A DNA stretch of 35,847 nt from Candidatus Zixiibacteriota bacterium (lineage in GTDB: Bacteria > Zixibacteria > MSB-5A5 > GN15 > FEB-12): contig JBFMGC010000029.1 of NCBI GenBank assembly GCA_040752815.1, positions 1 to 35,847 of the forward strand. The letters are read 5' to 3'. The notes under the pieces were generated by a model. That model was given only the letters and a program-made list of their open reading frames with translations, was not told the DNA's origin and ran no database searches. This document shows, in pieces, positions 1 to 35,847 of the stretch. Position 1 is the stretch's first letter, and each line of letters begins with the position of its first letter. The position numbers and the translations under genes were made by a program.

Positions 1-67
1 ATAGGCCACACAGGCGAGCAATACCCCCCCCCATAATCACTACTTTTGTACTCTTGATTCCTACCAT
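1..67 (-). CDS. FAD-dependent oxidoreductase, N-terminus only (runs off the window)
   Basis: Reading leftwards from an ATG at 67-65, the first 22 codons give MVGIKSTKVVIMGGGIARL followed by CGL. The KVVIMGGGIARL stretch is a beta-strand followed by the Gly-rich loop of a Rossmann dinucleotide-binding fold, close to the VVIIGGGIAGL start of FAD amine-oxidase or phytoene-desaturase type enzymes. The third conserved glycine of GGGIAG is Arg here. A strong ribosome binding site, GGGAGG, lies about 6 nt upstream of the ATG. The three glycines lie in a run of nine G (24-32 on the plus strand as C), so a base-count error would break the frame. Only the start is visible, so substrate and subfamily cannot be given. 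It lies downstream of the PEP-binding gene, on the same strand, 161 nt away. Confidence 0.6.
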   Translation of the reverse strand, partial: MVGIKSTKVVIMGGGIARLCGL

Positions 68-93
68 CGCGACCTCCCGTGCTTTCAGTTCTG

Positions 94-157
94 CCCACCC
101 ACAGCAAGCTGTGGGCCACCAGTCACCAGTGGCGGGTATGAAGCAAACCCGCCCTAC
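94..157. repeat. Paired GC-rich palindromic intergenic repeats
   Basis: Two palindromes lie side by side between the oxidoreductase and the PEP-binding gene. The first (94-120) contains CCCACAGC-AA-GCTGTGGG followed by GGGCCACC. The second (131-157) is GGCGGGT-9 nt-ACCCGCC followed by CTAC. Each is related to another intergenic copy in the window: the second matches 12969-12996 in opposite orientation, and the first matches 34428-34456. They may act as transcription terminators or RNA-stabilising ends, or may be REP/MITE-like dispersed elements. Confidence 0.6.
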
Positions 158-228
158 GTCAGACAATGGAATACTCTACGCAGGTGTGTGATGCAAGCGA
201 AAAGTTGGCGCGCTCTCGGTAGCGAGGC

Positions 229-3003
229 CTACATGCTCCTAGTGTGTGGCGGCGTGAGGTACGCCAGCGCCTCGCCGACAGTAGCGTTCATCGCCACGCA
301 CAGTAATTGCCCGTGCGCGGACTTCGGCAGGTCGATCACGCGGATGACATCGGACAGGTATGCGTATTCGGGTGCCAACTCGGTCAGCAGGTTGGGCGAT
401 CCGTGCAGCAGCTCCTCGTTGAAGATGATTCCGGCGTCATCGGGATAGAGCGGCAGGTAGCGGATATTCGATTCGACCAAGTCCTGGAAGAAGTGGGTGC
501 CGAACGAAAGTTCCGGTACGTAACTGCCCTTCTTGCGCGCGATTTCGATAAGCATGGCGGTATTGTTGATGCCCGCATAGTCCACGCTGACACCCAGTTT
601 GATATCGCCGCGACTGCCCCAGCGGCCCGGTCCCATCAGGATAAAGCGGCGCCGAGGCAGAATCTCGTTCAGTTTGCTGACAGCGTACCCGACTTCGATC
701 ATTCGGTTCAGATCGGCCAGGCCGGCGTATCCGTCGGGATCGACATAGACGATATGCGTGACATCCTGCACCAGACCGTCGCATACGAATCGACGGGCGT
801 TGAACACGATCCGCTCGCGGGGGATGTCGGTGGGAATGGATGCGGCGGTACACTGGATCGTGTGGGACTGCGGCCGGCATTGGAGCAGATACAACGATAT
901 GCCATCGGAAGCGAATTCGATATCGACCGGGCAGCCAAGAGTCGCGTGCAGTGCAGCCAGGAGCGATTGTATTTGTTTGATAAACGGTGTGCGGGTGACT
1001 AGGCCGTTGAAAGTGGCGACTGGTTGCTCTGACGAGAATTCGATTCCGGTCATACGGACGTCCCCGATCTGATCCTCGCGGTAGATAGAGAAGACCTTGT
1101 CGAGCTCAGGGAAGGCGTCGCCTGACTCAGCCAGAAAGGCGTCGATCCGTATCGACTCAAAGCTCTCGCTTTCGAGGTTGATGACATCGATAAAGCGAGG
1201 CGAATAGCGGCAGATTTCATCCGGTGTGACGTTCACACGCAGGTTGGGTTGACCGGGGGATATCAACACCGGATAGTCGTCACTCAGTCGATCGACGGCG
1301 CGGGTTCCGAGACCGGGGACCATGCGCAGAAGGCCGTCCTCGCGCTTGACGCGTGATGACCACCGGAAATCGTTGCTGCTGAAGGCGACACCCGCGAAGG
1401 CCGGAAGGAAGTATCGGCCCATTCGCTTCCCGACCACCTCCTGTATCAGGATGCCCATTTCCTCGTTGTAATCGAGCAGGCCGCGGTCGGCCCGGTACTC
1501 GACCGGATCGGGGCCGAAGGTCGAGGCGTAAACCTCGGCGATGGCGTCGGTGAGCGCTTCGAGACGCCGCCGCTTGCTTCCCTGGTTGGCCAGGAAGAGG
1601 CTCTTGTACTTGCCGGAGAACGCCGCGCCGATACGGTCTTCGAGCAGGCTTGAACTCCTGACAATGATCGGGTTGTCGCCGAAGTCATCCAGCGCGACAG
1701 CCAGGCTGCGAGTTATATCCGCGGGGAATGGCACGCTCTTGAACGCCTGGACGATGCACGGATATTCGAGACGTACCTGCTGGATCGGCTTATACTTCTG
1801 GTCGACCACGTCGTCAAAATTGCAGTGGTGCACGAAGTGGAAGAGCACGTCGGACGTGATGTACCAGGTCTTGGGAGTTTTGATTCCCTGGAGCGCCGGG
1901 TTGTCCTGCTCCTTCTTGCGCATGATCTGTGTGGCCAGGTAAAGTCCGGCCGCTTTGCCGCCCAGGCGGCCGTGGCTTTCGGCGCTGTATATCGAACGTT
2001 GCAGAAGGCCGTGGAAGTCACTTATGTCCATCAGCTCGCGGGCGATATCGACATAGCTTCGATCCTCGGATAGAAACCGCCGAATAAGTGAAATGAGAAT
2101 CCCCCGGGTGCGGGCGATCGGTATAAACGAGGGATCACGCGACATCTCGTAGTAGCGGCGGACCATGTCGGCCACCGACGCCGTATTGACATTGGTGCCG
2201 ACCAGGCGAATCAGGAAGCTCTGTTTGTCTTCCTGCACCCAGGTCTGGATAAGACGCATAATCTGATCGGGGTCGAGATGTTCCGCCGCGGCGGCAAAGA
2301 CCCGCGTGCCCAGAAACGTGGTGAAACCGATTCCGTGTCCCTCGTGGGGGGTATTCCATTCGCCTTCGTAGTCTGCGGACTCGAAACTAAGCCGAGCCGG
2401 GTGAAACGAGCGAAGGATAGGTTCGGCCTCGGGCACACCGCACCAGCAGAGATAGTTGAGCATCTTGCGAGAGATACTCTGGTACAGTTCGCGATTGGCC
2501 CGTTTGATCGTGTCCAGTGCGATTTGCCAATCGCACCGCTCGTGAGAGGGGATATTAGCCAGTGCGGCGCTCCATCCCTCGATGATCTTGCGGTCCAGTC
2601 TTTGCGACAGGTAACTGCCCAGGCGGTCGGCGATCGCCTGCAGCAATTGTGATTCCTCCACCAGAAACGGTCCGCCGGGGTCGTTACCTGCGTTTTGGGT
2701 GTAGCAGACTCGGATATATCCGACCACCCGCTCCTGCACGACAATGTCGGCGCTAAGGGTCCAGGGTGTTTCCTCGAAGCCGGCAGAGGTGTAATGGGAG
2801 GTGCCGATAGAGATGCGCACGCGGCAGAGCAGGGGCGACTGCCAGCCGAGCGGGATAACCTCGATCAGGCGGCGACAGATTGTCTCGATCGGCTGATCGG
2901 GCGCGGCCAGAATGTCCTGGACCGCGTAGAAGCATTCGAGCTCCTTGGCCCGTTCCTGCAGGGAGAGCAGGAGTCTGTCAATCGAGGTTTTCCGGTCGTT
3001 CAT
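229..3003 (-). CDS. PEP/pyruvate-binding ATP-grasp protein with N-terminal GAF-like module (924 aa)
   Basis: The core matches the ATP-grasp nucleotide-binding domain of pyruvate phosphate dikinase and PEP synthase (PPDK_N): GRLGGKAAGL at about 345-354, VRSSSLLED at 458-466, a GILIQEVVG strand at about 517-525, and the closing LLQCRPQ at 706-712. The phosphohistidine swivelling domain and the PEP TIM barrel are both absent, so it cannot be a complete dikinase. Residues 1-135 form a GAF-like module (KELECFYAV, IPLGW, GPFLVEE) that recurs in the histidine kinase at 14392 and the paralogue at 25331. The C-terminal about 200 residues hold another conserved block (MGPGRWGSRGD, SFGTHFFQDL). The ATG at 3003 is preferred over a GTG at 3033 because it aligns with the paralogue and has GGGA about 10 nt upstream. 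No signal peptide is seen. The substrate is unknown. Confidence 0.8.
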   Translation of the reverse strand: MNDRKTSIDRLLLSLQERAKELECFYAVQDILAAPDQPIETICRRLIEVIPLGWQSPLLCRVRISIGTSHYTSAGFEETPWTLSADIVVQERVVGYIRVCYTQNAGNDPGGPFLVEESQLLQAIADRLGSYLSQRLDRKIIEGWSAALANIPSHERCDWQIALDTIKRANRELYQSISRKMLNYLCWCGVPEAEPILRSFHPARLSFESADYEGEWNTPHEGHGIGFTTFLGTRVFAAAAEHLDPDQIMRLIQTWVQEDKQSFLIRLVGTNVNTASVADMVRRYYEMSRDPSFIPIARTRGILISLIRRFLSEDRSYVDIARELMDISDFHGLLQRSIYSAESHGRLGGKAAGLYLATQIMRKKEQDNPALQGIKTPKTWYITSDVLFHFVHHCNFDDVVDQKYKPIQQVRLEYPCIVQAFKSVPFPADITRSLAVALDDFGDNPIIVRSSSLLEDRIGAAFSGKYKSLFLANQGSKRRRLEALTDAIAEVYASTFGPDPVEYRADRGLLDYNEEMGILIQEVVGKRMGRYFLPAFAGVAFSSNDFRWSSRVKREDGLLRMVPGLGTRAVDRLSDDYPVLISPGQPNLRVNVTPDEICRYSPRFIDVINLESESFESIRIDAFLAESGDAFPELDKVFSIYREDQIGDVRMTGIEFSSEQPVATFNGLVTRTPFIKQIQSLLAALHATLGCPVDIEFASDGISLYLLQCRPQSHTIQCTAASIPTDIPRERIVFNARRFVCDGLVQDVTHIVYVDPDGYAGLADLNRMIEVGYAVSKLNEILPRRRFILMGPGRWGSRGDIKLGVSVDYAGINNTAMLIEIARKKGSYVPELSFGTHFFQDLVESNIRYLPLYPDDAGIIFNEELLHGSPNLLTELAPEYAYLSDVIRVIDLPKSAHGQLLCVAMNATVGEALAYLTPPHTRSM

Positions 3004-3063
3004 CGCGATTGATTCCCGACTGTGGATTCTCACTCGGCGGACTGCCGCACCACTCTGTCAAGT

Positions 3064-3106
3064 GCCTGGCATACCTTTCGGTGCGCCAGGCGGCAGGCTG
3101 CCCGCC
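3064..3106. repeat. Two adjacent GC-rich hairpins between genes
   Basis: GCCTGGC (3064-3070) pairs with GCCAGGC (3085-3091), and GGCGG (3089-3093) can pair with CCGCC (3102-3106). They lie in the 139-nt gap between the end of the glutamate-synthase-like gene and the start of the PEP-binding gene. There is no T-run on the minus strand, so this is not a classic intrinsic terminator. It suggests that the PEP-binding gene may be uncoupled from the upstream redox operon. Confidence 0.4.
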
Positions 3107-3142
3107 GTACCTCTAAAACGGCGCGAGCGATGGGGCCGCGCT

Positions 3143-4729
3143 TCACAATACGCCCAGGATCTCCTTCGCCTGCGCCTTATCCAAATCCATGATATATGGA
3201 ATGCCGCTAATCTGGGCCGCCTCGGGCGTCAGGGCGCCCAGATCATCGCGGGTCATGCTGTCGATATTGAACTTACGGCTGCCGGCCATGAGCTGACGAA
3301 GTCCCTGGGCGAGCCGCTCATAATAGGTATAGAGGCCAATAGCACCCGCAGGCAGTCTCTCGAATTCTGCGTCGCCCAGTTCGCGCCGCAGCTCTGCGGC
3401 GGTCACGAAGATCTCGTCCATCTTGGAGCCGAACCGTTCGACATAAACCGGCAACTGGCGCTCTTCGATAGCGCGGCCGATGGTCTTGCCGACCATGGCG
3501 GCGGCGATCGGGCTGCGTGCCATGCCGATCAACTTCACGAACGGTGCACCGAACGCTAGGCCCTTGAAGATCTGGTCCTCGAAAGTGAAGCCGCCGGCAG
3601 AGATGATAGTGGGCACGTACTCGCCCTTATCGGCGAGGGCCTTGCAGTACCGATAGGTGAGCGTGTGAAGTTCGACCGGCGGAATGCCCCACTCGTTCAT
3701 CATGCGCCACGGGCTCATGCCGGTGCCGCCGCCGGCACCGTCGACCGTGAGCACGTCGATCTTGTACTTCGAGGCATACTTGATTGCCTGCGCCAGCGCC
3801 GCCGGACGATACGCGCCGGTCTTGAGCGAGATGTATTTCGCGCCCGCCTTGCGGAGTTCTTCGAGACGCTTCGCGAAACCTTCCTCGGAAACCATGCCGA
3901 CCCGCGAGTGGCGTTCGAATTCAGAAAACGCGCCGCGTTCAAAGGCACGAATGACATTGGGGTCGGTCGGATTGGGCAGAACCACGTAGCCACGCTCGTA
4001 GAGCAACTGAGCTTTCTTGAGGCTGCGGATTTTGACCTCGCCGCCGATATTCTTGGCACCCTGGCCCCACTTGAGCTCGACCCACTGGACACCCAGTTTT
4101 TCGATAGCATATTCCTGCACGCCGAGCCGGGTATCTTCCACGTTGGCCTGCACGATAATCGCACCGTAGCCATCGCGCTGGTGGTCTTTGTAGAGTTGCA
4201 CACGGCGCTTGAGGTCAACCGTGTCGACTACCCGGCCGTTCTTGATAGTAGCGTCGACATCCATGCCGACTACGTTTTCGCCGATAGTCAGTCCGGTACC
4301 GGCGAGCGCCGAGCCGATGGCGAGACCTTCCCAGTTGTTCTTGGCTACGTCGGTGGAGCCGATGCCCGGAATGATCCACGGCAGGCGGAACTTGATCCCC
4401 TTATCATGCCCGAAACGGACTTCGAGGTTGACATTGGGGAAGATGGCTACGTCGCTGTCGGCGGCGATACCGTGCGCCCCGACCACGCCGCCCATGATGT
4501 TGAAATGTGAGTAATCGACGGGATAGACCTTTTCTCCGGCAGTGGTGATGACGCCGAACGGCTGAGGATAGATGACCTCGTGACCGCGGTAGGCCGACTT
4601 GCCGATTTCGCACATGCCGATACATCCATCCACGCAGGTCACACACATGCCGGAGGTCGGCACAATCGAATCCTCGGTGCGGTTCTTGGTCAGGGTGGCC
4701 GCCGAGGCATTGATTCGTGACAGTGTCAT
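3143..4729 (-). CDS. FMN-binding glutamate-synthase-like protein with N-terminal Cys cluster (last gene of redox operon)
   Basis: The body matches the central/FMN domain of glutamate synthase (Glu_synthase family): VDGAGGGTGMSPWRMMNEWGIPP corresponds to the GltB DGGTGASP loop, and IISAGGFTFEDQIFKGLAFGA to the flavin-phosphate-binding end of the barrel. The glutamine amidotransferase domain and the usual GltB Cys triad are absent. Instead a Cys-x2-Cys-x3-Cys-x3-Cys cluster lies near the N-terminus (about residues 29-40, CVTCVDGCIGMC), probably an Fe-S site. The Met at 4729 is chosen because GAAAGGA sits 9 nt upstream; the Met at 4738 would leave no spacing. The gap from the preceding gene is only 15 nt. 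True glutamate synthase activity is not established without an ammonia-supplying domain; it may be a flavoprotein partner of the operon's NAD(P)H subunits. Confidence 0.85.
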   Translation of the reverse strand: MTLSRINASAATLTKNRTEDSIVPTSGMCVTCVDGCIGMCEIGKSAYRGHEVIYPQPFGVITTAGEKVYPVDYSHFNIMGGVVGAHGIAADSDVAIFPNVNLEVRFGHDKGIKFRLPWIIPGIGSTDVAKNNWEGLAIGSALAGTGLTIGENVVGMDVDATIKNGRVVDTVDLKRRVQLYKDHQRDGYGAIIVQANVEDTRLGVQEYAIEKLGVQWVELKWGQGAKNIGGEVKIRSLKKAQLLYERGYVVLPNPTDPNVIRAFERGAFSEFERHSRVGMVSEEGFAKRLEELRKAGAKYISLKTGAYRPAALAQAIKYASKYKIDVLTVDGAGGGTGMSPWRMMNEWGIPPVELHTLTYRYCKALADKGEYVPTIISAGGFTFEDQIFKGLAFGAPFVKLIGMARSPIAAAMVGKTIGRAIEERQLPVYVERFGSKMDEIFVTAAELRRELGDAEFERLPAGAIGLYTYYERLAQGLRQLMAGSRKFNIDSMTRDDLGALTPEAAQISGIPYIMDLDKAQAKEILGVL

Positions 4730-4744
4730 TGTTGCCATTCCTTT

Positions 4745-5434
4745 CTATTTAACTTCGCTTTCTTTTCTGATTTCACAGGCTACGCAGGGTTTCATGTAGC
4801 ACATCATATCGTGGAACTGTTCTTTCTCAATGCAGGGCGGCTCCAGGTTGGCGCACCCGCCACAGATCGCCTTAGTGGGATCCGAGAAGGTGCAGCGAAG
4901 CTGGCAGGCCGGGCAGACATAGATGCACCCGCCGCAGAGGCGACAGACGGACGATTTGATGTCGAACGGCGTGCCGACACTGCGGCGATGGCCTCGCGCC
5001 CGGAAACCGATCGCGCCCGCCATCATCTGCTCTTTGCACATCCTCACGCACAGGCCGCACAGGATACAGTCTTCGTACTCCTGGCGGAAACGCTGCTGCC
5101 TTACGCCGTGGGCGGACGCCAGATCCTGGATAGTCTTCGACTGCGGACAGGACGCCAGCAGCAGCTCGATGGTCATCTTTCGCGCCCGGATGACACGCTC
5201 GGAGGCCGTACGGACTTTGAGACCTTCCTGCACCGGATAAGTGCACGAGGTCACCAGGCGTGAATTCGGCTCATCACCCACTTCGACCAGGCAGAGCCGG
5301 CAGGCGCCGTACGGAGTGAGACCGTCCATGTGGCAGAGGGTCGGAATGGGGAAGCCGATGAATTTGGCGGCTTCAAGAATGGTCGTGCCTTTGTCGACCG
5401 TCACCGGAAGGCCGTTGATCTTGAGTGTTATCAT
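4745..5434 (-). CDS. NuoG/HydA N-terminal-like Fe-S electron-transfer subunit (229 aa)
   Basis: Residues 1-75 form a [2Fe-2S] plant-ferredoxin-like domain with Cys34, Cys45, Cys48 and Cys64 (CHMDGLTPYGACRLC, TSC). The middle shows the LLLASCPQSKTIQ helix typical of NuoG/HydA N-termini, but without the His/Cys set that binds their extra [4Fe-4S] cluster. Two ferredoxin-type [4Fe-4S] motifs follow (CILCGLCVRMC and CRLCGGCIYVCPAC), then further Cys pairs near the C-terminus (CGGC, CVAC). No hydrogenase H-cluster or molybdopterin domain follows, so it should act as an electron wire. The ATG at 5434 overlaps the upstream stop as ATGA, with GGGAGG upstream, implying translational coupling. A longer frame reaching 5512 has no support. 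Confidence 0.87.
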   Translation of the reverse strand: MITLKINGLPVTVDKGTTILEAAKFIGFPIPTLCHMDGLTPYGACRLCLVEVGDEPNSRLVTSCTYPVQEGLKVRTASERVIRARKMTIELLLASCPQSKTIQDLASAHGVRQQRFRQEYEDCILCGLCVRMCKEQMMAGAIGFRARGHRRSVGTPFDIKSSVCRLCGGCIYVCPACQLRCTFSDPTKAICGGCANLEPPCIEKEQFHDMMCYMKPCVACEIRKESEVK

Positions 5435-8400
5435 GACAGTTTTCCTCCCATCACCGCCTCGGGTGTGGCGACAGGTTCGGCTTTCTTGCATTTGGTGAAT
5501 TCGAGGTCGCACCGCAGGCAGCGAAGCGACTCGCGCGACGCCTCATCGACCGACAACGATACCTCCACTTCGGCAAAATTGCGGCGGCGCCATTCCACTG
5601 ACGCGCGCGGGGTTTCAACGCGTCGCGTTTCCATCCCGGCGGACTCAGCCGCGAGCGGCTCGACATAGACATCGGGAACGTTTGGCTCGGCGAACGGCTG
5701 GGCCATCTCCTGCTTGAGGAGATACCGGGCGATCATTACCGCAGCTTTCTTGCCGGCGGCGACAGCCTCGACAACCGTGTTCGGACCGGTAACCACGTCG
5801 CCGGCGGCAAACACGCCGGGTCGGTTTGTGATCATCGTCTTGCTGTCGACTCTTACCGTGTTGCGGACGGTGGTGTCGATACCACTGGATTGAGCCGGGC
5901 CGATGCAGTCGATTCCGGAATCCTCACCGATGGCCACTACTAGTGTGTCGAGAGGAATCGTGAACTCAGAGCCGGGAATCGGCACGGGGCGTCGGCGGCC
6001 GCTCGAGTCCGGTTCGCCTAATTCGTTGCGGTTGCATTCGAGACCGGTGATGCGCCCCTTTTCGGAGAGGATGCGGGTCGGTGCGACCAGTGTGATTATC
6101 TCGATGCCTTCCTGATCGGCGGCCTCGATTTCCTCCGGGAAAGCGGGCATTTCCTCGCGGGTGCGGCGATAGAGGATAGTCACTTTCTCGACATCCTTCT
6201 GGCGCAGCGCCATGCGAGCGGCATCGAAAGCCGAGTTGCCGCCGCCGATTACACCCACCTTGCCCTTAGCCTGGGATTTCTGTCCCAAATTGAACGCTTT
6301 GAGGAACTCGATGGAGGGGAAGACACCTTCAACGTTTTCATTGTCTACTTGCAACAGCTTGCTCTTGTGCGCACCCATGGCGAGCAGGATTGCCTGGTAG
6401 CCATCGCGGAAGAGCGAGTCAACCGAGATTTCCTTACCGAGCGAGGTGTTACAACGCAACTCGATGTTTTCGTCCATGAGCGAGGCAATTTCCTTCTCGA
6501 TCGTTTCACGCGGGAGGCGGTACGATGGAATCGCGCAGGTCAACATGCCGCCGGGTTTGCTCTCGGACTCAAAAACCGTCACGCGGCACCCTTTGAGCGA
6601 AAGGTAGTGCGCGGTGGTCAGGCCGGCCGGGCCGGAACCGATAATTGCCACTCGTGGGGCCGGACCTGACGGCCAGGTGTGCCGAACCGGCTTATAGGCC
6701 GACGGCTCGGTGCGGTCGGTGATAAAGCGCTTGAGAGCGCGGATGGCGATGGCATCGCCGCCACTCGTGCCTGCCCGACAGCGGCTCTCACACGGGTGAT
6801 GGCAGACACGGGCGCAGACCGATGGGAACGGGTTGGCCTCGCGAATGACCGTGTAGGCCTGGTCGTATTCACCCCGGCCAATATGCGCCACATACCGCCA
6901 GGCTTGCGTGCCGAGCGGGCAGGCGGTCTGGCAGGGGGCGCCCACCAGGTCCTTGCACACATAGGCGCGGCAGCGCTTCTCGATTATGTGTTCTTCGTAT
7001 TCGTGGCGGAAATACCGCAGCGTGCTTAGCACCGGGTTAGGAGCCGACTGCCCCAGGCCGCACATGGTCGAGTCTCTTACAACCAGGGCGAGTTCTTCGA
7101 GAAGATCGAGATGCTCAAGTGTCGCGTTGCCTTTCGTGATGTCGTCGAGAATCTCGTACATGCGCTGGGTTCCCTTGCGACAGGTGAAGCACTTGCCGCA
7201 GGACTCGTCCATGAGGAATTTCATGAAATAGCGGGCGACATCGACCATGCAGGTGTTTTCGTCCATCACGATCATGCCGCCCGAGCCCATGATCGAGCCG
7301 GCCGCGGTGAGGCTGTCGTAGGTGATTGGCAGATCGAACATGGAGGCGGGAATGCATCCGCCAGATGGCCCGCCGGTCTGCACCGCTTTGATTTTGGCGT
7401 CGCTGACCGGACCGCCGCCGATATCGTAAACCACGTCCTTGATCTTGATACCGAGCGGCACTTCCACCAGGCCGGTGTTCCTGATTTTGCCGACCAGCGA
7501 GAAGATCTTCGTGCCGGTGTTGCCGGGGACGCCGATTTTAGCAAACTCTGCGCCGCCGCGGCTGACTATTACCGGGACATTGGCCAGGGTTTCAACGTTA
7601 TTGATGCAGGTGGGATGACCGAAAATGCCGCGCTCGACAGGGTAAGGTGGGCGCTGGCGGGGCTCGCCGATCACTCCCTCGACTGATTTGATCAGGGCGG
7701 TTTCCTCGCCGCAGACAAACGCCCCGGCGCCGCGGACAATCTCGATGTCAAAATCCCGCCCCATGCCAAGGACGTTCTTGCCAAGCAGGCCAAGTGTGCG
7801 CGCCTGCTCAAGTGCTATCATGGCATGTTTGACGGCCAGAGGGTATTCGCTGCGCACATAGATGATGCCTCTGTTGGCGCCGATCGCCATCGAGGCGAGC
7901 ATCATTCCTTCTATGATGGCGTGTGGGTTTCCTTCGAGCAAACTCCGATCCATGTAGGCTCCGGGGTCGCCTTCGTCAGCGTTACAAACGATGTACTTGA
8001 TACCCCTGTCGTCTTTCGAAGCACGAGCCCGCTCCCACTTGATGCCGGTTGGGAACCCCGCGCCGCCGCGCCCGCGAATTCGCGAGTCTTTGACTTCTTT
8101 AATGATCCATTCAGGGTCGTTCTTCTCGAGAGCGATCTGGAGAGCCTCGTATCCGCCCTGCTCGATATAGCCGAGGATGCGGATGGGATCGAGTTTCTCG
8201 TTATTGCCGAGAATGGTGCGGGTTTGCTTCTTGAAGAACGGGATATCGTTCTGGTTGTGGAAGCGCTTCTTGTCGCGAGGCTGGTGATAGATGAGTTCAT
8301 CCTCGACATAGCCGCCGATGGCTGCCGCAATCACCCGCGGCACATCCTCCATTTTGAGCTGCGGGTAGAGGTGCTTGCCCGGTTCCACCAGGATAAACGG

Positions 8401-8631
8401 GTCCATCTCGCAGAAGCCCTGACAACCGGTGATGCGAAGGGCGACCTTGTCGCGCAGGTCTTTCTCGATGATGTACCGTTTTATGATCCTGATAATGTCG
8501 TTCGAGCCGCTGGCCTGTCCTCCGGTGCCGGCACAAACTACCAGAGTCGGCATTTTGGCCTGGAAGGTCCGTTCGCTCAGGATGCGCTCGCGAAAGCCTA
8601 TGAACTCTTCAAGGGACGCGAGTCTTTTCAT
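5431..8631 (-). CDS. NuoF/HydB-like NADH subunit fused to GltD/NfnB-like NADPH oxidoreductase (1066 aa)
   Basis: Four parts are visible. Residues 25-110 are a thioredoxin-like [2Fe-2S] domain with Cys33, Cys70 and Cys74; the usual fourth Cys is Gly38. Residues 130-450 are the NuoF FMN/NADH domain (GRGGAGFPTG near 188, ADEGDPGAYMDR near 218, GAGAFVCGEETALI near 301). Cys478, Cys481, Cys484 and Cys524 form the NuoF [4Fe-4S] site. Residues 555-1030 match GltD/NfnB: an N-terminal Cys-rich pair of clusters, a FAD site GSGPAG at 665-670, and an NAD(P)H site GGGNSA at 796-801 followed by LYRRTREEMPA. The chain should therefore hold both an NAD(H) and an NADP(H) site, as in Stn-type electron-bifurcating transhydrogenases. 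A good Shine-Dalgarno (AGGGAG) precedes 8631. It lies 36 nt after the NuoE-like gene and overlaps the next gene by 4 nt. Confidence 0.9.
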   Translation of the reverse strand: MKRLASLEEFIGFRERILSERTFQAKMPTLVVCAGTGGQASGSNDIIRIIKRYIIEKDLRDKVALRITGCQGFCEMDPFILVEPGKHLYPQLKMEDVPRVIAAAIGGYVEDELIYHQPRDKKRFHNQNDIPFFKKQTRTILGNNEKLDPIRILGYIEQGGYEALQIALEKNDPEWIIKEVKDSRIRGRGGAGFPTGIKWERARASKDDRGIKYIVCNADEGDPGAYMDRSLLEGNPHAIIEGMMLASMAIGANRGIIYVRSEYPLAVKHAMIALEQARTLGLLGKNVLGMGRDFDIEIVRGAGAFVCGEETALIKSVEGVIGEPRQRPPYPVERGIFGHPTCINNVETLANVPVIVSRGGAEFAKIGVPGNTGTKIFSLVGKIRNTGLVEVPLGIKIKDVVYDIGGGPVSDAKIKAVQTGGPSGGCIPASMFDLPITYDSLTAAGSIMGSGGMIVMDENTCMVDVARYFMKFLMDESCGKCFTCRKGTQRMYEILDDITKGNATLEHLDLLEELALVVRDSTMCGLGQSAPNPVLSTLRYFRHEYEEHIIEKRCRAYVCKDLVGAPCQTACPLGTQAWRYVAHIGRGEYDQAYTVIREANPFPSVCARVCHHPCESRCRAGTSGGDAIAIRALKRFITDRTEPSAYKPVRHTWPSGPAPRVAIIGSGPAGLTTAHYLSLKGCRVTVFESESKPGGMLTCAIPSYRLPRETIEKEIASLMDENIELRCNTSLGKEISVDSLFRDGYQAILLAMGAHKSKLLQVDNENVEGVFPSIEFLKAFNLGQKSQAKGKVGVIGGGNSAFDAARMALRQKDVEKVTILYRRTREEMPAFPEEIEAADQEGIEIITLVAPTRILSEKGRITGLECNRNELGEPDSSGRRRPVPIPGSEFTIPLDTLVVAIGEDSGIDCIGPAQSSGIDTTVRNTVRVDSKTMITNRPGVFAAGDVVTGPNTVVEAVAAGKKAAVMIARYLLKQEMAQPFAEPNVPDVYVEPLAAESAGMETRRVETPRASVEWRRRNFAEVEVSLSVDEASRESLRCLRCDLEFTKCKKAEPVATPEAVMGGKLS

Positions 8632-8667
8632 GTAGTTATCTCCCTTACTGAAGGCTTGCTTGCTGTG

Positions 8668-9519
8668 TTAGTCAATGGCCACCCCGCCGAGATCGAGCAT
8701 GTGGCCCCGGCAGCCGCGGCGCGAGCAGAGCTGCACGATTCCGCCGCCGCGGACAATCATCGGCACCATCGGGGCGCCGCAATCGCCGCATTTGGCGCCG
8801 CCGATAAGCTGCGCGTGGCAGTGCGGGCAGAAGAAGGTGGCAATCGTATCATGCGGAATCGGATGCAGCGATTCGACATTGTAGCTGCCGTAGAGACTGG
8901 AAAGCACCAGCCAGCCGTGCTTGTTTCCGAATGAAATGGTGACGCGGATGCCGGGGTGACCGTCGATCAGGAACTCCGGGTCCATCAGGTTGTGGTTGCA
9001 GCGCGGGCAGCTGACCTGGACCGGGAAGACTCTCTGGTCGGTGGTTACTTCGATAGTGTCGATACCGGCGCGGGCCTTGTCGAGAATGCCCTTTACTTTT
9101 GAGGTGGTCGTCTTGGGGAAGTAGTGTCCGTCGACCACCACCACCGGCCCAAGCGCACAGGCGCCGAGACAGTTGACAGTCTCAAGCGAGAATTCACGGT
9201 CCGGCGTGGTCTCACCGGCCCTGATCCCTAACTGCCGTTCGAGTTCTTCGGCTACCGCCGGGCCGCCGCGAACATGGCAGGCGGTGCCGAGACAGCAGGA
9301 GACCAGATGCTTGCCGCGCGGTTCGAGACTGAACGCGGTGTAGAAAGTGGCGACACCGTAGACGTCTACCAGTGACCGGCCGGTGCGTTTGGCGACTTCT
9401 TCGAGCGCTTCGCGCGGCAGGTAGCTGTAAACTGCCTGGATTTCTTCGAGAATCGAAATCAGCCCGCCGTGCCCGTTTTGGTGTTTTTCAAGGATGCCAG
9501 AAAGGGTGTCGGAAGTCAT
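8668..9519 (-). CDS. NuoE/HydC-like [2Fe-2S] subunit with C-terminal zinc-ribbon-like extension (283 aa)
   Basis: Residues 1-155 are a thioredoxin-fold [2Fe-2S] subunit of the NuoE/HydC/HndA family. The ligands are Cys76 and Cys81 (CLGTAC) and Cys117 and Cys121 (CLGAC), preceded by the family helix YSYLPREALEEVA and the VYGVATFYTAF motif. Usual family length is about 160 residues. Here another 125 follow, with CPRC (171-174), CPHC, CGDC and CSRRGC pairs that look like two zinc ribbons. It is the first gene of the redox operon and would pass electrons between the NADH-site flavin and the other clusters. GGAAAGG lies 6 nt upstream of the ATG at 9519. The role of the C-terminal extension is unknown; it could serve in assembly or as an extra metal site. 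Confidence 0.88.
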   Translation of the reverse strand: MTSDTLSGILEKHQNGHGGLISILEEIQAVYSYLPREALEEVAKRTGRSLVDVYGVATFYTAFSLEPRGKHLVSCCLGTACHVRGGPAVAEELERQLGIRAGETTPDREFSLETVNCLGACALGPVVVVDGHYFPKTTTSKVKGILDKARAGIDTIEVTTDQRVFPVQVSCPRCNHNLMDPEFLIDGHPGIRVTISFGNKHGWLVLSSLYGSYNVESLHPIPHDTIATFFCPHCHAQLIGGAKCGDCGAPMVPMIVRGGGIVQLCSRRGCRGHMLDLGGVAID

Positions 9520-9549
9520 GGTTACCTTTCCATGTTTGATGTGCGGACG

Positions 9550-9574
9550 GTGACCGGCGCGGTAAGCCGGTTAC
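9550..9574. promoter_or_regulatory. Inverted repeat in 5' leader of the redox operon
   Basis: GTGACCGGC (9550-9558) and GCCGGTTAC (9566-9574) are complementary except for one position that can pair as G-T in RNA. The loop is 7 nt. It lies 31-55 nt upstream of the NuoE-like start, so it would fold in the operon's leader transcript or act as an operator. Confidence 0.35.
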
Positions 9575-9730
9575 ACAGAAGCTGCCACACGGAATGCAGG
9601 CGGAGAACAGCCTCTGATAGCGTGTGACAAGGGCAAAACCGGTGCCATGGGTGGGCGGTGTGGCGATTGATTTCGCCGATGTGTGAAATCAAAAACTCGT
9701 TGTGATTAGGGTGTGATGCGATAAGCGATT

Positions 9731-9761
9731 ATGGACTGTATAGTATACAAATATGGTCCAT
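9731..9761. promoter_or_regulatory. Nested palindrome, candidate operator upstream of redox operon
   Basis: The outer arms ATGGAC (9731-9736) and GTCCAT (9756-9761) enclose an inner perfect palindrome TGTATA-G-TATACA (9737-9749). The one-base inner centre is too tight for an RNA loop, which favours a protein-binding DNA site. On the minus strand the inner palindrome contains TATACT, a plausible -10 hexamer, without a clear -35. It is about 210 nt upstream of the NuoE-like start. Confidence 0.4.
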
Positions 9762-10377
9762 GAAGGTGTGCTTAGAGACCGTTCGTCCGGGTGCTGTGTG
9801 ATGTTTGAAGCGGGGAAGTTCGTGCCACTGGGGAGAATTGCCCCGGACAGGACAATGTCGGGATGGGCGAAACTCGGAGACACGCTTGACGGACGCTGAC
9901 GGTGTCATGCCGAAGTACGGTGTGGTAGGGAGTTGAAGTCGGAGTGCGAAAACACTTGACAGGAGCGCTCTTAGAATTAGTTTGTGTGAGGTTGACATGC
10001 GAGCGATGCGGTTGCTATGTCATCTCTGGAAGCTCACAATCTGTCTGGTAGCAACTTTGCCTGAGGGCAGAGACTTTGCTGTCTGACTAATCAGTCGCTA
10101 CGAATAGCATTCATCACCAGGCCGTCGCTATCAAAAGCAGATCGAAATAGCCATGTAGTACCCCGGAGTCTCGAGTGACTACGGGGAGTCGAAATGGCAG
10201 GCTGGGTTCCGTCTTGTCGGCGAGCGCAGTTGTATATGCGGCGAACCGGATGAATAGCAGCCCGGTACCATCGGCAGTACTTACACATCAGGGCCCTTGG
10301 CGCTCTGATTGCACGAAATGAATTCAACAAAGCACAGAAGAATCACAAACGCATAACTCACACACAAGGAGAGACCA

Positions 10378-12345
10378 ATGCTGCGCCCACCATTCCTTCA
10401 AACCTTGTTCGCCGCGGCTCTGACCGCGGCCAGTCCGGCCGTCTTTGCGACCGTCATAAACTATCAGGCACAACTGGTGGATATAGGCGGTCAACCGGTT
10501 GCTGACGGCGCTTACCCGGCGACTTTCAGTCTTTACGATGATCCGGTTGGAGGCACCCAGCTTTGGACCGAATCGAAGAGCGTCAGCGTGACTGCCGGCA
10601 TGATGACTACAGAGTTGGGAAACGTGAATCCTATCGGAGTGAATGTCTTTGTGACGGAGAGCGGCGGCATCATTACGCCGTATCTTGAAATCACGTTTAA
10701 CAGCGAGACGTTTACGCCCCGCGTTCGGTTGGGCGCCATTCCGAACGCCTACGTGTCGCAGTCCGTGCGGGGTGATTTCATATCCGGTCCGGGGTACATT
10801 ACGATGACCTCGGCCGATTCAAAGATGGCGGGCTCGTCCCCACAGCAGTCTCGCACCAGTTCCAAGCTTCAATCAAGTGATCTCGTTTTCACTGGATACT
10901 ACGAGTTGGATCCGGGTCGAATTCAGGATCAGTTGACTATGGACAGATCCGGTCTAAGCGGAATTCAGGATCAGATTCAAGACCAGATTCAGGATCAGTT
11001 CACGCTGGACGCTGGTGAGATTTCATTCGCAGTGTACAACTTGGTCAACGAAAAGGTCATGGAAGCAGTGTCGGTCTCCGCCGACAGCGGCTTTCAGTTG
11101 GTGGATGAAATTCAGGATCAGAGGGCGGACTTGAACAGCGATGGGTTAGATTTGATACAGGATCAGCAGGAAGGTGATATCCAGGACCAGTTCACTGCGA
11201 CAGCCGAGACCGTCTCACTCACCGTTACCGATGTCTCTACCGGAACAGTTCAGTTTTCCGCGACTATAGCTGCCGATGAGGGTCTCCAGATTCAAGATCA
11301 GATGCAGGATCAAACGACCGATCTGAGTAGCGGCGAGCTATACATAGACGATCAAATGCAAGATCAGTTTGGCAACATGACCAGTGATGGCCTGACTTTT
11401 GGAAGTATAAGCCTGTCCAAGGCTGCTGGCTCGATGGCCGCAGGCGCGACAGCAATCTATGGTGCTACGGGAATTACACTACCGACAGGTGCTGTGGGCG
11501 GGTATGTGCTTACTTGCGATGGTACTGGCGCCGGTTCCTGGCAGCCCGCCGGTGGCGGAGGAGCGAGCTACTGGACTTTGACCGGTGACGTGATTCGCAC
11601 GGACGGTCAGTATGGAATAGCGCGCTACGGCAGTGCCGTTCAAGGCTCCATGACCTCCACCCAGTTAAACTTGGGTACAAACAGCTATACTGGTAGCCCG
11701 TATGCAACGGTTTTCGGGGGTTACTCCGACACGGCGGCAGGTTACTGCAGCATGGCCGCAGGTGAAATGTGTGCTGCCTGGGCTCCCTACGGAATAGCGC
11801 TGGGATTTCGCGCCAAGGTCCAGCACACAGGTTCATTTGCTTTTGCCGATACGAACTACTTCAATTTCTCGACCTCCAATCACAACGAATTTGCGGCCCG
11901 CGCAGTTGGGGGCGTGAGGTTTGTAACCGGCATAAACCCTGCCAACGGCAGCCCTACTGCGGGCGTCCAGTTGGCCCCCGGCGGTGGATCATGGTCGTCA
12001 CTGAGTGACCAAGGTTGCAAGGAAAACGTCGAGGCTGTTGAGGGAAAAGAAGTGCTGGAGAGGCTGGCGGATCTCGAAATCAGCACCTGGAACTACATTT
12101 CGCAGGACGCATCGGTGCGACATCTGGGGCCTATGGCCCAGGACTTCGCCGAGGCCTTTGGCGTAGGCGAAGACAGCAGGTACATAACGACTATTGATGC
12201 CGATGGCGTCGCCCTGGCAGCAATACAGGAACTTCACCGGCAGCTAAAAGCGCTGGCGAACGAAAAAGACAGTAAGATAGAGCAACTCGAATCCGACATA
12301 GTCGAACTCAAGACCATCATCGAGAAACTGGCCGCCGAGCACTGA
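10378..12345 (+). CDS. Secreted fibre-like protein with IQDQ repeats, YadA-like head repeats and S74 autoprocessing chaperone (655 aa)
   Basis: A signal peptide ends near VFA at residue 24. Residues 26-125 match the INYQAQLVDIGGQPVADG domain common at the start of bacterial surface proteins. Residues 180-335 hold eleven [IM][QD]DQ tetrapeptides (eight IQDQ, two MQDQ, one IDDQ) in a degenerate repeat of about 15 residues. Residues 445-490 have Ala/Gly/Ser repeats (GGYSDTAAGYCSMAAG, then YGIALGFRA) like trimeric YadA/phage-fibre heads. The C-terminus is a Peptidase_S74 intramolecular chaperone with the Ser543-Lys548 dyad (SDQGCK), followed by a coiled coil (LKALANEKDSKIEQLESD). A trimeric exported fibre that cleaves off its chaperone is expected. 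GGAGAG precedes the ATG. Confidence 0.8.
   Translation: MLRPPFLQTLFAAALTAASPAVFATVINYQAQLVDIGGQPVADGAYPATFSLYDDPVGGTQLWTESKSVSVTAGMMTTELGNVNPIGVNVFVTESGGIITPYLEITFNSETFTPRVRLGAIPNAYVSQSVRGDFISGPGYITMTSADSKMAGSSPQQSRTSSKLQSSDLVFTGYYELDPGRIQDQLTMDRSGLSGIQDQIQDQIQDQFTLDAGEISFAVYNLVNEKVMEAVSVSADSGFQLVDEIQDQRADLNSDGLDLIQDQQEGDIQDQFTATAETVSLTVTDVSTGTVQFSATIAADEGLQIQDQMQDQTTDLSSGELYIDDQMQDQFGNMTSDGLTFGSISLSKAAGSMAAGATAIYGATGITLPTGAVGGYVLTCDGTGAGSWQPAGGGGASYWTLTGDVIRTDGQYGIARYGSAVQGSMTSTQLNLGTNSYTGSPYATVFGGYSDTAAGYCSMAAGEMCAAWAPYGIALGFRAKVQHTGSFAFADTNYFNFSTSNHNEFAARAVGGVRFVTGINPANGSPTAGVQLAPGGGSWSSLSDQGCKENVEAVEGKEVLERLADLEISTWNYISQDASVRHLGPMAQDFAEAFGVGEDSRYITTIDADGVALAAIQELHRQLKALANEKDSKIEQLESDIVELKTIIEKLAAEH
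10920..11373 (+). repeat. Tandem/interspersed IQDQ-coding repeat
   Basis: A 12-nt unit, ATTCAGGATCAG with few changes, recurs inside the fibre gene: at 10921, 10963, 10975, 10987 and 11109 and in more diverged copies to about 11370. Three copies are directly adjacent near 10963-10998. The low synonymous divergence suggests recent expansion or selection on the exact tetrapeptide. Confidence 0.8.
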
Positions 12346-12370
12346 GGCTGACGTTGAGGAAGGTGTAACG

Positions 12371-12895
12371 ATGAAAACGTATAGAATCTTTGCGGTCCTG
12401 GGACTTTTGCTAGCGCCGCATGATATGACTGCCTCAGCTGCCGAGAGTAACCCGTCGTCGCCGTCATACAGGATTGTTGGGGAGTCCTTGATATGGTCGG
12501 CGGCCTCTGCCGCAGCAGCGTCGGGTAACTCGACAAGTTATCATTTTGATGCGACGATTGGTCAGACTGCCGCCGGAGGAACGCAATCAGAATCCTACAG
12601 CCTTAGCTCGGGCTTTTGGGAGGATTACTCGAGCGGTTGTTGTGTCGATCGCGTGGGCGACGCCAACGGCAGCGGCGAGGATGAGCCCACCATCGGTGAT
12701 GTGACCACGATGATCGACGCAAAGTTTATCGCCAGCACCTGTGACGGGATTATCGATTGTCTTGAGGAAGCTGACATGAATCAGTCAGCAACCGGCGCGG
12801 CAACCTGTGAGGATATCACGATTGGCGACATCACGTCGCTCATTGATTATCTGTTTATCACCGGTCCGTCGCTCGGGCTGCCTAATTGTTTGTAG
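12371..12895 (+). CDS. Small secreted dockerin-type protein (174 aa)
   Basis: A signal peptide of about 24 residues ends near SAA. Residues 30-90 form a short beta-rich domain (SYRIVGESLIW, YHFDATIGQTAAGG, YSLSSGFW) often found before dockerin segments in secreted proteins. The C-terminal 80 residues carry two EF-hand-like dockerin half-repeats: GDANGSG then IGDVTTMIDAKFI, and DMNQSATG then IGDITSLIDYLFI. These are predicted to bind calcium. It follows the fibre gene by 25 nt with GAGGAAGG upstream, so they are probably co-transcribed and co-exported. No cohesin-like partner is visible in the window. It could be a surface or matrix protein; no enzymatic domain is seen. Confidence 0.75.
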   Translation: MKTYRIFAVLGLLLAPHDMTASAAESNPSSPSYRIVGESLIWSAASAAAASGNSTSYHFDATIGQTAAGGTQSESYSLSSGFWEDYSSGCCVDRVGDANGSGEDEPTIGDVTTMIDAKFIASTCDGIIDCLEEADMNQSATGAATCEDITIGDITSLIDYLFITGPSLGLPNCL

Positions 12896-12914
12896 GCTTG
12901 TAGACAACCCTTGG

Positions 12915-12937
12915 ATGGCCCGGTCAAGCCGGGCCAT
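12915..12937. terminator. Perfect hairpin after the dockerin gene (possible terminator or dispersed repeat)
   Basis: ATGGCCCGG (12915-12923) and CCGGGCCAT (12929-12937) form a perfect 9-bp stem with a TCAAG loop, 20 nt after the dockerin stop and between convergent operons. There is no T-run. The same kind of GGCCCGGTCAAGCCGGGCC palindrome is a widespread dispersed element in some bacterial genomes, so a repeat is equally possible. Confidence 0.5.
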
Positions 12938-12968
12938 GACGTCACTGGGTGCGTGGGTCAAGTCTTGC

Positions 12969-13027
12969 AGGGCGGGTCCGCTTCGAACCCGCCATTCCGA
13001 CAGAACCACCAAGGGGTTCTGCCCTAC
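12969..13027. repeat. Composite palindromic intergenic repeat
   Basis: AGGGCGGGT-11 nt-ACCCGCC (12969-12994) is followed by CAGAACC-7 nt-GGTTCTG (13001-13021) and ends GCCCTAC. The AGGGC at the left and GCCCT at the right are themselves complementary, so the whole block can fold as a two-branched structure. Its left half matches 131-157 in the opposite orientation (shared AGGGCGGGT, GCTTC and ACCCGCCA words). Confidence 0.6.
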
Positions 13028-13052
13028 AACATCAAGCTCTCTACTACCCACC

Positions 13053-14402
13053 CTACTCCTCCGGCTCGCTTCCCTTCAGCTTCTCCCGCAGCGTTTTGCG
13101 GTCGATGCCCAGTATCTCGGCGGCGCGGGTCTTGTTCCCGTCGACACTCGCCAGCACGTTGCGGATATGCTCGCATTCGACTTCGGCCAGCGTGCGGTGG
13201 AGATTGTTCTGACGGGGCAGACTGGTGCGCATGAACGGCGGCAGGTCGGGCGCTTCAACTTCGTCAGAGTCGCTCATAAACAACAGCCGCTGAACTACGT
13301 TTTCCAGTTCGCGCACGTTCCCCGGCCACGGGTAGCTCTTGAGCATGCGTACGGCGTTGTCCGAGAAGCGCACCGGTGGGCGCTCCATCTCGTGGGCGTA
13401 CTGCCGCGCGAAAGCGGTGGCCAGGAGAACAACGTCGTTCTCGCGCTCCCGCAGCGGGGGGACGTTGATAGTGATGACGCTCAGGCGAAAGTAGAGGTCC
13501 TCACGGAACTTCGCTTTTTGCACGAGACCTTCGAGATTCTTATTCGTTGCGGCGAGAATGCGCACGTCAACTGTATGCGGGCGACTGTCGCCCACCATGG
13601 TGATCTCTTTGTCCTGCAGCGCGCGCAGGAGCTTGACCTGCATGGCGGGGCTGGTCTCGCTGATTTCGTCGAGGAACAAAGTGCCGCCGTCGGCCGCCTG
13701 AAAAAAACCGGGACGCGATTTAACCGCACCGGTGAAGGAGCCCTTTACGTGACCGAACAATTCGCTCTCCAGAAGGCCTTCTGGGATTCCGCCGCAGTTG
13801 ACCGGCACGAACGGAAACGACGCCCGGCTGGAACTGTAATGGATAGCGCGCGCGACAAGTTCTTTGCCGGTACCGCTTTCGCCGGTGATTACAACGTTGG
13901 CCAGGGTGGCCGAAGCTTTCTCGATGGCCCGAAACACTTTCTGCATCGCGCTCGACTCGCCCATGAGTGCGTACGGCTCGTGCTGTAGTTTCGCTGACAC
14001 CCTCGTGGCCGAACGGCGTTCGCTTAGTCTCTCCAAAGCACGTGTGACCGCGCCGAAAAGCTCATCGTCGGTGAACGGCTTCTGCAGGTAGTCGCACGCG
14101 CCGAGCTGTACCGCCTTGACGGCTCCGCCTATCGACGGGTAGCCGGTAATCATGATGACTTCGAGGTCGCGGTAGTTCTCGTGCACGTAGCGGACCAGGT
14201 CGAACCCATCCACCTGCGGCATTTTGAAGTCTGTGATGACCAGGTCGAACGGCATCAGGTCCAGAGAGCGGGTCGCCTCGCTGACCGAACGCGCCGTAGC
14301 CACGCGATATCCGCCCGCACTGAGATTGCGTTCCAACACTTCAAGCGTGTCAGGGGCGTCATCGACCAGCAGGATGCGGGCCTTATCGGCATTAGTGGCC
14401 AC
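13053..14402 (-). CDS. Sigma-54-dependent response regulator, NtrC family (449 aa)
   Basis: Residues 8-120 are a receiver domain with acidic pocket Asp14/Asp15, phosphoacceptor Asp58 (ITDFKMP), Thr86 and Lys108 (QKPF). Residues 145-370 are the AAA+ sigma-54 activator domain with Walker A GESGTGKE (174-181), the sigma-54-contact loop GSFTGA (221-226, Ser replacing the common Ala of GAFTGA), and Walker B GGTLFLDE (239-246). A Fis-type helix-turn-helix closes the protein (TRAAEILGIDRKTLREKL). It would activate sigma-54 promoters when phosphorylated by the kinase encoded just upstream, whose end it overlaps by 11 nt. The start is GTG at 14402 with only a weak ribosome binding site, consistent with coupling. 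I saw no convincing -24/-12 sigma-54 site in the window, so its targets are unknown. Confidence 0.93.
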   Translation of the reverse strand: MATNADKARILLVDDAPDTLEVLERNLSAGGYRVATARSVSEATRSLDLMPFDLVITDFKMPQVDGFDLVRYVHENYRDLEVIMITGYPSIGGAVKAVQLGACDYLQKPFTDDELFGAVTRALERLSERRSATRVSAKLQHEPYALMGESSAMQKVFRAIEKASATLANVVITGESGTGKELVARAIHYSSSRASFPFVPVNCGGIPEGLLESELFGHVKGSFTGAVKSRPGFFQAADGGTLFLDEISETSPAMQVKLLRALQDKEITMVGDSRPHTVDVRILAATNKNLEGLVQKAKFREDLYFRLSVITINVPPLRERENDVVLLATAFARQYAHEMERPPVRFSDNAVRMLKSYPWPGNVRELENVVQRLLFMSDSDEVEAPDLPPFMRTSLPRQNNLHRTLAEVECEHIRNVLASVDGNKTRAAEILGIDRKTLREKLKGSEPEE

Positions 14403-16125
14403 GAGTCGAGCTTTCGGCGAGATGTGGAGCGGCTATGGGGAGGCGGATGGAGAAGCGGGTGCCTTCGCCGGGGCGGCTGGTGACATCGATACGGCCGTCG
14501 TGCGACACCACGATTCCGTGCACGACCGACAGCCCCAGGCCGGTCCCCTGATCGACATCCTTGGTGGTAAAGAACGGATGGAAAATGCCGCGGAGCGTTT
14601 TTTCGTCCATGCCGCAGCCGGAGTCTTCGACTACCAAAAGAACCTGGTCGTTTTCGCGGCTGGTCCGAATGGCGAGCCGGCCGCCGTCGGGCATCGCCTG
14701 TACCGAGTTAACTACGAGATTGGTCAGCACCTGAAGCACTTGTGAGCGGTCGGCGGTGATATCGGGCAGGTCGGGATCGAGATTGCACACGAGGTCAATA
14801 CCGGCGGTGACGAAACGGGACTCAAGAAAGAAGAGGCCGTCGCGGATCAGCTCATTCAGGCTGAACGTGACTTTCGTTGGTTTGGCCTCGCGCGCGAATA
14901 CGAGCAGTTCGCGGATCACGCCGCGGGCGTGCATGGCGGCGGCAACAATCTTGTTCAGGTCACGAGTGATCTCCGGCGGAAGGCCGGGCTGTTTGCCCGC
15001 GAGTTGGGCAAACCCCATGATACTCGCCAGCGGTTCGTTCAGTTCGTGAGCGACACCTGCGGCCAGTTGGCCGATTGTGGCGAGACGGTCGGCGTGACGC
15101 AGCTGCTCATGAAGTTTCTGCCGTTCCTCCGTGCTTTCGTGCTGTTGGACAGTGAGCGCCAGTTCCCTGGCGAAGGCGCCCAGCAGGTCGCGTTCCTCGT
15201 GCAAGAAGGGACCGTTGTCCGCGGGCGGCATCTGGTCGGTGTAGCCTACTTCAATCAGGCCAACTTTCGAGTTGTCTATTATGATATCGGCACTCATGCG
15301 CTGCCCGATGCGACCGGCGCTTTTGGATTCATACGTACGGTGGCGCAGCACGATTCGCGCGGCGGCGGAGTCGGCGTGAAGCCAGCCCTGGGGAATAGTC
15401 TCGACCGCGCACTGCAGGATTTCGTCGAGCGGGGTATCATCGCGCGCCGCCAGCCGCATGACGTCGTATAAGCAGGTCAGCTCTTTTACCCGTTCGCGCA
15501 GCGATGTCTGAAGCTGTCTGATATCGAAAGCTATTCCGAAAGTGTGCGCAAACTGTTCGCTGAAATCGATCAACGGGGCGTTAAAGTAGCCGGTGGACTC
15601 GGACTCGAGCTGAAGCAGGCCGAGACGTCGGCGGGCGCCGTCGACAGGAATGATCATCGCCGATCGGCATGTCGCCGTGAAGCAGATACCGTCGGGGCTG
15701 TCGGGCATCCTCGCGAGTCGCTTCCAATCGGGGAACGATTCCAGGTCATCTATGCGCAGGCTGCCGAAGGGTGTGAACCAGGGGAGGTCGGTGTCGACCT
15801 GGGCGTTAAAGACCTTGTTGCAAACTGATTCGAGTGAGTCGCAGCCGGGCGTGGTCCACCGCCTGGATGCCGCCGGATCAGTGGTCTGACTGGCCTGGGC
15901 GGTCCTGCCTTCGGTACGATTTTCCGGGGTGTGGCTGATACAAAGGCGGCAGTCTTTGTCGCGAATGACGATTCGGGCTGAGCAACAACCGAGGGCGCGA
16001 GATATTAGGGCGGCGGATTCGCTGAGAAAAGCGAGCCGGGACGGGCCGGAGTGGGCGAGGTCGAAGAGCTTGTGCGAGTAGTCCCAGATGGACTCGGCGA
16101 GGCGGATTGTATCTGGATCAGCCAT
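14392..16125 (-). CDS. Cytosolic sensor histidine kinase with two GAF-type modules (577 aa)
   Basis: Residues 20-200 form a GAF-like domain. Residues 205-330 form a second module (VKELTCLYDVMRLA, IPQGWLHA, MSADIIIDN, GPFLHEERDLL) clearly homologous to the N-terminus of both PEP/pyruvate-binding proteins in this window. The HisKA helix carries the phospho-acceptor His360 in AAGVAHELNEPLASIMGF. The ATPase domain has the N box (TNLVVNSVQAM), G1 (DSGCGMDE) and G2 (GTGLGLSVVHGIV). No membrane segment or signal peptide is seen, so it should sense a cytosolic signal. It pairs with the overlapping sigma-54 regulator. A TTGACA-N17-TATCTG promoter lies about 50 nt upstream; no clear ribosome binding site precedes the ATG at 16125. 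Confidence 0.92.
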   Translation of the reverse strand: MADPDTIRLAESIWDYSHKLFDLAHSGPSRLAFLSESAALISRALGCCSARIVIRDKDCRLCISHTPENRTEGRTAQASQTTDPAASRRWTTPGCDSLESVCNKVFNAQVDTDLPWFTPFGSLRIDDLESFPDWKRLARMPDSPDGICFTATCRSAMIIPVDGARRRLGLLQLESESTGYFNAPLIDFSEQFAHTFGIAFDIRQLQTSLRERVKELTCLYDVMRLAARDDTPLDEILQCAVETIPQGWLHADSAAARIVLRHRTYESKSAGRIGQRMSADIIIDNSKVGLIEVGYTDQMPPADNGPFLHEERDLLGAFARELALTVQQHESTEERQKLHEQLRHADRLATIGQLAAGVAHELNEPLASIMGFAQLAGKQPGLPPEITRDLNKIVAAAMHARGVIRELLVFAREAKPTKVTFSLNELIRDGLFFLESRFVTAGIDLVCNLDPDLPDITADRSQVLQVLTNLVVNSVQAMPDGGRLAIRTSRENDQVLLVVEDSGCGMDEKTLRGIFHPFFTTKDVDQGTGLGLSVVHGIVVSHDGRIDVTSRPGEGTRFSIRLPIAAPHLAESSTRGH

Positions 16126-16175
16126 AGGCGTACGGGCGCCGCAGCGCCGGCTGGAACTGGGCCATAACCTATTAA

Positions 16176-16204
16176 CAGATAACGACTCCCGGGCGATCTG
16201 TCAA
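16176..16204 (-). promoter_or_regulatory. Sigma-70-type promoter for the histidine kinase operon
   Basis: On the minus strand TTGACA (16204-16199) is followed by exactly 17 nt and TATCTG (16181-16176). The predicted start near 16168 leaves a leader of about 40 nt before the ATG at 16125. The -35 is perfect; the -10 keeps its first three bases. Confidence 0.6.
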
Positions 16205-16239
16205 GGTGAATGTGGGGGGTAGGCAACCTATCGCATTAG

Positions 16240-16267
16240 AAAAGCCGGATCGTCTGATCCGGCTTTT
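16240..16267. terminator. Bidirectional intrinsic terminator
   Basis: AAAAGCCGGATC (16240-16251) and GATCCGGCTTTT (16256-16267) form a perfect 12-bp stem with a GTCT loop and T-runs on both strands. On the minus strand it follows the stop of the subtilase gene (16308) by about 40 nt, and it insulates the kinase promoter from that transcript. Confidence 0.9.
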
Positions 16268-16307
16268 CGGTGTGGAAGTGGCTTCAAAAACGGCGTCATC
16301 CGCGATT

Positions 16308-18221
16308 TCAATTGTTAAACTCAAAACACGGCAGAGGCAGCGGATCCAGGGATATGAACAGGTGGTCGATAAGTAAGTTTATGTCCCCAATAGAAAGCGC
16401 GCCGTCACAGGTAACGTCACCGAGTAGACTGTCAGGGAATATCGGCACACCGCTGCCAAATAAATGATCGATCAAATAGGTAACATCACCCATCGAAATG
16501 TCGGCGCTGTTGTTGACGTCGCCACGGGCGATAGAGAGGATGGCCCGATAGGCGTCAACGCGGCCCCAGCCATAAGCACCGTTCGGTACGGCACCGCCCA
16601 GCGGCTTGGCCGATTTGCAGAGGATGTCATACACGTTGTAGTCCGACGATGAATCCGAGGTTGTGTCGCGAGCCAGCAGTTCAGGGTCCCGCGCCAGAAG
16701 GAGCGAGGCTGCGCCCGCAGCCACAGGGCAAGCGGCTGATGTGCCGCCCATACGGCAGTTGTAGTTTTCATTGTTGAGCCCCCATTCGGGTAGCTGACAG
16801 TCCCACGGCCAGGGGTATTTGGGGTCGTATTGTCCGTAGGTTGGATTGTAGCCGTATTGGTACATTTGGTCAATTGTCCATACATCGCCATGCAGACCCG
16901 TGTGCCCGCTCGGCGCCGTCAAGTCAAGAGAGTCCCCGCGCTGGGTATACGGGAGCAGATTTTCAAGAGTATCCACTGACCCTACGGCCATCACGTACGG
17001 TAAATAGGCCGGATAGCCCACCGAATACCCAAGAAGCCCGGCATTGCCGGAGGCGAAGAAAACGGAACAACCCTTACTTCCGCGCCCTTGCACGACCGCG
17101 TTAGACAGAGCTTCATTGAGTACCGAGGCGCCACTGGGTGTGGTTAACCATCCCCAGCTATTAGAGAGAACGTCTGCACCGTGCTGCCACGCCCAGGTTA
17201 TGGCTTCAGCGTAGTCAGCAATAGTACAGCGTACACCCGAAGTGGTATCCGGATAAATCTTTACCGGAAGTACACGGGTGGTTGGGTTCATGCCTATCAC
17301 ACCATCCCAAGTCTCCACCGCCAAGACTGAGTCCGTTGCGTGGGTCGACGCAATAATCCCGGCACAGGCCATCCCATGGGCACTTGAGGTACCGGGAGTA
17401 GGATCTTCGTCGCGCATAGCCCCTTCAATCCCTGTGCAGAAGTCATAACCTGGCAGTATCTTCGATGACGGCAGGTCAAAGACGTGATCCGTCACACCGT
17501 CGTCGAGCACAGCCACTACCACGCTGTCGGTGGGGCCCATAAGACCAGCGAAATCCCAAACCGACCTTTCATTAATCGTGCCAACAACACGCTTGATGTG
17601 GTTTTGTAACACGTAATAGTCATCCCACACCCGATAGGAATAGAGTTCCAGGCGAGGTATGAAGTTCGGCTCGGCCCAGCGGGTCGAAACAAGATCATGA
17701 AAGGCATTGGCTATCTCCAACAAACCTGAACCCGATCCGGGAGTATTTCGAATCAGGAATACGTTGTGCATACCGGGGATTTCCCGGTCGACCACGACAT
17801 GGAATGGCACAACCACCTCATTAATCTGGTCTCCGGTAAAATTGCCGTCAAACGCCACAACAAAACTTTCCCCAATGATGAACGCTGAATCTTGGTCATC
17901 AAGATAACACGGTTCGGCAAGGTAGATTCCTTCTGTCGTTCTGAGTCGAGTCAGCTGCTCTGAGGTCAGAGGCGTGGTTACCTCGAACGCGCTGAAGCCG
18001 TCGAGCACTCTGTCGTTTTGGAGTTTCGTACCGATAGCTGGGAAATCTTCGAGTATGGCCCCGATATCATCCCAGCTAAGTTGGACTTCAAACTTGATGA
18101 CGATCCTTGATGAATCTTCTCTTAATGGTACGACACCGCCTGGGCCATACCAGAACTGTGCGCAGACATCTGCGCTCGTCAGCAAAACAGCTACTAACGC
18201 TTTTGCTCCTGTGATTCTCAT
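16308..18221 (-). CDS. Secreted subtilisin-like (S8) serine protease with C-terminal dockerin (637 aa)
   Basis: The ATG at 18221 is chosen because it starts a signal peptide (MRITGAKALVAVLLTSADVCAQ) and has GGAGGAG just upstream; an earlier Met at 18254 would precede the signal by 11 residues. Residues about 20-200 look like a propeptide. The catalytic triad is Asp240 (VAVLDDGV), His282 (SAHGMACAGI) and Ser495 (GGTSAACPVAAG), with oxyanion Asn in FFASGNAG. The C-terminal 60 residues hold two dockerin half-repeats (GDVNNSADISMGDVTYLIDH, then GDVTCDGALSIGDINLLIDH). It begins 22 nt after the stop of the preceding lipoprotein and ends at a strong terminator. It is the only intact protease of the array. 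Confidence 0.9.
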   Translation of the reverse strand: MRITGAKALVAVLLTSADVCAQFWYGPGGVVPLREDSSRIVIKFEVQLSWDDIGAILEDFPAIGTKLQNDRVLDGFSAFEVTTPLTSEQLTRLRTTEGIYLAEPCYLDDQDSAFIIGESFVVAFDGNFTGDQINEVVVPFHVVVDREIPGMHNVFLIRNTPGSGSGLLEIANAFHDLVSTRWAEPNFIPRLELYSYRVWDDYYVLQNHIKRVVGTINERSVWDFAGLMGPTDSVVVAVLDDGVTDHVFDLPSSKILPGYDFCTGIEGAMRDEDPTPGTSSAHGMACAGIIASTHATDSVLAVETWDGVIGMNPTTRVLPVKIYPDTTSGVRCTIADYAEAITWAWQHGADVLSNSWGWLTTPSGASVLNEALSNAVVQGRGSKGCSVFFASGNAGLLGYSVGYPAYLPYVMAVGSVDTLENLLPYTQRGDSLDLTAPSGHTGLHGDVWTIDQMYQYGYNPTYGQYDPKYPWPWDCQLPEWGLNNENYNCRMGGTSAACPVAAGAASLLLARDPELLARDTTSDSSSDYNVYDILCKSAKPLGGAVPNGAYGWGRVDAYRAILSIARGDVNNSADISMGDVTYLIDHLFGSGVPIFPDSLLGDVTCDGALSIGDINLLIDHLFISLDPLPLPCFEFNN

Positions 18222-18243
18222 AACTCCTCCACCGCTAACTGGG

Positions 18244-19311
18244 TCAACGTGCATTCTGGCAGGTCAGATGGTAGAAACCTGCCCCGATTAAACACTCCAC
18301 AGTAAGTGTATCCTTTTCTCTACAGTCGTAAAGTACCAACCGGTTTAGTCCAGCAAATTCAGTCACAGCCAGCAAACGCCCGTTCGGTATCATGGCAATG
18401 TTATCTCCCAAAATTCCGGTAGGGAAAGGAAGATCACATGTACTCCAGAAGATGAGCGAGTCGATTTGCTTCTCTCCCAGAGAGTACCTCGCGAAAGTGT
18501 AAGCCGGAGGAGGGCCGACCAGGATACTCCCGGGTCCGGTGAAGTAGACGTAGTCGTTGTCAGGCGACACAACAATATCCCCGCATCCAGGTGCGACCAG
18601 GTCTCGAAACACCAAGCTGTCCGCTGCTATGTCGAATACGTCGAATAGCATGTAGCAATCACCGAGATCACGAAACATGAATAGCAAGCGCTCGTCGACG
18701 GAGGGGACTACTCTGAAGATTCGATATTCATCGGGCACGCAAATGTAGTCGACGTTGAACCCTCCCGCCAGATCAAGGCGGTAGATTGAGCGGCAGCGTG
18801 TCGAAGGCCCCGGTGCATAGAATCTCTTGCCGTCCACTGTAAACACACCCATGTCCGTTGCCAGAGTGTCCGAAAACAGGAGCGAGTAATCACATGCCGC
18901 GATGATACGCAGGCTTTCTCCCTGCACGGCAAGGTGTTGGTTATCCGGCGAAACGGCCAGGTGAGAAGAACCCGAATAAGGCAGGTCCGCTGACACATAC
19001 CATTCCGCGGTGTTTACTACTCTGATTCTGTCTGCGTAGTCGATGAATAGCCGTTTCCCATCTGCCGAAGCTTTCAATCCAAAGACGCGACTGCCTTGTA
19101 AGTAGAAAGTATCAAGTTCACCGGTAAGCGTGTGGTAGGCAAGAAACACGGAATCATCCTGATTCTTGCTCCAGTACAGCACATAATCCATTGTCTGGGG
19201 TTCCGGCGGTCTCGGTTCGGTGGGTTTATCCTCGCAACCTGATACCCAAAGCCAAACCAGTCCACCACAACCTAACAGTCCTGATAACAGGTGTCCCTTA
19301 GTGATCCGCAT
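18244..19311 (-). CDS. Beta-propeller-like lipoprotein, copy 3 of 3 (355 aa)
   Basis: The N-terminus MRITKGHLLSGLLGCGG then WVSGC is a short lipoprotein signal with two possible lipidation Cys (15 or 26), followed by a Pro-rich linker. The body is built of repeated beta-strand units (VSADGKRLFI-like, AVSPDNQHLAV, VVSPDNDYVYFTG), typical of YVTN/WD40-like propellers. It is closely similar to the protein at 21704 (shared HTLTGE, LPYSG, CRSIYRLDL, FRDLVAPGCGD) and more distantly to that at 20488. Its start overlaps the truncated protease frame by 40 nt, and its own promoter region appears to have been deleted. It precedes the intact protease by 22 nt. Function is unknown; a surface-anchored partner of the protease is an inference. 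Confidence 0.8.
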   Translation of the reverse strand: MRITKGHLLSGLLGCGGLVWLWVSGCEDKPTEPRPPEPQTMDYVLYWSKNQDDSVFLAYHTLTGELDTFYLQGSRVFGLKASADGKRLFIDYADRIRVVNTAEWYVSADLPYSGSSHLAVSPDNQHLAVQGESLRIIAACDYSLLFSDTLATDMGVFTVDGKRFYAPGPSTRCRSIYRLDLAGGFNVDYICVPDEYRIFRVVPSVDERLLFMFRDLGDCYMLFDVFDIAADSLVFRDLVAPGCGDIVVSPDNDYVYFTGPGSILVGPPPAYTFARYSLGEKQIDSLIFWSTCDLPFPTGILGDNIAMIPNGRLLAVTEFAGLNRLVLYDCREKDTLTVECLIGAGFYHLTCQNAR

Positions 19312-20465
19312 ATGTTAACTCCAAGCCCGTCCCGACCCAGGGTGGCAGCCTTCTCCAAAGCTTCGGTTAGCACATCAAAATAGCTGCCGGCGCCTTGACA
19401 TGTGATGTAGTAGCCCCAGCTATTGGAGAGAACGTCCGCGCCGTAGACGTAAGCATAGGTAATGGCTGTCGCCAGGACGCTTGGTGTTACGCCCTGTGCC
19501 CTGCCGTCATCGTGAAAGATCTTGACCGGCTTTATTGCTGTCGAAGGATTTAGCGAGATAATACCCGACGAACTGGCAAGACCTTCAAGACTGTCTGTCG
19601 TGTGAGACGCCCCGATGATCCCTGCGCAACCCATTCCGTGTGCTACGTAATCTCCAGGCACCGGAACATTGTCATAGTCAGCGAAATCAAAACCAGAGAG
19701 AACTCGCGATGCGGGCAAGTCTTCATGCGAAGTAATTCCGTCATCGACAACGGCGACAGTGATAGTATCATCGCTGAGCCCCGCGAAGTCCCACACCGAC
19801 GCTGAATTGAAGGTTCCGATAACCTTCTTCGTATGGTATTGATAACCACTGTAATAGTCGAAAAGTCGGTACGATTGTGCTTCTATCCAGACGGCAAAGT
19901 CAGGATGCGCCCACCGAGTCTCCGGCAGGTTATAGTAGGCGTTGGCCAGGTCCAGTAGACGATAACCGCTGGAATCAGTATTCTTCAGAACGAATACGTT
20001 GGACATGCCGTCGATTTCATGATCGGTGACGACGCCGAAGAGGGCGTTAATGCTATCGATTTCATTCTGGGTCACATCCTCCTCGTAGGCCGCGCAGAAA
20101 GTCAGGCCCACCAGAAAAGAAGAGTCCGTCTCGTTCAAGTAGTAAGGCTCGACCAGGTAGACTCCGTCAATCGCCTGAACCGAGTCAAGGAAGCCACTAT
20201 AACCCTGTCCCAGCGACAGGGCGCAAATCATGAAACCATCAATGGCATGGTTGTCGGAAATCACGCTGTCGATCCGGCCAATGGCAGACAGGATCGCTTC
20301 TTGTTCATTGGTACCGATTTCTTCGTCGAACTTGAGCGCAATTCTGGCTGAGTCGATGTTGAGGGGGATCGTCTCCCCTCCACCATAATAGTGCTGGCCA
20401 TAACCTGGCCCGGCAGCCGCTAACAAGGCAGCCAGCACTACTGCTTGAGCATTTCTTCGTTTCAT
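19272..20465 (-). pseudogene. Truncated subtilisin-like protease lacking the catalytic Ser (397 aa frame)
   Basis: A signal peptide (MKRRNAQAVVLAALLAAAGPGYG) and propeptide region match the intact protease at 16308. Catalytic Asp241 (VAVVDDGI) and His276 (VAHGMGCAGI) are present. After LEKAATLGRDGLGV the homology stops and the frame runs 13 codons into the 5' end of the next lipoprotein gene, ending in CYQDC. The oxyanion Asn, catalytic Ser and dockerin are therefore missing. GGAGG lies 10 nt before the ATG, and the gene begins 22 nt after the lipoprotein at 20488, exactly as in the intact pair. It is most likely inactive as a protease; a propeptide or inhibitor role cannot be excluded. Confidence 0.8.
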
Positions 20466-20487
20466 AACCCTTGTTCCTCCAAAAACG

Positions 20488-21558
20488 TCATCTCATCATC
20501 TGAACCGTGGGGTTGACAAGAAACGCCCCACGACCGAGGTCCTGGTAGTCGACAAATACCTCCTTCCTTATGTCATACAGATAAACAACGAACTGTCCCA
20601 ACCCTCCTCCGCCCAGAAGAACCAGCCATCGGTCATCAGGCGTGACAGCCATCGTGTACGGTGGGCAGCCACACCAGGTGGGAGGGACATAGTCGTACGC
20701 AGATACCGTGTTGTGGATCTGATTCTTCGCCACATCGAAGACAGTAAACGTTCCCGGCGGGGGGGGTTCGCCACTGTGAACGCCGGGATTAGTGTAGAAG
20801 ACGTACTTCCCGCCCGAGGTCATCGCGATTTCTCCGGCGCCAGGCACCATTATGTCGCGAAAGATGATCGAATCCGTCGCCACGTTGTAAACCTCGAACG
20901 CCCAGGTCCACAGAGGTGAAAGATCCAGATACAGGAATAGATTGGCTTCGTCCAATGACGGAACAACATGCACAACCCCTCCGTCCGCCATGGGTAATCG
21001 CGCGACCGGGAATTGTCCGTGGGCAAGATCTACCTTGTACACGAAGCCTCGCGTGCTAGTGCTCCAGCCCGCCGCACAGTAGAATGTCTTGCTGTCGGAA
21101 GAAAAACGGCCATATTCGGTCATGTCGGTATCGCTGAAAAGGACCGAGTAGTCAACCGTGCTCAGAATGAAGAGATCGTTCCCCGTGATGGCAACCAGCT
21201 GATTGTCCGGCGACACCACGACAGATCGACTGCGCTGGTAAGGGAGCTCAGCAAGCACACTGCGAGTTGAGGGGTCTATGACCACGACATTGGAATCCGT
21301 AGCCAAGTAAAGGCACTTGCCATCGGCGGAGGCAGTAATACCCCAGTTTGCCTCCCACGGAATTGTCGCCGAATCCACACGTCGTGTACTGGGGTAGTAA
21401 GTAAAGAGCCTGGGGCCAGCCAAATCACCGACATAGACCGGGTACTCTTTTGGCTGTTCAGGCTTGGTCGGCCGCTTGTTGCAGCCGTACGGCCACAGAC
21501 AGGCCAGTCCGAGACCGGTAGCCACTGCTCCAAAAAACAATCCCTTGGTGACACGCAT
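20488..21558 (-). CDS. Beta-propeller-like lipoprotein, copy 2 of 3 (356 aa)
   Basis: The first 30 residues (MRVTKGLFFGAVATGLGLAC, then LWPYGC) are nearly identical to those of the copy at 21704. Lipidation could be at Cys20 (GLAC) or Cys26. The rest is a propeller-like chain (SADGKCLYLAT, VVSPDNQLVAITG, AVTPDDRWLVLLGG), but much more diverged from the other two copies. This contrast between a conserved leader and a diverged body suggests recombination or gene conversion at the 5' end. It is followed after 22 nt by the truncated protease. SD-like GGAG lies 9 nt before the ATG, with a small hairpin just upstream. Confidence 0.8.
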   Translation of the reverse strand: MRVTKGLFFGAVATGLGLACLWPYGCNKRPTKPEQPKEYPVYVGDLAGPRLFTYYPSTRRVDSATIPWEANWGITASADGKCLYLATDSNVVVIDPSTRSVLAELPYQRSRSVVVSPDNQLVAITGNDLFILSTVDYSVLFSDTDMTEYGRFSSDSKTFYCAAGWSTSTRGFVYKVDLAHGQFPVARLPMADGGVVHVVPSLDEANLFLYLDLSPLWTWAFEVYNVATDSIIFRDIMVPGAGEIAMTSGGKYVFYTNPGVHSGEPPPPGTFTVFDVAKNQIHNTVSAYDYVPPTWCGCPPYTMAVTPDDRWLVLLGGGGLGQFVVYLYDIRKEVFVDYQDLGRGAFLVNPTVQMMR

Positions 21559-21593
21559 ATGTTTACTCCATGCCGGGCCTGACTCGCCCGCAC
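21481..21593 (-). repeat. 113-bp 5'-end repeat, copy in lipoprotein 2
   Basis: Covers the signal-peptide codons, start, ribosome binding site and upstream hairpin (CGGGC/GCCCG, 21574-21590). It is collinear and about nine-tenths identical by eye with 22688-22800. Outside the block the two genes diverge strongly. Confidence 0.75.
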
Positions 21594-21703
21594 CCAGTGG
21601 TAAAGCGAATTATGCGGGCGAAGTTGTCAAGTGAAATCTTGCGAACAATCGCACGGTTGGTCGACGATTTGAGAACGCCTGGGCTTTTCTCGAATTCAAT
21701 GGT

Positions 21704-22765
21704 TTATCTGCCATTCCGGCACGTGACATGCCAGAAACCAATGCCCGGAAAACAAAGGACCCTTATAGTGTCCTGCAATTGGCAATCGTAAAGGACAAGG
21801 CGGTTACGGACGATGCCGTCTGTGATTGCCAATGTCCGCCCGTCTGGAGTCAATGCGAGATCGCTTCCGAATGCGGGCGTAGGGTCACTGAATTCACATA
21901 TACTCGCGCTCCATATAGAATCAATAATCTTATTCCCGATATGATACCTGGCAAATGAATAGGCGTGAGGGGGCCAGCCGTGCAGGTCGCCCGGGCCAGT
22001 AAAATACAAATGCTCTTTGTCCGGCGACACTGCCATATCCCCGCACCCCGGCGCCACCAGATCGCGAAACATGAGACTATCCCCGGCGACGTCAAAAACA
22101 TCAAGGTACATATAACAGTTGCCAAGCGAGCGAAAGATGAATAACAACTTCTCGTCTCGGGACGGGACAACTCTGAATACAGGGAAGTCGTCTGGTATGC
22201 AGATGGAATCGGACTCAAAGCCCTTTTCTAAGTCCAGCCGGTAAATCGAGCGGCAGGATGAACTGGCACCTGGGGCGTACAGTCGACTCCCGTTGGCACT
22301 GAAAATCGACCGATTTACTCCCAGCGTATCCTGGTAAACCACTGAGTAGTTCTGTGACGATATGATACGAAGGTTCCCACTTTGGACCGCGACGTAACGA
22401 TTGTCAGGCGAAACCGCAACCCCGTACCATCCAGAGTAGGGCAGGTCAACAATCGGCTTGTAGTCCTCGGTGCCGAAGACTCTGGTTTTGTCGCTGTAAC
22501 TGATGAAGAGCCGCCGGCCATCGGCTGATACGTTCATATCATACACTTGCGTTCCTGGAATAAAGAACGAGTCGATCTCGCCAGTGAGTGTGTGGTAGCC
22601 GAAAAACGTCGAATCAGTAACGTAGCGATTCCAATAGAAAACATAGTTTTTCGCCTCCACCGGCGGCGGTTTGGTGGGGTTATCGTCGCAACCGAAAGGC
22701 CACAGGCAGGCCAGTCCGAGACCGGTAGCCACTACTCCAATAAACAATCCCTTGGTGACACGCAT
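21704..22765 (-). CDS. Beta-propeller-like lipoprotein, copy 1 of 3 (353 aa)
   Basis: MRVTKGLFIGVVATGLGLAC then LWPFGC is a lipoprotein signal. The ATG at 22765 is chosen because GGAG lies 9 nt upstream and the site aligns exactly with the copy at 21558; an earlier Met at 22804 has no support. The body shares long stretches with the copy at 18244 (CRSIYRLDLEKGF, FRSLGNCYMYLDVFDVAGDS, FRDLVAPGCGDMAVSPD). No protease gene follows it: 145 nt later the next lipoprotein begins. It is first in the array and shares a 211-nt divergent promoter region with the ArsC-like gene. The ligand or substrate is unknown. Confidence 0.8.
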   Translation of the reverse strand: MRVTKGLFIGVVATGLGLACLWPFGCDDNPTKPPPVEAKNYVFYWNRYVTDSTFFGYHTLTGEIDSFFIPGTQVYDMNVSADGRRLFISYSDKTRVFGTEDYKPIVDLPYSGWYGVAVSPDNRYVAVQSGNLRIISSQNYSVVYQDTLGVNRSIFSANGSRLYAPGASSSCRSIYRLDLEKGFESDSICIPDDFPVFRVVPSRDEKLLFIFRSLGNCYMYLDVFDVAGDSLMFRDLVAPGCGDMAVSPDKEHLYFTGPGDLHGWPPHAYSFARYHIGNKIIDSIWSASICEFSDPTPAFGSDLALTPDGRTLAITDGIVRNRLVLYDCQLQDTIRVLCFPGIGFWHVTCRNGR

Positions 22766-22800
22766 ATGTTTACTCCATGCCGGGCGTGAATCGCCCGCAC
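22688..22800 (-). repeat. 113-bp 5'-end repeat, copy in lipoprotein 1
   Basis: Partner of 21481-21593. It includes a hairpin CGGGCG (22781-22786)/CGCCCG (22792-22797) directly upstream of GGAG and the start codon, which could modulate translation. Confidence 0.75.
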
Positions 22801-22976
22801 TCAACTCCGAGGTGGATCACTCTGCCTAACTTGTCAAGTGATTTCTTAACCCAAAAGTTCAGAATAACTGGGTCACACAACGTGTGAAGAAAATCTTGAA
22901 TACGAAAACCGGACGCATTACGTTGTATTGATGACCTTTTGCGAGGGTAAGCCGAACAGAACGGAGTCGGCGATCG

Positions 22977-23432
22977 GTGAGCACATCTGACAAGAAACTC
23001 AAACTCCTCTTCCTCTGCACCGGGAACTCGTGCCGGAGCCAGATGGCCGAAGGGTGGGCCAGGTATCTAAAAGGCGACCAGATCGAGCCGTACTCGGCGG
23101 GCACGGTCGGCCACGGTCTCAATCCGCGAGCAGTCGCGGTCATGCGCGAAGCGGAGGTCGATATTTCCGGCCATCAATCCAAGACTCTGGCCGAATTGCC
23201 CGCGCTCGAGTTTGACTACGTGATCACCGTTTGCGCTGATGCCGACCGCGCCTGTCCGGTGTTTCCGGGGAAGGCGATCAAGATTCATCGGGGGTTCGAT
23301 GACCCGCCAAAACTGGCTAAAGACGCCCGGTCGGAGGAAGAGGCTTTATCCCATTACCGCCGGGTCAGGGATGAAATTCGGGCGTTCGTGGAGACACTGC
23401 CGGAAAGTCTGCCGCGGGCCAAAGCGCGCTAA
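22977..23432 (+). CDS. arsC: Thioredoxin-type arsenate reductase / low-molecular-weight phosphatase (151 aa)
   Basis: The P-loop CTGNSCRSQMAEGW starts at Cys14, giving the LMW-phosphatase signature Cys-x5-Arg (Cys14, Arg20). Cys86 and Cys93 (VCADADRAC) are spaced like the redox Cys82 and Cys89 of Staphylococcus ArsC, and FDDPP near residue 108 supplies the general acid Asp. This set favours thioredoxin-coupled arsenate reductase over a pure phosphatase. The start is GTG with GGAG about 11 nt upstream. No ArsR, ArsB or Acr3 gene is adjacent, so regulation by arsenic cannot be inferred. It is transcribed away from the lipoprotein array. Confidence 0.87.
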   Translation: MSTSDKKLKLLFLCTGNSCRSQMAEGWARYLKGDQIEPYSAGTVGHGLNPRAVAVMREAEVDISGHQSKTLAELPALEFDYVITVCADADRACPVFPGKAIKIHRGFDDPPKLAKDARSEEEALSHYRRVRDEIRAFVETLPESLPRAKAR

Positions 23433-23442
23433 TGGCGCCCTT

Positions 23443-23473
23443 GTGCTGTCAGGGCGACTCTGCCCGACAGCAC
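23443..23473. terminator. Strong hairpin after the ArsC-like gene
   Basis: GTGCTGTC-A-GGGC pairs with GCCC-GACAGCAC, giving 12 bp with one bulged A and a 6-nt loop, starting 10 nt after the stop. There is no T-run, so it could be a Rho-limited 3' end or another member of the window's palindromic repeats. Confidence 0.45.
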
Positions 23474-23578
23474 GCAGCACTAGCCTTATCTGTGGAGGCA
23501 AACCCCATGCGCTCCAAGCCGATCATAAAAAAGGATGAATTTGGTGGTGTTTTCTGCTATTTTGTCCGGTGTAAACTG

Positions 23579-23601
23579 TGGAGCCATTTTGGGTGGCTCC
23601 A
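23579..23601. promoter_or_regulatory. Hairpin upstream of glutamate dehydrogenase
   Basis: TGGAGCCA (23579-23586) and TGGCTCCA (23594-23601) form a perfect 8-bp stem with a TTTTGGG loop. It is about 270 nt before the gene. It does not resemble any riboswitch that I recognise. Confidence 0.3.
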
Positions 23602-23872
23602 TGAGCGGTTGGTTTCGTGTCGGGCGGCTTGACTTTGGCCCGGGCCGATTGTTGTTTGGCGGTCCGAAGAGGTATCAGACGCGACCCTAACCAGATAACC
23701 GGTCGTGGGATGCCTGACTACTGGTCCGGAATGGCGCAAAGGCTCGAGTTATTTGAGTGACTGACGACGGTCGATAATACTTTTGGCTGTTGGATGGACA
23801 TTGAAATGAGTTTGCGCGTCATGGCTTACCGGCTCGGAAAACAACCAACCAAGTTAATGGGAGATAGGAAGT

Positions 23873-25201
23873 ATGAGTAGCCAAACCGCCGGGCACGGCT
23901 CATCGGAAACGGGCAAAGGCCGTCCGGCTTTCAACGCCTTTCATATGGCGCAAACACAGTTCGATCATGTCGCCGACCTGCTGAATCTGGATCCCCCCAC
24001 GCGGGCGCTCCTGCGCGAACCTCTTCGTGAATACAAGTTTTTGCTTCCGATTCGTACCGACGACGGCACAGTGCGGGTGTTCCAGGGGTTTCGCGTGCAG
24101 CACAACGATGCACGCGGCCCGTGCAAGGGGGGAATCAGGTTTCATCCAGCCGAAACGATCGACACGGTCCGCGCCCTGGCTATGTGGATGACCTGGAAAT
24201 GTTCTGTTGTAGATATTCCGCTCGGCGGTGGTAAGGGGGGCGTGATATGCGACCCGCACAATTTAAGTGAGCGCGAGCAAGAAGCGATTTGCCGCGGCTG
24301 GGTGCGGCAGTTGGCGCGCAATGTCGGACCGGTGGCCGATGTGCCGGCGCCTGATGTCATGACCTCCGGCCAGCACATGCTCTGGATGCTGGATGAGTAC
24401 GAGCGGATATTGGGCGGCAAGTTTCCGGGGTTCATTACCGGCAAGCCGGTGGGGATGGGAGGGTCGCTGGGCCGCACCGAGGCGACCGGCTACGGCGTGG
24501 TCTATACGATTCGCGAAGCGCTCAAGCAGCTTGGCCTGCCGCTGGAGAAGACCACCGCATCGGTTCAGGGATTCGGTAATGTGGCCCAGTACGCGATCGA
24601 ACTTTTTCAGCGCCTCGGCGGCAAAGTAGTCTGTGTCTCTTGCTGGGATCAGTCGGACCAGAAGTCGTACTCATTCCTGAAGAAGGACGGGGTCGATCTG
24701 TATGGTCTGCAGAAAATCACCGACCGCTTCGGCGGGATCGACAAAGGAAAGGCCAAGAGCCAGGGTTATACGATAGTCGACGGCGGCGAGTGGATCTCGC
24801 AGGAGGTCGATATCCTCATTCCGGCGGCACTCGAAAATCAGGTGACCGGAGAAAACGCAGAGCGGATCAGCCCTAAAGTGCGTGTTATTGCCGAGGGCGC
24901 CAATGGCCCGACTACTCCGGACGCGGACAAGGTCATCCACCAAAAAGGGATCTTCCTGATTCCGGATTTCCTTGCCAACGCCGGCGGAGTAACGTGCAGC
25001 TACTTCGAACAGGTCCAGAGCAACATGAATTACTACTGGGAAAAGGACGACGTCCTGCAGAAGCTGGATGTCAAGATGACCAACGCCTTCCTGGCGGTCA
25101 GCGAGCTGTCGAAGAAGCGAAGTCTGTACATGCGTGACGCCGCCTACGTGATCGCGATCGATCGCGTCGCGCGGGCCTGCCACGAACGCGGCTGGGTGTG
25201 A
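23873..25201 (+). CDS. gdhA: Glutamate dehydrogenase (Glu/Leu/Phe/Val dehydrogenase family, 442 aa)
   Basis: The enzyme converts glutamate to 2-oxoglutarate and ammonium with NAD(P). The substrate domain shows Lys85 (GPCKGG), Lys109 (MTWK) and the catalytic Lys121 in PLGGGKGG, then APDVMTS. The dinucleotide domain begins at about residue 225 with VQGFGNVAQYAIE. Length is usual for hexameric bacterial enzymes. The ribosome binding site GGGAGATAGGA precedes the ATG. Its cofactor preference cannot be read with confidence. A structured leader or terminator region separates it by 129 nt from the PEP-binding gene downstream on the same strand. It is the only clearly assignable central nitrogen enzyme in the window. 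Confidence 0.95.
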   Translation: MSSQTAGHGSSETGKGRPAFNAFHMAQTQFDHVADLLNLDPPTRALLREPLREYKFLLPIRTDDGTVRVFQGFRVQHNDARGPCKGGIRFHPAETIDTVRALAMWMTWKCSVVDIPLGGGKGGVICDPHNLSEREQEAICRGWVRQLARNVGPVADVPAPDVMTSGQHMLWMLDEYERILGGKFPGFITGKPVGMGGSLGRTEATGYGVVYTIREALKQLGLPLEKTTASVQGFGNVAQYAIELFQRLGGKVVCVSCWDQSDQKSYSFLKKDGVDLYGLQKITDRFGGIDKGKAKSQGYTIVDGGEWISQEVDILIPAALENQVTGENAERISPKVRVIAEGANGPTTPDADKVIHQKGIFLIPDFLANAGGVTCSYFEQVQSNMNYYWEKDDVLQKLDVKMTNAFLAVSELSKKRSLYMRDAAYVIAIDRVARACHERGWV

Positions 25202-25244
25202 AGGCCCCAGCATAAGTACGTGGCTTGCATGAGACGTTTTTTCC

Positions 25245-25309
25245 GGGCCGGGCTGCGTCAGTCGACTTCTTGCTGGCGGGCAAGATGAGGGCTTTCGCCA
25301 ACCCGGCCC
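25245..25309 (+). promoter_or_regulatory. Branched stem region between gdhA and the PEP-binding gene
   Basis: GGGCCGGG (25245-25252) pairs with CCCGGCCC (25302-25309). The enclosed 49 nt contain a smaller CTTGC/GCAAG hairpin near 25268. A T-rich stretch (GTTATTATTGTTT) follows directly. This could be a terminator for gdhA or an attenuator-like leader for the next gene, whose ATG at 25331 has no good ribosome binding site. Confidence 0.4.
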
Positions 25310-25330
25310 CGTTATTATTGTTTACCAGAT

Positions 25331-28300
25331 ATGAGCGAACCGGTGTTGCCCGAACAGAATTCCGACGGTGACCTGCTCGGCCAGTTGCAGAGCCAGGCGA
25401 GGGAGCTCGACTGCTTGTATCGGGTCGAGGAGGCCCTTGGGCGTCTCGAGGAGACGATCGAAGACGTTTGCCCGCGCATAATCGAGGCGATTCCCCCGGG
25501 CTGGCAGCATCCGGAGGCCTGCGTGGCGCGCATCAAGATCGGCGACCAGATCTGGACATCGCCGAATTTCATCGAGACTGCCTGGGGGCTGCACGCCGAG
25601 ATTAACTCCAGCGGCAGGCCGGTAGGGCGGGTGAGCGTCTACTACATCCACCGTACACCCTCGGGCGAAAACGGGCCGTTCCTAAAAGAGGAGGCTCGCC
25701 TGCTGAGGACGATCGCTACTCGAATCGGACAGCGGCTTTCGCACCAGCGGGTGCGCGAGTCAGCGGTCCAGTTCGGGAGGCACGATCCTGAACCGCAGCG
25801 CGAAGAATGGCGGATCGTTCTACAAATGCTGGAGCAGACCGACCGCAGCCTCTACCTCCGGGTGGTGCGCCGAATGCTCAACCATCTCTGCTGGAGCGGC
25901 GTGAAGGACGCGGAGTCACTGCTCGAGGGATTTGCCAAGGACGTAGCCAAGGCCGAGGATGTCCTTCGGGGGGAGTGGAACCAGCCGCATCGCCTGCAGA
26001 CAATCCATTTCAGTTCCGCGCTGGTATCCGAGGTACTTCGTATCGCGGCCGAGAACCTGACAGAAGAGGACGCGCTTCGCCTGGTCCAGAAATGGATTCA
26101 GGAAGACAAACTGTCTTACCTGGTGCAGGTAGTGAATCGCAACCTGTCGCTCTCGGATGTAGCCGATGCCATCCGCAGGTACCATCACCTGGCCGATGAG
26201 GTTGGCGATACGGTTTCGCCGAACAAGCGCGGAATCGAAGTGTCGCTTATCCGGCGGTTGCTCTCCGATCAGCTGCAGTATATCAATGTCGCCAAGAACT
26301 TTATCGAGGTGCGCGACTTCTATCAACTGCTCAGCCGGGTCGTGTATACGTCGAGCAGCCAGGGCAGACTGGGCGGCAAAAGCGCCGGGCTTTATCTGGC
26401 AACTCAGATCCTGAAAAAGAAAGCGGCTCGCAATGAGCTCTTGGCCGACGTGCGCGTGCCGCGCACATGGTACGTAGCGTCCGATTCGCTCATCCACTTC
26501 ATGCATTACAACGACTTCGACGAGGTGGTCGAGCAGAAATACAAACCGCTCAGCCAGGTGCGTTTCGAGTATCCTCATATCGTGCAAACGTTCAAGAACG
26601 CGCACTTCCCCGCGGATATTGTCAATGGCCTCTCGGTGGCGCTCGACGAACTGGGCGAACGTCCGCTTATCGTGCGCAGTTCCAGTTTGCTCGAAGATCG
26701 CATCGGTGCTGCGTTTTCCGGCAAGTACTGCAGTCTCTTTCTGGCCAATCAGGGACCCAAGCGAAAACGGCTGGAGGCACTGCTCGATGCGATCGCCGAG
26801 GTGTACGCCTCGATGTTCGGCCCTGACCCGATGGAGTATCGCGCTGAACGCGGATTGATCGACGTCAACGAAGAAATGGGGATCATGATCCAGGAGGTGG
26901 TCGGAAATCGGGTGGGCAAGTACTTCCTGCCGACTGTCGCCGGGGTGGCGTTCAGCAACAACGAATTCCGGTGGTCGCCGCGAATCGACCGTGAGGACGG
27001 CCTTCTGCGCCTGGTGCCCGGCCTGGGCACGAGAGCGGTGGACCGCCTCAACGATGACTATCCGGTTCTTCTGGCGCCTGGGAATCCGTCGATACGCGTC
27101 ACCACCGATCCCGAAGAGATTGCTCACTATTCGCCGCGGCGACTCGACGTGCTCAATCTCGAAACCAACGCCTTTGAGACTATCGATCTGAGACACTTCC
27201 TCGAGAACGGCGGCGAGGAGCTGCCGGGCATTCACGACATGGTTTCGCTGTACGAGTTCCACCACCTGCGGACCCCGTCGCCCATGCAGACCGAGCTCGG
27301 CCCCGGCGAAGTGGTGGTGACTTTCGACGGTCTGGTGAAGCGCACCGATTTCTGTCGCGAGGTCAAGGCGATTCTGGACACACTTCGCGAAACGCTGGGC
27401 GTGCCGGTGGATATTGAGTTTGCCAGCGACGGCCGTCACTTCTACTTGCTGCAATGCCGACCGCAGAATCTATCCGGCTCGGACGCGCCCGCGGCCATTC
27501 CTCGTAATGCGCCCGCGCATGACATCCTGTTCACGACAGGTAAGCACATCGGCAACGGCCAGGTGCCGAACATCACGCACATCGTTTATGTCGAACCGCA
27601 CCGGTATGCGGCGCTGGAGACGCGCTCGGAGATGCTGGAGGTGGGCCGGGCGGTGGGGTATCTCAACAAGCTTCTGCCCAAGCGGCAGTTCGTGCTGATC
27701 GGTCCCGGGCGCTGGGGCAGCCGGGGAGACATTCGCCTTGGTGTAAGTGTCACCTACGCCGATATCAGCAATGCCGGCTGCCTGATCGAGGTGGCGCGCC
27801 GTCGCGGTTCATACATTCCCGAGTTGTCATTCGGAACGCATTTCTTCCAGGACCTAGTCGAGACGGGAATCAGGTATCTGCCGCTGTATCCCGACGAGGA
27901 AGGGACTATATTCAACGAGCATTTCCTGTTGTACTCGCACAATTCACTGGTCGACCTGGCGCCCGAATTTGCCCAGTTGGGCGACACGGTGCGGGTGATC
28001 GATGTGCCGTCGGCATCGGGAGGCAAGGTGTTGAATATCCTCATGAACGCCGACATGGGTATGGCCATGGGGGTATTCGAGGGTCAGGCCAGCTGGGTTC
28101 GGCCGACCGCCGCCGAGGAACTGGCCGAACCGGTGTCAGGCGAGCGCCATTGGCGCTGGCGAATGCAGATGATCGAGCGGCTGGCGCGGCAGCTCGACGC
28201 TGATAAGTTGGGGGTGGTCAATCTTTACTTGTTGGGCAGCACCAAGAACGCCACCGCCGGGCCGAGCAGCGATGTAGATCTGATCGTGCACTTCCGCGGT

Positions 28301-28519
28301 GAGCCGCAACAGTTAGAGCAGCTAAAATGCTGGTTGGCGGGATGGAGCCAGTGCCTGGCGGAGGCCAATTACATTCGAACGGGCGTGCGATCCGACGGGC
28401 TGCTTGATGTGCGCGTGGTCACCGATGACGACATCGCACGTCAGAATGCGTGGGCGGCGAAGATCAGCGCGCCGAGCGATGCCGCCCGGCCGCTGCCGAT
28501 CAGGCGCAAACGCGAATAG
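25331..28519 (+). CDS. PEP/pyruvate-binding ATP-grasp protein with C-terminal nucleotidyltransferase domain (1062 aa)
   Basis: Over its first 930 residues it is a full-length paralogue of the protein at 229. It has the same GAF-like module (RELDCLYRVEEAL, IPPGWQHP), helical linker, PPDK-type ATP-grasp motifs (GRLGGKSAGLYLA, IVRSSSLLEDRIGAAFSG, LLQCRPQ) and C-terminal block (IGPGRWGSRGD, SFGTHFFQDL). Unlike it, it continues for about 130 residues with a MNT-type nucleotidyltransferase: GSTKNATAGPSSDVDLIV near 968-985 gives the GS-x(n)-SDxDL metal site, and LLDVRVV supplies the third Asp. No phosphohistidine or PEP barrel domain is present. Substrates are unknown; an ATP-dependent regulator that modifies another molecule is possible. 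It converges with the Msr gene, leaving a 5-nt gap. Confidence 0.83.
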   Translation: MSEPVLPEQNSDGDLLGQLQSQARELDCLYRVEEALGRLEETIEDVCPRIIEAIPPGWQHPEACVARIKIGDQIWTSPNFIETAWGLHAEINSSGRPVGRVSVYYIHRTPSGENGPFLKEEARLLRTIATRIGQRLSHQRVRESAVQFGRHDPEPQREEWRIVLQMLEQTDRSLYLRVVRRMLNHLCWSGVKDAESLLEGFAKDVAKAEDVLRGEWNQPHRLQTIHFSSALVSEVLRIAAENLTEEDALRLVQKWIQEDKLSYLVQVVNRNLSLSDVADAIRRYHHLADEVGDTVSPNKRGIEVSLIRRLLSDQLQYINVAKNFIEVRDFYQLLSRVVYTSSSQGRLGGKSAGLYLATQILKKKAARNELLADVRVPRTWYVASDSLIHFMHYNDFDEVVEQKYKPLSQVRFEYPHIVQTFKNAHFPADIVNGLSVALDELGERPLIVRSSSLLEDRIGAAFSGKYCSLFLANQGPKRKRLEALLDAIAEVYASMFGPDPMEYRAERGLIDVNEEMGIMIQEVVGNRVGKYFLPTVAGVAFSNNEFRWSPRIDREDGLLRLVPGLGTRAVDRLNDDYPVLLAPGNPSIRVTTDPEEIAHYSPRRLDVLNLETNAFETIDLRHFLENGGEELPGIHDMVSLYEFHHLRTPSPMQTELGPGEVVVTFDGLVKRTDFCREVKAILDTLRETLGVPVDIEFASDGRHFYLLQCRPQNLSGSDAPAAIPRNAPAHDILFTTGKHIGNGQVPNITHIVYVEPHRYAALETRSEMLEVGRAVGYLNKLLPKRQFVLIGPGRWGSRGDIRLGVSVTYADISNAGCLIEVARRRGSYIPELSFGTHFFQDLVETGIRYLPLYPDEEGTIFNEHFLLYSHNSLVDLAPEFAQLGDTVRVIDVPSASGGKVLNILMNADMGMAMGVFEGQASWVRPTAAEELAEPVSGERHWRWRMQMIERLARQLDADKLGVVNLYLLGSTKNATAGPSSDVDLIVHFRGEPQQLEQLKCWLAGWSQCLAEANYIRTGVRSDGLLDVRVVTDDDIARQNAWAAKISAPSDAARPLPIRRKRE

Positions 28520-28524
28520 CGCGG

Positions 28525-29484
28525 CTAAAACCGCTTCGTGTAGATATGGCAATAGGGGGTCTTACCGGTGCGATCGTAGTAGTCCTGATGATAGTCCTCC
28601 GCCGGCCAGAACGATTCGGCCATCGCTAATTCTGTGGCGACCTTGTACCCTCTGCCCTTGAGTATGTCAATCAGCTTCTGCGATGTCTGTTTCTGGGCAT
28701 CGTCGGTATAGAATATCGCCGAGCGGTACTGATCGCCGACATCGGGTCCCTGGCGATCCACTTGGGTGGGATCATGAATCTCAAAGAACAGCCTGGCGAG
28801 GGTTTCAAAATTGGTTTTGGTCGGATCGAACACAACTTCGACCGTCTCGGCATGGCCGGTGTTTCCGGTGCAGACCTCTTTGTAGTCCGGATTATCCTTT
28901 GAGCCGCCCATGTAGCCGACCCGGGTACTGATGACACCGTCTGCTTCTTTCAAGAGATGCTCGGTCCCCCAGAAGCAACCTCCCGCGAAATAGGCAGTGC
29001 CGGTTTTGGCGGTCGAGGTTGCCGGCACGAAGTTTAGCGAGATCGAATTGACGCAGTGGCGCGTGTCCTTTTCGGTGAAGCGCTCGCCGAAAAAGACGTG
29101 CCCCAGGTGCCCGCCGCAGCGGGCGCAGGTGATCTCGGTCCGGTGACCGTCGGCATCCACGGACTGCTTCACAGCACCGGCTATGGCGTCGTCGAAACTG
29201 GGCCAGCCGCAGCCGGAGTCGAACTTATCGGTAGAGTTGAACAGGGCCGCGCCGCACTGCTTACACGTGTACGTGCCGGATTCGTGATGGTTGCAGTACT
29301 GCCCGGTAAACGGGGCTTCGGTGCCTTTATGAACTATAACACGTTCTTCGGAGGGGGTCAGCTTGTTAAGCGTCATACTCTCACCCTTGCTGTTTTCGCT
29401 GCGCAGGCCCTTGCTCGCGGCCAGAAAGAGCAAGCCCAGCAGGACTACGACATAGCCGATGATTCTGATCTTGGTGGACGGCAT
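28525..29484 (-). CDS. msrBA: Membrane-anchored bifunctional methionine sulfoxide reductase MsrB-MsrA (319 aa)
   Basis: The ATG at 29484 is preferred, with GAAGGAG 6 nt upstream. Residues 6-23 are a single membrane anchor (signal-anchor type), placing the enzyme outside the cytoplasmic membrane. The MsrB half comes first: zinc Cys74/Cys77 and Cys120/Cys123, with catalytic Cys144 in RHCVNSISLNF. The MsrA half follows, with catalytic Cys170 in GGCFWG, GYMGG and the usual EVCTGNTGHAE motif. Together they repair both the R and S forms of oxidised methionine. Electron supply from an external thioredoxin-like system is expected but not seen here. Confidence 0.93.
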   Translation of the reverse strand: MPSTKIRIIGYVVVLLGLLFLAASKGLRSENSKGESMTLNKLTPSEERVIVHKGTEAPFTGQYCNHHESGTYTCKQCGAALFNSTDKFDSGCGWPSFDDAIAGAVKQSVDADGHRTEITCARCGGHLGHVFFGERFTEKDTRHCVNSISLNFVPATSTAKTGTAYFAGGCFWGTEHLLKEADGVISTRVGYMGGSKDNPDYKEVCTGNTGHAETVEVVFDPTKTNFETLARLFFEIHDPTQVDRQGPDVGDQYRSAIFYTDDAQKQTSQKLIDILKGRGYKVATELAMAESFWPAEDYHQDYYDRTGKTPYCHIYTKRF

Positions 29485-29598
29485 AAATGCTCCTTCAGAA
29501 TCCAAGACAATTTGTCTCGACGATTTGTTCCCGCGCCAATCGAATAGGTTCGGGTTATCGTAGTACTAATGTCGAGTTCATGCCGGGCACCACGCTGG

Positions 29599-29627
29599 TT
29601 GACATGTCCCTGGACGACAAATAGTTT
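29599..29627 (+). promoter_or_regulatory. Candidate sigma-70-type promoter for the small membrane protein
   Basis: TTGACA (29599-29604), 17 nt, then TAGTTT (29622-29627). A start near 29634 leaves about 20 nt before the ATG at 29654. The -35 is perfect and the -10 is moderate. Confidence 0.5.
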
Positions 29628-29653
29628 TGTATCCGAATTAAGGAGTTTCGCGA

Positions 29654-30046
29654 ATGTATAGCGCCGGTGGAGCGGCGGCCGCAGCGGCGAAACGGCGCCG
29701 CGAGCAAAAAGAGGAAGAGGAAATGACCCGGTATAACAGCGGTGATCTATCCGGTTGGGAATTCAAAATCGTTCGCTCTGCCACGGGCCGGTTTTCCAGC
29801 CGCGAAGCGGTTCAGAGCCTGTGTGCCGAGGAAGCCCGAGCGGGATGGGAGCTGCTCGAGAAATTCGACAACAGTCGGATCAGATTTAAGCGGCGGATCG
29901 AACGTCGCGCTCAGGATCAGACGCTGGCGGTTGACCCGTATCGCACGCATGTGGGGATCAGCGAGGGCGGACTGGCGTTCGTGATTATAGGGGTCATTGT
30001 TGCCGTGGCGCTGGCGGCTGTGCTGGTCGGTTCCGCCATGAAATGA
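29654..30046 (+). CDS. Small membrane protein of unknown function (130 aa)
   Basis: The N-terminal 25 residues are Ala-rich then highly charged (AAAAAAKRRREQKEEEE). Residues 30-85 form a compact domain (LSGWEFKIVRSATGRF, GWELLEKFDNSRIRFKR) of the type seen in conserved uncharacterised proteins. A single membrane helix closes the chain (LAFVIIGVIVAVALAAVLVG). AAGGAG lies 9 nt before the start. I do not recognise a function. It is transcribed divergently from msrBA and convergently with the efflux operon. An internal Met at 29723 is a less likely start, since it has no better ribosome binding site. Confidence 0.75.
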   Translation: MYSAGGAAAAAAKRRREQKEEEEMTRYNSGDLSGWEFKIVRSATGRFSSREAVQSLCAEEARAGWELLEKFDNSRIRFKRRIERRAQDQTLAVDPYRTHVGISEGGLAFVIIGVIVAVALAAVLVGSAMK

Positions 30047-30080
30047 TCGAGTGTGGCTCGGCTATAGTAGGCAGCCAACG

Positions 30081-30093
30081 GCTTGCTGTGGGT
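30081..30093. repeat. Partial copy of the intergenic palindrome
   Basis: GCTTGCTGTGGGT is identical to one arm and loop of the repeat at 94-120 read in reverse. It lies in the 72-nt gap between convergent genes. Confidence 0.35.
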
Positions 30094-30118
30094 TTGTCGA
30101 TTGTTCCCAACCCGACAT

Positions 30119-33100
30119 TTACTCTACTGCCACCGGTTCGGTGACAGGGACCTGAGTAGGTATCTTCTCTCGCGAGAGATAGGTGTACAGCGCAGGGATA
30201 ACGTAAAGAGTCAATCCGAGTGAGAATAGCAGTCCGCCGATGATTACTATACCCAATGAGACGCGGCTCCTCGCGGCGGCGCCCAACGCCAGCGCAATCG
30301 GCACGGCGCCGAATGCAGTTGCCAGGCTGGTCATCAGGATCGGGCGGAAGCGCTGAGCGGCGGCATCGATAACAGCTTCGCGCAGTCTCAATCCTTGCGT
30401 CTTGCGCTGATTGGCAAACTCGACTATGAGGATGCCGTTCTTCGTGACAATCCCCACAAGAGCAATCACGCCGATTTGGCTGAAGATATTCAGCGTCTGC
30501 CCGAACAGCCAGAGCGAAAGAACCGCGCCTGCCAGAGCGAGCGGTACGGTGAACATGATGATCAGTGGATCGCGGAAGCTCTCGAACTGAGCGGACAGAA
30601 TCAAGTAGACCAAAGTCAAAGCCAGAAGAAACGCGAACATCAGCGTATTGGAGCCTTCGGCATAGTCTTTGGCTACACCGGCCAGGCTGGTAGAGAATGA
30701 CCCGTCCAGCATGTTTGCGGCGATTTTGTCCATCTCTTCTATCCCGTCACCAAGAGTGTACCCCTTCGCGGGCGACGCGCTGATTGTGGCCGCCACGTAA
30801 CGGTTGTAGCGGTACAACTGCGGCGGATTGCTGCGATACGACAGTGTCACGACATTATCGAGCTGGACCAGGTCGCCCCGGTTGTTGCGGACATAGACGG
30901 AACTGAGGTCCATAGGTTCGTCGCGATCCGGGCGATCAGCCTGCGCGATCACGGAATACTGTTTACCGTTGAGAATGAAATAGCCGTAGCGCTGGCCGCT
31001 AAAGTATAGCTGAAGGGTTTCGGCGATATCACGAATCGTTACCCCGAGGGCGCGAGCGCGGTCACGGTCAATCCGGATGGTCATCTCCGGCTTGTTGAAC
31101 TTGAGGTTGACATCAACCACCTGGAAAACCGAATCGGCCTGGGCTGCCTTTAGGAATTCAGGGACAGCCGCTTTGAGTCGATCGAGCGTGGGGGCTTGAA
31201 TAACGTATTGAACTGGCAGGCCACTGCCGCGCCCGCCGCCGATGGTTTGCTCCTGAGTGACGTAGGCGCGCGCAAAGGTCTCGCGTCGAACTCTCGCGGT
31301 GAGGGCGTCGGCCACCTCCTGTTGGGTGCGATCGCGCTGGTCTGGTGAGATCAGGTTGATTCTCACAAACCCGCTGTTGACCGCGCTGGTAGCGCCAAAT
31401 CCGGGCGCGGTCACCGACATGATGGCGTCCCGTTCGGGCAGCGTATCCACGATGCTTATCAGCCGTCCGATATAGTCGGCCATCGCCTCATACGATGTCC
31501 CCTCCGGAGCGGTGGCGTTGACTACCAGGCGGCTGCGGTCTTCCATGGGGGCAAGTTCCGATGGCAGCAGCGACCCGATGCCGACGATTATAGCCACCGA
31601 CAGCGCCATCACCGTAGGCGCGAGCCAGCGTCGCCGAATGAATATGTCCAGCGTGCGACGGTACCCGGCCTGCAGTTGATTGAACATCCGCTCGCTCCAT
31701 TCGAACAGACGATTGTTGTGCTCGCTCCTGTGGAGCGTGCGGCCGCTCATCATGGCAGTCAGAGTCAGGGAGACAAACGCGGAGATCAGCACCGAGCCGG
31801 CTACAACGACTCCGAATTCCCGGAACAGGCGGCCGGACAGACCCTTCAGAAAGATAATCGGCAGGAAGACCGAGGCGAGTGTAACCGTAGTCGAAATGAT
31901 GGCGAAGTAGATTTCCTTCGAACCCCTGTGTCCGGCCTCGCGGGGAGGCATCCCACGCTCGATTTTGCTGTAGATATTCTCCATCACCACGATAGCGTCA
32001 TCGACCACGATACCGGTCGAGAGCACGATTCCCAGCAGGGTGAGGATATTGATGGAGAAGTCGGCCAGGTACATGATGAAGAAGGTGCCAATAAGCGAGA
32101 TCGGGATAGCCAGCATCGGGATGATAGTCGTGCGCCAGTGGCGCAGGAAGACGAAAATCACGAGCAGCACCAGCAGGAAGGCGATGCCGATAGTTTCGGC
32201 CACCTCGGTAATAGCCCGCCGGATATTGGCGGTGGTGTCCATCGCGACTTTATATTCGAGATCGGGCGGTACATCGCGCTTGATCTGTTCGACCCGGCGG
32301 TAGAATTCATCGGCGATAGCGATATGATTCGACCCCGGCTGCGGCGTAATTGCCACCGCGACCATGGGCACGCCCCGATTTCCGCGCAGCAGGGTGCGTT
32401 CGTTCTCCGGGGCGAGCACCGCGCGGCCGACATCGCGAAGTCGGACCAGTGAGCCCTTCTCCTCTTTGATAATCAGGTCATTGAATTCATCGGCGGTGGA
32501 CATCCGTCCAAAAGTGCGAATGGACAACTCGGTGTTGTAACCCTCAATCCGCCCCGAAGGCAGCTCGACATTTTCACGGCTGAGCGCGTTGCGAATGTCG
32601 AGCGGTGTCAACCCGTGCGCCGCGAGCCGGGCCGGATCGATCAGCAGCTTCATGGCGTATCTCTTCTCGCCCCAGATACGGATTTCGCTGACCCCCGGAA
32701 TGGTCTGAAGGCGCTCCTTGAAGACGTCGTTGGCGATGGCGGAAAGCTCCAGAAGGCTGAGGCGGTTGCTTCGGATAGTCAGGGATACGATCGGGCTGGC
32801 GTCGGCGTCGGACTTGGCCACCACCGGCGGGTCGACATCAGCGGGCAGACTGCGAAGTGACCGGGACACCCGATCGCGTACGTCGTTGGCCGCGGCTTCC
32901 ATGTCGACGCCCAGCTCGAACTCGACTGTAATCGTGCTGCGGCCATCGGCGCTGGTCGAACTCAGGGTACGTATCCCCGCCACACCGTTAATCGATTCCT
33001 CGAGCGGCTCGGTGATTTGCGATTCGATCACGTCGGCATTGGCCCCGGTGTAATTGGTAGTGACAGTCACAATCGGCGGGTCGACACTGGGAAACTCGCG

Positions 33101-33202
33101 CACGCCGAGGAACAGGAAGCCGACCCCGCCGAAGAGCAGAATCAGCAGGGAGAGCACGGTGGACAGGACCGGTCGCTCAATGCAGGTCGAGGATAGATTC
33201 AT
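30119..33202 (-). CDS. RND efflux permease, AcrB/MexB (HAE-1) type (1027 aa)
   Basis: Inner-membrane proton-driven transporter. The N-terminal helix (ERPVLSTVLSLLILLFGGVGFLFL) is followed by a large periplasmic domain, a membrane bundle with the proton-relay aspartates in STGIVVDDAIVVMENIY, a second periplasmic domain, and a final bundle with the conserved Lys in VTKNGILIVEFANQ. Length and architecture are usual for the family. Its ATG overlaps the stop of the fusion-protein gene by 4 nt (ATGA), so the two are translationally coupled. Drug-type rather than heavy-metal-type export is suggested by the intramembrane motif, but substrates cannot be read from sequence. No outer-membrane channel gene is present here. 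Confidence 0.95.
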   Translation of the reverse strand: MNLSSTCIERPVLSTVLSLLILLFGGVGFLFLGVREFPSVDPPIVTVTTNYTGANADVIESQITEPLEESINGVAGIRTLSSTSADGRSTITVEFELGVDMEAAANDVRDRVSRSLRSLPADVDPPVVAKSDADASPIVSLTIRSNRLSLLELSAIANDVFKERLQTIPGVSEIRIWGEKRYAMKLLIDPARLAAHGLTPLDIRNALSRENVELPSGRIEGYNTELSIRTFGRMSTADEFNDLIIKEEKGSLVRLRDVGRAVLAPENERTLLRGNRGVPMVAVAITPQPGSNHIAIADEFYRRVEQIKRDVPPDLEYKVAMDTTANIRRAITEVAETIGIAFLLVLLVIFVFLRHWRTTIIPMLAIPISLIGTFFIMYLADFSINILTLLGIVLSTGIVVDDAIVVMENIYSKIERGMPPREAGHRGSKEIYFAIISTTVTLASVFLPIIFLKGLSGRLFREFGVVVAGSVLISAFVSLTLTAMMSGRTLHRSEHNNRLFEWSERMFNQLQAGYRRTLDIFIRRRWLAPTVMALSVAIIVGIGSLLPSELAPMEDRSRLVVNATAPEGTSYEAMADYIGRLISIVDTLPERDAIMSVTAPGFGATSAVNSGFVRINLISPDQRDRTQQEVADALTARVRRETFARAYVTQEQTIGGGRGSGLPVQYVIQAPTLDRLKAAVPEFLKAAQADSVFQVVDVNLKFNKPEMTIRIDRDRARALGVTIRDIAETLQLYFSGQRYGYFILNGKQYSVIAQADRPDRDEPMDLSSVYVRNNRGDLVQLDNVVTLSYRSNPPQLYRYNRYVAATISASPAKGYTLGDGIEEMDKIAANMLDGSFSTSLAGVAKDYAEGSNTLMFAFLLALTLVYLILSAQFESFRDPLIIMFTVPLALAGAVLSLWLFGQTLNIFSQIGVIALVGIVTKNGILIVEFANQRKTQGLRLREAVIDAAAQRFRPILMTSLATAFGAVPIALALGAAARSRVSLGIVIIGGLLFSLGLTLYVIPALYTYLSREKIPTQVPVTEPVAVE

Positions 33203-34284
33203 AGGGCAGGACGCGGCTTTTCGCCTGAGAGGTTAATCTGGACCGGCATCCCTTCAGTCAGTTGCAACAGGCCCGTGACCAGGAGGGTGTCGTTAGGGCG
33301 GAGGCCGTTTGTGATCTGCGTACTTTTCTCGGCCCGAAGTCCGGTTTGGACTCTCACCGCCTTGGCGACGCCATCAACACAGACGAAAACTTTCTCCCCG
33401 CTGAGGTCCGGGATAATCGCCTGCGAGGGGACCACAATCGCATCCGGTATTCGTTCGAGCGTAATCCCCACCCGGGCAAACGATCCGGGAATGAGCTTCT
33501 GGCCGGGGTTGGCGATCGTGGCGCGCGCCTTGATCGTGCGGGTGCCGGGGTCGACTTTGGATTCAACCGCGTAGATCGTGCCGGAGACGGATTCGTCGGA
33601 TTCGCCGGTCTGCACCGTGACCTCGGTTCCCCGACGCAACAGCAGGGCGTATTTCTCCGGCACCGTGAACTCGACTTTCATCGGGTCGATGTCCTGCATG
33701 GTCGCCGCCAGCATATTGGGGGAGACGTACCCGCCCTCGCTGACATAGCGAAGCCCGACTACCCCGTCGAACGGAGCAACAATCTCTGTCTTGGCCAGTT
33801 GCGATTCGATCAGTTCCTGCTCGGCTTTGATCATGTTCAGCCGATTGAGCGATTTGTCGTAGTCCTCGCGGCTGATGCCGCTTATATCGAGCAGCGCGCG
33901 CTGGCGGCGTTCCTCGTCGGCGGCGAGAGCCTGCTCGAACTCCTTGCGCTTGAGCTGAGCCTGCAGTTCACGGTCGTTGATTTTCAAAAGCACCGTGCCT
34001 TTGGCGACCCGGCTTCCCTCGCTGAAGAATATCCCCGTGACTCGACCGGAGATTTCGGAGCGTAGTTCAACTTCTTCGTTAGCGAGAAGGGTGCCGGTGG
34101 CGGTAATGCGGTTTTCGAGGGGTTGAGGCTGCAAGATAATGGCGTCGACCGGTGTGCCGCCGCCCCCCGGCCGGGCGCCACTCCCCGGTTTTGATTGACC
34201 TTCACCACAGCCGCCGGGCGCCAGCATCATGAAGGCAGCCGCCGACGCCGGGGCAAGGGAGCGCATTAAGCGTCTGATAATCAT
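33199..34284 (-). CDS. RND efflux periplasmic membrane-fusion protein (361 aa)
   Basis: The protein bridges the permease to an outer-membrane channel. The ATG at 34284 has AGGA 8 nt upstream; a TTG 33 nt earlier is unlikely. The N-terminus (MIIRRLMRSLAPASAAAFMMLAPGGC) is a signal peptide, probably with lipidated Cys. A Gly/Pro linker follows. Then come the lipoyl half-motifs (LRSEISGRVTGIFFSEGSRV and IVAPFDGVVGLRYVSEGGYV) flanking an alpha-hairpin (about residues 105-160), then the beta-barrel (VEFTVPEKYALLLRRG) and membrane-proximal domains (VPSQAII). A TATAAT hexamer lies 25 nt before the start. It is first in a two-gene operon. Confidence 0.93.
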   Translation of the reverse strand: MIIRRLMRSLAPASAAAFMMLAPGGCGEGQSKPGSGARPGGGGTPVDAIILQPQPLENRITATGTLLANEEVELRSEISGRVTGIFFSEGSRVAKGTVLLKINDRELQAQLKRKEFEQALAADEERRQRALLDISGISREDYDKSLNRLNMIKAEQELIESQLAKTEIVAPFDGVVGLRYVSEGGYVSPNMLAATMQDIDPMKVEFTVPEKYALLLRRGTEVTVQTGESDESVSGTIYAVESKVDPGTRTIKARATIANPGQKLIPGSFARVGITLERIPDAIVVPSQAIIPDLSGEKVFVCVDGVAKAVRVQTGLRAEKSTQITNGLRPNDTLLVTGLLQLTEGMPVQINLSGEKPRPAL

Positions 34285-34427
34285 ATCGTTATTCCTAAGA
34301 AGGTACAGATTATACAAGAAGTTCCGCCAAAGGGACAGGGGGAATTGCGGCCGGGCCCAGCCGTGAGCACACCGCGGCGCAGGCCGATAGCATATCGTGG
34401 GTCAATGTAGCGCGAGAGAAGTCTAGA

Positions 34428-34456
34428 TCCCGCCCGCAAGCGGGTGGGCCACCGGG
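34428..34456. repeat. GC-rich palindromic intergenic repeat
   Basis: CCCGC-CCGCAAGCGGG-TGGGCCACC. Read in reverse it shares GGTGGCCCAC and the GCTTGC centre with the repeat at 94-120. Confidence 0.5.
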
Positions 34457-34553
34457 GCGTCGGATCCATGACCTCACCAAGTGCCCGGCTCGCCGCGCCG
34501 GGCAGCGAGGCCGCCGTACTCCGCAAAAAATGCACTCGCCGCAGGAATAATAG

Positions 34554-34582
34554 TTGACAAAGACTGCCCACAAAGTTATCCT
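34554..34582 (+). promoter_or_regulatory. Sigma-70-type promoter for the trypsin-like lipoprotein
   Basis: TTGACA (34554-34559), 17 nt, TATCCT (34577-34582). A start near 34589 leaves a leader of about 150 nt. Confidence 0.6.
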
Positions 34583-34737
34583 TCACCCTGCATTAGGATC
34601 ATGAATCAAACCGAATCGTCACCTGAGTCTCCGGCTCACTGCAGGCCCGAGCGTTTTGGGCATTGGCCAACGTTGGCGTCAAAATGCTGTTCACCCATAG
34701 AAGTCACAGGTAACCCTACACCCAAAGGAGTTCGCGT

Positions 34738-35796
34738 ATGCTCTTTTCTCGCCTGAGCAAGTACTCTCTGACAGTGATGGTTCTGGCGATTGCCACCAGC
34801 CTGGTCTGGCTGGGCTGCTCGCAGGAGCCGACAACGGCGCCGGATTACGATCCGGCCGGACTGTCATCGGCGGCGCTCTTGCCGCCACAGGCGGCTGATG
34901 TCGCCAAGGTTATGGCGGTGCAGAACCGCCACGCGGTCGATCTGGAGAAGATCGAAGGTGTTTTCGGCACAGCTACCGGTATGGACGTCGACGGCAAGGC
35001 GGTATTGCTGGTATTGACCGACCGTCCCAACAACTCGCGGATACCGGCCTCGGTCGAAGGCGTCGCGGTGCGCCGCCTGGTGACTGACCGGCCGGAGATG
35101 TTTGCCCCTGTCGATTTCAAGAAGCGGGCCACTCGTCCGGTTCCGATGGGATACTCGGTCGGCAACTACACCGTGTGTGTGGCCGGGACTTTCGGCTGCG
35201 TGGTCTACCGGGGCGGCAATCCCTTTGTTCTGTCCAACAACCACGTGCTGGCTCGCGAGAACGCCGCCTCCATCAATGAGCCGGTCGGCCAGCCCGGACT
35301 TTACGATAACAAGCCGCAGTGCTCCGGCTTCTGGGCCGACACGATAGGCCACTTGGCCGACTTTGTCCAGGTACAGACCGGCTCGAATGCTAACAACACC
35401 GTGGATTGCGCGATTGCGGCGACCAATTTCTCGATGGTTCAGTGCTCGACCCCGAATGGCTTCTACGGCCAGCCGAACACCCAACTGGTGAACGCGTCGC
35501 TGAACCTGCCCATTCAGAAAGTGGGCCGCACCACCGCTCGAACCACCGGCACCGTAATCGGCATCAACGCTACGGTAACCCTCACCTATGCCGGTGCGAA
35601 TACCCGATTTGTGGATCAGGTACTGACCTCGGCGAGCTTCTCCAAGAGCGGGGACTCCGGCTCGTTGATCGTCACCAACGACGCTAACGCCAACCCGGTG
35701 GCGCTTCTGTTCGCCGGTAACCGCCAGGGGTATACCTGGGGCAACCGTATCCAAAACGTGACCCAGGCGCTGAACGTCACGATTTGCGGCAAGTAG
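34738..35796 (+). CDS. Trypsin-like serine protease, putative lipoprotein (352 aa)
   Basis: The N-terminus (MLFSRLSKYSLTVMVLAIATSLVWLGC) is a lipoprotein-type signal with Cys27. Residues 50-130 look like a prodomain. The catalytic triad fits a chymotrypsin fold: His169 (VLSNNHVLA), Asp223 (TVDCAIA) and Ser307 (SGDSGSLIV). Several extra Cys (147, 154, 195, 224, 236) could form disulfides, fitting export. AAAGGAG lies 8 nt before the ATG. It is followed by a strong terminator, so it is probably monocistronic. The target is unknown; similar secreted bacterial proteases share the SGDSGSL motif. It is unrelated in fold to the subtilases of the array. Confidence 0.85.
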   Translation: MLFSRLSKYSLTVMVLAIATSLVWLGCSQEPTTAPDYDPAGLSSAALLPPQAADVAKVMAVQNRHAVDLEKIEGVFGTATGMDVDGKAVLLVLTDRPNNSRIPASVEGVAVRRLVTDRPEMFAPVDFKKRATRPVPMGYSVGNYTVCVAGTFGCVVYRGGNPFVLSNNHVLARENAASINEPVGQPGLYDNKPQCSGFWADTIGHLADFVQVQTGSNANNTVDCAIAATNFSMVQCSTPNGFYGQPNTQLVNASLNLPIQKVGRTTARTTGTVIGINATVTLTYAGANTRFVDQVLTSASFSKSGDSGSLIVTNDANANPVALLFAGNRQGYTWGNRIQNVTQALNVTICGK

Positions 35797-35821
35797 AATC
35801 TGTTTTCCTTTCGATTCCCGG

Positions 35822-35847
35822 AGCGAGAGGCCGACCGGCCTCTCGCT
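35822..35847 (+). terminator. Hairpin terminator at the window edge
   Basis: AGCGAGAGGCC (35822-35832) and GGCCTCTCGCT (35837-35847) form a perfect 11-bp stem with a GACC loop, 26 nt after the protease stop. Any T-run would lie beyond the window. Confidence 0.75.

Follow-up and report, generated by a model that had tools for sequence, protein, structure and literature searches.

A sensor, ATP-grasp and nucleotidyltransferase fusion protein conserved beside glutamate dehydrogenase: a candidate regulator of nitrogen assimilation

Results

Gene content and domain architecture

The window, i.e. the whole analysed stretch of 35,847 nucleotides from a Candidatus Zixiibacteriota genome (contig JBFMGC010000029.1), contains on its forward strand an ORF with an ATG start (25331-28519) that encodes a protein of 1062 aa, referred to here as P0001 or the fusion. 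The genes and features considered are listed below, with residues numbered according to P0001.

229-3033, reverse strand: paralogue P0002 (934 aa, 52% identical to P0001), a sensor-PPDK_N-GTHFF core without the nucleotidyltransferase (NTase)
3143-9519, reverse strand: GltB-like / Fer2-Fer4 / NuoF-GltD / NuoE operon beside P0002 (Pfam; order conserved in three relatives)
13053-14402, reverse strand: response regulator of the sigma-54 type, paired with the histidine kinase at 14392-16125
14392-16125, reverse strand: histidine kinase with a P0001-type sensory domain (matching part about 15085-15513)
23873-25201, forward strand: glutamate dehydrogenase (GDH) of subfamily A, located 129 bp upstream of the fusion gene; the genome has no other ELFV dehydrogenase
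25331-28519, forward strand: fusion protein P0001 (1062 aa), consisting of sensor, helical region, PPDK_N, GTHFF and MNT-type NTase
25361-25765, forward strand: GAF-like sensory domain, residues ~11-145 (AlphaFold2 model; Foldseek match to the GAF-domain fusion 6oei)
25796-26335, forward strand: all-helical linker region, residues ~156-335 (AlphaFold2 model)
26366-27499, forward strand: PPDK_N ATP-grasp domain, residues 346-723 (Pfam; ATP-site residues conserved in four classes)
27518-28090, forward strand: 'GTHFF' domain, residues ~730-920 (no annotation; confident model; invariant R794, E820 and H837)
28139-28510, forward strand: MNT/Pol-beta-type NTase domain, residues ~937-1060 (Pfam, Foldseek and residue conservation)
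28235-28279, forward strand: GSX10DXD active-site motif, G969-D983 (conservation)
28406-28408, forward strand: third catalytic Asp, D1026 (101/101 sequences)

No RNA families were found in the window, and no terminator-like site was detected on the forward strand between the GDH gene and the fusion.

Searches with Pfam profiles assigned residues 346-723 to PPDK_N (E = 8.7e-54, score 183 against a cut-off of 27 bits) and residues 951-999 to NTP_transf_2 (E = 3.7e-5, 24.5 bits against a curated cut-off of 21). Neither the phosphohistidine domain (PF00391) nor the PEP-binding TIM-barrel domain gave a Pfam match in P0001, in which the NTase forms the C-terminal end. Apart from a trace of MntA, NCBIfam models produced only partial matches to PEP synthases, far under their cut-offs. 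In the AlphaFold2 model, which was built from 45 aligned sequences and has a mean pLDDT of 83, the ATP-grasp domain matched rifampin phosphotransferase, PEP synthase, HpeI (9goj) and PPDK in Foldseek searches, and the NTase matched minimal nucleotidyltransferases, including MNT antitoxins. The active-site motif of the NTase reads G969-S970-X10-D981-V-D983. A sequence-only reading of this DNA had proposed a PPDK-type ATP-grasp protein lacking both the phosphohistidine and the PEP barrel domains, joined to an NTase with an intact GS...SDxDL site and a third Asp; all of this was borne out, with the coordinates and motifs correct, the ATP-site residues intact and D1026 as the third Asp. The sensory domain that it assumed is likewise real, as residues ~15-172 recur in the histidine kinase at 14392-16125 (reverse strand). 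The paralogue P0002 possesses the sensory domain too, and it indeed stops before the NTase region.

Residue conservation and the GTHFF domain

Within the NTase, G969, S970, S980, D981 and D1026 are conserved in 101 of 101 sequences and D983 in 99, the other two having Asn at this position; such conservation indicates that the motif is not a chance occurrence. Loss of an active-site Asp among homologues, which had been named as an observation that would speak against the proposal, is therefore confined to these two substitutions of D983. To the NTase domain alone, membership in NTP_transf_2 can be assigned, by the curated cut-off and by GSX10DXD together with D1026.

Conservation of the core was assessed over 150 sequences of four classes, namely the fusion, the NTase-less, the 584-aa and the response-regulator type. 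The ATP-site residues K350, R449, E455, D456, E696, Q708 and R710 vary hardly or not at all in any of the four classes, and the same is true of R794, E820 and H837 in the domain that follows PPDK_N, which we named GTHFF after its motif. In the fusion class alone, K350 and E820 are each conserved in 84 of 85 sequences. Modelled separately (residues 730-920) with a more diverse alignment, GTHFF reached a pLDDT of 93.3 and a pTM of 0.91. A Foldseek search of this model, restricted to the PDB, returned nothing convincing (best E 0.18, TM <0.33), and the GTHFF profile gave no credible match among PDB sequences. The separate model had no PPDK-family match in this PDB search, and the idea of a hidden swivel domain in residues 730-920 was rejected. 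The analysis has brought to light a confidently predicted domain with invariant Arg, Glu and His that is unmatched in the PDB.

Distribution of the fusion

Used as the query against GTDB genomes, the NTase domain revealed at least 530 relatives. Going by the titles of their records, the best 80 of these belong to Zixibacteria, Acidobacteria, Planctomycetes, Aminicenantes, Eisenbacteria, Krumholzibacteria, Myxococcota, Bacteroidota, Calditrichota, Spirochaetes, Gemmatimonadetes, Latescibacterota and Bacillota. Among those whose ORF is not truncated at the edge of a contig, nearly all share the sensor-helical-PPDK_N-GTHFF-NTase architecture. The exceptions are two broken frames (L062 and L112) and one protein with another sensor (L081). 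Of 118 genomes sampled across the phylum of the window, 54 contain the fusion, mostly as ORFs of ~1060 aa. The possibility raised earlier, that the fusion is common and already has an assigned function, thus holds in its first part but not in its second: no function is assigned to it in NCBIfam equivalogs, in Pfam descriptions or in the open-access literature searched. The fusion is real and conserved, and it appears to be undescribed.

Linkage to glutamate dehydrogenase and other partners

The gene neighbourhoods of the best 80 matches to one query were clustered; the set is based on MAGs, and close relatives are over-represented in it. Three recurrent partners emerged, namely GDH, a ~584-aa PPDK_N-GTHFF gene and a metallophosphoesterase, and there were no recurrent biosynthetic genes around these 80 loci. 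In 41 of the 49 loci with at least 3.5 kb of upstream sequence, GDH lies directly upstream on the same strand, and in 5 more it is adjacent but divergent.

Is this linkage specific to one type of GDH? Among 61 relatives, 33 carry both the fusion and GDH subfamily A (membership at ≥57% identity), 2 the fusion only, none the GDH only and 26 neither (Fisher p = 3e-15, a value that ignores kinship among the relatives); the two fusion-only genomes are 84-85% complete. No association was found with GDH subfamily B in the same 61 relatives (p = 0.44). Approximately 50 positions differ between the fusion-linked and unlinked GDH subfamilies, and none of them could be singled out as a subfamily-specific modification site.

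The ~584-aa PPDK_N-GTHFF gene is present in 43 of 57 loci, usually between GDH and the fusion, and in many loci its stop overlaps the start of the fusion by a few bases. It was not found in the window's own genome; the same compact form, GDH and fusion without the 584-aa gene, also occurs in L075, L094, L121 and L130, among others. Downstream of the fusion, a calcineurin-type metallophosphoesterase of ~288 aa is encoded in 46 of 67 loci and is not within the locus sequence in the remaining 21. It retains the D.H / GGD / GND / H / GH.H metal motifs, i.e. those of class III PDE (nomenclature according to PMC4320098), but with motif IV being GND, not GNH. No recognisable copy was found in the window's own genome, in a search run without a positive control. 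L082 illustrates the complete arrangement, with GDH at 798-2084, the 584-aa gene at 2240-3994, the fusion at 3991-7191 and the phosphoesterase at 7177-8043.

Two genomes (G039 and G052) encode the NTase on its own, in a gene of 144-151 aa that overlaps the phosphoesterase gene and lies beside a sensor kinase and a response-regulator-PPDK_N gene, and GDH is not adjacent to it. Hence, the NTase and the phosphoesterase stay paired even where the fusion is split. Since GDH is not adjacent to this standalone NTase, the direct target of the NTase may be the PPDK_N protein.

NTase-less forms and the wider PPDK_N-GTHFF family

In a FastTree phylogeny, the NTase-less forms are scattered over at least three distinct positions inside the NTase-bearing group, some of them weakly supported. 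This scattering suggests that the NTase is ancestral and has been lost repeatedly, in which case P0002 would represent a secondary loss. If the NTase was lost at least three times while the core was kept, then the core must do something without it. In one case (G017), an NTase-less core still adjoins GDH. The order of the operon beside P0002 is kept in L135 and L136, where it is complete, and in L137, where it is cut by the contig end; in one of these three relatives, GDH follows directly.

The family also includes response-regulator-PPDK_N-GTHFF proteins of ~990 aa, which in 23 of 29 cases have a member of another GDH subfamily, the NADP-specific GdhA (NCBIfam equivalog), encoded no more than 8 kb away. 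The Parabacteroides distasonis homologue is divergent from gdhA, 195 bp apart, possesses the GRWGS and GTHFF motifs and is annotated as a 'PEP/pyruvate-binding domain-containing protein'. At L081 (Latescibacterota), a MASE1-PAS sensor is joined to PPDK_N-GTHFF-NTase, in a gene that overlaps one for NADP-GDH and precedes that of the phosphoesterase.

Nitrogen regulators in the genome

The genome containing the window, estimated to be 100% complete, gave no match to PII, GlnD or GlnE, and no GlnE was found in 60 relatives. With PII, GlnD and GlnE all lacking a match, the fusion system may be the main post-translational nitrogen control of this organism.

Discussion

These data raise a key question: what does a protein of this architecture do beside GDH, a central junction of carbon and nitrogen metabolism? 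The earlier suggestion of an undescribed regulatory or modifying enzyme holds as a domain reading and as a guess, and as a whole it is supported in part. It did not include the GTHFF domain, the constant GDH neighbour, the coupled 584-aa PPDK_N gene or the metallophosphoesterase, and it is through these elements that a loosely defined 'modifying enzyme' becomes a specific system that can be tested.

The explanation that we tentatively prefer, and consider quite possible if not quite probable, is that the fusion is a sensor-driven regulator of GDH whose NTase nucleotidylylates either GDH or the PPDK_N-GTHFF partner, with the phosphoesterase acting as the eraser. According to this scheme, the N-terminal sensor and the PPDK_N-GTHFF core would set the state of the C-terminal minimal nucleotidyltransferase. 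The core would bind ATP and may hand a phosphoryl group to the invariant His837, which we infer to be the acceptor. The NTase would move a nucleotidyl group, most likely AMP, from ATP onto a residue of GDH or onto a GDH-bound PPDK_N-GTHFF partner, thereby tuning ammonium assimilation or release, and in most relatives the metallophosphoesterase encoded downstream would take the group off again. Overall, this would constitute a reversible switch like that of GlnE/GlnD, assembled from unrelated parts and operating on GDH rather than on glutamine synthetase or PII. In its favour speak the upstream position of GDH, the co-occurrence with GDH subfamily A and the single ELFV dehydrogenase of the window's genome, the proximity of response-regulator versions and of the L081 protein to NADP-GDH, the pairing of NTase and phosphoesterase in G039 and G052, the MntA-type motif, the retained metal motifs of the phosphoesterase and the missing matches to PII, GlnD and GlnE. 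Several observations count against this preferred explanation: the window's own genome lacks a recognisable phosphoesterase and the 584-aa partner, 21 of 67 loci lack the phosphoesterase, at least three apparent losses of the NTase left the core in place, D983 is Asn in 2 of 101 sequences, and the NTase of G039 and G052 has no adjacent GDH. In addition, the adjacency of GDH could stem from a shared metabolism and need not imply physical regulation.

In a different division of labour, the NTase would modify the PPDK_N-GTHFF machinery (its own core or the 584-aa protein), and the true effector would be the core, phosphorylating GDH or binding it allosterically by means of ATP and His837. The core is the common denominator beside GDHs, the NTase is dispensable, the standalone NTase adjoins a response-regulator-PPDK_N gene without GDH, and all four classes retain the ATP-site residues and R794/E820/H837 with no or almost no exception. 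We nevertheless regard this alternative as rather unlikely, given that GTHFF is not the known swivel domain, that no separate swivel protein was found in the genome and that the phosphoesterase, as far as seen, is not paired with NTase-less forms. A further alternative is a metabolic pathway in place of a regulator: the ATP-grasp and NTase domains might act in turn to activate a small molecule that derives from glutamate, ammonia or 2-oxoglutarate, with GDH and the phosphoesterase providing other steps. GDH is itself metabolic, and characterised PPDK_N proteins (PEP synthase, rifampin phosphotransferase and HpeHI) mostly act on small molecules; however, the core is joined to sensor, receiver and MASE1-PAS domains and to one shared with a histidine kinase, different GDHs occur as partners of the module, P0002 is paired with a NuoEF-GltBD-like operon, and recurrent biosynthetic genes are missing from the neighbourhood, so that such a pathway appears distinctly improbable. 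Finally, the motif and fold of the NTase match MNT proteins and PADLOC yielded weak matches (PDC-S09 and PDC-S10), as would be expected of a part of a HEPN/MNT-type toxin-antitoxin or nucleotide second-messenger system with an incidental GDH linkage. This we consider very improbable: no HEPN domain was detected among the window ORFs scanned, and the architecture is constant, while the constancy of the GDH linkage, which is specific and spans phyla, largely refutes the idea.

Conservation beside the GDH gene across many phyla suggests an undescribed switch of nitrogen assimilation, and no description of a GDH controlled by nucleotidylylation was found in the open-access literature searched. Because the fusion is widespread and at least the lineage of the window lacks PII, GlnD and GlnE, the system may explain how ammonium assimilation is controlled in such lineages. 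The results also provide context and a candidate function for the proteins that gut Bacteroidota encode beside gdhA and that are annotated as 'PEP/pyruvate-binding domain-containing'. A bolder generalisation, which we hold to be doubtful, would make the family a phylum-crossing stand-in for PII/GlnD/GlnE, in which sensor-driven PPDK_N-GTHFF proteins with a new catalytic fold form complexes with GDHs under reversible nucleotidylylation, the NTase being the writer and the GND-type phosphoesterase the eraser, and in which the response-regulator versions act on NADP-GDH in gut Bacteroidota.

Comparison with known systems

The RefSeq protein WP_041525632.1 (Bacteroidota) shares with the fusion the PPDK_N-GTHFF core, including the GRWGS and GTHFF motifs, and a location beside gdhA, but has another N-terminal half, lacks a sensor of the fusion's type and the NTase, and has no assigned function. 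The PPDK_N ATP-grasp fold, including the ATP-site residues K, R, ED, E, Q and R, is shared with PEP synthase, PPDK and rifampin phosphotransferase, whereas the fusion lacks their swivel and PEP/pyruvate or drug-binding domains and possesses GTHFF and the NTase instead. A canonical dikinase (PPDK or PEP synthase) was rejected on the grounds that swivel and PEP domains are absent. A PPDK_N module does not always need a swivel domain attached to it, as the two-component dikinase HpeHI (PMC12167813) shows; its HpeI (9goj) is a fold match of the fusion. HpeI, however, works with HpeH, a separate swivel protein, and no free-standing counterpart was found in the window's genome, where all four PF00391 matches lie in ORFs of 584-952 aa on other contigs; the fusion was accordingly not classified as an HpeHI-like system.

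Regarding the NTase, the closest parallel is MntA of the HEPN-MNT antitoxins, a minimal NTase with GSX10DXD and the third Asp that AMPylates a Tyr of its partner protein (PMC7641770). The fusion differs in that its NTase is the C-terminal domain of a large regulator, with GDH and the phosphoesterase in place of a HEPN partner. With no HEPN family found among the window ORFs scanned, it was not assigned to the HEPN/MNT toxin-antitoxins, and a defence system was rejected since the PADLOC matches are weak and at the superfamily level. GlnE and GlnD consist of other domains and have another target enzyme; the fusion does not belong to their family, as neither GlnE (PF03710) nor GlnD_UR_UTase (PF08335) matched P0001 or the genome. 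In terms of function, by contrast, they would be its analogues, with reversible nucleotidylation controlling nitrogen assimilation in both cases.

Genes flanking the fusion

The gene for glutamate dehydrogenase (GDH; 23873-25201, + strand) stands upstream of the fusion (25331-28519, + strand) and is itself preceded by another gene on the same strand:

22977-23432, + strand: low-molecular-weight protein tyrosine phosphatase-like gene (PF01451)

This gene could encode either an arsenate reductase or a stand-in for the eraser, the proposed remover of the nucleotide added by the nucleotidyltransferase (NTase). The GDH subfamily linked to the fusion carries an insertion at residues ~258-260 with an invariant Trp (W258), which is absent from other GDH subfamilies. 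The insertion directly follows the second Rossmann strand, a position that usually determines the choice of coenzyme. In the gap between GDH and the fusion, an inverted repeat of 11 nt (25245-25309, + strand; 91% complementary, arms 43 nt apart) is followed by a T-rich stretch; folding of this segment was not significantly better than that of shuffled sequences (z -1.3).

In related loci of other genomes, genes encoding a 584-aa PPDK_N-GTHFF protein were found (e.g., L082, 2240-3994; L050, 10019-11773). Since this gene often overlaps the start of the fusion by a few bases, it is probably translationally coupled to it, its product being a heteromeric partner. Within the NTase motif, GSTKN is nearly invariant; L119 has GSTNN and L112 GSTEN in its place.

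Paralogue and the neighbouring operon

229-9519, - strand: operon of NuoE, a NuoF/GltD fusion, Fer2/Fer4 and a GltB-like protein, then the NTase-less paralogue P0002
13053-16125, - strand: histidine kinase with the fusion-type sensory domain, and sigma-54 response regulator

A 655-aa protein with a C-terminal, phage-tail-type Peptidase_S74 intramolecular chaperone domain is encoded at 10378-12345 (+ strand). Two Peptidase_S8 (subtilase-family) genes with an unassigned ORF of 355 aa between them occupy 16308-20465 (- strand), and further unassigned ORFs beyond them reach 22804.

Loci L135 and L136 keep the order of the operon genes and P0002, and L137 shows part of it; in L135 and L136, homologues of the kinase and regulator directly precede the operon. 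Possibly, the operon encodes an NADH-linked glutamate-synthase-like complex with P0002 as its own PPDK_N-GTHFF regulator.
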